Origin: Hygrophila difformis
Taxonomy: Eukaryota > Streptophyta > Magnoliopsida > Lamiales > Acanthaceae
Direction: 5' to 3'
Length of the DNA: 64,000 nt
Assembly: GCA_030278955.1 (NCBI GenBank)
Contig: JAOANR010000006.1
Location: forward strand, 30,841,383 to 30,905,382
Below are positions 1 to 64,000 of the stretch, piece after piece. The translations under genes and the position numbers were made by a program. The first letter of the stretch is position 1. Every line of letters begins with the position of its first letter. The notes beneath the pieces were generated by a model. That model searched no databases and was not told where the DNA came from. It was given only the letters and a program-made list of their open reading frames with translations.

Positions 1-533
1 TCAATACTTCACCTCCCGGGATATTTTTTCCATTCTTGTCGGAACCAATGTAATGTCAGTCAATACTTCACCCCAGGATATTTTTTCCCATTATTATCGG
101 AACAATGTACTGTTAGTCAATACTTCACCCCAGGACATTTTTTCCCATTCTTTTCGGAACCAATGTAATGCCAGTCAATACTTCACCCTCCAACACATTT
201 TTTCACACTATTGTTGGAAACAATGTACCGCCAATCAATACTTCACCCCCAGGATATTTTTTCTCATTCATGTCTAAACCAAATTTAATGTCAGTCAATA
301 CTTCACCCTCCAAGACATTTTTTCACACTATTATTAGAACCAATGTACTGCCAGTCAGTACTTCACCCCCATGATTCTTTTTCTCATTCTTGTCGAAACC
401 AATGTACTTTCAGTCCATAATTCACCACCCAAGACATTTTTTCCGACTCTAATCGGAACCAATGTACTGCCAGTCAATGCTTCACCCCCATGACATTTTT
501 TTCCCACTCTCATAGGAACCAATGTACCCCCCG
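1..533. repeat. Minisatellite, about 60-bp unit, nine copies
   Basis: Tandem units begin at about 1, 60, 117, 175, 235, 295, 355, 414 and 474. Each starts with a form of GTCAATACTTCACCC, has a central GACATTTTTTCCCA block, and ends with CGGAACCAATGTA. Copies differ by point changes and one- or two-base indels. The array runs off the left edge, so its total size is unknown. Short ORFs across it are by-products of the repeat and are not genes. Confidence 0.93.
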
Positions 534-870
534 TGCAGTGCGCGTTGATGTAAAGTTTGAGAAAAAATATAAAAATAGAAAAAAAATAGTACTACTATTC
601 TCCTCATTATTTCAAAGTTAAAAATAATTTAAAAATAATCACAAAATTGAATGTTATAAAAAATAAAACCATTAAATGATTATATTACATAAACTTCAAT
701 TTCTTATCCTTATTAAGATGATAGCAAGTCGAACACCACCCAATATCTCATTGTAGATGGAGGAATGTTTGGAGGGAAACTGACGTCTTGAAAATTTAAA
801 CGGTATTCTCTGATCAGATGAGGTTAAATTCATACGTGGAATAAACACTCTATCTCCATTGCTTTCGCGA
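534..870. other. AT-rich spacer interrupting the minisatellite
   Basis: This segment separates the main array from two degenerate copies at 871-965, so it may be an insertion into the array. I see no terminal inverted repeat or target duplication and no credible coding region. Confidence 0.4.
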
Positions 871-965
871 GTCAATAATTCACCCACATGACATTTTTTT
901 TATTCTTGTCAGAACCAATGTACTGACAGTCAATACTTTACCCACAATGATAGTTTTTTCCATTG
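871..965. repeat. Detached degenerate minisatellite copies
   Basis: About one and a half units of the left-edge 60-bp repeat, recognised by GTCAATAATTCACCC, then CAGAACCAATGTACTG and a second GTCAATACTTTACCC. They lie beyond the 534-870 spacer. Confidence 0.8.
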
Positions 966-1021
966 AATCGTGATTAGAGAAAAAATTTAATTTATATCCA
1001 TGTTTATTCTTATATTTACAT

Positions 1022-1184
1022 TAAAAATGTGTATTGAATTACGTGAAATGAAGGAATATTGCAACTTTTTAAAAACTTTACCAAGTTTTTATAATTTTTA
1101 TTTTTATACAATTGATATATGAAGCGTTAAAAATGTGTATTGAATTACGTAAAATGAAGGAATATTGCAACTTTTTAAAAACAG
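1022..1184. repeat. Spaced direct repeat of about 57 bp
   Basis: The block starting AAAAATGTGTATTGAATTAC and ending CAACTTTTTAAAAAC occurs at about 1022 and again at about 1128 with one or two mismatches, a period of about 106 bp. It looks like a local tandem duplication with no coding content. Confidence 0.8.
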
Positions 1185-1316
1185 AGGAAGTAGTACACAT
1201 CGAGTCAATGACACACATGTAATGTAAAAATATACTGTATTATTTGAATAAACATTGACACACCCCTCAAAGCATAGATATATTTGAATTCACGTCTTTG
1301 AAGCATTTTCATTATA

Positions 1317-1400
1317 CTCCCTCCGTTTGTTTTTTAAGTGTAATATAGGGATATAACATGAGATTTAAAATAAGGGAAAAAAAGTGTTTTAGTGGAAAGT
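1317..1400. mobile_element. Truncated Stowaway-like MITE end
   Basis: CTCCCTCCGTTTGT after a TA dinucleotide matches the terminal inverted repeat of plant Stowaway (Tc1/mariner) MITEs. No matching inverted end is visible downstream, so only one terminus seems to remain, abutting gypsy-LTR-like sequence. Confidence 0.5.
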
Positions 1401-1429
1401 TATGAATTTATTTCCACTTGTTGTCCAAA

Positions 1430-2850
1430 AATCGCTGAAGGTCTAAATTTTTAAACAGTAGGGTTTTCTGTAATCGTCATGTTTGGCCTAGAAGGAGTTC
1501 GAAAATCGAGATGACTATTTCTAAGAAAAATGTTTATTTTGATGTTTTCTAGTCACTGTGGATTTTTCAGAATTTTTAAAAATCGTTTGCTATGTTTTTA
1601 CGCGTAAAAACGACTACTGCTCATTTTTGAAAATCATGCTCTAAGATGCAAATTCTATGTTCTGTGCAAGGTTTTAAATATCGGTTTCGGTATCTATATA
1701 GGACATATAAATTTAGGAAAATTTCGAAGATATTTGAAATTTCGGGGGAAATTTCGAAGATATTTGTAATTTTTTGAGAAAACTAATTCGAGTTTCTAAG
1801 ATGATGAAAATAAAGATATTTCAAAATTCCTCATCTCTGTTGCTATATAAATTAGTAATATGCTAACAATACTCATTTAGTGATATAATATGCTAGTAAT
1901 ATTATTGATATCATGCATCATGTTGATTAATAAGAGACTTAAAATTGATAAACAACTTAATTAGATGACATCATCAATATGGGTTGAAACATAAATTTTA
2001 ATTTTTAATTTTTTTAAAAAATATATTTTTAGAATTTAGAAAAAAATATTTTTTTTAAAAAAATTTCGGGATATTTCGGGAAGTTTCGGTCAAATTTCGG
2101 GAAATTTCGGATTCGGGCAAAATAATTTCGATGGATCGGGGATTTTTAAAACAATGGTTCTGTGGTCATGTGGATTTTGGAGTAATTTCCCGATAGAATT
2201 TGAAAAGTGTAAAACTACAATGTTGTTCATCTATGTGTTGACTAATTAATGTCCAAATTTCATAACAATCGGACACCGTATGGATTTTTGAATCGGTTTG
2301 GCGTAAACTGTGGCGGGATTGACTTTTAAATGGAAATATGATTTTTGACGGAATTTATGAATTCGTATCGAAACCTCCTTTTTATAAAATGTGGTTTTTG
2401 AAACCTTATGAAATATGATCGAGTGGGATGCTTTGATATTTTCTTGAGGGTATGTACACTTGGCATGTTATGTCGCCCCCTCTCGTAGCCAAAACGGAAA
2501 ATATGGTTGTGTGATTGTAAGAGTCTATACTCCTAGATGTATCCATATGGGTTATCTAGGGCTCTGGAGTGTGTCTGTATAGAGTCACTGCATTCACTTG
2601 CCTTGCGGGTTCGATTCCCCCAAGGTGTATGTTTTCATGCGGGTTCGATTCCTCATGATATTGTTGACTCCTATGGGTTTTCGGTAAACCAATTCTGAGA
2701 CGTTATCATCAGAAATAATTAATTCCGCCCTCTCAGAATTATTTTGGTTTTGAGAAATTAATTAAATCCTTCGACCTTGGAATTAAATTTCTCGATTGTT
2801 GATTTCTCGTGTATTACATGGGTGGTTCAAGTCGTCCTAAGTGGATTTTT
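1430..2850 (+). mobile_element. Ty3/gypsy LTR-like relic, split by a hAT MITE
   Basis: Non-coding sequence with the texture of a plant gypsy LTR/leader. Its part near 2525-2590 (phrases like CATATGGGTTATCTAGGG and GGAGTGTGTCTGTATAG) resembles 7570-7625 (CGTATGGGTTACCCAATG, GGAGTGTGTTTGTGTATG). The two stretches are therefore probably fragments of one LTR family. Both carry a separate hAT-type MITE. No ends with target duplications could be defined. Confidence 0.45.
1667..2156. mobile_element. hAT-type MITE (490 bp) with 8-bp TSD
   Basis: Perfect 8-bp direct repeats GTTCTGTG flank it at 1659-1666 and 2157-2164. The termini are imperfect inverted repeats, CAAGGTTTTAAATATCGG against CATTGTTTTAAAAATCC read from the other end. 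The interior is rich in repeated AAATTTCGGG/ATATTTCG motifs on both sides, like hAT subterminal repeats. There is no ORF, so it would depend on a transposase encoded elsewhere. It interrupts the gypsy LTR relic. Confidence 0.8.
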
Positions 2851-2854
2851 TTTC

Positions 2855-3079
2855 ATAAAAGAGAATTGCGGTCGGTAATTATGTCGGGAAATTTATCGAC
2901 CACCGTGCGGTCGGCAATGCGGTCGTCGGGTCCCCGAGGACAAATTTTTCTGGTCGGCGGAAAAATCCCTACCAGCTGATTACCGACCGACTTTTGCGGT
3001 CGGTAAGGGCAGAAATGACCCATATTCATGGGTTACTGACTGCATTTTTTGGTGGGGAATCGGTTTTTTTCTTGTAGTG
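2855..3079. mobile_element. CACTA (En/Spm) terminal fragment
   Basis: The right end reads TTTTTTTCTTGTAGTG, the reverse complement of the plant CACTA terminus CACTACAAGAAAAAAA (3064-3079). The preceding 200 bp hold several GCGGTCGGTAA/TTACCGACCG motifs in both orientations, like the subterminal repeats bound by CACTA transposition proteins. The opposite terminus is not in sight, so this is one subterminal region only. Confidence 0.75.
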
Positions 3080-3460
3080 ACATGCTAACCACTGTATCCA
3101 TCCCATACATTAAGAAAAATATATGGCGGGACATGGTAAAATCTGGCGTGTCCCTGGATGACAACGTGGCCATCGTGACCGTGTCCATGAGAGTTGAAGA
3201 TGGCGTTGGAGATTGTGACTTGAGCTTGAGGGCCTCACTACCGTGTCCACGAGGAACATGGTGGCCATCGCGTCATCTTATGCGATGGTGATGGAGAGGC
3301 AAGGATAGAAATCTTTATTATTATTATGGCATTGTGTTCCCTGTGAGACACACGAGGGCCATCACAATACTCTCTCACGATGGCGGTAGGAGCACGTGCT
3401 TGTGAATTTTAGAGTTCAGTTATGCCGTGTCCTCTTTCATTACACGGAGGAAGTATGATG
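3080..3460. other. Unassigned spacer with weak ORF signal
   Basis: This lies between the CACTA end and a chromovirus LTR. An ORF of about 80 codons overlaps it but begins inside the CACTA terminus and resembles nothing I know. I see repeated phrases around CGTGTCC and GATGGCG. No function is assigned. Confidence 0.4.
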
Positions 3461-5409
3461 TGTAACACCCCAAAAATTTAGAACAAAATTTCTTTGACGT
3501 CAAGGCCGTGTTATCTCACCTAAACTGTTGGCCAATTAATTTAAGATCAATAACACGAATCCTGGTAAGCAGAATATTCAACAGTAGCATACTATCAGAG
3601 TATAACATCTAAAACATGAATCCATGACATAACAGATAACCCGGCTACAAGCCACATAAAAATACGTTATCACAGTACTACTCATAACCTGTCAACAATA
3701 CCAAGTACATAATAGGAATGACAGAAAGACGGTTCACAAACTCAAACCATCATGATATCCAGATATGACAGACAAGTCAATATAAAGGAAACAGAGTTTC
3801 CAAGATAGTATTTCAGTCAACCACATAATAATGCAACCCTACTAGATCACTCTGCCCCAAAACCCATCAGCATGATAGTGCTCTGCGTCCTTCTTGGGAA
3901 TATATCTATAAAACAAGACAAATGGCAAGGTGTCATTACATAAGTACTGAGCAAGAGTAAAATTAGTTGGGAAACAGTGAACAAGAATTAACAAGGTGAG
4001 TAACAATTTATATAATTGCATAATGAAATAATTAAAGCATCACATCGTCCCATACCGGTGCTTCAACCACGTCATACACTGCAAAACGATATGCATGATG
4101 AATGATGAGATGAAATGTTATGACCTATAATGTCTATCTAACCTAAATGCGGCACAACAGAATGCCAAGTGCGCGTCCTAAGTACCATGGTCGGTATTCC
4201 TCCCCATATAGGGTCCACTCCCCTAATGGTCGGAAGAGATACCCACAATGCCCCCGCCACGGCTGAAATAAGTGGCTTACGGTCTAGCGGGTACTAGCCT
4301 AGAGCATCTCGCTCTCGAAAGCCACGATGATAATGAAATAACTAAGTATGCCCAGTGATGCACTCGAAATCATATTTAAGAAATTTATTATCCTCGAAAG
4401 CATAATTGTCACATATCACAATAATATCAAATACATATCCAGTCTCACGACTCAAAAACATATGTGCCCCATACACCAGTCCAACGACTAAAGTTCAGTT
4501 TCCGGGTTGCCAGACCCCCACATATCTGCTCGGAACAACTCCACATGAAGTAGACATGATCAAGGGTGTGCCAAGTCCCACGTAACGACACTCAACTCAT
4601 AATCATCAAAATTTAGAAGCAACGCAAGATTCCATCCTAAACTAAGGTATGGTAGATCTTCCAAATCTAAAACTAATACTCTTAATTGTGCATCGTAATC
4701 ATTTAGATGAAATATAAACCTTTTCCAAGGCATAAGAACAAGTAATTAACGATAAAACACGAAAAGAGCGTAAAACGAAAGAAGACAGCAAGCTTGGTGC
4801 ACAGGTGGCACACTGAGGCGCCACACTGGTGCTCGAGCCCGTTCTGAGGCGCCAAGCAGGCACCGTGGTGCCTGGACTGGGCACTTGATGAACAGAGGCG
4901 CCACACTGGCGCCCAAGCCTGTCATGAGGCGCTGTTTTGGCATAACGGCACTTTAGTCTTTGAAAATGGAAAACAAGGTGAGAAAATGGCTTACCAAAGG
5001 TTGTATAATCGGTTTCCCAACTTCCTATGAGCTCAAATTCACCAAATATCTCTAAATGGACCCTTGTTTCCACCATGACTCTCAAAAACGGGATTGTGCC
5101 CTAGTTTCTAATGTGAAGCAGAAAATGAACCCAAGGGGGCTGATTTGGGGGTTATAAGGGATGTGGGTCAACTCAGTTTGGAGGATGAGGTCGGAAGGTG
5201 GGTTAACGGGTTGAACCACTTGTCTTGACTATTTCTACCATAGTACACCGATTTGAGCACTTGACTCTTATTAACTTGTGAGTTTGTACCCACTTATTCT
5301 TCCACTTCAATCCAAATTCTCACCAACAATTAATCCACGTGATAGCGATTTAGTCAATTAACCACAATTAAGCAAATTAATTATGCGATAATTAAATCGG
5401 GGTGTTACA
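3461..5409 (-). mobile_element. Chromovirus-type gypsy 3' LTR (1.95 kb)
   Basis: The boundaries are TGTAACACCCC at 3461 and GGGGTGTTACA ending at 5409, the standard ends of plant chromovirus (Tekay/Del-like) LTRs. A purine-rich tract on the minus strand, AAGGGAGAGG, abuts the 5409 end, and a chromodomain tail lies beyond it. This makes it the 3' LTR of a minus-strand element. No TSD is seen at the 3461 side. A 128-codon ORF inside it is fortuitous: it spans a short GC-rich internal repeat (4800-4940) with recurrent GAGGCGCCACACTGG. Confidence 0.8.
4800..4940. repeat. Internal GC-rich imperfect repeats in LTR
   Basis: Three or more imperfect copies of a phrase like GAGGCGCCACACTGGTGC separated by 40-70 bp form a GC island in an otherwise AT-rich LTR. 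The GGCGCC cores are self-complementary, so hairpins are possible. Confidence 0.6.
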
Positions 5410-5421
5410 ACCTCTCCCTTA
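5410..5421 (-). promoter_or_regulatory. Polypurine tract of the chromovirus relic
   Basis: Read on the minus strand this is CTAAGGGAGAGGT directly before the LTR start TGTAACACCCC. It is the expected priming position for plus-strand DNA synthesis and fixes the LTR boundary and orientation. Confidence 0.65.
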
Positions 5422-5467
5422 GGATCATTCATTCTCGAATGAATGAATATATATTAGGTAGGTTACC

Positions 5468-5555
5468 TCATTGAATTGTAGTTAGATCCAATTCGGGATA
5501 TCGCTCCATCATAATATCTTCTGTCTCCGAAGTGGTGTTTTCTACTGTGAGGCCA
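5468..5555 (-). pseudogene. Integrase chromodomain tail (gypsy relic)
   Basis: The minus-strand frame reads about 28 residues ending in SETEDIMMERYPELDLTTIQ and a TGA. The ETED-M-ERYPEL pattern matches the end of the integrase chromodomain in plant chromoviruses, usually ATWE-x-E-x-MRE-x-YP-x-LF. It is placed correctly, just upstream of a polypurine tract and 3' LTR. The rest of the polyprotein is missing: the frame closes upstream near 5556 and no other pol motif is visible. Confidence 0.6.
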
Positions 5556-5559
5556 CTTT

Positions 5560-6089
5560 GTGTCTTTCAAAGCGCACGATGGACGAATGGGGATATTTGG
5601 CTTCCCCATAATCAAATTATTTTATTATATAGGGAGTGTTGAATACCAATGCATGAATTTGATTTTTAAGTGACAAGCCACCCTATTACTGAATCACTAC
5701 AGGTGATTATAACCATCTTTTCATTCCTTGAGCCTAAAGTCTAGAGTGTCATTTCCAATTGAGGATCAGTAATGGGTCAAGTATACCCATCTCTTCATTC
5801 CTTGAGCCAGTGCTCATTTGAAAGCTGCTGAGAAATAAGTTGAAATCCTCTCTATTTTTAATGGGTTTTCTTGCTTTAATACCCACAAATTTATTCGCGC
5901 TCAAAATAAATGGAATTAAATTCACGATCAAAAGAATTTAAATTCCAAGAGTCCGTAAAGTCGGAAATAATTTAATTAAAATAAATTATTGTGCGGGAGT
6001 CAATAGTTGACGAATTCAAGTTTTTGAATGCGAATTAAATTGAGTACGGAATGGATTTGAAATTGGAATTTATAGTCCGAGAGTAACCC
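5560..6089. other. AT-rich spacer, no gene seen
   Basis: Nothing recognisable. There are two imperfect copies of CATTCCTTGAGCC about 85 bp apart (near 5726 and 5800), and short minus-strand ORFs without domain signal. Confidence 0.5.
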
Positions 6090-7623
6090 AATAATTATGC
6101 CCAATATGATAGAAGGAGATAACCCCAAAAAAGATGAGAAAAAGGCCCGACGAAGGTGAAACAGCCCACAGCCCGGGCGCAAGGTCCAGGTCGAGCCGTG
6201 CGCTGGACGCGCGCGAACGCCTCACGAGCACGCCCGAGTGGCAGCCGCGACAATGGCGAGATTTGGCCATCAATTCCGCTATTTTTGACTCCCGGCTATG
6301 GAAACTTACCTGCTTGATGTTTGGGAAGGTTTAAGACTCTTTATGGACGAAAAGTAAACCCCACTTCAGCCCTAGCAGCCGCCCCTTCTCTCATCCCACC
6401 CCAAAGCCGAAAACCCCCTAACTTGAGAGGCATCGTGGATTGTTTTCGACGGACTAGGCAACCTCGTGGGCGAATTGTGAGGCTTCCCTGACGTAGATTG
6501 ACGTAGGTTGGTGGTAAGGTAAAGCTTTAACCTTTACTTAATGAATTTTAGTCGAGTATAGAATTTGATATTAAGTTTTTTCTACCTTGTGACCTTGAAT
6601 CGGACCCATAGAAGAGAAGGCGTGGTGATTCAGGCTTGTTCGTAGATCCCAGAGGCTATTCCGACGAGATCTAAGAATCTAGGACTGATCTCAAGTAAGT
6701 TAATTCTTACTGAAAACTTAGGAGATATAAGAAAAACACGTAAATCTGTCACCAAAAATCCCTTTCTGAGATCCGAACTTTTACATCTTTTCGAGTCTTC
6801 AAACCAAAAACTTAAACTACAAAGATTATTGTGTAAAAATTTCATGATTTTTGGTCGTCGTTCGAACCACCAAATCTGATCTGGTTTTTCTGTGAACATG
6901 ACAAATTTTCGAAAAGCTGACAGTAAATCTATTCTGAGTTAGGGTGCGTTTTTCATAATGATCTAACTGGATTCGGAAATTGTGATTCAAACAAAAGTTA
7001 TAGATAATTGTGTCTAGTATCTACCTGTAAATTTTCATAATTTTTGAACCACGGTTGTTATGTCAAATACTCGTTAAAATACGGACTGCCATCTCTGGAA
7101 TCCTGACCGCATGTGTTTTGCGCAAAAAACTTGATTTTTGACTTAGATCCATACTTTATTTTAAAAAACACAAGACATGAAAGTTGTTCGTTTACGTGTC
7201 GTGGGTCTACAGTTTAAATTTCATAGTGACCGCTTTAAAAATGAATTTTTGAAATCAAAAGGCGAAATCTACGACATGTGTACTTATTAAATGTTGAGGT
7301 CTATGGAAAACCCTTTTGATGGCACTTTCAACTATTTTGGAACTTGTTACACTAGACTGAGATAAATTGCCCCTTATGAATTAGAGGGCGGGTGCTCTTT
7401 GGGGTGCCCTTCTAACTGTGTCACGTCGTGCCTAAACGGGCGAAGGTGATTTTTGTGAATTAGAGGGCGAGTTCTCTGTAGGGTGCCCTCTAACTGTGTC
7501 ACGTCATGCGTAAATGGGCGATGGTGATTTTATAATATTGTGCGAAAACGACAATTGTTGTTTGGGCCTGCACTCTTGGGTGTTTCCGTATGGGTTACCC
7601 AATGTTCCGGAGTGTGTTTGTGT
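6090..7623 (+). mobile_element. Ty3/gypsy LTR/leader-like relic
   Basis: A GC-rich block (6130-6260) is followed by a pyrimidine-rich leader-like stretch (CCCTAGCAGCCGCCCCTTCTC, about 6370-6410) and then AT-rich sequence. This is the usual succession in plant chromovirus LTRs from U3 to R-U5. At 7385-7530 a segment of about 75 bp with GGGTGCCC..TCTAACTGTGTCACGTC is present twice in tandem. The end resembles the 2525-2590 relic. No terminal dinucleotides or TSD are resolved, so the limits are approximate. Confidence 0.4.
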
Positions 7624-7631
7624 ATGACGGA

Positions 7632-8309
7632 TAGGGGTGAAAGCGGGACGGATAATTCCCGCCCGATCCGATGCCGTATTCGATTATATCCGAATCCCGA
7701 ATTCGAATTTTTATATCCGGCGGATACGGGACAGGATATGGGATTGTAAATATCCGCCCGTATTCGAAAAATCCGAATATCATGCGGATATTATCCGTAT
7801 TTTCTATCCGAATATCCGAAAATTTATATATGTTTATATATATATATATTATAATATATTATATTAACTATAAAATAAATAAGTAATACTATATGTATAA
7901 ATATAATCAAAAGTTTGAAAGCCATATGTAATTAAATCAAATCATATTAATCAACTTGATTACATCATTTGGTTCTTTGTATCTAAACTGTTGTACGTAA
8001 CATCTTGTAGTGTTGCTATTTAGATGTCTTGAATGAAATAACTAATGATCTTGGAAAATTTAAAAAATCAGTTTAGCTTACATAGTATATATTTCGATTT
8101 CTTTTAAAAAATTATACAAAACATTAATTTTAAAAATTAAAAGATTATCCGAGTTAAAATCCGAATCCGTCTCGTATCCGTTTCCCGAAATATTCGAATT
8201 CGTATTTGTATCCGGCCTATTCGTATTCGATTCCGTATTCGACAAAAAAATATGGGATAGGATACGGGACGAGTACTATCCGCCCGTATCCGTCCCGTTT
8301 TCACCCCTA
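7632..8309. mobile_element. Non-autonomous hAT element (678 bp)
   Basis: Inverted termini TAGGGGTGAAAGCGGGACGG and TAGGGGTGAAAACGGGACGG (second read from the right end) are flanked by 8-bp repeats ATGACGGA (7624-7631) and ATGGCGGA (8310-8317), one mismatch apart. Both subterminal regions of about 150 bp are packed with ATCCG/CGGAT and ATTCG motifs, as in hAT elements whose transposase binds subterminal repeats. The middle is AT-rich with an (AT)n run near 7840. No transposase is encoded. Confidence 0.88.
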
Positions 8310-8317
8310 ATGGCGGA

Positions 8318-9786
8318 TATTGCTTCGGCAATCGAAATCTTGATACTGGATACTTGAGAAACTCGAAACTGAAACTGTGTCATCCTCTTTCTAGTTTAAT
8401 GAGATTAAATACTTTTTAATGCAATCTTTATTAAATTGTATGCAAGCTTTTAAAATTTGCAACCTCCTCCATCGTTTGGCTCCCATCTTCTCTGCTCCCT
8501 CCTCCACCACCGATCATCTCCACCGTGTCTTCCCACTCCGCCCTTTCTCCCCGCTCCTCTTTCTCCCAGCTCCTCCGTTTCTCCCAACTCCACTCATGGT
8601 GTCAGCAGTTGAAACGAGTCCCCGGAATTTGCAAAGTTCCATGTAATTCATTTTTTGATAGGTACAAATATGAAAGTATGAAATCTTACATCAACCGAAG
8701 AAAAAAGATCGGTTGAACCTCCATTCATGAAATCAGGAAGTTAAAGTTGTGGAGAAACCAACAGCCAGCTTCAATATTCAAGATCATATACTCCACATAA
8801 GTTCGAAAATGTCTAAATAATTATTTTAGGTCAGATATGTTCCGAGTATAAATTGATTCGGGTCCATTTATATTTATTTCAGATTTCCAAGGTGTTTACA
8901 TACTCCCCCCTTTAAAACATTTACTCCCAAAACATAAACATGCTAATCATCATTAAATGAATTTCCATAAAGATCATCAAAGAAACGTACTAATAGATCA
9001 GATTCATTATTCAGGAGCACTACATCTTATTGCACTCTTGATCACATGTTATTTCTTTACAAAGTGATAGCACATTCTATATAGTAGATTAAAACTGCTC
9101 GAATTACCTAGTAAATTCAAGAGTAATGAATGAATTCTTATCAAGAATTTCAATAATAGTACAAAAGATAAAATGCATTAATCCAGGTATCAAATTAGAA
9201 ATATTAGAAACCAGGAAACTCAAGTTCCTTGAAAAGCTTAAAAAGGACAAAATTCAAATCGTTAGCGCACCTCTCTAGTTTTAGCGTTTTAGTGCAATAC
9301 AACAAGTAACATATATCCTTAGCACAAGGAGGACATACCCAGAATATAACCAATCTTACCGATATGACACATCTCAGATCGGATAATTAGATATCATAAG
9401 TTTAATCAAATAAATAAGAATTACGATATTCACAGTATAATCGTCGATACGTAGCAAGAATCAATCAAGTACTAGCAACCGTAAATCTCAAGAATTATGA
9501 AATCATAATTTCAAGAATTCAACTAATATTAAGAATTTATGAGAAAGGATGGGACGACAAATCGTTGTCTTTCAACCCTCATATCATAAAAACTACAGCA
9601 CATTCGGTAAAGCTTGATTCGTTTAGGCTAAACGAGTTGCAGAAGGAATGGCACACTAGGTCCACCTTTAACTACTGAGTTTTTGTAATCAACATGAGCT
9701 CAAAGAACTCAAAACAAATACATGGCTCTATATCTAACATAACTCATCATGGATTTGTTGCTTGCATTACCAAGGAGGATTAAGAT
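8318..9786. other. Left flank of the nested cluster
   Basis: Mostly AT-rich. A pyrimidine-rich stretch at 8461-8600 holds a 75-codon plus-strand ORF with no recognised domain. I cannot tell whether it is a 5' exon remnant of a host gene or chance. Nothing else is identified. This is the original sequence beside the Copia insertion and continues on the far side at 62573. Confidence 0.45.
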
Positions 9787-9791
9787 AAAGG

Positions 9792-10470
9792 TGTAGGTCC
9801 CCTTTAATATCAAGATTCAGTTATGGTTGTTTACGCTGTGTTATAACTACGCAAATACGAAAGCAGTAAAGGAACACAAACAATTTGATGACCCAGTTCG
9901 GTCTCACGACCTACGTCTGGGGGATACCAATCCAGGTGACTCCACTAGACTGAAAATCACGAACACAGACTCACTATCCAAATGCCTAACTCAAGATCAA
10001 CCTCAAACACTAGATGAACAAACCTAGTTGAGCAGACGTCGTCCAAACTCCCCCTCAATACGTCTGTAGGGAACTCCCCTAATTGCAATCTTCAAGGCAC
10101 GATCTCAGTCCGTCATTCACCATGATTTCCATCTCATCACCGAATTGCTCCAGATTCCTTTCAATTGAAGAACGCTCAAATATCTTCAGATATCATCAAT
10201 GTAAACCCTTTCTTGATGTACGGTTCTTCACAAAAAATAATCGACTCAAATCTTGAAGAACATTCAAAAGACTCTCTCACTGTAATCTAAAGATCTAAAA
10301 TCTTTCTATGTAAAAACCTCTATCTAGATTACAGACTCTGCGAAATTAAATAATACAATACAAAATAACTACCAGCAGAGTTACTGTCGTCGTCAACAAG
10401 ATGTGCCAACACCTGAGAAATCATCTCAATGAAAAGTACACGGTTAGGTTGTCAAAGTAATGTACTAACA
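9792..10470 (-). repeat. Copia 3' LTR (679 bp)
   Basis: Begins TGTAGGTCCCC and ends GTACTAACA, and matches 17546-18340 over its full length apart from scattered substitutions and a duplication in the other copy. Being left of the coding region on the minus strand it is the 3' LTR. It holds the usual short AT-rich and CT-rich stretches. Short ORFs here are not genes. Confidence 0.92.
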
Positions 10471-10471
10471 A

Positions 10472-10485
10472 TCTCCCCCACATTT
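10472..10485 (-). promoter_or_regulatory. Copia polypurine tract
   Basis: On the minus strand AAATGTGGGGGAGA directly precedes the 3' LTR start TGTTAGTAC. This is the plus-strand primer site of the element. Confidence 0.8.
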
Positions 10486-10850
10486 CATGGAGATGATGAT
10501 CCATCACAAGGTGTCTATCAAAAATATCATAATGCAAGCATTGATCAAATAAGAACATGATAGGCAAGCACATCAACAAAATAGCAAAAATATCATCAAT
10601 GTAAAGCATCAATCAGAGACGACAGTTTAAGAGAGTTCAAAGTCCATCATAGTTCATCCAAAAACATAAAAACCATCAAAATACAGAGTCATCAGTAGAG
10701 AGTTTCAACATCCATCAGAATATCACAAAAACCATTAAAAGTTATGGTCAGAAAATCGATACCCAAATGTGTCAACATCCTTACCACACCAATACAACTA
10801 GTTCACCAAAATAGACACACCAGCGTCAGCTTGTTTTCCCCCTTGATGGA
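10486..10850. other. Copia 3' untranslated stretch
   Basis: AT-rich spacer between the env-like ORF and the polypurine tract. It is rich in short CATCA/ATCATCA phrases, with no coding signal. Confidence 0.5.
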
Positions 10851-12409
10851 TCAAACAACTCCATCAGAAGAATCTTCCTCTTCATCAGCAAATGGATTTT
10901 GCTCTTCAGAACGAGCTCCGCTTGAAGAAGCCTTGCGGGTAGGAGAGAGGGATCCTGGCAGCATACTCACAATCTGAGCAATCTTTCGCTTGGTGGCCAT
11001 AGCATCTTGGCTAATTTTAGTCTGCTTGTCACTTAGAACAAGTAACTCAGACTTAATCTGCTGGATAAGGTCAGTGCCAGATGGTGGTTGTCCTTCCTTG
11101 AAATCATTGTGTTTGTCACGGAGATCAGTAGAAGGTGAATGCACATTGATCTTAATCAGATCATCCTTCTTCGTTTTGATTCCGTTGTGGTGCAGCAAGA
11201 GTGTTAAAAGAGCAGGGTAGGGTAGACTTGCAGATTTTGTGATCAAATCACGAGTATAACCTAGCATTCTTTTCAGAACAAGAAGTCCAAAGTTCATTAG
11301 TTCAATACCAGAATCAATGCAAAACAAGAGTTTACCCATCTCAAGAGAAGGCTGTGAAGCATTGGATGTCGGCAGAATGTTGGCACGACAAAGATAGAAC
11401 AGGCAGTGAAACTTCATTGTGATGTCTGAGACACTGCACTTGTTTCGACCAAAGTCAAAAGCCCTCTCATTCGAGATAGTGTAAGCAATGTCAGCAGGGG
11501 AATGGGGTAGATACTCCAGTGGATCTCCGAGGTCGTCGTTGGGAGCAAGTTCTAACAACGAATTGATAACACCAGGGGTTAGATCAATAAACTTGCCACG
11601 AATGTACATCTTACCAAACCAAGGAGATTTTTGTTCAGAACATCAGGGTGTAAATTTGCGTAGAACTCTCTGACCAAGGTTGGAGAGTAAGCTTTGAAGA
11701 CTCGTGCCCATTTCAGCAAATGCCTCTCTTCAAGAAACTCATCAAACCCTATTTCGGTGTAAGTGTTGTGAACAAATGTCTCTTCTGGAATAAACTTCCT
11801 GTTGACAAGATCCTTTGTGCCAAACAGCATCATTTCTTTAGAAAAATAGGTCTTATTGAACGGCTTTTGAGATAGCAAATCCCTTTGTGACTTCTCTGGT
11901 GTCCTGCGCGTCCTGGGTCGTTTGGCCGCTGTGCCAACATCGCTTGTTGAAGAGCTTCTCTTCTTTTGTATGGATCTGGTAGCAGGTCGTCGGACCTCTG
12001 TTTGAACTCCTACTTGATTAGGAACTTCTGGTTCATTGTGAGGTATAATGTCATCCTCCAAATTTACATTCTCGGCTTCCGTTTTCAGTGGGATCAGAAG
12101 GGTTTTCCATAGGATTCTCAGTAGTTTCTTGAGTAGGGTTTTGAGTAGGATCCTGAGGAGGGTTTGGAGGTGGATTTCGAGGAGGAGAAGGAAACATAGT
12201 GATCAAAGGCTCAGCGTTTTCAGCAAACTCAGCAAGTTGGGTTTCAACATTTTCAGGGTTGGTTTTAGCAGCATTTTCGGCAGTGGCATTTGGTTCCTCA
12301 ACAACATTCTCAGAGGGATTTGGGGTTTCTGAGGTAATAGGAGGTTCCGAGGTAGTTGGGGCTTGATCGGAAACCTTCTCGGGGTGGTTTGTAGAGGAAG
12401 ATGAAGCCA
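10851..12409 (-). pseudogene. Copia env-position ORF (plant transposon-protein-like)
   Basis: The ORF follows RNase H as env-like ORFs do in SIRE elements. It likely starts at the ATG at 12409 (MASSSSTNHPEKV). The order is a Pro/Thr/Glu-rich acidic N-terminus, a basic patch (KKRSSS..KRPRTRRTPEK), then a globular part with FVHNTYTEIGFDEFLEER, PTLVREFYANL and, in the next frame, VMYIRGKFIDLTPGVINSLL. That pattern recalls the 'putative plant transposon protein' domain found in many plant retroelements. The C-terminus is acidic (FADEEEDSSD). At least two frameshifts, near 12055 and 11600, break about 510 codons. I see no signal peptide and only weak hydrophobic stretches, so a true envelope role is not supported. 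TTTGCAG ends 12 bp before the ATG and could be a splice acceptor. Confidence 0.65.
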
Positions 12410-12692
12410 TAGTGTTGTATTTCTGCAAACTCAAACTCACAACTAAAATATGGTAAGATTGAAACACAAACTACTGTAATAAAGAGAGAAAAACGAAGAC
12501 GAAGAGGCGAGAGAGAAAGAACAAGAGTGACAGTTTCCTCTTTGACGTGCGACGTGAGTGTCAGTTTGCAGTCATCATTACTAAAAAGATGATGGTTTCT
12601 TCAACCTTATCGGAAAAGTATTTTGGGCCTACAAAAACTCATGGGCTAGATCAAGTGCAAACATGTAAAAATAAACATAAACATGATCAAAT

Positions 12693-13986
12693 TTAACAAG
12701 AATAGCAAAGGCACATAATAGATCTTAGTGTTTCAAACCTTTCACTGTCGAGTGCTTTAGTAAGGATGTCAGCACGTTGTTCTAACGTCCCGATGTGTTC
12801 AATATTGCACACATTGTCTTCTACCAAGTCTCTTATAAAATGATACCTTATATCAATATGTTTGCTACGATTATGAAGAACAGGGTTCTTTGAGATGTTA
12901 ATCGCGCTGGTATTATCACAATAAACCTTGAAACCTTCCTTCTTAACTCCATAGTCATCAAGCATTTGCTTCATCCACATTAACTGAGAACAACAACAAG
13001 TAGCTGCTATATATTCAGCTTCTGCTGTAGAGAGTGCTACTATGTTCTGTTTCCTTGAAAACCAAGACACTAGGTTGTTCCCAAGATAAAAACATCCTCC
13101 GGTTGTTGATCTTCTGTCATCACAACATCCTGCCCAATCTGAATCTGTATATCCTATTAAGTCCAAATCAGATCTCTTAGAAAACCATATTCCCATACCA
13201 ATAGTACCTTTGATGTATCTCATAATCCGCTTGACTGCTTTAAGATGTAACTCCTTTGGATTTGATTGAAATCTTGCACACACAACAGTGCTAAAAGAAA
13301 TATCCGGTCGAGTAGCAGTAAGATAAAGTAGACTTCCAATCATACTTCTATACAACTTCTGATCTACCTTGTTTCCTTGATCATCCTTAGAAAGCTTCTG
13401 CTGTTGTCCTTGCACTGTTCTAGCAACCTTACTATCTTGAAGACTAAATCTCTTAAGCATGTTGAGAGCATACTTCTCTTGACTTAAAAAGATTCCTTCA
13501 TCTTGTTGTTTCACTTGTAATCCCAAAAAGTAAGTAAGTTCACCTATCATACTCATCTCGAACTCGGATTGCATTGACTTGACAAAGTCGTTCCTCAGTT
13601 GTTCTGACGTTGCTCCAAAGATGATATCATCTACATATACTTGTGCAACAGTCAGATCGTTGTTCTGATGTTTGACAAACATTGTCTTATCTGCATTACC
13701 TCTTTTTATACCCGTTGTTGATGAGAAATGTAGACAACCTATCATACCAAGCTCTTGATATCGAGTTGATAAAGCTTAAAATCCATAGAACAAGCAAAAG
13801 CTAAAAGAATTCGAATAGCTTCCATCCTAGCAACTGGGGCAAATGTCTCACCATAATCAATTCCTTCAATCTAAGTGAAACCTTGAGCAACAAGACGTGC
13901 TTTATTTCTAACAATGTTTCCTTGTTCATCTGTCTTGTTCCTAAAAACCCACTTTGTGCCAATCACATTGATGTTTGAAGGTTGTT
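12693..13986 (-). pseudogene. Copia reverse transcriptase and RNase H, internally deleted
   Basis: The N-terminal RT part (13986-13745) reads NVIGTKWVFRNK..KARLVAQGFT, an in-frame TAG, then FAPVARMEAIR and KLYQLDIKS. It then jumps at about 13741 straight to AWYDRLSTFL, so about 45-50 codons, including the usual AFLNG and ALYGLKQ motifs, are missing and the frame shifts. The next frame has GNADKTMFVKHQ, the catalytic YVDDIIFGAT, ELTYFLGLQVKQ and SMIGSLLYLTATRPD. RNase H follows with YTDSDWAGC, STAEAEYIA, CDNTSAINISKNP and HRSKHIDIRYHF-like residues. The deletion removes core palm residues, so the enzyme would not work. Confidence 0.9.
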
Positions 13987-15363
13987 CTACCAACTCCAGA
14001 CATCATTTCTTTGAAATTCTATCAACTCATCTTGCATGGCTGCTATCCAATATTCATCTGTAAGGGCTTCTGAAACATTCTTTGGCTCTATCTTAGGAAC
14101 AAAACAATTCATCCCTGCCAATTCTCTGTAATCAACTCTTTGGTTCCTTGTTTGTCTCTGAGCATTTGGATCACCAATGATATCTTGCTGTGAATGATGT
14201 TTCAGAGCTCTTGGACCTTTCATCTTATTAGGAACAGAAACTTTAGGACTTGAATCAGTATTATCTGGATTTTGTTCATGATCAGCATCTTCATCATCAT
14301 CAACTGTTATCCCTTCAGACGGTTGTTGACTGGATGTACCAACGACAGGGTTGTCTGAGGCGGTATCAACACTAGGAACTATATCATCATCATCCTTTCT
14401 AGGTAAAGCATACTTATCCTCAAATAGAACATTTACTGTTTCAGTAACCTTTCTGGATTGAATAAGATAAACTCGATAAGCTCTTGAGTTATTGGAATAA
14501 CCCAAAAACCATCCTTCTTCAGGTCTAGCATCAAACTTCTTAATTTGCTCTCTATCCCTGTAGATAAAAAATTTACATCCAAAAATATGAAAGTATTTAA
14601 CAGTAGGAGTATTACCATTCCAGATTTGATATGGAGTGTTGTTAGTGTGCGGTCTCAATAACACACGATTGATGATGTGACATGCTGTATGAATTGCTTC
14701 TGCCCAAAATGATTTGCTAAGGGTACTAGCATGCAGCATTGAACGAGCCATCTCCTGAAGTGTTCTATTCTTCCTTTCAGCAATCCCGTTCTATTGTGCA
14801 GTCTTTGGGGTTGAGAACTCATGAAAAATTCCATGGTTGTTACAGAAATGTTCAAACTCCTGGTTCTCAAACTCACGTCCATGGTTAGATCTAATTCTTT
14901 TAATTTTGACTTGCTTCTCATTCATCAGTTTCAGACTAAGCTTTTCAAAGTGTTGGAATACTTTATCTTTGCTCCTGAGAAAACATACCCAAGTAAATCT
15001 CGAAAAATCATCAACACAAACTAAAACATACCTCTTGCCATTTAGGCTTTCAGTTTCAGTTGGACCCATAAGATCCATATGAATTAGTTCTAGACAATGA
15101 TTTGTAGACATTCCATCAGTCTTCTTATGTTGAGCTCGGGTCTGCTTCCCTTTTGAACAATCAACACAAGTAAGATCTTTGTTATTCAGTAGTTTAGGCA
15201 GACCTCTGACAGCAACCGAACAACTCAGTTTATATAAGGTTTGATAGTTGAGATGTCCAAGCCTCTTGTGCCATAAGTTTGTGAGGTCATCCTTGCTTAC
15301 AAGTGCTTGAGCCAGATTAGCTTCCAAAGTATAACAATTGTTCTTTGATCGTTTGCCTCTCAT
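13987..15363 (-). pseudogene. Copia integrase (GAG-pre-integrase, core, C-terminus)
   Basis: Two frames cover it. At 15363-14791 there is the H-x-H...C-x2-C zinc-binding part (LWHKRLGHLNYQTL, CVDCSKGKQTR), then core motifs HMDLMGPTETESLNGKRYVL and SNHGREFENQEF with the first two catalytic Asp positions (the second in SNHGRE, where Asp is replaced by His). At 14751-13987 there is MARSMLHAS..FWAEAIHTACHIINRVLLRP..TPYQIWNGNTPTVKYFHIFGC, the Copia integrase C-terminal region, followed by an acidic linker and the RT lead-in ALTDEYWIAAMQDELIEF. A frame break sits near 14790, in the stretch holding the third catalytic residue. Confidence 0.9.
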
Positions 15364-15472
15364 GATGTTATCTCTCCTGCAATCAAATACTTGACAAAAA
15401 TGCTTATTAAAGATAACAAGAGAATCTTCATCACATAATTGACTAATTGAAATGAGATTAGTAGTAAGTTAT

Positions 15473-16243
15473 TCAACATGATAAACTCTTGAAAGTTGAA
15501 GAGAGTTCACCATCCTTTACATTACCATAACCTGTGATTTTGCTTCTAGCACCATCACCAAATACCACATTTCCACAATCTCTATCTGTGAAATTGCTTA
15601 GTATATCCTTACTACCTGTCATGTGCCTTGAACAACCTGAATCGAAATACCATTTTCTGGATCTTGGTTGTTGTTGCGATGATAGAACAACGAGGCATTG
15701 ACTCTCCTTTCTCTTAGGTACCCACTCCATTTGGATTTTGATCTTTTTCTTCAAATCTTCATGGGGCCAGACAACAGGGCGACCATTCATGAGATCACGA
15801 ACAATTCTCATGCAGGTTTCTGCAGTGTGACCAGGTAAACTACAATAGAGACAGTCTCTGCGTCGTTTAGGTGATGTAGAGACATCCTGTTGTGACAGTG
15901 AGTTTGATTCTGCATTTAGACTTCCACCACTAACAAATAGTCTTTTTCCAGTAGATGTTTGATTTTTGTAACCAATTCCAGTCATATCCTTGTAGCTTTT
16001 TCCAATGGATAGAACTTCATCTAATTTGCCTTTTCCTTTAGCCATCTTCTCCAAGTCAGCAACTCGAATCTTCAGTTTGATAGATTCTTCCCTGAATAAC
16101 TCTTTCTCTTTGGTCAAAGTAGTAATCTGAAGCTTCAATTCATCATACTTTCCTTTAAGAATTTTTAGATCATCAACAGCTTTAAGCTTTTCAGCTTCAA
16201 CTTTCTCCAAAGTCAGATTGATGTCAGTGAGTTGTTTAGACAA
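15473..16243 (-). pseudogene. Copia coiled coil, zinc knuckle and protease
   Basis: The frame begins with a Lys/Glu-rich coiled coil (about residues 1-75), then a CCHC-like CLYCSLPGHTAETC knuckle, a linker and the aspartic protease N-terminus KWYFDSGCSRHMTG with the DSG catalytic triad, followed by VVFGDGARSKITGYG. Coiled coil plus a second knuckle before protease is typical of SIRE-type gag-pol. The frame runs out at 15473, after which integrase resumes in another frame. Confidence 0.88.
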
Positions 16244-16302
16244 CTGCTCATCCTCCTGAATAGCATCATCATACTCCTCTTTAAGTTCTTCATAGATATC
16301 AA

Positions 16303-17480
16303 CTAGTTCTTTGTAGTGACTACCTGATTCGCTGAAATAATAGAAGAAATGTCAGTAATTAATTGTATTGACTCAGAGTTACCTTTAGAAGAGATAGGGC
16401 TGGCATCTCTTGTCATGAATGCAACAACATCTTCATCATCACTCGATTGATCATTTTCAGCTTCATCTCCAGAGTCATCACTCAAAGTTGCTTGAAGTGC
16501 TTTCCCTTTATTTTTCTTAGCAGTAGGACATTCAGCTCTCACATGGCCTTTTCCTTCACATTCAAAACATATAATCTCAGAAGATTTATCAGACTTATCA
16601 ACATCTTTGTCCTTCTTAGATTTTCTGAACTTTCTATCAGATTTCTTCTCAAATCTGTTGTTCTGCTTTTCCATTGTTACTGGGTTGTCAGAACATCGAT
16701 TTTTCTTCTGAAATTTCTTGAAATGCTTATTCTGAAGCATCTTTCCAATCCTCTTGGAGAGTAAAGAAACTTCTTCTTCAAAATCATCAGCAGGTTCATC
16801 TTCGGCTTTGAATGCAATGTTCTTGTGTGATTTTTCTCATATGTTTGAAGAATACCGACCAATTCCCTCAAGGACATAGTCTTGATCTTCTCAACTTCTT
16901 CAAGGGCTGCAACTTTTGCGGAGTACTTCTTAGAAACAGTCCTAAGAAATTTTCTCACGAGCTTTGATCCTTCAAAAGTCATACCAAGGGCTGTAGCTTG
17001 ATTCACAATGTCTTGAAATCTTCCAAAATAGGTTGTGATATCCTCATCATTTTTCATCCTCAAGCTGTCAAATATCGATTCTATCCGCTCTAGCCGGGTT
17101 GTCTTGACATCTTCAGAACCTTCAGGTTGAGTCTCCAAGAAATTCCAAGCTTTGTAGGCAGACGTACAATTAGAAATCATCCCAAATTGCGCTTCATCCA
17201 TGGCACCACTGATAGCATTAAGAGCTGTGTAATTTGCTGATCTTGCAGTTCTCTCGGCCTGTGTGAGTTCGGCATTGGTAGCAAGCCGAATTGTTGTTGT
17301 AGCCGTTTCTCCTTCACCAGTGCGAACCTCTTTTGTTGGTTGAGTCTATGGTTCCAGAACTGAGTCCCAAACACCATCTCCTTGTGCCAAAAGATAATTC
17401 CGCATCCTAGCTTTCCAATACGCATAATCGTTTCCATCGAACAAAGGCGGACGAGTGTTAGACGCTCCTTCTCGGCTCAT
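16303..17480 (-). pseudogene. Copia gag
   Basis: Starts at ATG 17480 with MSREGASNTRPPLFDGNDYA then YWKARMRNYL, a standard Copia gag N-terminus. The frame is open except for a TAG at 17346-17348 and continues through MDEAQFGMISNCTSAYKAWN and FGRFQDIVNQATALG (UBN2-type gag domain) to about 16840. There a one-base shift moves it to a frame with a Lys-rich stretch and the zinc knuckle CFECEGKGHVRAEC, then an acidic Asp/Glu tail ending near 16303. It would form the capsid and bind RNA. Confidence 0.9.
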
Positions 17481-17530
17481 GATTCTTGAATCTTGAATGA
17501 ATGGATTTTCTCTGTTACGTTAGAGAACTC

Positions 17531-17542
17531 CCTCTGATACCA
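17531..17542 (-). promoter_or_regulatory. Copia primer-binding site (tRNA-iMet)
   Basis: On the minus strand TGGTATCAGAGG, complementary to the 3' end of plant initiator tRNA-Met, sits three bases inside the 5' LTR. It sets the orientation of the element. Confidence 0.9.
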
Positions 17543-17545
17543 ATT

Positions 17546-18340
17546 TTTAGGTCCCCTTTAATATCAAGATTCAGTTATGGTTGTTTACGCTGTGTTCTAA
17601 CTAAGCAAATACGAAAGCAGTAAAGGAACACAAACAATTTGATGACCCAGTTCGGTCTCACGACCTACGTCTGGGGGATACCAATCCAGGTGACTCCACT
17701 AGACTGAAAATCACGAACACAGACTCACTATCCAAATGCCTAACTAAAAGGAACACAAACAATTTGATGACCCAGTTCGGTCTCACGACCTACGTCTGGG
17801 GGATACCAATCCAGGTGACTCCACTAGACTGAAAATCACGAACACAGACTCACTATCCAAATGCCTAACTAAAGATTAACCTCAAACACTAGATTAACAA
17901 ACCTAGTTGAGCAGACGTCGTCGAAACTCCCCCTCAACACGTCTGTAGGGAACTCCCCTAATTGCAATCTTCAAGGCATGATCTCAGTCCGTCATTCACC
18001 ATGATTTCCATCTCATCACCGAATTGCTCCAGATTCTTTTCAATTGAAGAACGCTCAAATATCTTCAGATATCATCAATGTAAACCCTTTCTTGATGTAC
18101 GGTTCTTCACAAAAAATAATCGACTCAAATCTTGAAGAACATTCAAAAGACTCTCTCACTGTAATCTAAAGATCTAAAATCATTCTATGTAAAAACCTCT
18201 ATCTAGATTACAGACTCTGCGAAATTAAATAATACAATACAAAATAACTACTAGCAGAGTTACTGTCATCGTCAACAAGAGGTGCCAAGACCTGAGAAAT
18301 CATCTCAATGAAAAGTACACGGTTAGGTTGTCAAAGTAAT
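17546..18340 (-). repeat. Copia 5' LTR, interrupted by element A
   Basis: Same sequence as the 3' LTR at 9792-10470 but with its inner TG changed to TT and a 125-bp tandem duplication (17622-17746 and 17747-17871). It stops at GTAAT (18336-18340). Its last nine bases, GTACTAACA, are found 44 kb away at 62559-62567. Without the duplication the rejoined LTR is also 679 bp. Confidence 0.93.
17622..17871. repeat. 125-bp tandem duplication in Copia 5' LTR
   Basis: Two near-identical consecutive copies beginning AAAGGAACACAAACAATTTG. The 3' LTR has one copy, so the duplication arose after the Copia element inserted. Confidence 0.93.
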
Positions 18341-20867
18341 TGAAACTTTTGACAACTTTCCCACAGGAGTATTTTCTAAAATAGAAATTAATTGGAATTA
18401 ATCCCGGGTTTGATTTTTATTTAATGAAACCAATTTATGAAGATGGAGTTGGGATTAGGGATATGTTTATAGGTTGTTATGTTTTTATTACTCGTGCTAA
18501 GAATTTGTGCCCCGAAAGCGCACAGAGTAAAAAATTGCAGTATTTATAGTAAGTACCGGATCGTTCACTGGAGGATGTGAGATGGAAGCAGAGCCCACGT
18601 CGTTTTATAAGATTTTCCACTTGGTTACTCGATTCAAGTTTGTGTTTTAACTACCAACTACTTGATATAATTTAAACTAAGCTATGAAAGCAATTAAAGA
18701 TCTTCTAGAAAGCAAATTAAATTTAGTATAATAAAGCAATTAAATTTATTCTAAGGAAGCGATAAAATTATACTAAGCAAACGGTTAAAATTATTCTAAA
18801 AAAATAAATTTAAAATGAGACAGAAGGGACATGAAGAAAATAATGAAAATTGGACAAGATTCAGATGAAACACAGTTAAATTCCCATTTTGTTACACAAA
18901 TATTTGTTTGGGATAATCCATCAGTTAGGGAACTCTCATGTTTTCTATACTGTGTTCCCTTTAACAGACATGTACTTACAGTAAGAATTTACATGATTTA
19001 AGAAAACAAATTCTAAGATACCACAGACTTACAACTGCTCCCGTCAGAGCGTGTCATTTATCTGTGGTGGACGAGCAACACCTGACACTTCATAGGTTGA
19101 AATGCCAAGTACTCCCATCATTCCCCCGGTCACACCCAAAGATTTAAATCAATCCCTGAACTATTCCATAACTCCAATTCCTAGTAACAGTTAGAAGTTC
19201 TCTCAATACATCCGAGTGACCTCTATAAAAGCATTTAAAAGAATGCGGTAAAGAAAACATTTAAAATTCTATCACTCGGAGGTTTTAAAAGCATCATACT
19301 GGTAGTAAATGAGAGCCCCAGTCTTAATGACCGGACGCAGATTAAGAATTCCCGGACATCAGTAAACCGTTTGCAGTGTTTACCTACTCCCGGGTGGTTA
19401 TGAGATACAAACTAATGAAACAAACCAATAAATTAGTTTGTTCCGGATGCACTCACTCAAGATTCAAAAATAAGCTCTGGCAGAAGAGGATAGCAGTTGA
19501 AAGAGTACTCAACCCTATCTTAGAAAATAACCAAGGCCCACATGTTGTTCTTCTAGTATTATCTATTACACCTTATCAGAATACAAGTGGACTCTGATTC
19601 AGTGCAATATTTAATATAAGATTTCCAACATACAGCAATTTTGGAAAATAATTGATGTTTGAAAATAATTCCCTAAACAGGTACTAGACTCTCAATTAAA
19701 ACACAGATCCTTTCAGTCTAGGTGAGACCTAATCGCTGACTCTGCTTCTAATTTCCCAAAATCAACCCCCAGTCAAATGTGAATTAGTCATAACTGTGGA
19801 ATTTATCCCTTACTTAGATTCGGATTTTATAAATGAATTTTGTTGGAAATTTATTGTGAAACATCTGATTTAAATCAAGACTCCTATGTCCAAGGGAAGG
19901 ATCCCAAAATAATTTGACCACATTATCTACATAATATTATCATGCATAAATTTATAAAGAAGTGTAAAATTAAGCTAACCCAAAATATAAGGTGGGTTTA
20001 GACAGAATGTGACACACAAAGATGAAATAGCCTGAGATGAGAGGAGTTCGAAAGAACATTTTATTTGGCTAAAAAGATGACAAAAATAATCAGGATAATC
20101 CGTACTGGAAACATCTGCTATCCAGGTCCTGACTATTCCAGGTGGGATGATTTTTAGACAGTGGAATGCCTTAAATGACAGTTGCCGCCGTCATCTTAGA
20201 TTCCACTATCTGTGAACTGGATCAAAACCCACATGTTCTATCATTGCAATAATTATTGGGTAACATTGGCATATATCATCTAACATTACTACAGCTCCAG
20301 ATTCAGGTTTGAAATTAAAATAAGGAAAAATAAAACTGTATTTGGACAGATACTGACTGAGTGGCTACTTCATTTCCTGGTGAGAGGACCGTTCGCCTGA
20401 CCTCGTCAGTCACTATCCAAACCATGCAAAATAAAAAACAGTAATCAATATACAGACTACGCTACTTCATTTCCCGGTGAAGGGATCGTTCGCCAACATT
20501 ATTCTGTGATATCTTTTACTATTCATTCACACATCGCGAAGAAGACAAAATGAAAATAAATAAAATAAAAGAGAATGCCTTGTATGAGAGACAGTGGTTT
20601 CTCATGCAAGGGTATGGAATTAATCCATAATTAATGACTTAAATAATCTTTCATACCATAATTAATTACAGTCTGGATTATCTGCTTAAGGCATTAAGAT
20701 TTTGTTTATAGAAAAGTATTTTAATGTGATTTGAACAAAGATCCTTTAATCATGGTAATTATCGATCTTAATCATTTCTAATTACGATCTTTAATTATTG
20801 ACTCAAGGGTTCAATTAATTAATGAGGAAGAATGGAGAATTGGAAAATTTGGCTAAAAAATGCCAAT

Positions 20868-21225
20868 TACGACGCTAGATAGATTTTACGACGCTATCCT
20901 TGGATAGCATCGTGAGGATAGCATCGTAGGGTGAATTTTAGAAGTTTTGATAAAATTGGAGGGTACGGCGCTATACAATAAATTACGACGCTATCCTAGG
21001 ATAGCATCGTGGGTGCAGCGTCGTAGGTGGGTTTTTGTGAAAATGGAAGTGTTTTGGGTCCTACGACTCTAGCCAAAATTTACGACGCTATACATGGATA
21101 GCGTCGTGAGGTCTAGCGTCGTGGGGAAAATTTTTCTTAAGTCCAGAGCAACTACGACGTAAAACCTCACCTACGACGCTAACCTTGACTAGCGTCGTAG
21201 GACGGCTAGCGTTGTAGCTACCCCA
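20868..21225. repeat. Inverted-motif array, A 3' LTR, TATA-distal
   Basis: About a dozen copies of TACGACGCTA(TCC) and its reverse complement (GGA)TAGCGTCGTA, many paired head to head across 5-20 bp, with single-base decay mainly at CG positions. Confidence 0.85.
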
Positions 21226-21924
21226 GAACAAAAGTGTTGTGCGGGTAATGCAATCTATGCGATTGCAAACCCTATTTCAGATTCATGGTTCACTAATGCA
21301 TACATAAAACAAAACAAGGATGAACAGTAAACTAGAATGCATAACAATAAGGGAAAATAAGCTGAAAACTAGGCAAAAATGAACCACAAACCCAAATGAG
21401 GGTTTTCAACCACAAAATCATGCATAACACCCAAAAATAAGAATGAGAATAGAAAACCCACATGCAAAAGAAAATAAGATGACCAAATGGTCATTAAACC
21501 AAAAAGGAAGCATAAAAATCCATGGACCAGTGTCCACTTCATGGTTTGGGACTCTTTTTGTGATTAACTTCCCATTTTATAAGAAAATGGTTTGATAATA
21601 TCCATTATTTGGGTATTTCAAGCCTTAATAAGAGTTTAAAAAAACTAGAATAAGTGTAAAGCTGGCTACACTAACTGGACAATGCTAAAAACATCACTAA
21701 TCTAGTAAAATAAATACTAAACTAAGGCATAAAATGTAAATAATACAAAAAAGTAAAAACCTAACTACCTACCTAACCTACACACAACTCAAGAACAACA
21801 GTTTGTCTCCAAGTTTGAGATGTTGTCCAGTCACCGATCATTGGAGTCAACCTGTCCTTAAATAGGTGGGAAACCCTAGGCCCATGGGCCCCCAGGCCTT
21901 GAATTTTGAATTTCTGGGCTCCTT

Positions 21925-22195
21925 ACGATGCTGAAGGTTGTTATGACGCTATCCACTTGCTACGACGCTGAACATGTCTAGCGTCGTAGTCATTCATTTC
22001 GAAGGCACTTCTTGTCTCTAAATGAACAGCCTACGACGCTATCCTCCATTACGTCGCTACACTTTATTACGACGCTACACTCGATTGGCGTCGTATTTCT
22101 TCCTTCAAAATTCTGCCTTAGTATCTGCCTATGACGCTAGACAAGGCTACGATGCTGAACATGCGTAGCGTCGTAGTTGAGTCTAGCGTCGTAAT
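21925..22195. repeat. Inverted-motif array, A 3' LTR, upstream of promoter
   Basis: Copies of TACGACGCTA and TAGCGTCGTA in both orientations. On the minus strand they lie directly upstream of the LTR promoter region near 21855. Confidence 0.85.
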
Positions 22196-22469
22196 TCCTG
22201 AAAAAATATCAAATTTTTGTGGGTTTTCATTTCTTTTCCCATCTTTTTATTTCCTTTTTCTTTTCTTTTCTTTTTGGATTTTTCTAACTTAAATGTGTAA
22301 TAAAATTACATATTTATGTATTTTTCATACCAGCTTATTATTTTTACAATTATGCATAAATCAGTCCAATTCAACTGCTTTCTTATTTAATATAAGACCA
22401 GAATGCGATCAGATGCCCGTTTCAGACACGGAAATGGATTGAAATAATGGACATTTATGGCCATTATCA

Positions 22470-23984
22470 ACATCCTCATATTTAATACTGATCGTCCCCG
22501 AGCAGTCAGAGTCAATGTTCCTTGGAACACAGACTCTGCATATTCAATTCATTTTTGTGGCTTCATAAATTACATTCTTTTTTGAATTGGGATAAGACAA
22601 TAAAAACTACAAGTATTAAATTCCTTTGATTGCAGTGTTTAATGAAATGATACTTGCTCACTAAATCGGGCCTACAAATCAAATATTATTGTCAACCCTT
22701 CACGAATATCATGTTTGAAAATGCAAGGATTAAAAATCAGAATTAAGGTATGACAAGAACATAATTTTTAATGAAACAGAGCCTCACATATGATAGAATT
22801 GAAAAATTCACTCACTCTCAAATGGGGTTTATCATTGAACACTCAAAATCAAATTTAATTAAATTATCCCATATGCTTGCAATTAGACCAACTCGCCACC
22901 GGCTCATTTCCTCAAATCGAGCTTGCCACCGGCTCATTTCCTCAAATCGAGATCCCGGGGTCTTTTTCCATTCCTCTAATTGCTTTATCATTGCAATTTT
23001 ATTCTTGTTGAATGGAGTTCAACATTTTTCTTTTTCTTTTTCTCTTTTCTTCTTCTCTTTTTTGAATCGGTTTATTGAATACCGATTTATAAATTTTTGA
23101 TGATCAAAACTTTAATGTCTTTGATAGAATTTATCCTTGTCCACTTGGGTTTAATATTTTGGTCTTTTTATAAGGCTAGGAAAATATAGTGGGTTTCAAA
23201 AAAAGTTAGGCTTAAAGGCTCAAATTGGTTAATCCTAAATGGAAAATATTTTTGGGTTTGGATTTCAAACGAAGGCCAAAATATGGGTTTTTTCTAAGTG
23301 CCTCGATCATATGCTTGATTTCGGGGATATGGCATGGTCTTGAATCGGTCCCAATTGCAAGTTCTAGTTTCCTTCAAGCAAATTGATTCACACATCAAAG
23401 AAAATAAATGAGTAAAAATGACTCATGGCTCAAATCTCACAAGGTTGGATTGATTCATGTCATACAGTATTCTCAAATTTAATCAAAGCTTAATTCTAAC
23501 AATTTATTCAATCAAAATTTTCAACCTGAAGATTTATTACTCAAAAAGATCATCGCATCATTAAATTTTTATACCTCAAAACCTTAGGAAATCATTTCAT
23601 GCGTGTTTTCCATTATATTATCCCAATTTAAAAGTTTGAAAATTTAATCACAAGCCTAATTCAACATGTGAATTTAGAGTAGGTTTATGCATACTTTTTG
23701 CTGGTTATTTAATTTAAAGCAGTAAAAGAGGCACTTGTAACATACAAAGTATGTCAACAACATATTTTTGGCCTGACAGTCACTTATTCATCTCGGACTG
23801 TCAGACATCTTTTCAAAAATAAAATTGTTAGTGGATCTCAAAAACAGAGTTTCATTCGTGGAAAGCAATAATTTACATCATTTACATGTGATTTCTAGAG
23901 CAATCAGGATGAGCAATCACTAAAGAATAGAAATTCACAAGTAAGATGTGTACAATTTGGCTCTAATTGGTATGACAATCAAAC
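22470..23984 (-). other. Element A 3' untranslated region
   Basis: No gene. Collinear with B at 43116-44640: both begin ACATCCTCA-ATTTAATACTG at the LTR edge and share GATCGTCCCCGAGCAGTCAG, a CGCCACCGGCTCATTTCCTC phrase (partly duplicated in A at 22893-22950) and CTGACAGTCACTTATTCATC. Conservation between two elements with different cargo suggests a functional 3' region, perhaps packaging or RNA processing. Confidence 0.7.
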
Positions 23985-24383
23985 TCAGTCTTTCTTCTCT
24001 TCTTGCTGACTTGAAGGCTCCGCTGCATCTGCTGGAGGAGGAGGTTTTGGAAGCTGTCCGATCAGTGCGTTCAACAAGAGTTGCTGCTGAGCCAAAGTGG
24101 ACTCTATCATCTTCCTTTGTCTTTCTTCAGATTCAAGCCTTTCCCTGTGCATCTTTTCTTCCCTTTCCAGCAGCATTCTTTTGAACTCTTCGTCTCTTCT
24201 TCTCTGCTCCTCTCTTTCCTCTGCTCTTATTCTCCTTTCTTCTTCTTTCCCCAAAATCAGTGTATCCGCCAACGTCTTCATGCTATCTAAAACCGTTTTG
24301 CTCATGTGACTGACAATTTCGATGACATACGAGTCGGCAGGATTCTGGGAGACGTTTTGGCTCGCCGGAGGAATTTGCGAAGG

Positions 24384-25436
24384 TTAAGCTTGCTGCTGTG
24401 GGACTTGAACTTGAGATGGTGTAGGGACTGCACTTGGACTTTGTTCCACCGGCTCATGTTGAGGGATGTCGAATTGTACTGAAGGTCCCGCCTCAGTACG
24501 TGCCTTTCTTCTCCTTTTAGGGGCCGGTGGGGGCACTGGATCTCTTCTTTGGACCGATGGTGCTTCTTCACAGGATATAAAGGATGATTGCACATTGGAG
24601 TCTTCTGGCAGTGGAGGAAGTGCATAGGTGATTCTTTCTCGAGTTCGCATGGATGGGACCCGGATTGGAGGATTTACAATGACCAAGGCATCATAATCAA
24701 ATTCACCCATATCTACTCCTTGATCTGTGCAAATTCGCCTTATAAGATTCGGGTAGCATAGGGCATGCTTCTTCTCAATCCTGGTGGTCATTACCTGAAA
24801 TATGTGCTCGCCCACATTCAATCTTAGCCCGTGCCACAGCTTAGCAAATCCTATCAGTATGCTTCCGGAGGTAGTTTGAGGATGCGAGCTGGGCTTGATC
24901 CTGTTCATAAAGAATTCGAATGTGGGCATGAATTCCACCTTGAGCTCAGATGTGTTAAAGGTTTCCACCATTGATGCCTTCTTGGTCATTGAGTCCGCGA
25001 TGGCTTGATAAGTATTTTTCCTTTCTGTCTTGCCACGCCTGTTCAATATATCGTCCTCCGGAACTTCACTTGGATGACTTGGAGTTTGAAGGAACATGTT
25101 CAGATACTCTGGGGATATGTCTATTGTTCGCCCTCTGACCCAGGTTGTCTTCCTTGAAATGTTGATCTTGCAGAAAAACTCCCTAGTCAACTCCATGTAT
25201 CTGGGATCTCCATGGTGCAGTAAAAACGGTTCCCATCCATGCTGCGTTCTCCAAAAGTCGACGGTGGGGTGCGTCAGCGAGTCTGGAGCAAACCCCTTGT
25301 CGGGTATGATGGTTTCTACTAGCTTCTCATATGCCTCGACTGCTGCCGCCTTTCCGTTGAATTTTCGAATCACGTCTGCTTCTTTTATCACCATCTTGCT
25401 ATTCTCCTTCTTCTGAATCCCAATTCTGGATCGCAC
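24384..25436 (-). pseudogene. Plant transposon-protein-like domain within A cargo
   Basis: Longest unbroken piece of the A cargo (350 codons, an in-frame stop at each end). The pattern LTREFF-x3-N..WVRGRTIDISPEYLN..LIGFAKLWHGLRLNVGEHIF..PNLIRRICTDQGV resembles the domain found in extra ORFs of Athila and other plant retroelements, and the REFYANL..YIRGKFIDLTPGVIN stretch of the Copia env-position ORF in this window. Its biochemical role is not known. A Pro-rich basic C-terminus (APKRRRKART) could be a nuclear signal. Confidence 0.6.
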
Positions 25437-28179
25437 TTCTGTTTCCTCCTAAAATCTCGCAGGTTTAACCGATCCGACTGATTCTTGGGCCTCGCCCTCA
25501 TCCTCGCTTGTATGCCAGTCGGTTTCCTCATTTTTCTCATCTTGGATTTGTTCATTAGTGGGCTCTCGCCTGCCTGGCTCTCCTCCTTCCTCAGCTGCTT
25601 CATTTAAATGTTCCTCCTCAACCTCCTCAACCTGTTTATTTACACGTCGCTTGTATTGAGTTTTTACAGGAATTGAAAAGTTAAGTACAGGAAAGTAAGG
25701 ATCATCAACGCTTGTTGATACCTCCTCCTCCTCCCTCATAGCAGCTTGTCCAATAGGACGTTGGAAAATAGGTGCCAGTTGATCTACGAACTCCTGTTCT
25801 TCCCTTCGGATTTCCTCTTTTTCTTCCTCCATCATTTTCTATCTCTTTTCAGCTCTTTCTTGCGGCAAGTCAGTTTTAGCTGGTGGCACATTAGTTTTCT
25901 CCTTCAACAAGTCAGACGGCGTGGTCGGATTTGCTCTAGTTGCTTTCTCGGGGGCAATGATGACTTCAATTCGAGCTGTGCCAACAAGTGGATCAACAAT
26001 CTGGCCTACTTCTGTTTGGTATCTAATCTGATCTGGCCCCTGTCCTTCATCAATTCTTGATTCTATTTGATCATTCAGCCTCTTTCGAATATCTCCCCTT
26101 ATTGTTTCAGCATCATGTGCAGTGGGGCCAGCCCATGCAGTAGGCTCCTTTTTGATTTTAAGCCCAGGCCCTTGCACTTCGCCGGTGATCATAAGCTCAT
26201 CGTCATCTCCTTTGCCTTTCTCAGCTTCTCCAGACTTTCTAGCTTCCAATTCTGCTTGAAGCTTTTCAGCAATTTCTCTATCATGGGCTTCTTTCTTTTT
26301 CCTTTCCTCCTCAGCTTTCGCCTTCTCAATATTTCTCAACATTTCAATTTCTTTCATCGCCTTCTCTTCCCTTTCAATTCTTGCCCTAATCTCAGCTTCA
26401 GTAATGGATTTCTCAGAAATTCGCTCATGTGCACCTGCCCTTGCGTTTTCGTCTTCTTGCATTTTCCTGGCCATTTCAGCGTGAAAAGCAATTTGGTCTT
26501 TTCTCTTGGAGGCGGCGGTGGCATTTTCGCTTTGCCTTTATCTGCGGGATTAGCCGACTCAACTGTTTTCTTAGACTGTGGCTCAGGCTCTTTAATTACC
26601 ACTTTCAGCTCCGGAGCCCGTCCACTTTTCTCCTTTTCAGCTAGCTTTACCAGCCTTCTTTTGGTTTGACTTTGAGGCTCAGGCTGTCTTTCAGGTTCAG
26701 TGGTAACAGCTGCTTGCATTTTAGCTGGTAGGGCTGAAGCTTGCACAGATGGTTGGGTTGGCAGTGGGTTGGTTTCAAAATAGACTCTAGGAGGTGAGAC
26801 AGCACTTGTATATTGATTAATCAAAACATCTGCCTCATCTTCACTCCCTTCTCGGTCTTCCTCATCCAAGTTAATTCCCAGATTCTTCTCCGTGTCTTCC
26901 AAGAATTTTTTTCACAATGATGGGCTTGGAGATGAGTCTCAGTCGCTTCTCCCATCTTTGTTTGATGTAAGTGCAGAACTGAACCCTATGCTCCCTCTTG
27001 TAGCATAATACAGTGTTGCTCTTGATGGTGTTACAATAATTAAGCCCGAAGGCATCCATCTCCATCAGGAAGCGCACGAACTCCATTCTGTTCTCTTCAA
27101 CCATCGACCCTACCAATGGCCTTGCCTCCGGTTGTACGAAAGACATATCATGAGGAAATTCTATTCGGATATACTCTTCTGCTTCAGCTTGTGTCAACAA
27201 CCGGGTTTGCTGCTGATTCTTTCCCAGCACTCTCCAGCTAGTGTTCCTGATGAACTCTGTGACCTGATCCCGCATAACATGTATCTGATAGATACCCTGG
27301 GGCCTCTGTTCTGCTAGATAAGTCAGCTTGTATACGTCCTCCAAGAAAATGGTGTCAAAATAGTCTTCTTCTGGTAGCACAAGGTCCTTGTCCAGTATTG
27401 GCTCAGTGATATCTTTTCTTCCAGTGCCCCAAAGTATCATCAGGGCGTGCCACTGCTCCCTGAATTCTTTAGTTAAGTCCATCATGGTCTTAACTATTGG
27501 AGGCTGATTCTCTTCTTTCGATACCATGGCTTTCTTTACGGCACTGTCCAGGTTATGACTTAATTCTCTGTGCCTTTTCCTCGCCTGCTATGTGAGCCAT
27601 CTCTGCTCCTTCACTCCTTTGTTTTCTAGTAGGCTTGGATTGTACATAAACGGTAGGGCCTTGTGTACCATAAAAATTCCTCTATGCACCATCTGACTAA
27701 GATTCGGTGCTTTCTCCGTGAATTGCTTTTTTGACTCTTTCATCTACCTTGTGGGGCACCATTATGATCTCGAACTCCATACATGCTGGATCCCCTGTTT
27801 TTGAGTCCTGGTGCCTTTCCCATCGGGCCATGTATTCATTAAATCTTCTGAGAATCCTTTCAGTGTGCACATCTTCCGGAAATTTCATGTCGACCTTGGA
27901 TGCTTCCATTTGCTTCTCCCAAAATTTCATTAGATAGAAGTAGAAGTCCCTGGTGAACCCCAGCTCTTTAAAGTTCCGTTCCTCTCGCTTAATATGCTTG
28001 TCCCGCCTTTTGGCAGTTTAAAGCTCACTTCGGTCTTTTCCATGATTTTCACCCTAAACTCTGATTCCAGCGCTTTTCGGAAATCATTTAGCTTTGTTCG
28101 GAAATGCGAGCAATCCAATATCCCTTGGTCCTGCGTGCAGCTGGGCAGTCCTGCCCTTGATTCCACTACTAATTTCTCC

Positions 28180-29681
28180 CTGAAAAATTTGGAAGTATTA
28201 AATCCAGTTTTTATAATTTTTACAAGAGTCATTCAAAATGAAAACCAACATCCTCACATTTAGAGCCTTGCTCTAGATGTGAGGTTATTGAATTTTCAAC
28301 TTGAATTTTTTATAAAGCATAGGTAAATTTTTCTTTTTACAAATTTTTGGGGATCTATTAGAAATAGTGAGTTATTAACAAGCAATAGGGGTCATTGGGA
28401 CCCAAAATATTTTTGAATGGGCTATTGAGTCCAAATAAAATAAAAAATGGCCATTGGGCCCAAAATTTTGATTTTCCAATTTTTAAACAATCTCGAGGTG
28501 ATTGTTGAAACTGCAATGGTATGGAACGCGAATCGAGAAATGTGCAAATGGAATGTGGCGACTCGGATCTGCTCAACTTGGACTGCGTGGGATGGTTTGA
28601 TCAGTCCAAGTTATTCAAAAATAAAAAAAACCAGTTTTTTTTTTAAATTTTATATAAAAGTTGACTTATTTAATTCAATAAAAGTGGGGTTTTAGTGGTC
28701 CCATTTTTGGATCTTTCAAAATAATAGCAGCCCACATGAGGAAAAAGACTGCTATTTTATTACACTAGTTTTGTGCTCCATTGGGACCAAAAACAAGTTG
28801 GTCAACGTATCAAATAAAATCCTACCAACTTTTTGTCTTTTTCTAAAACCCTTTTTACAGAAAAGTGAATTGCAGCAATTTTGTTGGCATGCACAGGTTT
28901 GCCAAAACCATACAAACACCAACTTTTCAAAGTCCACAATAGACAGTAGAACAAAAGCAAACAACAGAGTCATTTGATGCCTCTCCTATTCACAGTGGCG
29001 TGCAAAACAGTCTCTATGCAAACACAGCTCCTTGAACAACTAATGAACTAGTAACAATCATGCTCTCAATCATCTTACAAATTCAGACTTAAGAAAGCAG
29101 TGGGTATCAACACCAAGGAAATCCCTAGCCCATCAAACAATAACACTGAGGAATTCAAGAAAACCCCCATGTTCATTGTTTCAATGGATTCTAGGATTTC
29201 AAAAATCTTTCAGATTCACCATGATTCACTCCCACTTAGTACAACTAAACAGGGCAAGGTTCAAACCAAGATTAATTAAAGAGGCACAACTGCTAAGAAC
29301 CCTAAGAACCATAAAACTCAATAGTCCCAACAATGGAAGATAACTACTGCATGAATCCTAATATGCCTTCCTAAGTTCTCCAAACATACCACACCCGAAA
29401 ATCAAAAGCTTAACAGGGCTAAGACTAACCCCTGTCTCAACAACTAACTTGTTCACATCATTCACAATACACTCGGCATACACCCACATACATCACAGAA
29501 TCACCGAAAATCTTCAAAATCACAAAATGCTCGAAATCACACAATGGGTCTATTGCACACACAAAAATCTCAAAGATTTACAGATTAAAGAAGCACTGGG
29601 GGCAAAGCACCTATAAAAATTGCGAAACAGCGTATACGGGAATGCGCGAATCGGATGAGGAGGAAGAGAGGGGGGTCTTAC
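28180..29681 (-). other. Predicted intron of A cargo gene
   Basis: 1502 bp, GT (29681-29680) to AG (28181-28180), splitting a codon after its second base. It contains a hairpin-forming PPT-like block (28246-28292) and sequence collinear with the B intron, though the two acceptors lead to unrelated proteins. Confidence 0.6.
28246..28292 (-). promoter_or_regulatory. PPT-like 16-mer plus hairpin, element A
   Basis: CAACATCCTCACATTT followed by a complementary CTCTAGATGTGAGG arm. Read on the minus strand, the 16-mer AAATGTGAGGATGTTG equals the block at the 3' LTR edge of B (43114-43129). It may be an extra plus-strand priming site or an RNA structure. Confidence 0.5.
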
Positions 29682-29870
29682 CATGGTTTCTCGGCCTTCG
29701 AAGAGGAAGACGATGCCATTGCTGGTGGTTTGGAAAAATTTCGACAGAGTTTCCCCTTAGAATGGGTGGTGGTGTTGCGAAGAACTATGCATTCATTCGT
29801 AAGAGGGGGTTCGGGAGTGTTTGTAAATGACGAAGTGTTGGAATGAATGGGGAAGAATAAGGGTCTGGGT

Positions 29871-29878
29871 TATTTATA
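29871..29878 (-). promoter_or_regulatory. Internal TATA box of A cargo gene
   Basis: TATAAATA on the minus strand about 150 bp before the cargo ATG, followed by a CT-rich leader. An inverted-motif array lies directly upstream (29890-30300). The same arrangement recurs in B at 46716-46723. Confidence 0.65.
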
Positions 29879-29889
29879 AGGGGGAAAAG

Positions 29890-30300
29890 GGTTATTACGA
29901 TGCTATACTTGGCCTACGACGCTACAGTAGCGTCGTAGGGTTAGTTCAGCGTCGTAGGTGAAATAAGGGGGGAATAGTACGACGCTGTCCAAGGGTATGA
30001 CGCTGTGCAAGTTCAGGTCGTACTTAAGGATAGCGTCATAAGGCGGTGGGGAGATAAAGGGGTGAAAGAGTGAACTACGATGTTATCCGATGGTACGACG
30101 CTGACCTAGGTCAACGTCGTACTTAGGGATAGCGTCGTAGGGGGATATTTAAAAGAGAAGGTGCACTACGACGCTACACTCGAGTACGACGCTGAACTAG
30201 CATCGTATGGTGTGTTTGGCGTCGTAGTTCCTGAAAGATAGCAAGGGGGATTACTACGGCGTTATCCAATCACTACGACGTTGACCTAGGTCAGCGTCGT
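29890..30300. repeat. Inverted-motif array upstream of the A internal promoter
   Basis: About a dozen TACGACGCTA/TAGCGTCGTA motifs in both orientations. Element B inserted inside this array at GTCGT (30296-30300), and the array continues for about 30 bp on the far side (57889-57920). Confidence 0.85.
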
Positions 30301-32720
30301 TGAAACTTTTGACAATTTCCTCACACGAGTATTTTCTAAAATATCCCAGGTTAAATTTATTAAATGAAAAGAGTTATGATTCATGGGAAAGGGGTTTAAG
30401 GATATAGTTCACTTTTTATTACTCATGAGGGGAAACTTTGAGTTCAAGCGGCGTTATGGACCTCCCCGGCATGAAACTTTTGATGATTTCGTGCCTTGAA
30501 GATCCTTGCGATGAAACTTTTGACAAGCTCCCACTACATGAGCACTTTCAGAAAGGTCATAATCCTGGTGTTCAATTTTATTTAATGAAACCAATTTATG
30601 AAGGCGAAGTTGGGATTAAGGATATATTTATAGGTTGTCACGTTTTTATTACTCCTGTTAAGAAACTGTGGCCCGAAAGCGCACGGTGTCAAAAATTGCA
30701 GTAATTTATAGTAAGACCGGATCGTTCACTGGAGAATGTGCGATAGAAGCAGGGCCCACGTCGTTTTACTAGATTTTCTATTCGTATTGCTCCAATTGGT
30801 TTGAAAAGTGATTATCAACTACTGACTGAATTTAAACTAAATTACAAAAGCGCTTAAATCTATTCTACAAAGCATACAAATTCTATTCTAGAAAGCAGGT
30901 ACAGTTATTCTAAGAATGCGATAAGCACTATCTATAAAAGCAAAGAAAATTTACACTATGCTAGCTATGAAGCTGATTCACAGTGTGGACAGAAGGGACA
31001 GGAAGAGAAGAATGAAATTGGACAAGATTTAGATAAGGCATAATTAAACTTCCAGCTTTATACACAGATCTTTGCTTGGGATAATCCTGTCAGATAGCTA
31101 ATTCTCATGCTCTCAATACTGCGTTCCCTTTAATAGACAGGTACTTACAGCATGAGTTTACATGTTCTTAAGACCGCAAATTCTAAGATACCACAGATTT
31201 GTAACTGCCCTGGCCTGGGTATGTTACTTTACCTGTGGTGGATAAGCAACACCTGACAAATCATTTATTGACATGCCAAGTACTACCATCATTCTCCCAT
31301 GTCACACCCAAAGATTCTAATCAAGCCCTGAACTATCCCTTAACTATCAATCCTAGTAGCAGTTACGAAACTCTCAATTCACCCGAGTGATCTCTAATGA
31401 AAGCATTAAAAAGAAAGCGATAAAGAAAGCATTTAAAATCCTATCACTCGGAGGTTTTGAAGGTCTGACCCTGGTAGTAAAAGACAGCTCCCCATCAGAA
31501 TGACGGAGTATGGATCAAGAATTCCCGGCTCTTGGTGAACTACTCATGTGTTCACTTCCTTCCGGGTGGTTATGAGATACAAACTAATGAAATGAACTAA
31601 TAAATTAGTTCATTCCGGATGTACTCATTCAGGACTCAAGAATAGGCTTTGGCAGAAGAAGATAGCAGTTGAAAGAAAACTTAACCCTATCTTAGAAAAT
31701 AGCCATGGCCTGGGTGTTGTTCCTCTAATATTACCCATCACACCGTATTTGAGTCCAAGTGGACCCCATCTCAGTGTAATATTTAATATCAGATTCCCAA
31801 CGCACAGCAATTTTGGAAAATAATGAATCTGAAAACCATTCCCTAAACAGGTACTAGACTCTCAATTAAAACACAGATCCTTTCAGTCTAGATGAGACCT
31901 AATCGCTGACCATGCTTCTAATTTCCCAAAATCAACCCTTGACAGAATATTAATTAGTCATAACTGAAGAATTTATCCCTTACTCAGATCCGGATTTTAT
32001 AAATGAGTTTTTGTTGGAAATTTAATACACAATATCTGTTTAAATCTAGACTTCTATTGTCCAAGGGAAGGATCCCAAAATATTATAGACCACAATAGTA
32101 CATAATATTATCATGCATAAGAATATATGGAAGTGTAAAATTAATCGACCCAAAATATAGAGGCGGGTCTAGACAGAGAGTGAAACACAAATATGAAGCG
32201 GTCAGAGGACCAAAGCAATGGTAGAATGATTGGGTGGACTGTAAACATCTACTCGCCATTTTCCCAATTACTCGGATGAAGTGAATTTAGACAGATGAAA
32301 CCCTCAAATGGCAGTGTCGCTACCAGTTGGGCCCCTACTGTCTGTGAATTCAGATAAAAACCTACGTGCTTCCTTTCTGCATTATTTATCAGCTTATGTT
32401 GACAGACATTAGCAGAGTTATACTACAGATTGGAATTCGGGTTTGGAAATTAAGATAAGGAAAATAAAACTGTATCTGGATAGGAGTCAGCTGAGCAGCT
32501 ATTATAATCCCGAATGGACGAACCGCCAAGGCTTCCACTGACTGCCATCCAGACCATGCAAAATAACGCTTAGTAACTAATACCCAGAATACGAGCTAGT
32601 TATCCGTGAGGGAATATCCGCCAACATTAGTCTGATGTATTCTTTACTAATTGTTACACACAATACGCAAAAGACAAAATAAAATAAAATAGAGAGAAGA
32701 ACTTGTATGAGAGATATTAG

Positions 32721-34982
32721 TGTAACACCCCGGTTTTTGGTCACCCAGGTCGGGATGTCACCGCCACATCTCCCTAGTAAGACACGGTTTCTCCGAGCTT
32801 ACTAAAGAGATGCAAGGCTAGGTATTGCAGTATTTAAAACATTTAAATCATTCAAAATAGCCCATACAGTATAATTCGAAAATAATATTAACATAGCGCA
32901 GCGGAAATAATAGTTTTAGTACAGTATCGCAGCGGAAAATATGAATAGGGCCGACATGGCCAAAACACGGGTTAAACAGGCTCGTTCATAATATAGTCTA
33001 AAGTATGAATTTAAAAGCAAAATAATGTTTCCCAAAATCCCATGCATGAATCGTGCTCACACATGCTCATTCCACATATTCTGTAAGAAAAGGAATAAAA
33101 ACGGTTTTGGTCAGCAAACTTGCTGAGTAAGTTAACACATGCATGATCGTAGGGTTTAAAAGCCATTAATTTTAATAATTTAATAAAAGCATGATAATAA
33201 CATAATATTTAATTTAATCTAACCGATAGCATAATTTATTTCAGGGCTCTATTTAACAACACATTTTGCATGACTTAGAATAATAGCCATAATTTAAATA
33301 AAGCATTTAAATAATTTAATTGGACATCAACCATAATTCAATTTAATTTAATTTAATTTAATATCCCCATTACATTCCCAATTTGGTATTTCAAAGTTTC
33401 ACGATAGCATCGCGATGCCAACAAGTTTAGCCGGTAGCCCGGCGGCCGCAACCGTATCAGCCATACCCAGTACCACTCCGGAGCCTCGGGAAACCCATGT
33501 GGATATTCACGAGAGTGTAGGCTCTATATTTCGCCGTTTTGGCAATATCATATCTCAAGTTTAGCGCGCGGGGTCACCATCGTCCATTAAGGCACGAAGT
33601 GAAGCAGTTAGGGGGCACCCTGCAGAGCACTCACCCCTAATTTTAATTTATCAAGTTTGTAAGGGGATTAAATTTCGAAAATCTGACTTTAATTGTATTC
33701 ATTTAAAAATAATATCTCAACTCATTTCAACCCTAAAGGTTAATTCCATGTTTCAACAAGATATCAAGATTTTGTTTCCGGTAAACCACAGTTTACTCTA
33801 AAATTCGTCTAAAATCAGGATTAAATTCCAAAAATTATAAAATTTCACGTCTTACTCAGAAACGTCGAGATCTACAACTTTTGTGTTTTAACTTTTTCAA
33901 TCCGAGATACCTAAATAGGTCAAAATCACCAATTTTCGCAGAACAATTCTGTCCGAATTTAATGTATCACAGTTTAAAGATTTCGAATTCTACCATAGCA
34001 ATTCAACTCCAAATTTGATGAAATTTTACAGGGATCATCATAAGACAATTATCTACGACTTTCATGTTCGGCCAAAGATCTAAAACAGTCTAGATCCTAT
34101 GTCAAAAACGTGATCAAGATCATTCCTAAGTTCTATCCAGGATTTCAAGATCTAGATTCAAGCAGTTCGGTTTCGGTTGGTTTTCACAATATGAAATTGT
34201 CTCTAAAAACTCTCAAAAATTTACCGTAGTTAGATCTAAGCCTTAGGAACGTTTTTCGTGTTTTAAGTTTTTCCGTTTGAAGTCGTTTTAAGGTTCGGAA
34301 AAATTCATCAAATCTGTTGCGTCGGTGGAAAGTATAAATTGACAGATTTTTGATTCCTTGTTAATCTTTTAGTTTTGAATGTTTTAATTCATCCCAAAAC
34401 CATGTAAGAGTTAACTTACAGAGGTGTGAACATCCGGGATCGTCTATTTCAAAGGCGTGGCTTCCAGTCCACCGTTTCTCCTCTCCGTTCGTCGGGTTTT
34501 ACGATCTAGATCCAATTCGAGGTGTAGAAAGAAAAAGGAGATGATTAGGATTCGTTTTCGAATCGTATATGGAACAAGGATTGGATCGAGACTTACCACG
34601 ACTATGGAGATCTTAGAATTTTCGTCCAACAGTGTTCGCCTTGGTTTCGTGCCTCCGACGACTCCGGATTTAGGGTTTCGAATGTGTAGAGAGTTGTAGG
34701 ATTTCGTAAATGTATTCGGAGCTTCTAGGAGGTCTTATTTATAGATATCTAAGACCTAGGGCATCCAAAATCTGACCCCAAGGGTCTTGGGTCGAGAGAC
34801 GTTCAACCGAAAGTCGAAAAATCCGCGTTCGGGCGAGAGATTCACGCAACGGGCGAATCTGTCGCGTGGCGTGGTCGTGGCGCGCCCTATGCCTATTTAC
34901 CGCGCGGCCACCGCGCCGACTTCGCCTGGACTTCGGTTCGGGCGGGTCGTGCGATCCGTCGTGCTTTTCCGCCTCTCTTTCG
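32721..34982 (-). repeat. Element C 3' LTR, missing its U3 start
   Basis: Aligns with 38618-40880 of the 5' LTR. The remaining 342 bp (equivalent to 40881-41222) are absent because the internal deletion ends inside the LTR. An (AATTT)n tract lies at 33339-33361. Confidence 0.92.
33339..33361. repeat. (AATTT)n microsatellite in C LTR
   Basis: Four to five AATTT units. The matching tract in the other LTR is at about 39236-39258. Confidence 0.8.
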
Positions 34983-37693
34983 GTCCACTCGTATTTTGCT
35001 CCTTTCTTCAGTAGCTGGGTCAAAGGACGTGCAATCCTTGAAAAGTCCTTCACAAATCGTCTATAATACCCAGCTAATCCAAGGAAACTCCTTATTTCCG
35101 TTGGACTCTTCGGAGTTGCCCACTCCGTCACGGCAGAAACCTTTGCCGGATCCACTGATACTCCTTCAGCGGATACTATGTGTCCGAGAAATGCCACTTC
35201 TTTCAACCAGAAATCGCATTTCGACAGCCTGCTGTACAGCTGATTTCCTCGCAAGATTTCTAACACTTGATGTAAGTGTTTTGCATGCTCTTCCTCGCTC
35301 TTTGAGTAGATCAGGATGTCGTCGATGAACACTACGACGCACTGATCTAACAATTCTCGGAATACGTTGTTCATGAGATTCATGAACATGGCCGGAGCAT
35401 TTGTTAACCCGAAGGATAACACTGTGAACTCGTAATGGCCGTATCGCGTTCGAAATGCCGTCTTCGGAATGTCCTTCTCGGCGATCCTCAATTGATGATA
35501 CCCAGATTGCAAATCGATCTTCGAGAATACTGAAGCTCCTTTCAGTTGATCAAACATATCCTCTATTCTCGGTAGGGGGTATTTATTCTTAATGGTCACT
35601 TGGTTTAGTCCTCGGTAATCTATGCAAAGACGTAGTCCTCCGTCTTTCTTCTTGACAAATAAAACCGGTGCTCCCCAAGGGGACGTACTCGGTCTTATGT
35701 AACCTTTTCCTAATAGTTCCTCGAGTTGTTCCTTTATCTCCTTCATTTCCTGTGGTGCCATCCGGTACGGAGCTTTTGAGACAGGCTCTGTCCCCGGAAT
35801 GAGATCTATAGTGAATTCAAGATCTCTCTCAGGTGGCATGCCCGGAACGTCCTCAGGGAACACGTCCGGGTATTCTCTTACCACTCGTATGCTATCAACC
35901 TTGTTTCCTTCCGCCTCAAGGTTGTGCACATAGCACGCATATAGTTCATACCCCTTACGCATCAAGTTACTTAATTTAAGTGCACTAACGATTTTGTTAC
36001 TTTTCTTAGGGGGCTGAGAGTAAAAGATAACTCTATTTCCCCTACTTTTTGACAAGGTGATCTTTTGCTTTTGGCATTCGATCACCGCCTTATACTGGGA
36101 TAACCAATCCATCCCCAGTATGATGTCAAAGTCTCTTAAGTTAAATTCTACCAAGTTCGCGAAGAATTCTACGTTCTTTATCACTATAGGAATTCCGTTA
36201 TATCGTTTAGAGCAAGACACTAGTTCTCCAGAAGGCATTTGAATTCCTAAGCTAATTCTCTCGCACTTAGGTAGATCTAACTCGGGCACTATCCTTGATG
36301 CTATAATTGAGCAACTAGCTCCAGAATCAAACAGAATTCTAAGGGGCGTATTCAACACATAAAATGTACCTGCCATCACTTCTCCTTGCGCAGGCACGTC
36401 CGCTTGGTTCACCACGTTCAGCCTCCCCATAGGGCGTCCCTGATTGCCCTGCTGATTCGCATTCGGCTACTGATTTTGTTGCTGGTTTTGATTCTGAGGG
36501 GGCGGAGGTCGTTGGTTCTGGTTCTGATTTGGCGGCCTATTTTGAGGGGGTCTGTACCCTTGGTTATTCCCGTTTCGCCCGTTTTGATTTTGAGGCTGTT
36601 CTTGCCCCGCGACCAAATCGTCCCTCTTTGTTATGTTCTCGAGCCTAGTCCGGCAATCCCGTCAAACGTGACCCATTCGACCGCATCGGTAACAGACGCC
36701 TTGTTGCGGGCATCCCCTTGCCAGATGGGGTCGTCCACATCTCGGGCAAGGCGGTACCGGATCTTCCTGGTTGAATCTCCTCCCAGTGTTGTTTTGTTGG
36801 GGCCTATTCGACCCTCTGCGCTGTTCGTTCCTTCCAGTGTTGTTCTCGTTTCTTGAGTCTCGGCTTCTCTTGTCTTGGGGACCCCTGCTGGACTTCCCAC
36901 TCACCCTTCTTTTCAGCTACTGCACATGTGCTACCGCCACAGTGCGGTCATACACAGCTTGCAAATCGGGGTAGTGTACCCCCGCGATCACCTCGCGCAC
37001 AGACAGGTTCAGTCCCATCTCGAACTTCTGTGCCTTTTCCGCATCAGTAGGCACTAGCCTTGGTGCGAACCTCACCAGCTCCTTGAAGCGTGTATAGTAT
37101 TCCTGCACCGTTTGCCCTCCTTGCTTCAGCGACAGGAACTCTTCGTACATGGCAGCCTTAGTACTCAAGGGATAGAATCGATCCCTGAGTAGTTCCATCA
37201 TCTCCATCCACGAGTAAGGCTCGTCATCTTCAGTCAGTTTGGCTTGCGTTGCCTGCCACCAGTCGTCAGCTTCGCCTCCCAAGTAGTATGAGGCGACATG
37301 CACTCTTTCTCCTTCCGGACATTTAACTGTTCCCAGCATCTTGTCGAAGGTCCGGATCCACTCTTCCAGTTTGGCTGGATCCTCCTCACCAACATAGTGG
37401 GGCGGCTGGTAAGGATTCACCATCGCCAGGTAGTTAGGGCGAGCCTGGGGCGGAGGTACCGCCGCAGCTTGACCCTGGTTGACTTGCGCGTTTCCGAGCG
37501 CAATCAACACTTCCTCTATCGTCCTAAGACGATCGCCCACATTGTTCGGTGCGGGGGCGTCCTGCGCACCTTGAGGTTGTTCCATCTCAGGTTGAATTGG
37601 TTCAGTGACGTTTGGTGGTGTTTCAGTGGGTGTTTCAGTGGTGGTTTGGGGAGCGGGTTGAGTTTTTCCTCTTCCTCTTCCTCTAGGTGCCAT
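34739..37693 (-). pseudogene. Element C gag-protease-RT, truncated and fused to LTR
   Basis: One frame from ATG 37693 (MAPRGRGRGK) to 34739, with premature stops TAG 36917-36919, TGA near 36665 and TAG near 36467. Gag has the retrotransposon-gag domain (LEEWIRTFDKML, YYLGGEADDWW, MYEEFLSLKQG) and the zinc knuckle CYRCGRMGH, preceded by a CPRCGRPHLARGC knuckle. Protease is [15 protein letters not shown] has [38 protein letters not shown], the catalytic [11 protein letters not shown] and [16 protein letters not shown]. After KYEWT, at about 34983, the frame enters LTR sequence and runs on for about 80 meaningless residues. RNase H, integrase and the polypurine tract are lost. Confidence 0.93.
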
Positions 37694-37986
37694 TCTGGTA
37701 CAAATAGGATAGATCAGGACTGTTGAATTTAGCATATAGTCTAAGCAATGTATATGTGTTTTGTGATTTAGCATGTGGTGCTCGATCGAATTAAGAAGCG
37801 TCGTACGCTTGGGGTTTTATTTTAATTCGAATTTTTTTTTCGGCTGTACGGACAGATCTGTCCGCCCCTTTTTTTTTTTTTCGATTTATTAAAAATGAAT
37901 CGGGCATTTTATTTCCTTAAAAGAAAATTTTTTTGTACAAAAGTAGAAATATTTCCCTAGCAAAATAGTATCTAACAATAGAATCT

Positions 37987-38322
37987 CTAGTGTCTCATGA
38001 CGTCCTCCGGCGGAGTAGCAGGATCTTCCTCCGGATCTTCCTCATCCGAACTCGGCGGCAGTAGCTCGTCAAAGATAGTGTTTAAGTCTTGCCCGTGGGC
38101 ATCGATGTATTCCTTTAGTATTAAGTTTTGTGTAGTGAGGGTTTGGACTTGGCGTTCGAGTTGGTTTATGCGGTGATGATCCGCCTCTCTCAAGTTGCCC
38201 ACGTGATGTAAATTGGCCTCCAATTGAGCCATACGGTACTTCATTTGCTCTAAGGTTTGGTGGGATTCGAGATGAACGCTCATCATCCTGACCATCAACT
38301 GCATCATGTGTTGACTAGCCAT
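37987..38322 (-). CDS. Element C small coiled-coil ORF upstream of gag
   Basis: 111 codons, ATG at 38322, between the primer site and gag. The middle is a heptad-like helix (LEANLHHVGNLREADHHRIN, QLERQVQTLTTQNLILKEYI) and the C-terminus is acidic and Pro-rich (SSDEEDPEEDPATPPEDV). I do not recognise a family. It is open in an element whose gag-pol has three stops, and it sits where an extra 5' ORF could be translated first from the genomic RNA. It could be an accessory gag-like or nucleocapsid-organising protein, or a chance ORF in leader sequence. The spacer to gag (37694-37986) is AT-rich with a T14-like run near 37870. Confidence 0.5.
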   Translation of the reverse strand: MASQHMMQLMVRMMSVHLESHQTLEQMKYRMAQLEANLHHVGNLREADHHRINQLERQVQTLTTQNLILKEYIDAHGQDLNTIFDELLPPSSDEEDPEEDPATPPEDVMRH

Positions 38323-38599
38323 CTAGCACAAGCAAGAGATCTAAGTTAATATTCGCCAAGATTCTAAGTTCAAGTTTTGCCAAGATTCTAAGTTCATAGG
38401 AGAGATGCAATATGCAAATGCAAATGATGATTTCCCAAAAAAAAAAAAATAATTTAATGCAATATATATATTTTTTTCCATGGGTTTTAAAATAAAAATT
38501 TTCCATGGAAATAATACTTTAATATTTAAATTAATAGTCAAAATATTAATAATAGTCTAAAAATAGTAATGGCTTAAAAATAGTAGTTTTAAAAATAGC

Positions 38600-38614
38600 C
38601 GGGCTCTGATACCA
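38600..38614 (-). promoter_or_regulatory. Element C primer-binding site (tRNA-iMet)
   Basis: Minus-strand TGGTATCAGAGC three bases from the 5' LTR end, complementary to initiator tRNA-Met. Confidence 0.9.
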
Positions 38615-38617
38615 ACT

Positions 38618-41222
38618 TGTAACACCCCGGTTTTTGGTCACCCAGGTCGGGATGTCACCGCCACATCTCCCTAGTAAGACACGGTTTCTCCGAGCTTACT
38701 AAAGAGATGCAAGACTAGGTATTGCAGTATTTAAAACATTTAAATCATTCAAAATAGCCCATACAGTATAATTCGAAAATAATATTAACATAGCGCAGCG
38801 GAAATAATAGTTTTAGTACAGTATCGCAGCGGAAAATATGAATAGGGCCGACATGGCCAAAACACGGGTTAAACAGGCTCGTTCATAATATAGTCTAAAG
38901 TATGAATTTAAAAGCAAAATAATGTTTCCCAAAATCCCATGCATGAATCGTGCTCACACATGCTCATTCCACATATTCTGTAAGAAAAGGAATAAAAACG
39001 GTTTTGGTCAGCAAACTTGCTGAGTAAGTTAACACATGCATGATCGTAGGGTTTAAAAGCCATTAATTTTAATAATTTAATAAAAGCATGATACTAACAT
39101 AATATTTAATTTAATCTAACCGATAGCATAATTTATTTCAGGGCTCTATTTAACAACACATTTTGCATGACTTAGAATAATAGCCATAATTTAAATAAAG
39201 CATTTAAATAATTTAATTGGACATCAACCATAATTCAATTTAATTTAATTTAATTTAATATCCCCATTACATTCATGATTTGGTATTTCAAAGTTTCACG
39301 ATAGCATCGCGATGTCAACAAGTTTAGCCGGTAGCCCGGCGGCCGCAACCGTATCAGCCATACCCAGTACCACTCCGGAGCCTCGGGAAACCCATGTGGA
39401 TATTCACGAGAGTGTAGGCTCTATATTTCGCCGTTTTGGCAATATCATATCTCAAGTTTAGCGCGCGGGGTCACCATCGTCCATTAAGGCACGAAGTGAA
39501 GCAGTTAGGGGGCACCCTGCAGAGCACTCACCCCTAATTTTAATTTATCAAGTTTGTAAGGGGATTAAATTTCGAAAATCTGACTTTAATTGTATTCATT
39601 TAAAAATAATATCTCAACTCATTTCAACCCTAAAGGTTAATTCCATGTTTCAACAAGATTTCAAGATTTTGTTTCCGGTAAACCACAGTTTACTCTAAAA
39701 TTCGTCTAAAATCAGATTAAATTCCAAAAATTATAAATTTTCACGTTTTACTCAGAAACGTCGAGATCTACAACTTTCGTGTTTTAACTTTTTCAATCCG
39801 AGATACATAAATAGGTTAAAATCACCAATTTTCGCAGAAGAACAATTCTGTCCGAATTTAATGTATCACAGTTTAAAGATTTCGAATTCTACCATAGCAA
39901 TTCAACTCCAAATTTGATGAAATTTTACAGGGATCATCTTAAGACAATTATCTACGACTTTCATGTTCGGCCAAAGATCTAAAACAGTCTAGATCCTATG
40001 TCAAAAACGTGTTCAAGATCATTCCTAAGTTCTGTCCAGGATTTCAAGATATAGATTCAAGCAGTTCGGTTTCGGTTGGTTTTCACATATGAAATTGTCT
40101 CTAAAAATTCTCAAAAATTTACTGTAGTTAGATCTAAGCCTTAGGAACATTTTTCGTGTTTAAGTTTTTCCGTTTGAAGTCGTTTTAAGGTTCGGAAAAA
40201 TTCATCAAATCTGTTGCGTCGGTGGAAAGTATAAATTGACAGATTTTCGATTCCTTGTTAATCTTTTAGTTTTGAATGTTTTAATTCATCCCAAAACCAT
40301 GTAAGAGTTAACTTACAGAGGTGTGAACGTCCGGGATCGTCTATTTCGAAGGCGTGGCTTCCAGTCCACCGTTTCTCCTCTCCGTTCGTCGGGTTCTACG
40401 ATCTAGATCCAATTCGAGGTGTAGAAAGAAAAAGGAGATGATTAGAATTCATTTTCGAATTGTATATGGAACAAGGATTGGATCGTGACTTACCACGACT
40501 ATGGAGATCTTAGAATTTTCATCCAACAGTGTTCGCCTTGGTTTCGTGCCTCCGACGACTCCGGATTTAGGGTTTCGAATGTGTAGAGAGTTGTAGGGTT
40601 TCGTAAAAGTATTCGGAGCTCCTAGGAGGTCTTATTTATAGATATCTAAGACCTAGGGCGTCCAAAATCTGACCCCAAGGGTCTTGGGTCGAGAGACGTT
40701 CAACCGAAAGTCGAAAAATCCGCGTTCGGGCGAGAGATTCACGCAACGGGCGAATCTGTCGCGTGGCGCGGTCGTGGCGCGCCCTATGCCTATTGACCGC
40801 GCGGCCACCGCGCCGACTTCGCCTGGACTTCGGTCCGGGCGGGTCGTGCGATCCGTCATGCTTTTCCGCCTCTCTTTCGGGTTTCTATCCCTCTATGCTC
40901 CCGAATTCCGATTTCCGGGGTATCTTCGGGTTTCTACTTTCTCTCTAAATTTTTACTCGGGTCTAATTGGATGTTTGGACTCGAATCCTCGAGTTCATTA
41001 ATGTCGGGTTTCGGTGTATAATTTATTTACCTTTAATAATTCTTTTTATTTACTTAAATTTCTTTAATTCCTTTTTAAGTTAAATCTCATTTCTCATTTC
41101 CTTGTCTTTATTTATTTCTTTATTTGCTGGATTCATTTATTTATTTATGGTATTTATTTTATTTATTATTTATTTATTTAATTATTGTTCTATTTTATGA
41201 TGGAAAATTCTCTGGTATTACA
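38618..41222 (-). repeat. Element C 5' LTR (2.6 kb)
   Basis: Complete LTR, TGTAACACCCCGG to GGTATTACA in plus-strand reading. The U3 start (41040-41200) is AT-rich with (TTTA)n runs. A TATTTATAGATA stretch near 40635 reads TATCTATAAATA on the minus strand and is a TATA candidate. ORFs at 40653-41001 are not coding. Confidence 0.92.
40633..40642 (-). promoter_or_regulatory. Candidate TATA box of element C LTR
   Basis: TATAAATA core on the minus strand just upstream of a GC-poor leader, with the GC-rich block (40680-40870) upstream. The matching sequence in the 3' LTR is near 34738-34745. Confidence 0.5.
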
Positions 41223-41497
41223 ATTGGTTTCTCATGCAAGGTTATGGCCGCAATCCATAATTGATAGCTTAAATAATCCCTCCTACCATAATTAATTACA
41301 GTCCGGATTATCTGTTTAAGGTATCACAATTTTGTTTATAGAGAAATGTTTTAATGACAATTGAACAAAGATCCTTTAATCACAACAATCAGTGATTTAA
41401 TCATTGCTAATTATAATCATTAATCATTAATGACTAGAGGGTTCAATTAATTAATGATGGAGATGGAGAATGAAAAATCTGCATAAAGATGCTAACC

Positions 41498-41845
41498 ACG
41501 ACGCTATACAGATATTACGACGCTATCCTAGAATAGCGTCGTGAGGGTAGCGTCGTCATGGGTTGGTATAAGAGATGAGAAATTTTGGATTAAAGGGGTA
41601 TGTACGACGCTATACACCAAATCACGGCGCTATACTAGGATAGCGTCGTAGGTGGGTATTGTGAGAAAGAAAAAGTTTTGGGGACCTACGACTCTAAACA
41701 GAAATTACGACGCTATCTGAGGATAGCGTCATTGGTTTAGTGCCGTAGGGCAAATTTTTGTTTAAGTCTGGATAACTACGGCGCTAAACCTCACCTACGA
41801 CGCTATCCAAGGATAGCGCCGTAGGGCGGTTAGCATCGTAGCTAG
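41498..41845. repeat. Inverted-motif array, B 3' LTR, downstream of TATA
   Basis: About 13 TACG(A/G)CGCTAT and ATAGCGTCGTA motifs in both orientations, often paired (for example TACGACGCTATCC with GGATAGCG(C/T)CGTAG). Confidence 0.88.
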
Positions 41846-42496
41846 CCCAGAAACATGTTGTTGTTCGGGTGATGCAATCTCTGCGATTGCAAACCCTATT
41901 TTCGAGTTAATGGCTCACAAATGCATGAAAATAAAATAACAAGCTACGAGCAGTGAATGAAAATGCAAAAGAGATGCAAAACAGTAAAGGAATGATATGC
42001 TATACTACACATTCATGAACCACAAACCCAAGTGAGGGTTTTCAACCAACATATCATGCATGAATCCCAAAATAAAAGACGAACAACACAAAACCAACAT
42101 AAAACAGTAAGATAAAATGACCAAATGGTCATGAAACCAAAAACAAAGCATTAAATCCATGGACCCATGTCCATTTCATGATTTTGGGATACTTTCAATG
42201 ATTAACTTCCCATTTTTCATAAAATGGTTTGATAATACCCATCATTTGGGTATTTCAAACCTAAATAAGAGTTTAACAAAACTGGAAATCATATAACAGT
42301 GGCTACCTAGGTCTAAAACATGAAAACTAACACTAATCTAAGCTAACATTAACCTAAAGAAACTAAAACAGTGCATAAAAGTAAATAATACAAAAAATTA
42401 AGCTAACTACCTAACTAACCTACACACTCCAAGAACAGCAGTTGTCTCCAAGTTTGAAAATGTGGTGAAGTGACAAGACCAGGGAGTCAACACCTC

Positions 42497-42504
42497 TATA
42501 TATA
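42497..42504 (-). promoter_or_regulatory. B 3' LTR TATA box
   Basis: TATATATA within CCTATATATAGAGG on the minus strand. An inverted-motif array lies immediately upstream (42565-42830). The equivalent in the 5' LTR is 57269-57276. Confidence 0.75.
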
Positions 42505-42564
42505 GGCGAGAAACCCTAGGCCCATGGGCCCCCAGGCCTTGAAATTTGAATTCTGGCAAGGCTT

Positions 42565-42830
42565 ACGACGCTATAGGTGCATTACGGCGCTATCCTACTA
42601 CGGTGCTATAGGTCTAGCGTCATAGTCTTCCATCTCGAAGACACTCTTTGTTTCTGAATGGACAGCCTACGGCGCTATCCTTGCCTACGACGCTATGCTC
42701 GATTAAAGCGCTATCCATGCTTAGCGTCGTCCACTCTTCTTCAGATGTCAGCTTTGGTTTCCTCCTACGGCGCTAGACCAAGCTACGGCGCTATCCATGC
42801 ATAGCGTCGTAGTTGTGTCTAGCGTCGTAA
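42565..42830. repeat. Inverted-motif array upstream of the B 3' LTR TATA
   Basis: Around ten motifs of the TACGGCGCTAT/TAGCGTCGTA type in both orientations, ending about 60 bp from the TATA box. Confidence 0.85.
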
Positions 42831-43113
42831 TATCCTGTAAAATTTAACTTTTTGTGGGTTTTCATTTCTTTTCCCATCTTTTCATTTCCTTTTTCTTTCT
42901 TTTCTTTTTCTCATGTTTTTGGATTTTTCTAACATAAATGTGTAATAAAATTACACATTTATGCATTTTTCATATCAGCTCAATATTTTTACAGTTATGC
43001 ATAAATCAGTCCAATTTAACTGTTTTCTTATTTAATATAAGACCAGAATGCGATCAAATGCCCGTTTTAGACACGGAAATGGATTGAAAATAATGGTCAT
43101 TTCTGGCCATTAT

Positions 43114-43129
43114 CAACATCCTCACATTT
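43114..43129 (-). promoter_or_regulatory. B 3' polypurine-tract region
   Basis: Minus-strand AAATGTGAGGATGTTG overlaps the 3' LTR start TGATAATGG. This is the plus-strand priming position. The same 16-mer recurs internally at 45459 and 47372. Confidence 0.6.
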
Positions 43130-44718
43130 AATACTGATCGTCCCCGAGCAGTCAGAGTCAATGTTCTGAAGAACACGGACTCTTTATATTCAATTCATTT
43201 TCGTGGCTTCATAAATCTTATTCTTTTCGGATTGGGATAAGACAATCAAAAACTACAAGTATTGAATTCCCTTGATTGCAGTGTTTAATGAAATGATACT
43301 TGCTCACTACATCGGGCCTACAAATCAAGCATTATTGTCGATCCTTCATGAACATCATGTTTGAAAGATGCAAGGATTAAAAATTAGAATTAAAGTATGA
43401 CACGAACATAATTCATAAAACAGAGCCTCACATATAAGAGAATTGGAAAGTTGACTCACTCTCAATTGGGGTTTAATCATGATCGCTCAAAATCAATTTT
43501 AATTAAATTATCCCATAAGCTTGCGATCAGACCAACTCGCCACCGGCTCATTTCCTCAAATCGAGATCTCGAGGTCTTATTCAAGGGTTATAACGGGGCA
43601 TACGGTTGTAACATAGGTAGGAAAGGGAAATTATTGGGCTAAGGAGTGGCAAGAATTAATTCTATCATAGTAGGGCATATTTATTTAAAATTTATGATCA
43701 TCACTAATTCTTCTTCTTTCTCTTCTTTTGCATGACATTAGACTAAGTCTAATTTGTTTTGTCATTTGCAATTCAATTTTTTTTTTTTTAAATCGGTTTA
43801 GAACTTACCGATTAATACATTTTTTATGATCACAATTTAATGCCTTGATAAAATTTATTCTTACACACTTGGGTTTAAATTTTCTGGTCTTTTTATAAGG
43901 CTAGGAATAATATAGTGAGTTTCAAAGAAAAATTAGGCTTGAGGCTCAAAGTGGTTAATCCTAAAGGGAAAATATTTTTGGTTTTGGATTTCAAAAGAAT
44001 GCCAAAATTTGGGTTTTCTAGGTGCCTCAATCATATGCTCGATTTTGGGAATATGGCATGGTCTTGAATCGGTCCCAATCGCAAGTTCTAGTTTCCTTTA
44101 ATCAAAATGATTCACACATCAAAGAAAATGAATGAGTAAAAGTGACTCATGGCTCAAATCTCACAAGGTTGGATTGATTCATATCATAAAATATTCTCAA
44201 ATTTAATCAAAGCTTAATCCCAACACTTTATTCAATCAAAATCTCTAACATGCAGATTTATTACCCAATAAGCTGATCGCATCATTAAATTTTTATAGCT
44301 CAAAACCTCAGGAATTCATGTCATGCATGTTTTCAATTATATTATCCCAATTTAAAAGTTTGAAAATTTAATCACAAGCCTAAATTCAACATGTGAATTT
44401 AGAGCAGGTTTATGCATACTTTTGCTGATTATTTAATTTAAAGCAGTAAAGAGGCACTGCTGACATACAAAGTATGTCAACAACATATTTTTGGCCTGAC
44501 AGTCACTTATTCATCTCGGACTGTCAGACATCTTTTCAAAAAGAAAGCGAATAAAAAATTGTTTGTGGTTCTCAAACTTGAGTTCCATTTGTGGAAAGCA
44601 GTAAATTACATCAGCTTCAAGAGATTCCTATGCAGTTAGTACGAACCTGCATGCAAAAGAGGAAATCCCTGATATGATGCCTACACTAGAACTTTAATAA
44701 GATAAAACATTTCAGAAT
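43130..44718 (-). other. Element B 3' untranslated region
   Basis: No gene. Collinear with A 22470-23984. A 63-codon plus-strand ORF near 43451 overlaps the CGCCACCGGCTCATTTCCTC phrase and is not credible. Confidence 0.6.
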
Positions 44719-46584
44719 TCACCCTTCTACTCTTAGAGAATGTATCTGGCTGACGTAGCTGGTCATCTCACAGCGCAGGCACCAGCCATTGTGGTCTCTC
44801 AGGGGTTCATGCATCCTTGTGCAGTAGACTCGGGGTGGTTGGTCTGCAAATATGTAGGGAGTGTCCGGATCATCCGCCATCCATGAGAGAGTGTTGGTGG
44901 CCGTGTAGTTCAGGACCGATCGATCGGTCACCATTCTCTCTATCATTCTGATCCCCTGATTTACCTGGCCTTCATCCAACTTGCTCATGAGCATCAGCCC
45001 ACGGGTGAAGATTGACGCTTTGTGATTGTCTTCGATGCCTGGCCGCAGCAGTTCACATGCTCGCTCCTCATCCTCTTCTGCAAATGCCAGGAGTGCTGGA
45101 ACAATTTGGAGGTTGAAGTTTCCAGCCTCCGTGCATGTGTGCAGAAATCTCTCTTTCTGCCACCGTATCCTCCCTTGCCACTGCCTCACCCTAGCAGTAT
45201 CCAACTCGCATCGCTTGTACACGATGGCAAGATTTCCTGCGTTCCTGAATTTTTTGCATGTTTCTTGTGCAGTGAACACTTCCCTGATTTCATCCTCTCC
45301 TATTCGGGAGAGGATTTCACCTAGGAGCTCCTCCGGCAGATCAAGCAGTTGGGTTCCTCCGGGTGCAGGATCCGGGATAGGAAGATTGCCCCTGAAAAGA
45401 TAAGAAGTGATGAATCCAATTTTTACATTTTTCTCAGAAATTATTCAAGTTTAGGAACCAACATCCTCACATTTAGAGTTTTGCTCTAAATGTGAGATTA
45501 TTAAGTTTCTGACTTGAACTGATTAAAAAGCATAGGTAAAATAAATTTTTGTGAAGAGATAGGGGTTATTGGGCCCCTATAGATTTTTAATGGGTCATTG
45601 GGCCCAAAAGTTTGATTTTTGAATATTATTAAACAAGTTCGAGAAACTTGTTGAGAATGGAATGAGATGGATGGGTGGGGTGAAATGCTCGAATTTTTGG
45701 AATGTGCAGTGGACGCGTGGCGAAATGGATTTGCTATTTCTGGATCGTTTGGACTGCATTGGACAGTTGAAACATCCGCAAGAATTTGCAAACACTATTT
45801 TTAATTTTTAAAGGGTTGACTTGTTTTATTTAAGGAAAGTGGGGTGTGAGTGGTCTCATTTTGGATTTTGAAAAGGATAGCAGTTGAGTGACAAAAATAC
45901 TGCTATTTTACTCACACTACAGTTCCATTGGGAACAAAAAGAATAAGTCAAACATTAAATCTATTAGCTCTTTTTGTCTTTTTCTGAAAGTCACTTTTAT
46001 TAAAAAGGGTAAGCCCCTATTGGGTGTTTGTACTATGTTTCCATAAACAAACACACCTTTGTTCCAAGAGATCACTGACATGCAGATGCAAATATGCCAA
46101 AAGATCACCCTAATTAATGCTCTCTCTCCCACACAGCAAGTATACAAAACAAGATCAAGAACAAAGTTTTGAACAAAAACATCCAAAAATTCAATCCTAC
46201 TTTGTCAAGAACTCAAAAATAGAAAAACTAACAACATCATGGTGCTCAAAATAACACCCCAATGTTCATTAGTTCATCCTTTCCAGTTTTAACCAAAAAA
46301 ATCTTGAACCTTCAACAGTTTCAAAACGAACTTCCGAACAGGTTTTAAGGGTTTCACAAAGATTTCAAAATGGCTCCTTAGAACCGAGGGCAATGTTAAC
46401 TCAAAACAGAAAACAAAGACACAACCAGACCACATTATGCCATTTTAACCAAAAGGTAAGAAAAAGAAAACGATTCGACTGAGCCCATGAATAGGGATGG
46501 AAGACTGGGTTTTTACCCTGCCCTCCATGGCTCGGGTCTGGGCAAAGGTCCCAGGTTTGGAAGGATTCTATAGAATCTGTCCAT
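44719..46584 (-). CDS. Element B cargo: plant F-box protein, two exons, intact
   Basis: Exon 1 is 46584-46517 (ATGGACAG..., 22 codons plus GG) ending GGCAGG|GTAAAA. The intron is 46516-45392, acceptor CTTATCTTTTCAG|GGGC, and exon 2 is 45391-44719. The splice phase matches and gives 246 aa without a stop. Residues 39-75 read LDLPEELLGEILSRIGEDEI then a conserved TCKKFRNAGN, a good F-box (Skp1-binding) pattern of the At2g35280-like plant family. Residues after it (VYKRCELD, RFLHTCTEAGN, ELLRPGIEDNHKASIFTRGL) fit the family's FL-x2-C-x3-GN and GL-x-LL repeat region, and a Cys/His pair near the C-terminus (YCTRMHEPL, GWCLRCEM) fits its tail. Role by homology: substrate adaptor of an SCF ubiquitin ligase. 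It occupies the env position of an Athila element, so it is probably captured. Known caveat: another ATG lies 50 bp upstream, out of phase with exon 2. Confidence 0.72.
45392..46516 (-). other. Predicted intron of the B F-box gene
   Basis: 1125 bp GT-AG intron, phase 2, as in the A cargo gene. It contains the PPT-like 16-mer and hairpin at 45459-45502. Two plus-strand and several minus-strand short ORFs inside show no domain. Confidence 0.62.
45459..45502 (-). promoter_or_regulatory. PPT-like 16-mer plus hairpin, B intron
   Basis: CAACATCCTCACATTT, then TAGAG, a short loop and the complementary CTCTAAATGTGAG. Same structure as A 28246-28292. Confidence 0.5.
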
Positions 46585-46715
46585 GGTGTCCCCTTGGATT
46601 CGTGGAAAGAAATGTTGCTACGAGAACTCTGCATTCTGCGTAGATGTATTTGGTAGTGGATTTTGGGAATGGGAGTGCGTGAGTGTGGGAATGAAGAAGA
46701 AGGAGAAGGTCGGGG

Positions 46716-46723
46716 TATTTATA
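46716..46723 (-). promoter_or_regulatory. Internal TATA box of the B F-box gene
   Basis: CTATAAATACCCC on the minus strand, followed by a CT-rich leader and the F-box ATG 132 bp downstream. An inverted-motif array begins about 20 bp upstream. The arrangement suggests a cargo promoter independent of the LTR. Confidence 0.68.
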
Positions 46724-46741
46724 GGTGAGGAGAAAGGGTTT

Positions 46742-46988
46742 TACGACGCTATACTTAGCCTACGGCGCTATACTAGCGCTGTAGGTTTTGTTCAGCGTCG
46801 TGCAGTTGGTGGAGATAAGGGCGTACTACGACGCTATGCCTTTAGTACGGCGCTATCTAAGGATAGCGTCGTTCTTAAGGGACTGCGTCGTAGGTAGATT
46901 AAAAAGAGGGGGAAGTGCCCTACGGCGCTATCCCATTACTACGGCGCTATCCTAGGATCGAGTCGTAGGTGAGGATAGCGTCGTAGTT
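46742..46988. repeat. Inverted-motif array upstream of the B internal promoter
   Basis: About ten TACG(A/G)CGCTAT/ATAGCGTCGTA motifs in both orientations, including a head-to-head pair at 46848-46873. Confidence 0.87.
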
Positions 46989-47500
46989 GAAGGCGAGATT
47001 CAACTGCACTTCAGTTTTGAAATTTTTTCAAAATTTCAGGCGGACTGGGCCCGAGTGGATGAAATTGGGCCTCAGTTGGTTTTATTTATTTTGGACTTAG
47101 AAAGTTTTTAGTCCAAAACATTTTTGTGTTATAAATGGGCTATCTTAACTAAAATTATACTTGCATAAAATAGGTTGGATTAATTCCATTTGTTTGCAAA
47201 AATTATTTCGGGTTTTAAACTGCTTTAATTTCCAAAATCATTTTCTTAAATTCATGGAGTTAATCCAACCGGGAACCTGGTTTTCTTCTTTATTTTCTGC
47301 TCCTTCTTTTTGGTGGTTCAGGTATTTCTGCAAGACAGATAAATAGATCATTTTAGATTTTCTCCAAATATCAACATCCTCACATTTAGAGTCTTAGCAC
47401 TCTAAATGTTTAATTGATTTTGGGATATTTTCTGATAGAATAACACACATTTATAAATATGTAATATGAAATGAAATTTTTGTGATTTTAATGCTGTTTC
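46989..47500 (-). other. Conserved post-pol block of element B
   Basis: Non-coding and collinear with 57920-58360 of A (phrases TGGGCCCGAG, TTTAGTCCAAAACATTTTTG, CCATTTGTTTGCAAAAATTA). It contains a candidate splice acceptor TGTCTTGCAG|AAATACC (AG at 47329-47328) and the 16-mer/hairpin at 47372-47409. Confidence 0.6.
47372..47409 (-). promoter_or_regulatory. PPT-like 16-mer plus hairpin, B post-pol
   Basis: CAACATCCTCACATTT continuing into ACATTTAGAG...CTCTAAATGT, a 10-bp stem. A possible second plus-strand priming site or RNA element. The A homologue is at 58293. Confidence 0.5.
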
Positions 47501-50500
47501 TTATTGAGTGTAAGCCGGGTCTGCCACTGTTTGGCTTTCTTTCTCCGGATCGAACTGTCCGAGGTACTCCTTTAATCGATGTCCATTCACCACTATGTTG
47601 CCCTTGTCAGTTCGGATCCTGACGGCTCCATTCTGAAACACTTCTAGTACTTCATGTGGTCCTTCCCATCTGGATTTAAGCTTTCCAGGGAACATCTTCA
47701 ACCTAGAATTGAACAATAAAACACTTTGACCAACATAAAAATGCTTAGGCTTAATCCGGCGATCGTGTAACTTCTGGGTCCGCTCCTTATAAATTCGAGA
47801 GCTTTCATAAGCTAATGCTCGTATTTCCTCAATTTCATTGAGGTCCAACTTGCGTTTGCTCTGAGCAACTTTCGAATCGAAGTTGAGCGTTCTAACGGCC
47901 CAGTAAGCTTTATTGTCTAACTCTACGGGCAAATGACAAGCTTTTCTGAAGACGAGCCTGTATGGAGACATCCCAATAAGAGTCTTATATGCCGTGCGGT
48001 ATGCCCATAGAGCGTCATTGAGCTTACGTGCCCAATCCTTACGGGTTATCCCGACTGTGGCTTCGAGTATATGTTAGATTTCGCGATTGGATACTTCGAC
48101 TTGACCACTAGTCTGGGGATGATAAGGCGTGCCTATCTTATGGAGGATTCCATTTTTACTCATTCAAGTTTCAAAAGCTTTATTAATAAAGTGTGTTCCT
48201 CCATCAGATATCACCACCCTAGGTATGCCAAATTGACTGAAAATGTTGTTCTTGAGGAACTTGATGACTTGGCTACCATCATTGGTCGGTAATGCGATAG
48301 CCTCGACCCATTTGGACACGTAATCGACAACTACCAAGATATAGTAGTTTCCACCGGATGGTGGGAACGGTCCCATGAAGTCAATGCCCCATACATAGAA
48401 AATCTCAAGTGTGAGCATTCCCTTTTGAGGCATCTCATCCCTCTTGGAGAGATTTCCTAATCTTTGGCATTTGTCGCAACCTTTCACAAATGTCCTGCAA
48501 TCCTCATAGATGTGAGGCCAATGAAATCCACATTCGAGGACCTTGTGGGCCGTTCGAGCGGGACCATGGTGACCTCCATATTCTGATTCATGGCATTTTC
48601 TGACAATTTGATAGGCTTCATGCTCGGTCACACATCGCCTGATTATTGAATCGGTGCAGTGTTTGAAGAGATAAGGTTCTTCCCAGAAGTAGTTTAATAC
48701 ATCTCGGTTGAACTTATTCTTCTGATGATAGTTCAAAAAATGTGGGGTTATTCCGCACGCCAAGAAGTTAGCGATGTCGGAAAACCATGGACAAGCTTGA
48801 TTGTGCAAATGCAATGCGAACAACTGTTCGTCCGGGAACTCTTCGTTAACGGCTTTCTCCTTTTTATCATTTTCTAATCGAGATAAGTGGTCAGCAGCAC
48901 CATTATCTCTACCTCGCCTATCTTTTATTATGATGTCGAATTCTTGCAACAGAAGTACCCACCTGATTAATCGAGGTTTGACATCTTGTTTGCTAAACAA
49001 GTATCTCAATGCTGTATGATCGGTGTACACTATGGTCTTCGTACCTATCAGATATTGTCTGAACTTGTCAAACGCGAAGACTACAACATACATTTCCTTC
49101 TCCGTTGTGGTGTAATTAACTTGGGCCTCATTCAGGGCATGACTTGCGTAATGAATTACGCAATGTCTCCCGTCCTTATGTTGCCCGAGTACTGCACCTA
49201 CGGCGAGACCACTAGCATAGCACATTACCTTGAAAGGTATTGACCAATCGGGTGGTTGCACTATCGGTGCAGAAACCAACATCTTCTTGAGCGTGTCAAA
49301 GGCTTGGACACACGCTTCATTTATTAAGAAAGGATTTTCTTTACAAAGCAGATTAGTGAGCGGCTTGGCAATTTTAGAGAAATCCTTAATGAATCTTCGG
49401 TAAAAACCGGCATGCCCTAAGAAGCTCCTAACTGATTTGATCGAGTTGGGGAGAGGGAGATTGGAAATGATGGAGACTTTGGCTGGATCAACCTCGATGC
49501 CTGCACGAGAAATGCGATGACCTAACACTATGCCTTCAGTGACCATAAAATGGCACTTTTCCCAGTTTAAAACCAAGTTAGTGTCCTCACATCTCTTTAA
49601 AATCTTAGCAAGATTAGTCAAACATTCATCAAACGTATCTCCATATACGGAGAAGTCATCCATGAAGACCTCAATGCATTTTTCGATAAATTCAGAGAAT
49701 ATAGACATCATGCATCTTTGAAAAGTAGCTGGTGCATTGCATAATCCAAAAGGCATGCGCCTATAGGCAAAAGTGCCATAGGGGCATGTAAAGGTAGTTT
49801 TTTCGTGATCTTCACTGGCGATCACTATTTGATTGTATCCAGAATAACCATCTAAAAAACAATAAAATGCCCTTCCCGCCAACCGTTCCAACATTTGATC
49901 GATAAAAGGTAAAGGGAAATGGTCCTTGCGAGTTGCCTCGTTCAACTTCCGGTAGTCTATGCAGACTCTCCATCCGGTGACTGGGCGCGTGGCAATTTCC
50001 TCCCCTTGTTCATTCTGCGTGATGCACATCCCACCCCGCTTCGGAACAACCTGCACAGGACTGACCCATTTGCTATCAGAAATCGGGTATATAATACCGG
50101 CGTCTAACAGCTTGATCACTTCCTTTCTTACCACTTCTTGCATGGGTGGGTTCAATCTTCGTTGGGGCTGGCGAGAAGCCTTGAAATTCTCCTCCATTAA
50201 AATCCTGTGCATACAAACAGAAGGGCTTATTCCTTTAATATCAGAAATGGTCCAACCGATTGCACGCACATAATTTTTAAGCACTTCCACCAAAGCGTTT
50301 TCTTGAGCTTGTGTCAACTTGGCTGACACAATTACCGGTAATTTTTTATGTTCTGCGAGAAACGCATACTTAAGATGTTCCGGTAGGATTTTTAGTTCAA
50401 GCTCTGGTGGGCATTCCACTGAAGGGAGTAATTTGCGAGAATTAGATGGGGGAAAATCAGTTTTACCTTCCGGATCCTGCATCAGTACAGGATCCGCCTC

Positions 50501-53410
50501 CTCTTGGTCGGCGTCGTCATGGAAGTCGGTGCCGTCAAACTCCTCCAAATCCCCTGTTTCGGGATCGGCAAAGTGAACGGCTTTGCATCCTTTGTGCTCC
50601 ACGCCAGCAGGTCTCAGTACCTGCTTTGAAAATTCATCCAGCATCATTTCATGATCAAATTCAGAGTCATGCTCTCTATCCTCACTCCTAACTATTACAG
50701 ATTTTGATGTACAGAACCCGTCATCTGGGTATTTCTGTAATTGTGCCATGTCAAATGTAACTTCTTCCTCATCGACTCGCAGTGTTACTCGTCCAGCTTT
50801 TGCATCTATCAATGCTCCGCCTGTTGCAAGGAATGGTCTCCCCAAGATCAATGGCATGTCCAGATCCTCCTCTGTGTCTAGAATCACAAAATCAACTGGG
50901 AATAAGATATTCCCAGTCTTCACTATGATGTCCTTGAGGATGCCGACAGGCTTCGTGATGGATCTATCAGCTAATTGGAGTCTCATCTTGATTGGCTCGA
51001 TATGTCCCAGCTTGAGGCGTTGCACCATTGCCAAAGGCATCACATTGATGCTAGAGCCAAGATCACAAAGGCCTTTTCCTGCTTTGATTTTCCCGATTTG
51101 AATCGGCAGCGTGCAACAGCCTGGATCTTCTTGCTTCTCAGGAAGCTTGCGCTGGATGATAGCACTGCATGTATTGTTAAGAACTACCAGTTCTTCCTGC
51201 TCAATTCTCCTTTTTCCTGAAACTAATTCTTTCAGAAATTTAGCGTATGCTGGCATTTCAGCTATCATTTTGATGAGAGGAATAGTTATTTCTACTTTTT
51301 GCAGCCTTTTCAGAAATTTTTCAAATTTAAGGTCCTGTTCTTGATTTTTAAGTCGGGCCGGGTATGGCACCCTTGGCATGAACTTTTTATTATCAAATTG
51401 TTTTTGTGGTAAAGGGAAGGAAGTTGTACCTCCACCTGTACCCTTATCTATTTCAGCTGTCTCAGGTGCAGCATCACTCTGCAGATTGGCTGTCTCTTTT
51501 TCGGCTTCCTTTTCATTCTCCTCAATGTCACTTTCCAGTTCATTTTCTTGTACCAGTTTCTCTTTGCCCTTGGGTCCTTCCAAAACTTTGCCAGACTTCA
51601 GTGTGATGGCCTTACACTGAGGATTTTTCTCAGCAGTGCTGGGTAGAGTTCCTTGGTCTCTTTTCTGCATTTCCTTGGCCATTTGTGTAACCTGTGTCTC
51701 CACATTCCGAATAGAAGACTGCAACTGAGTGTTGATTTCCTTTTGGCTGGTGATGAAGTCAGTCATGAGGGTCTCTAATCTGGAAGGGGGTTTCTGCTGG
51801 TTCTGGTTCCAATTCTGGTTCTGACCTTGGTTTTGAACAAACTGATTCTGATTTGGGGCAAACTGATTCTGTGGCTGCTGAAAGTTTTGGAAATTTTGGT
51901 TTTGAGGTGGCCTAGCTAGAATCTGAGGCTGAAAACCTGGGTTAAAATGCTGGGGCCTTGGTTGGTTGAACTGTTGGGGCTGGGTCAACAGGTGGGAATT
52001 CAAAGCGTTGTTGTTGGAATATGAAAGGTTTGGGTGCCGGTTTTGGAATCCACCTGCATAGTTACAGCTTTCATTCGCCACTTGCTGACAGGACTCAGTG
52101 GAATGCGGGCCTTGGCAAGTCCCGCAAACAACTTCAGCATTTTGAGTCTGTGTAGAGCTCCCAGCTTCTTGATTCAAGGCCAAGACAGCCACTTGGTCTT
52201 TCAGTTTGTCCAGTTCAGATTTCCCTGCTGTACCTACAGCACATAAACCACGAGGGGGAGGGGGATCAACATCATCAGTTAGAACAGATCTATTTACACT
52301 CATTGCTTCAATCTTGCCCCAGGCCTGATCCATTGGTATGTAGAGCAAATGTTGACCACCAGCAGCATCAAGCATGTATTTCCAGGATGGGGTCAAACCG
52401 CTGTAAAACTTCTTTAATTGCTCCCACTCATGGAAGCCATGTTGGGGGCACTTTCTGAGCAGGTTGAAGAACCGTTCCTTTGCGTCATACAGGGACTCAT
52501 CTGGCTTCATCTTGAATTCCGCAATTTTGGAACAGCATTCATCCACCTTAGATTCCGGAAAGTATTTCGCCAGGAAGTTTCGGATCACTTCTTCCCAGGT
52601 GGACTTCTGATTAATTGGCAGCGATTTGTACCATGTTCGCGCTCCACTAGTCAAAGAGAAGGGAAATAATCTCAATTGAATAGTGTTAGCAGACACATTT
52701 TGATTCTTAATGGTGTCACATAGCTCCAAGAAAGTTTGCAAATGATCATGTGGGTCTTCATGACTTGCCCCAGCAAACTGATTGCTCTGAACGAGATTGA
52801 TGAGTGCCGGTTTCAATTCGAAATTCTTGGCCAAAAATGGAGCTTGTCCAGGAATGTTCAAATATGGTTCCAGGATGGGCTGCATATAGTCAGCTGCGGC
52901 TGCCTGTTGATTGTTCCCTGGTCCTCCTTGGTATTGTTGTGGGTAAAAGTTCTGATTCGGATAGTAATTTCTGGGATCATTGAAATCGTTAGGGTTAGGA
53001 TGATTCTGGTTTTGGTTAAACTGGGGGTTTGGAAATTGAGGATTCTGAAAATTTTGGTTGTTTGGAGGATTTTGAGGGTTTGGATTGGGAGGAGGTGCCT
53101 CGAAGTGTTGCTGTTCAATGTTTGGTGGGTTCCCGCCTCCTTGTATGATCTGAGGAGGGGGATCATCCAAATCATCGTTATCAGCATCTTCGGGGTCTTC
53201 CTCAATGTTGTGAAGTGGTGGATTGGGTGGGATGATTGGGGGAAGGTCAGGGTTGGCCATATCGGATATGTCGCTACTGGTGCTCGGTGAAAGTAGTGCC
53301 TGTCTCTCCCGTTCCCGTCTTCGTTTAGTCTCCGCCCTAAGACGTCGAGCTGTCTTTTCTATCTCTGCGTTGTACGGGATTTCAGCTGGCGTCTGCTTCC
53401 TCCTTTGCAT
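47501..53410 (-). pseudogene. Element B gag-pol (Athila type), nearly intact
   Basis: One frame from ATG 53410 to the stop at 47501, 1969 codons, broken only by TGA (48166-48164) and TAA (48076-48074). Gag: Asn/Pro/Gln-rich N-terminus, capsid-like region at residues 185-370, CCHC knuckle [13 protein letters not shown] (429-441). Protease: [14 protein letters not shown] (about 781-794; DLG for the usual DSG/DTG, as in Athila). RT: about 1080-1300 with catalytic FMDDFSVYG (1249-1257). RNase H: about 1393-1510; the first catalytic Asp position reads MCYAS instead of MCDAS. Integrase: zinc finger H-x-H..C-x2-C (CDKCQR near 1645), core [10 protein letters not shown] and ISDGGTHF; the third acidic residue lies past the first stop in SGQVEVSNRE. 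It would make all replication proteins for B and possibly for A. Confidence 0.93.
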
Positions 53411-53550
53411 AGAACAATGGCTTCAATACTGACAGTACCTGTACAATCACCAGGTTAGAATTGGTTTTGAAGGTGACTATTTATATTTATATGTATAAGC
53501 TAACTAAGAGCAATGAGGAATGTAATTCTCTAATAAAACGGTGCTGCATC
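53411..53550 (-). other. Element B leader between primer site and gag
   Basis: Short AT-rich 5' untranslated leader of about 140 bp. The part next to the primer site (GTAATTCTCTAATAAAACG) is conserved in A at about 58410. Confidence 0.5.
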
Positions 53551-53569
53551 CTCCCCGGCAACGGCGCCA
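53551..53569 (-). promoter_or_regulatory. Element B primer-binding site (tRNA-Asp)
   Basis: Minus-strand TGGCGCCGTTGCCGGGGAG directly at the LTR edge, complementary to the 3' end of plant tRNA-Asp, the usual Athila primer. Confidence 0.88.
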
Positions 53570-56264
53570 TGAAACTTTTGACAATTTCCTCACACGAGTA
53601 TTTTCTAAAATATCCCAGGTTAAATTTATTAAATGAAAAGAGTTATGATTCATGGGAAAGGGGTTTAAGGATATAGTTCACTTTTTATTACTCATGAGGG
53701 GAAAGACTTTGAGTTCAAGCGGCGTTATGGACCTCCCCGGCATGAAACTTTTGACGATTTCGTGCCTTGAAGATCCTTGCCATGAAACTTTTGACAAGCT
53801 CCCACTACATGAGCACTTTCAGAAAGGTCATAATCCTGGTGTTCAATTTTATTTAATGAAACCAATTTATGAAGGCGAAGTTGGGATTAAGGATATATTT
53901 ATAGGTTGTCACGTTTTTATTACTCGTGTTAAGAAACTGTGGCCCGAAAGCGCACGGTGTCAAAAATTGCAGTAATTTGTAGTAAGACCGGATCGTTCAC
54001 TGGAGGATGTGCGATAGAAGCAGGGCCCACATCGTTTTACTAGATTTTCTATTCGTATTGCTCCAATTGGTTTGAAAAGTGATTATCAACTACTGACTGA
54101 ATTTAAACTAAATTACAAAAGCGCTTAAATCTATTCTACAAAGCATATAAATTCTATTCTAGAAAGCGGGTACAGTTATTCTAAGAATGCGATGAGCACT
54201 ATCTCTAAAAGCAAAGAAAATTTACACTATGCTAGCTATGAAGCTGATTCACAGTGTGGACAGAAGGGACAGGAAGAGAAGAATGAAATTGGACAAGATT
54301 TAGATAAGGCATAATTAAACTTCCAGCTTTATACACAGATCTTTGCTTGGGATAATCCTGTCAGATAGCTAATTCTCATGCTCTCAATACTGCGTTCCCT
54401 TTAACAGACAGGTACTTACAGCATGAGTTTACATGTTCTTAAGACCGCAAATTCTAAGATACCACAGATTTGTAACTGCCCTGGCCTGGGTATGTTACTT
54501 TACCTGTGGTGGATAAGCAACACCTGACAAATCATTTATTGACAAGCCAAGTACTACTATCATTCTCCCATGTCACACCCAAAGATTCTAATCAAGCCCT
54601 GAACTATCCCTTAACTATCAATCCTAGTAGCAGTTACGCAACTCTCAATTCACCCGAGTGACCTCTAATGAAAGCATTAAAAAGAAAGCGATAAAGAAAG
54701 CATTTAAAATCCTATCACTCAGAGGTTGTGAAGGTCTGACCCTGGTAGTAAAAGACAGCTCCCCATCAGAATGACGGAGTATGGATCAAGAATTCCCGGC
54801 TCTTGGTGAACTACTCATGTGTTCACTTCCTTCCGGGTGGTTATGAGATACAAACTAATGAAATGAACTAATAAATTAGTTCATTCCGGATGTACTCATT
54901 CAGGAGTCAAGAATAGGCTTTGGCAGAAGAAGATAGCAGTTGAAAGAAAACTTAACCCTATCTTAGAAAATAGCCAAGGCCTGGGTGTTGTTCCTCTAAT
55001 ATTACCCATCACACCGTATTTGAGTCCAAGTGGACCCCATCTCAGTGTAATATTTAATATCAGATTCCCAACGCACAACAATTTTGGAAAATAATGAATC
55101 TGAAAACCATTCCCTAAACAGGTACTAGACTCTCAATTAAAACACAGATCCTTTCAGTCTAGATGAGACCTAATCGCTGACTCTGTTTGTAATTTCCCAA
55201 AATCAACCCTTGACAGAATATTAATTAGTCATAACTGAAGAATTTATCCCTTACTCAGATCCGGATTTTATAAAGGAGTTTTTGTTGGAAATTTAATACA
55301 CAATATCTGTTTAAATCTAGACTTCTATTGTCCAAGGGAAGGATCCCAAAATATTATAGACCACAATAGTACATAATATTATCATGCATAAGAATATATG
55401 GAAGTGTAAAATTAATCGACCCAAAATATAGAGGCGGGTCTAGACAGAGAGTGAAACACAAATATGAAGCGGTCAGAGGACCAAAGCAATGGTAGAATAA
55501 TTGGGTGGACTGTAAACATCTACTGGCCATTTTCCCAATTACTCGGATGAAGTGAATTTAGACAGATAAACCCTCAAATGGCAGTGTCGCTACCAGTTGG
55601 GCCCCTACTGTCTGTGAATTCAGATAAAAACCTACATGCTTCCTTTCTGCATTATTTATCAGCTAATGTTGACAGACATTAGCAGAGTTATACTACAGAT
55701 TGGAATTTGGGTTTGGAAATTAAGATAAGGAAAATAAAACTGTATCTGGATAGGAGTCAGCTGAGCAGCTATTATAATCCCGAATGGACGAACCGCCAAG
55801 GCTTCCACTGACTGCCATCCAGACCATGCAAAATAACGCTTAGTAACTAATACCCAGAATACGAGCTAGTTATCCGTGAGGGAATATCCGCCAACATTAG
55901 TCTGATGTATTCTTTACTAATTTTTACACACAATACGCAAAAGACAAAATAAAATAAAATAGAGAGAAGAACTTGTATGAGAGACATTGGTTTCTCATGC
56001 AAGGTTATGGACGCAATCCATAATTGATAGCTTAAATAATCCCTCCTACCATAATTAATTACAGTCCGGATTATCTTTTAAGGTGTCACAATTTTGTTTA
56101 TAGAAAAATGTTTTAATGACAATTGAACAAAGATCCTTTAATCACAACAATCAGTGATTTAATCATTGCTAATTATAATCATTAATCATTAATGACTAGA
56201 GGGTTCAATTAATTAATGATGGAGATGGAGAATGGAAAATCTGCATAAAGATGCTAACCACGAC

Positions 56265-56620
56265 GCTATACAGATATTACGACGCTATCCTAGAATAGCC
56301 TCGTGAGGGTAGCGTCGTCATGGGTTGGTATAAGAGATGAGAAATTTTGGATTAAAGGGTATGTACGACGCTATACACCAAATCACGGCGCTATACTAGG
56401 ATAGCGTCGTAAATGTAGCGTCGTAGGTGGGTATTGTGAGAAAGAAAAAGTTTTGGGGACCTACGACTCTAAACAGAAATTACGACGCTATCTGAGGATA
56501 GCGTCGTTGGTTTAGTGCCGTAGGGCCAATTTTTGTTTAAGTCTGGATAACTACGGCGCTAAACCTCACCTACGACGCTATCCAAGGATAGCGCCGTAGG
56601 GCGGTTAGCGTCGTAGCTAG
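56265..56620. repeat. Inverted-motif array, B 5' LTR, downstream of TATA
   Basis: TACGACGCTATCC and reverse-complement motifs, about 14 copies, collinear with 41498-41845. It has one extra TAGCGTCGTA pair that the other LTR lacks. Confidence 0.87.
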
Positions 56621-57268
56621 CCCAGAAACATGTTGTTCGGGTGATGCAATCTCTGCGATTGCAAACCCTATTTTCGAGTTAATGGCTCACAAATGCATGA
56701 AAATGAAATAACAAGCTACGAGCAGTGAATGAAAATGCAAAAGAGATGCAAAACAGTAAAGGAATGACATGCTATACAACACATTCATGAACCACAAACC
56801 TAAGTGAGGGTTTTCAACCAACATATCATGCATGAATCCCAAAATAAAAGACGAACAACACAAAACCCACATAAAACAGTAAGATAAAATGACCAAATGG
56901 TCATGAAACCAAAAACAAAGCATTAAATCCATGGACCCATGTCCATTTCATGATTTTGGGATACTTTCAATGATTAACTTCCCATTTTTCATGAAATGGT
57001 TTGATAATACCCATCATTTGGGTATTTCAAACCTAAATAAGAGTTTAACAAAACTGGAAATCATATAACAGTGGCTACCTAGGTCTAAAACATGAAAACT
57101 AACACTAATCTAAGCTAACATTAACCTAAAGAAACTAAAACAGTGCATAAAAGTAAATAATACAAAAAATTAAGCTAACTACCTAACTAACCTACACACT
57201 CCAAGAACAGCAGTTGTCTCCAAGTTTGAGAATGTGGTGAAGTGACAAGACCAGGGAGTCAACACCTC

Positions 57269-57276
57269 TATATATA
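57269..57276 (-). promoter_or_regulatory. B 5' LTR TATA box
   Basis: TATATATA on the minus strand. The array at 57335-57600 is immediately upstream. This would start the genomic RNA. Confidence 0.75.
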
Positions 57277-57334
57277 GGCAAGAAACCCTAGGCCCATGGG
57301 TCCCCAGGCCTTGAAATTTGAATTCTGGCAAGGC

Positions 57335-57600
57335 TTACGACGCTATAGGTGCATTACGACGCTATCCTACTACGGCGCTATAGGTCTAGCGTCGTAGTCT
57401 TCCAACCCGAAGACACTCTTTGTTTCTGAATGGACAGCCTACGGCGCTATCCTTGCCTACGGCGCTATGCTCGATTACGACGCTATCCATGCTTAGCGCC
57501 GTTCACTCTTCTTCAGATGTCAGCTTTGGTTTCCTCCTACGGCGCTAGACCAAGCTACGGCGCTATCCATGCATAGCGTCGTAGTTGTGTCTAGCGTCGT
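57335..57600. repeat. Inverted-motif array upstream of the B 5' LTR TATA
   Basis: About ten motifs in both orientations, better preserved than in the 3' LTR (for example TACGACGCTATCC at the site that reads AAAGCGCTATCC at 42705). Confidence 0.85.
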
Positions 57601-57888
57601 AATATCCTGTAAAATTTAACTTTTTGTGGGTTTTCATTTCTTTTCCCATCTTTTCATTTCCTTTTTCTTTTCTTTTCTTTTTCTCATGTTTTTGGATTTT
57701 TCTTACATAAATGTGTAATAAAATTACACATTTATGCATTTTTCATATCAGCTCAATATTTTTACAGTTATGCATAAATCAGTCCAATTTAACTGCTTTC
57801 TTATTTAATATAAGACCGGTATGCGATCAAATGCCCGTTTTAGACACGGAAATGGATTGAAAATAATGGTCATTTCTGGCCATTATCA

Positions 57889-58429
57889 GTCGTAGGGAGG
57901 ATAGAGTCGTAGGTGAGAGCGGGATTTTGCCAACACTCGCAATTTTGAAATTTTTCAAAATTTAGGCGGAGTGGGCCCGAGAAGGTGAATTTGGGCCTCA
58001 GTCAATTTTATTTATTTTGGACTTGGAAATTTTAGTCCAAAACATTTTTGTGTTATAAATAGGCTGAAATAATAATTTTACTTGCATAACATAGGTTGGA
58101 CTAATTCCATTTGTTTGCAAAAATTATTCTGGATTTTAAATTGCCTTAATTTCCGGAATTATTTTCTTAAATTCATGGAATTAATCCAACTGGGAACCTG
58201 GTTTTCCGCGCCATTTTTTTGCTCCTTCTTTTTGGTGGTTCCATGATTCCTGCAAGAAAGGATACCCAATTGGTTAGGTGTTCCCCTTAAATCAACATCC
58301 TCACATTTAGAGTCTTAGTACTCTAAATGTTTAATTGATTTGAGGGTACTTCTCTATTCTGAAATATTTACACGAAACTAACTATGAGTAAATCAGGAGT
58401 TTAATTCTCTTATAAAACGGCGCTACATC
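57889..58429 (-). other. Element A leader, gag-pol missing
   Basis: Starts with the remaining motif array and is collinear with B 46989-47450 up to about 58350. It then joins leader sequence collinear with B next to the primer site. The 6-kb gag-pol interval of B is therefore absent here. It keeps a candidate acceptor CTTTCTTGCAG|GAATC (AG at 58251-58250) and the 16-mer at 58293-58308. Confidence 0.75.
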
Positions 58430-58448
58430 CTCCCCGGGAACGGCGCCA
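58430..58448 (-). promoter_or_regulatory. Element A primer-binding site (tRNA-Asp, one mismatch)
   Basis: Minus-strand TGGCGCCGTTCCCGGGGAG at the LTR edge. It differs from the site in B by one base. Confidence 0.85.
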
Positions 58449-60977
58449 TGAAACTTTTGACAACTTTCCCACACGAGTATTTTCTAAAATAGAAATTAAT
58501 AGGAATTAATCACGGGTTTGATTTTTATTTAATGAAACCAATTTATGAAGATGGAGTTGGGATTAGGGATATGCTTAGGTTGTCACGTTTTTATTACTCG
58601 TGTTAAGAAACTGTGCCTCCGAAAGCGCACGGAGTAAAAAATTGCAGTATTTATAGTAAATACCGGATCGTTCACTGGAGGATGTGCGATGGAAGTAGGG
58701 CCCACGTCGTTTTATAAAATTTTCCACTCGGTTACTCGATTCAAGTTTGTGTTTTAACTATCAACTACTTGACATAATTTAAACAAAGCTATGAAAGCAA
58801 TTAAAGGTATTCTAGAAAGCAAATTAAATTAGTATAATAAAGCAATTAAATTTATTCTAAGGAAGCGACAAAATTATACTAAGCAAGCGGTTAAAATTAT
58901 TCGAAGAAAACAAATTTAAAATGAGACAGAAGGGACAGGAAGAAAATAATGAAAATTGGACAAGATTCAGATGAAACACAATTAAATTCCCATTTTGTTA
59001 CACAAATCTTTGTTTGGGATAATCCATCAGTTAGCTAAGTCTCATGTTTTCTATACTGTGTTCTCTTTAACAGACAGGTACTTACAGTAAGAATTTACAT
59101 GCTCTTAAGAAAACAAATTCTAAGATACCACAGACTTACAACTGCTCCCGTCAGAGCGTGTCATTTATCTGTGGTGGACGAGCAACACCTGACACTTCAA
59201 AGATTGAAATGCCAAGTACTCCCATCATTCCCCCGGTCACACCCAAAGATTTAAACCAAGCCCAGAACTATTCCATAACTCCCATTCCTAGTAACAGTTA
59301 GAAGTTCTCTCAATACATCCGAGTGACCTCTATCAAAGCATTTAAAAGAAAGCGGTAAAGAAAGCAATTAAAATTCTATCACTCAGAGGTTTTAAAAGCA
59401 TCATACTGGTAGTAAATGAGAGACCCCAGTCTTAATGACCGGACGCAGATCAAGAATTCCCGGACATCAGTAAACCGCTCGCAGTGTTTACCTACTCCCG
59501 GGTGCTTATGAGATACAAACTAATGAAACAAACCAATAAATTAGTTTGTTCCGGATGCACTCACTCAAGACTCAAAAATAGGCTCTGGTAGAAGAGGATA
59601 GCAGTTGAAAGAGTACTCAACCATATCTTAGAAAATAACCAAGGCCCACATGTTGTTCTTCTAGTATTATCTATTATACCTTATCAGAATCCAAGTGGAC
59701 TCTGATTCAGTGCAATATTTAATATAAGATTTCCAACATACAGCAATTTTGGAAAATAATTGATGTTTGAAAATCATTCCCTAAACAGGTACTAGACTCT
59801 CAATTAAAACACAGATCCTTTCAGTCTAGGTGAGACCTAATCGCTGACTCTGCTTCTAATTTCCCAAAATCAACCCCCAGTCGAATGTGAATTAGTCATA
59901 ACTGTGGAATTGATCTCTTACTTAGATCCGGATTTTATAAATGAATTTTTGTTGGAAATTTATTATGAAACATCTGATTTAAATCAAGACTCCTATGTCC
60001 AAGGGAAGGATCCCAAAATAATTTGACCACATTATCTACATAATATTATCATGCATAAATTTATAAAGAAGTGTAAAATTAAGCTAACCCAAAATATAAG
60101 GTGGGTTTAGACAGAATGTGACACAAAAAGATGAAATAGCCTGAGATGAGAGGAGTTCGAAAGAACATTTTATTTGGCTAAAAAGATGACAAAAATAATC
60201 AGGATAATCCGGACTGCAAACATCTGCTATCCAGGTCCTGACTATTCCAGGTGGGATGATTTTTAGACAGTTGAATGCCTTAAATGACAGTTGCCGCCGT
60301 CATCTTAGATTCCACTATCTGTGAACTGGATAAAAACCCACATGTTCTATCATTGCAATAATTATTAGGTAACATTGGCATATATCATCTAACATTACTA
60401 CAGCTCCAGATTCAGGTTTGAAATTAAAATAAGGAAAAAAATAAAACTGTATTTGGACAGATACTGACTGAGTGGCTACTTCATTTCCTGGTGAGAGGAC
60501 CGTTCGCCTGACCTCGTCAATCAATATCCAAACCATGCAAAATAACAAACAGTAATCAATATACAGACTATGGGCTACTTCATTTCCCGGTGAAGGGATC
60601 GTTCGCCAACATTATTCTGTGATATCTTTTACTGTTCATTCACACATCGCGAAGAAGACAAAATGAAAATAAATAAAATAAAAGTGAATGCCTTGTATGA
60701 GAGACATGGTTTCTCATGGAAGGGTATGGAATTAATCCATAATTAATGACTTAAATAATCCTTCATACCATAATTAATTACAGACTGGATTATCTGCTTA
60801 AGGCATTACGATTTTGTTTATAGAAAAGTATTTTAATGTGATTTGAACAAAGATCCTTTAATCATGGTAATTATCGATCTTAATCATTTCTAATTACGAT
60901 CTTTAATTATTGACTCAAGGGTTCAATTAATTAATGAGGAAGAATGGAGAATTGGAAAATTTGGCTAAAAAATGCCA

Positions 60978-61300
60978 ATTACGACGCTAGACAGATTTTA
61001 CGACGCTATCCTAGGATAGCGTCGTATGGTGAATTTTAGAAGTTTTGATAAAATTGGGGGGTACGACACTATACACTAAATTACGACGCTATCATAGGAT
61101 AGGGTCGTGGGTGTAGCGTCGTAGGTGGGTTTTTGTGAAAATGGAAGTGTTTTGGGTCCTACGACTCTAGACAAAATTTACAGCGCTATACATGGATAGC
61201 GTCGTGAGGTCTAGCATCGTGGGGCAAATTTTTCTTAAGTCCAGAGCAACTACGACGTAAAACCTCACCTACGACGCTAAGCTTGACTAGCGTCGTTGCT
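60978..61300. repeat. Inverted-motif array, A 5' LTR
   Basis: About a dozen motifs, including the 28-bp perfect palindrome at 60999-61026. The 3' LTR counterpart (20905-20940) has lost the palindrome through CG-to-CA type changes. Confidence 0.87.
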
Positions 61301-62004
61301 ACCCCAGAACAAAAGTGTTGTGCGGGTAATGCAATCTATGCGATTGCAAACCCTATTTCAGATTCATGGTTCACTAATGCATACATAAAACAAAACAAGG
61401 ATGAACAGTAAACTAGAATGCATAACAATAAGGGAAAATAAGCTGAAAACTAGGCAAAAATGAACCACAAACCCAAATGAGGGTTTTCAACCACAAAATC
61501 ATGCATAACACCCAAAAATAAGAATGAGAATAGAAAACCCACATGCAAAAGAAAATAAGATGACCAAATGGTCATTAAACCAAAAAGGAAGCATAAAAAT
61601 CCATGGACCAGTGTCCATTTCATGGTCTGGGACTCTTTTTTGTGATTAACTTCCCATTTTATAAGAAAATGGTTTGATAATATCCATTATTTGGGTATTT
61701 CAAGCCTTAATAAGAGTTTAACAAAACTGGAATAAGTGTAAAGCTGGATACGCTAACTGGACAATGCTAAAAACATCACTAATCTAGTAAAATAAATACT
61801 AAACTAAGGCATAAAATGTAAATAATACAAAAAAGTAAAAACCTAACTACCTACCTAACCTACACACAACTCAAGAACAACAGTTTGTCTTCAAGTTTGA
61901 GAATGTTGTCTAGTCACCGATCATTGGAGTCAACCTGTCCTTAAATCGGTGGGAAACCCTAGGCCCATGGGCCCTCAGGCCTTGAATTTTGAATTTCTGG
62001 GCTC

Positions 62005-62280
62005 CTTACGATGCTGAAGGTTGTTACGACGCTATCCATTTGCTACGATGCTGAACATGTCTAGCGCCGTAGTCATTCATTTCGAAGGCACCACTTGTCT
62101 CGAAATTAACAGCCTACGACGCTATTCTCCATTACGTCGCTACACTTGATTACGACGCTACACTCGATTGGCGTCGTAGTTCTTCCTTCAAAATTCTGCC
62201 TTAGTATCTGCCTACGACGCTAGACAAGGCTACGACGGTGAACATGCGTAGCGTCGTAGTTGAGTCTAGCGTCGTAATTC
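62005..62280. repeat. Inverted-motif array upstream of the A 5' LTR promoter
   Basis: TACGACGCTA and TAGCGTCGTA motifs in both orientations, collinear with 21925-22195. Confidence 0.85.
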
Positions 62281-62558
62281 CTGAAAAAATATCAAATTTT
62301 TGTGGGTTTTCATTTCTTTTCCCATCTTTTTATTTCCTTTTTTCTTTTCTTTTCTTTTTGGATTTTTCTATCGTAAATGTGTAATAAAATTACATATTTA
62401 TATATTTTTCATACCGGCTTATTATTTTTACAATTATGCATAAATCAGTCCAATTCAACTGCTTTCTTATTTAATATAAGACCGGAATGCGATCAAATAC
62501 CCGTTTCAGACACGAAAATGAATTGAAATAATGGACATTTCTGGCCATTATCAGTAAT

Positions 62559-62567
62559 GTACTAACA
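62559..62567 (-). repeat. Displaced last nine bases of the Copia 5' LTR
   Basis: GTACTAACA, preceded by the GTAAT duplication and followed by AAAGG. This completes the LTR interrupted at 18340 and proves that A inserted into it. Confidence 0.92.
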
Positions 62568-62572
62568 AAAGG

Positions 62573-63217
62573 CATACGATTCCTACCCATTCAAACAAAT
62601 GGGCCTACTAATATAAGGATTTGGTAGTCAAATTTGAATTAAGCTTAGTGGATTTCAAGAATGTGCTTGAAAAGGGACGTGAAATTGGATAGTTGAAAAG
62701 TAGTAGTAGATGTGGCTAGTGGCCGTTGAGGTCATAAAAAAAATCACATCAAGAATTAATTTGTATCAAATATTTGTTATTTTATTTTAGTGATAGGGTT
62801 TGAATAGTCAATTTAATTTAATTTAATTCCTAATAGGTAATTTACATATCAAATTTCAATAAATTTTCCGATGTTACATGAAAATTATGCTCTTTGCCTA
62901 ATTGCACCAAGAATAAGTCATGTTCAGGCTTTACTTTAAGTTGTTACTATTATACTTTTATTTCAAGGAAAGATGTTTAATTTGACTTGCAACCTTGCTT
63001 AGTCTCAATTTTCCTTTGGAAGTTAATGGAAAATTCTCTTGTTTTCTTGAAAAGAAAAAAATTGTTTGTTCTCTCCGTATTCAAATTAGAATATCTATAA
63101 GAGAACACAACTTAGAAAACTAAGCGAAAGATATTTATAACAGAAAGTCGAACTATTCAAATGCATATAATGGATATATGTTAAAAAATTGAATCAAATG
63201 CATATAATGAATAGTAT
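62573..63217. other. AT-rich right flank of the nest
   Basis: Nothing recognised. It would have been contiguous with 9786 before the Copia insertion. TCAAATGCATATAATG occurs twice (63158 and 63195). Confidence 0.5.
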
Positions 63218-63886
63218 TGTTGGGGCCATGGGCCACAGGAAGTTAAATGGGCCATACAAGATGGGCCGTAGAGGGATTTCTAAGAAGAGTTGGGCTTGAG
63301 ATCTATTGGACCGAGAAATTAAAAGGGAACGATCCAAAGAAGAAGGGAAAAACTCAAACGGAAGAAGAGTTCGGAGAGAAGAGATTTCGGCCGAAAGGGA
63401 ACTAAATCAGCCGATCGAGGAGAGATGGGAATCGGCTTAGGGGAATCGGCCGGAGAGCGGTTATTTCAGCTCCGGCTATAAATAGGGGATGCCATACACA
63501 GAATCAGAGAGATCAATCCATCCCCCAAATTCCTTTATCAAATTTACTTCTTTGTATCTTTACTGCTTTCTTTACAGCTTTCCTTTACAGTTTTTCCTAG
63601 ACTCTAGCTTACTTGAGCGGTTACTTCCAAGTCCACCGTTGTTTCTTAACAACCAGTAGTTTGGTTCTAGTTTTTCCGGTGAATTCGCCGTTGTTTCTTA
63701 ACAACAGGTAGATTCTCCATTGTATTTTGTTGCCATTTGAATACTAAGGAATATTCAGTCAAGTTTGGGCGTAATTTGTCAAGTTTGGGCGCATTATCAT
63801 TAATCCGGACCCGTAACCGGTTTGATCCTTTTTCCGGTAGCCTCCCTTGAGGAGAAAAAGGTCCTTTGGCACACGCAAGCCAAACA
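63218..63886 (+). repeat. Element D 5' LTR (669 bp)
   Basis: Begins TGTTGGGGCCATGGGCC and ends GCCAAACA, directly before a primer-site-like motif. It contains a TATAAATA box, a CT-rich leader and two internal duplications (CCGTTGTTTCTTAACAAC at 63641 and 63690; GTCAAGTTTGGGCG at 63757 and 63778). The element continues beyond the window, so the second LTR and TSD cannot be checked. A minus-strand 91-codon ORF here is fortuitous. Confidence 0.75.
63477..63484 (+). promoter_or_regulatory. Element D LTR TATA box
   Basis: GGCTATAAATAGGGG, a strong plant TATA context, with AATCAGAGAGATCAATC about 30 bp downstream as a likely start region. Confidence 0.75.
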
Positions 63887-63887
63887 G

Positions 63888-63904
63888 TGGCACGCCCAGT
63901 GGGA
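63888..63904 (+). promoter_or_regulatory. Element D primer-binding-site candidate
   Basis: TGGCACGCCCAGTGGGA one base after the LTR end, of the form seen in Tat/Ogre-type gypsy elements. The cognate tRNA is not certain. Confidence 0.6.
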
Positions 63905-63908
63905 CAAA

Positions 63909-64000
63909 TGGCATTTGAACAAGCAACTCCAGCGGTTAACACGGCGGCGAGGACTGATTTTCCGTCGATTCAGGAAGAACGCACAGCCGGAGAATTCCCC
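63909..64000 (+). CDS. Element D gag start (partial)
   Basis: ATG immediately after the primer site opens MAFEQATPAVNTAARTDFPS and stays open to the edge of the window. An ATG this close to the primer site is common in Tat-lineage gypsy elements. Only about 30 codons are visible, so the product is inferred from position. Confidence 0.5.

What the first reader, a model, noticed from the sequence alone, without database searches (positions are those of the whole stretch)
44719..46584. Athila-type retrotransposon carrying an intact spliced F-box gene in the env slot
Seen: with GT-AG splicing (46516/45392) the minus strand encodes 246 aa without a stop, and the splice phase fits exactly. Residues 39-75 have the F-box pattern (LDLPEELLGEILSRIG..TCKKFRNAGN), followed by FL-x2-C-x3-GN and GL-type segments typical of At2g35280-like plant F-box proteins. 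Established: F-box proteins are SCF ubiquitin-ligase adaptors. Inference: a host gene was captured and kept open while pol gained stops. A retroelement with an SCF adaptor might target host silencing factors, as some viral F-box proteins do.
Basis: partly seen in the sequence, partly recalled or inferred. Interest (0 to 1): 0.93.

Follow-up and report, generated by a model that had tools for sequence, protein, structure and literature searches.

The report
Retrotransposons that encode F-box proteins
A high-copy family of plant retrotransposons carries its own F-box gene (and a sister family carries five of them), kept by natural selection, which suggests that these elements hijack the plant's protein-disposal machinery.

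Summary
Element B (window 30301-57888, minus strand) is an Athila-type Ty3/gypsy retroelement. Between pol and the 3' LTR, a two-exon gene encodes 246 aa with an F-box and a plant TPR_27 domain. An outer element (A) in the same window shares the splice donor, acceptor, phase-2 intron and 3' UTR, but its second exon encodes PF20167, also reported as a 3' accessory gene of sunflower Athila.

It is not a one-off. The 915-Mb genome gave 6106 first-look candidates; 150 were scored and all 150 match. Of 39 neighbours chosen by 3'-UTR DNA alone, 39 carry F-box exon sequence and 19 are fully open. dN/dS is 0.19, against 0.12 for integrase; changes shared between copies are far less amino-acid-altering than private ones (N/S per site 0.145 against 0.460, p = 1.3e-7). 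A related Athila family carries five consecutive F-box genes; its first gene has at least 148 copies 93-100% identical.

Best reading: selected retroelement accessory genes encoding SCF adaptors. The target is unknown; attack on host silencing is inference. No expression data were available. My ten literature searches found no precedent.

The parts
46517..46584 (-). Exon 1 of the F-box gene (MDRFYRILPNLGPLPRPEPWRA, ends in phase 2)
   Evidence: found in 23 of 25 loci over 3 kb, ATG kept in 21 of 23, GT donor in 23 of 23
45392..46516 (-). Intron (GT-AG, 1125 nt; 1036-1157 nt in 16 other copies measured)
   Evidence: both sites conserved in element A
44719..45391 (-). Exon 2: F-box (~45238-45348), TPR_27 (~44917-45168), Cys/His-rich C-terminus; stop at 44719
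   Evidence: purifying selection
46716..46723 (-). TATA box (TATAAATA) of a probable internal promoter
   Evidence: Sequence; also in element A and, letter for letter, in 14 of 23 loci examined (in the other 9 the matched stretch was short or of a second promoter type)
43116..44718 (-). 3' UTR and 3' untranslated internal region, shared in large part with element A and with other copies
43116..43129 (-). PPT next to the 3' LTR (AAATGTGAGGATGT)
45461..45474 (-). Second copy of the PPT-like motif, in a hairpin about 70 nt before the exon-2 acceptor
47374..47387 (-). Third copy of the PPT-like motif, just after pol
47501..48073 (-). C-terminal part of integrase, separated from gag-pol by a break
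48164..53422 (-). gag-pol open frame, 1752 codons (gag, protease, RT, RNase H, integrase)
53552..53569 (-). Primer binding site TGGCGCCGTTGCCGGGGA (tRNA-Asp type, as in Athila; tRNA assignment recalled)
53570..57888 (-). 5' LTR of element B (TG...CA)
30301..43115 (-). 3' LTR of element B, interrupted by nested element C (32721-40880)
   Evidence: K2P to 5' LTR 0.013-0.017
18341..62553 (-). Outer element A (LTRs 18341-22469 and 58449-62553, TSD GTAAT) into which B is inserted; its internal parts show no DNA match to B's gag-pol
23985..27587 (-). Element A's broken env-slot frames with PF20167 Transposase_32 (in frame 24384-25448), in the place of B's F-box exon
29682..29719 (-). Element A's exon 1 (MASSSSSKAEKP..., 38 nt, also phase 2)

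Best explanation
The F-box gene is a functional accessory gene of an Athila retroelement lineage. SHOWN: it occupies the exon-2 position of the element's third gene, behind a leader exon, donor, 1.1-kb intron and acceptor that are conserved, with a TATA box upstream in many copies. It occurs in the same place in copies across the genome and evolves under purifying selection of a strength similar to that on integrase. A sister family carries five such genes in a row. INFERRED: the element transcribes it from the internal promoter, splices it, and makes a 246-aa protein (about 242-244 aa in most open relatives). Its F-box binds the plant SKP1/ASK subunit, and its TPR_27 and Cys/His-rich part selects a substrate, so that a plant SCF ubiquitin ligase destroys that substrate to the element's benefit. 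Most likely targets are host factors that restrain the element, such as silencing or virus-like-particle restriction factors (about 40% for silencing in particular).
For: Domains: TPR_27 in 29 of 29 and F-box in 22 of 29 open copies; 5 of 5 array ORFs match an F-box model and TPR_27 at E <= 0.01. Slot: of 20 8.5-kb loci, taken from the list and mostly from rows without stops, 19 have the pol end upstream on the same strand (L017 is cut by the locus edge) and 17 the LTR start downstream. Gene model: conserved in A and B and in copies. Selection: 46 protein-picked sequences dN/dS 0.138; controls in 20 sequences (window plus 19 of these loci): integrase tail 0.121, 110 pol codons 0.105. Picked by 3'-UTR DNA: 40 sequences, dN/dS 0.194, shared changes 119 syn/57 nonsyn against private 75/114, p = 1.3e-7 (without the divergent L074: 0.185, p = 2.5e-5); differences by codon position 26/17/57% against 29/35/36% in 3' UTR. 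pN/pS by part: F-box 0.188, TPR_27 0.196, linker 0.256, N-terminus 0.335, C-terminus 0.337. Array family: five ORFs open in L088 and L090, pN/pS 0.12-0.27.
Against: No transcript, protein or binding data. F-box score of the window copy is just under Pfam's cut-off, and 7 of 29 open copies miss E 0.01 for F-box. Folding without an alignment failed (mean pLDDT 37) and no solved structure is related by sequence. About half of the copies picked by 3'-UTR DNA are not fully open (20 of 39), and the window copy itself has an aberrant C-terminus and a broken pol, so this individual copy may be dead. The picked copies are the 40 best of 4497 candidates, not a random draw. The exact TATA box was seen in 14 of 23 loci only. 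The substrate is unknown; nothing here shows silencing suppression.
Confidence: 0.75

Rival explanations
1. Passenger: a host F-box gene fragment was transduced once and has merely been copied along, without use to the element.
For: Transduction of host genes by plant LTR retrotransposons is well known (PMC7264820, part 1 read). 20 of 39 copies picked by 3'-UTR DNA are not fully open.
Against: dN/dS 0.14-0.19 and depletion of amino-acid changes among shared variants, similar to integrase. The intron varies in length while exon 1 largely keeps its peptide. A passenger does not readily give five retained paralogues.
Confidence: 0.04
2. The SCF adaptor serves replication directly rather than defence evasion: for example timed turnover of Gag or integrase, a cell-cycle shift (as recalled for nanovirus Clink), or exclusion of rival elements.
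For: Same domain evidence. Diversity peaks in leader, exon 1 and exon 2 (mean pairwise 0.128, 0.123 and 0.108) against pol 0.050 and LTR start 0.052, which would also fit competition between element subfamilies.
Against: Nothing decisive; five paralogues per element suggest several substrates or an arms race rather than one housekeeping role.
Confidence: 0.3
3. An F-box-like protein that does not work through SCF; the TPR_27 and Cys/His part acts alone (for example nucleic-acid binding) in the place of the PF20167 protein.
For: F-box score is marginal; in element A the slot holds PF20167, whose function is unknown to me.
Against: The F-box segment has the lowest pN/pS, though barely below TPR_27, and by eye is the best kept part of the divergent copy L074; it is recognisable in 5 of 5 array genes.
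Confidence: 0.12
4. Independent host gene or another transposon nested in the Athila element.
For: Exon 2 has 52% GC against 33-35% in 3' UTR and intron.
Against: Same place next to the 3' UTR in 39 of 39 copies picked by 3'-UTR DNA; splice sites shared with element A.
Confidence: 0.01

Closest known systems
Athila elements with a PF20167/PF03078 3' accessory gene (sunflower Athila 14, PMC11728184, passages; element A here)
   Same: A shares slot, orientation, splice architecture, PBS type and 3' region with B; the sunflower element has PF20167 in a 3' sense ORF
   Different: B's exon 2 encodes F-box plus TPR_27 instead of Transposase_32
Orchid Ty3/gypsy elements with an AlkB-like 2-ODD gene (PMC9289625, passages and section 12)
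   Same: Gypsy elements with a host-type domain as an extra ORF, kept through several rounds of replication
   Different: RNA demethylase, not an SCF adaptor. F-box does not occur in that paper's main text; its supplementary chart was not seen
Plant F-box proteins of the At2g35280 type (TPR_27; name recalled)
   Same: F-box followed by TPR_27 and a Cys-rich end
   Different: Encoded by a retroelement, high copy, no close relative found
Viral F-box proteins such as polerovirus P0 and nanovirus Clink (recalled, no paper read)
   Same: Would work alike: a parasite-encoded SCF adaptor
   Different: No sequence relation tested; target here unknown
Grande gene23 and other accessory genes with their own promoter (PMC7264820, parts 1-2; PMC11963269, passages)
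   Same: Accessory gene between pol and 3' LTR with an internal promoter
   Different: Grande's is antisense and has no clear similarity to known proteins

Membership tests
Athila lineage (Ty3/gypsy, OTA) | Polyprotein order gag, protease, RT, RNase H, integrase | tested here: met
   (protease match weak, E 0.003); RT region up to 73% identical to plant retroelement proteins; no phylogeny was built
Athila lineage (Ty3/gypsy, OTA) | PBS of tRNA-Asp type, 5-bp TSD, TG...CA LTRs | tested here: met
   that these are Athila traits is recalled
Athila lineage (Ty3/gypsy, OTA) | No second (aRH) RNase H, which marks the Tat clade | tested here: met
   Only RT_RNaseH/RT_RNaseH_2, on one place, found by Pfam; criterion from PMC6317226 (passages)
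Athila lineage (Ty3/gypsy, OTA) | PF20167/PF03078 gene in the 3' slot | tested here: not met
   Met by the related outer element A, not by B. The feature is frequent, not universal (PF03078 in 16% of Athila elements), so B stays in Athila as a variant
F-box protein (SCF adaptor) | F-box motif at the N-terminus | tested here: met
   Just below cut-off in the window copy; 22 of 29 copies at E <= 0.01; an F-box model above cut-off in 3 of 5 array genes
F-box protein (SCF adaptor) | C-terminal domain of a kind found with plant F-boxes (pairing recalled) | tested here: met
   TPR_27 in 29 of 29
F-box protein (SCF adaptor) | Binds SKP1/ASK and directs ubiquitination | not testable with these tools
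   Needs a bench test
Retroelement accessory gene (aORF) | Present in most copies and under selection | tested here: met
   39 of 39 neighbours among the 40 best of 4497 3'-UTR candidates; dN/dS
Silencing suppressor | Suppresses RNA silencing or TE methylation | not tested
   No data

The most novel reading that the evidence does not exclude
A plant retroelement clade has turned the env slot into a cassette of ubiquitin-ligase adaptors. One family carries one F-box gene and a sister family five diverged F-box genes per element, kept by selection and recently spreading, and the cassette may be exchanged between elements. This would be an endogenous-retrovirus-like parasite with an arsenal of SCF adaptors aimed at several host restriction factors.
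Probability: 0.45. Interest if true: 0.95.

Novelty: new variant of a known kind. Interest (0 to 1): 0.88.

Why it matters
What the third gene of plant env-class retroelements does is an old open question, because the usual products have no recognisable activity. Here the slot holds a domain with a well-understood biochemistry, under demonstrable selection and in very high copy, so its partner (SKP1/ASK) and substrates can be fished directly. If the target is a silencing or restriction factor, it would be a transposon using targeted protein degradation against its host. F-box gene families of plants may also have exchanged members with such elements (speculation).

Tried and rejected
Rejected: passenger gene; nested DNA transposon or independent gene; PF20167 and the F-box exon being homologous (no clear alignment after the acceptor).

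Led nowhere: protein relatives in the 5.8-billion set (none among 368 and 217 candidates; word-limited); viral contigs with the F-box exon and with a pol piece (none); Rfam on the window (none); PDB by sequence and by profile (nothing related); structure without an alignment (mean pLDDT 37, so no fold search was made). The species was not established; I guessed a genus from genome size and chromosome count, only looked it up, and do not rely on it. A donor host gene was not found.

Literature: ten searches, full text of the held library only. None led me to a report of an F-box gene in a plant LTR retrotransposon. For most listed papers I saw only the listing and the start of the abstract; passages of PMC13317346, PMC11963269, PMC9289625, PMC1142308, PMC6317226, PMC12844716, PMC8764390, PMC12786077 and PMC11728184; parts 1-2 of 3 of PMC7264820; section 12 of PMC9289625. 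PMC8764390 mentions an F-box family 'LTR-gene' in Thlaspi, as I read it a host gene copied by an LTR element, not a family-wide accessory gene.

Sampling: L009-L028 were taken by me from the 150 best protein matches, mostly rows without stops; L029-L048 from rows left over, many flagged with stops. L001, L002 and L006 were dropped as repeats of the window, L009 and L010. In one search I chose P0009 and P0062 because their listing showed PF20167; of the 120 polyproteins listed only 3 show it (P0009, P0062, P0077).

Full report
WHAT IS THERE. The window holds nested retroelements on the minus strand. Outer element A has LTRs 18341-22469 and 58449-62553 (K2P 0.032) and TSD GTAAT. Inside A's internal region sits element B: LTRs 53570-57888 and 30301-43115, TSD GTCGT, PBS TGGCGCCGTTGCCGGGGA directly after the 5' LTR. 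B's 3' LTR is interrupted by a third element (32721-40880, LTRs 98.1% identical). B's two LTRs differ by K2P 0.013-0.017, which is roughly one million years at 7e-9 per site per year (rate recalled). B encodes a 1752-codon gag-pol frame (53422-48164) and, after a break, the last 190 codons of integrase (48073-47501).

THE GENE. Between pol and the 3' LTR, exon 1 (46584-46517) and exon 2 (45391-44719) join in phase 2 to 246 aa. Pfam finds F-box (PF00646, 19.3 bits, cut-off 20.5) and TPR_27 (PF23310, 32.2 bits, cut-off 27) in that order. Exon 2 is stop-free in one of three sense frames; 0 of 20000 simulated sequences stayed open.

ELEMENT A SHOWS WHAT ELSE THE SLOT CAN HOLD. A's internal parts show no DNA match to B's gag-pol; its leader runs from the PBS straight into the post-pol region. 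Aligned with B, A has the same TATA box, a leader exon ending at a GTAAGA donor (phase 2, MASSSSSKAEKP), the same hairpin in the intron and the same TTTTCAG acceptor. After the acceptor the sequences part company: A has broken frames, one of them with PF20167 Transposase_32. The sequences become alike again around A's last stop codon, and A's 23058-23897 is 88% identical to B's 43784-44630. PF20167 is also reported for the 3' sense ORF of a sunflower Athila (PMC11728184, passages), and lies downstream of the integrase domain in P0009 and P0062, two plant polyprotein models that I chose because they list it (3 of 120 models listed show it). So B differs from A by a different exon 2 behind shared splice sites.

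IT IS A FAMILY TRAIT. The genome that holds the window (915,113,747 bases, 246 contigs) gave 6106 first-look candidates for the F-box exon; 150 were scored and all 150 match, 85-100% identical. Of the 20 8.5-kb loci that I cut out (mostly from rows without stops), 19 of 20 have the end of pol upstream on the same strand (the other is cut by the locus edge) and 17 of 20 the start of the LTR downstream. Exon 1 was found in 23 of 25 loci longer than 3 kb; its start codon is kept in 21 of 23 and the GT donor in 23 of 23, while intron length ranges from 1036 to 1157 nt in the 16 loci measured. The CAG acceptor is kept in 25 of 25 of these loci; among the 39 at least L053, L068 and L071 have lost it.

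SELECTION. Sequences picked by protein similarity (46 with the window) have dN/dS 0.138, but such a choice favours conserved proteins. I therefore picked copies by 741 bases of 3' UTR, which says nothing about the coding exon: the 40 best hits of 4497 candidates. All 39 non-window hits carry F-box exon sequence next to it (L050, L059 and L077 only part of it); 19 of 39 are open to at least 215 codons and 20 are not. In these 40 sequences dN/dS is 0.194 (0.185 without the divergent L074); changes shared by two or more copies are 119 synonymous and 57 nonsynonymous, private ones 75 and 114 (Fisher p = 1.3e-7; without L074 111/52 and 76/94, p = 2.5e-5). Variants are counted once each, but not as independent events on a tree. 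Differences fall 26/17/57% on codon positions 1/2/3, against 29/35/36% in the 3' UTR of the long loci read the same way. The integrase tail of 20 elements (the window's included) gives dN/dS 0.121 and the same contrast (53/20 shared, 36/46 private), and 110 pol codons 0.105. The gene thus seems to decay after insertion and to be kept during replication, as pol is. pN/pS is lowest in F-box (0.188) and TPR_27 (0.196) and highest at the two ends (N-terminus 0.335, C-terminus 0.337), as would fit an adaptor with a fixed SCF side and a more variable end (inference).

A SISTER FAMILY WITH FIVE. A search of the same genome with TPR_27 returned 150 scored of 5039 candidates, most rows (by eye) with a 260-codon frame. 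Of 8 such places fetched, 7 belong to one family and 1 (L085) is a different, host-like frame. One place of the family (L088) starts with integrase C-terminus (61% identical to B's) and continues with five open frames of 247-272 codons on the same strand. Each of the five matches an F-box model and TPR_27 at E <= 0.01 (frame 3 is weakest, all its scores under Pfam's cut-offs). They are 27-54% identical to each other and 31-38% to the window's gene. A second locus (L090) has all five open at 92-98% identity; a third (L089) keeps frames 4 and 5 and a piece of 3, with a stop in frame 4. pN/pS is 0.12-0.27 (2, 2, 3, 3 and 9 copies). The first frame alone has 148 scored copies of 6208 candidates, 93-100% identical, on 15 of 15 large contigs; 77 of these 148 have a copy of the fifth frame 3.4-7.3 kb downstream (median 4.7) on the same strand, with one wrong-strand pair within 8 kb (both lists are capped). 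Near-identical copies suggest recent amplification.

UNEVEN HISTORY. Among 21 elements, mean pairwise DNA difference is 0.050 in pol, 0.052 in the first 270 bases of the LTR, 0.089 in the 3' UTR, but 0.108-0.128 in leader, exon 1 and exon 2. Distances in the 3' UTR do not track those in pol (r = 0.07, 127 of 500 permutations as high), whereas those in exon 2 do, moderately (r = 0.45, 0 of 500). One copy (L074) with a close 3' UTR has an F-box exon only 62% identical in protein. Some exchange between elements is likely (inference); that the F-box exon itself is freely swapped is not shown.

HOW IT PROBABLY WORKS. Shown: gene structure, position, domains, selection. Inferred: transcription from the internal TATA box (seen letter for letter in 14 of 23 loci), splicing, assembly with host SKP1/ASK and CUL1, and destruction of a host protein. 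Silencing factors are an attractive target by analogy with viral F-box proteins (recalled), but roles in replication or between elements are not excluded.

WHAT SPEAKS AGAINST. F-box score is marginal in the window copy and 7 of 29 open copies miss E 0.01 for it; no expression or binding data; no usable structural model; no relatives outside this genome found, which also means that the donor is unknown; this window copy has an odd C-terminus and a broken pol; half of the copies picked by 3'-UTR DNA are not fully open.

NOVELTY. Accessory genes in the env slot, captured domains and internal promoters of plant LTR retrotransposons are known (PMC7264820, PMC9289625, PMC11963269). An F-box gene there, and an array of five, I did not find in ten searches of the held library (listed in Tried and rejected). 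I therefore call it a new variant of a known kind.

Noticed in passing
L088:1444-7089 and L090:1457-7223 (G000 C1:748000-757500 and C12:29481200-29489000): Athila-type elements with five consecutive, diverged, open F-box/TPR_27 genes after integrase; the family is high-copy (148 scored copies of the first gene 93-100% identical).
   Followed up: partly
window 43116-43129, 45461-45474, 47374-47387: The PPT motif AAATGTGAGGATGT occurs three times in B (after pol, in the intron and at the 3' LTR); the two inner copies lie in hairpins about 45-70 nt before a splice acceptor or candidate acceptor. The motif recurs in A and a similar hairpin follows the F-box array. Possibly central PPTs or exchange points.
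   Followed up: partly
window 57889-58448 and 22470-30300: Element A shows no DNA match to gag-pol (its leader runs straight into the post-pol region) but keeps the env-slot gene: probably a non-autonomous element that kept the third gene.
   Followed up: partly
window 46740-47000 and 29830-30300: GC-rich short repeats (TACGACGCTAT-like) upstream of the internal TATA box in A and B; B inserted into one of A's copies. Could be an upstream promoter element.
   Followed up: no
window 10851-11642: A further PF20167 Transposase_32 frame beside an element at about 9.8-18.3 kb that looks copia-type by eye, outside the Athila elements A and B.
   Followed up: no
L074 (G000 C14:37234928-37236028): A divergent F-box exon (62% protein identity, with a stop) next to a 3' UTR that is 93% identical to B's: exchange or deep diversification.
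   Followed up: partly
L085 (G000 C10:34088950-34090100): A host-like TPR_27 frame (182 codons, 52 bits) with a Cys-rich end, only remotely similar to the retroelement F-box proteins.
   Followed up: partly
window 1-1000: Tandem array of a roughly 58-base unit (TCAATACTTCACC...) seen in the self-comparison.
   Followed up: no
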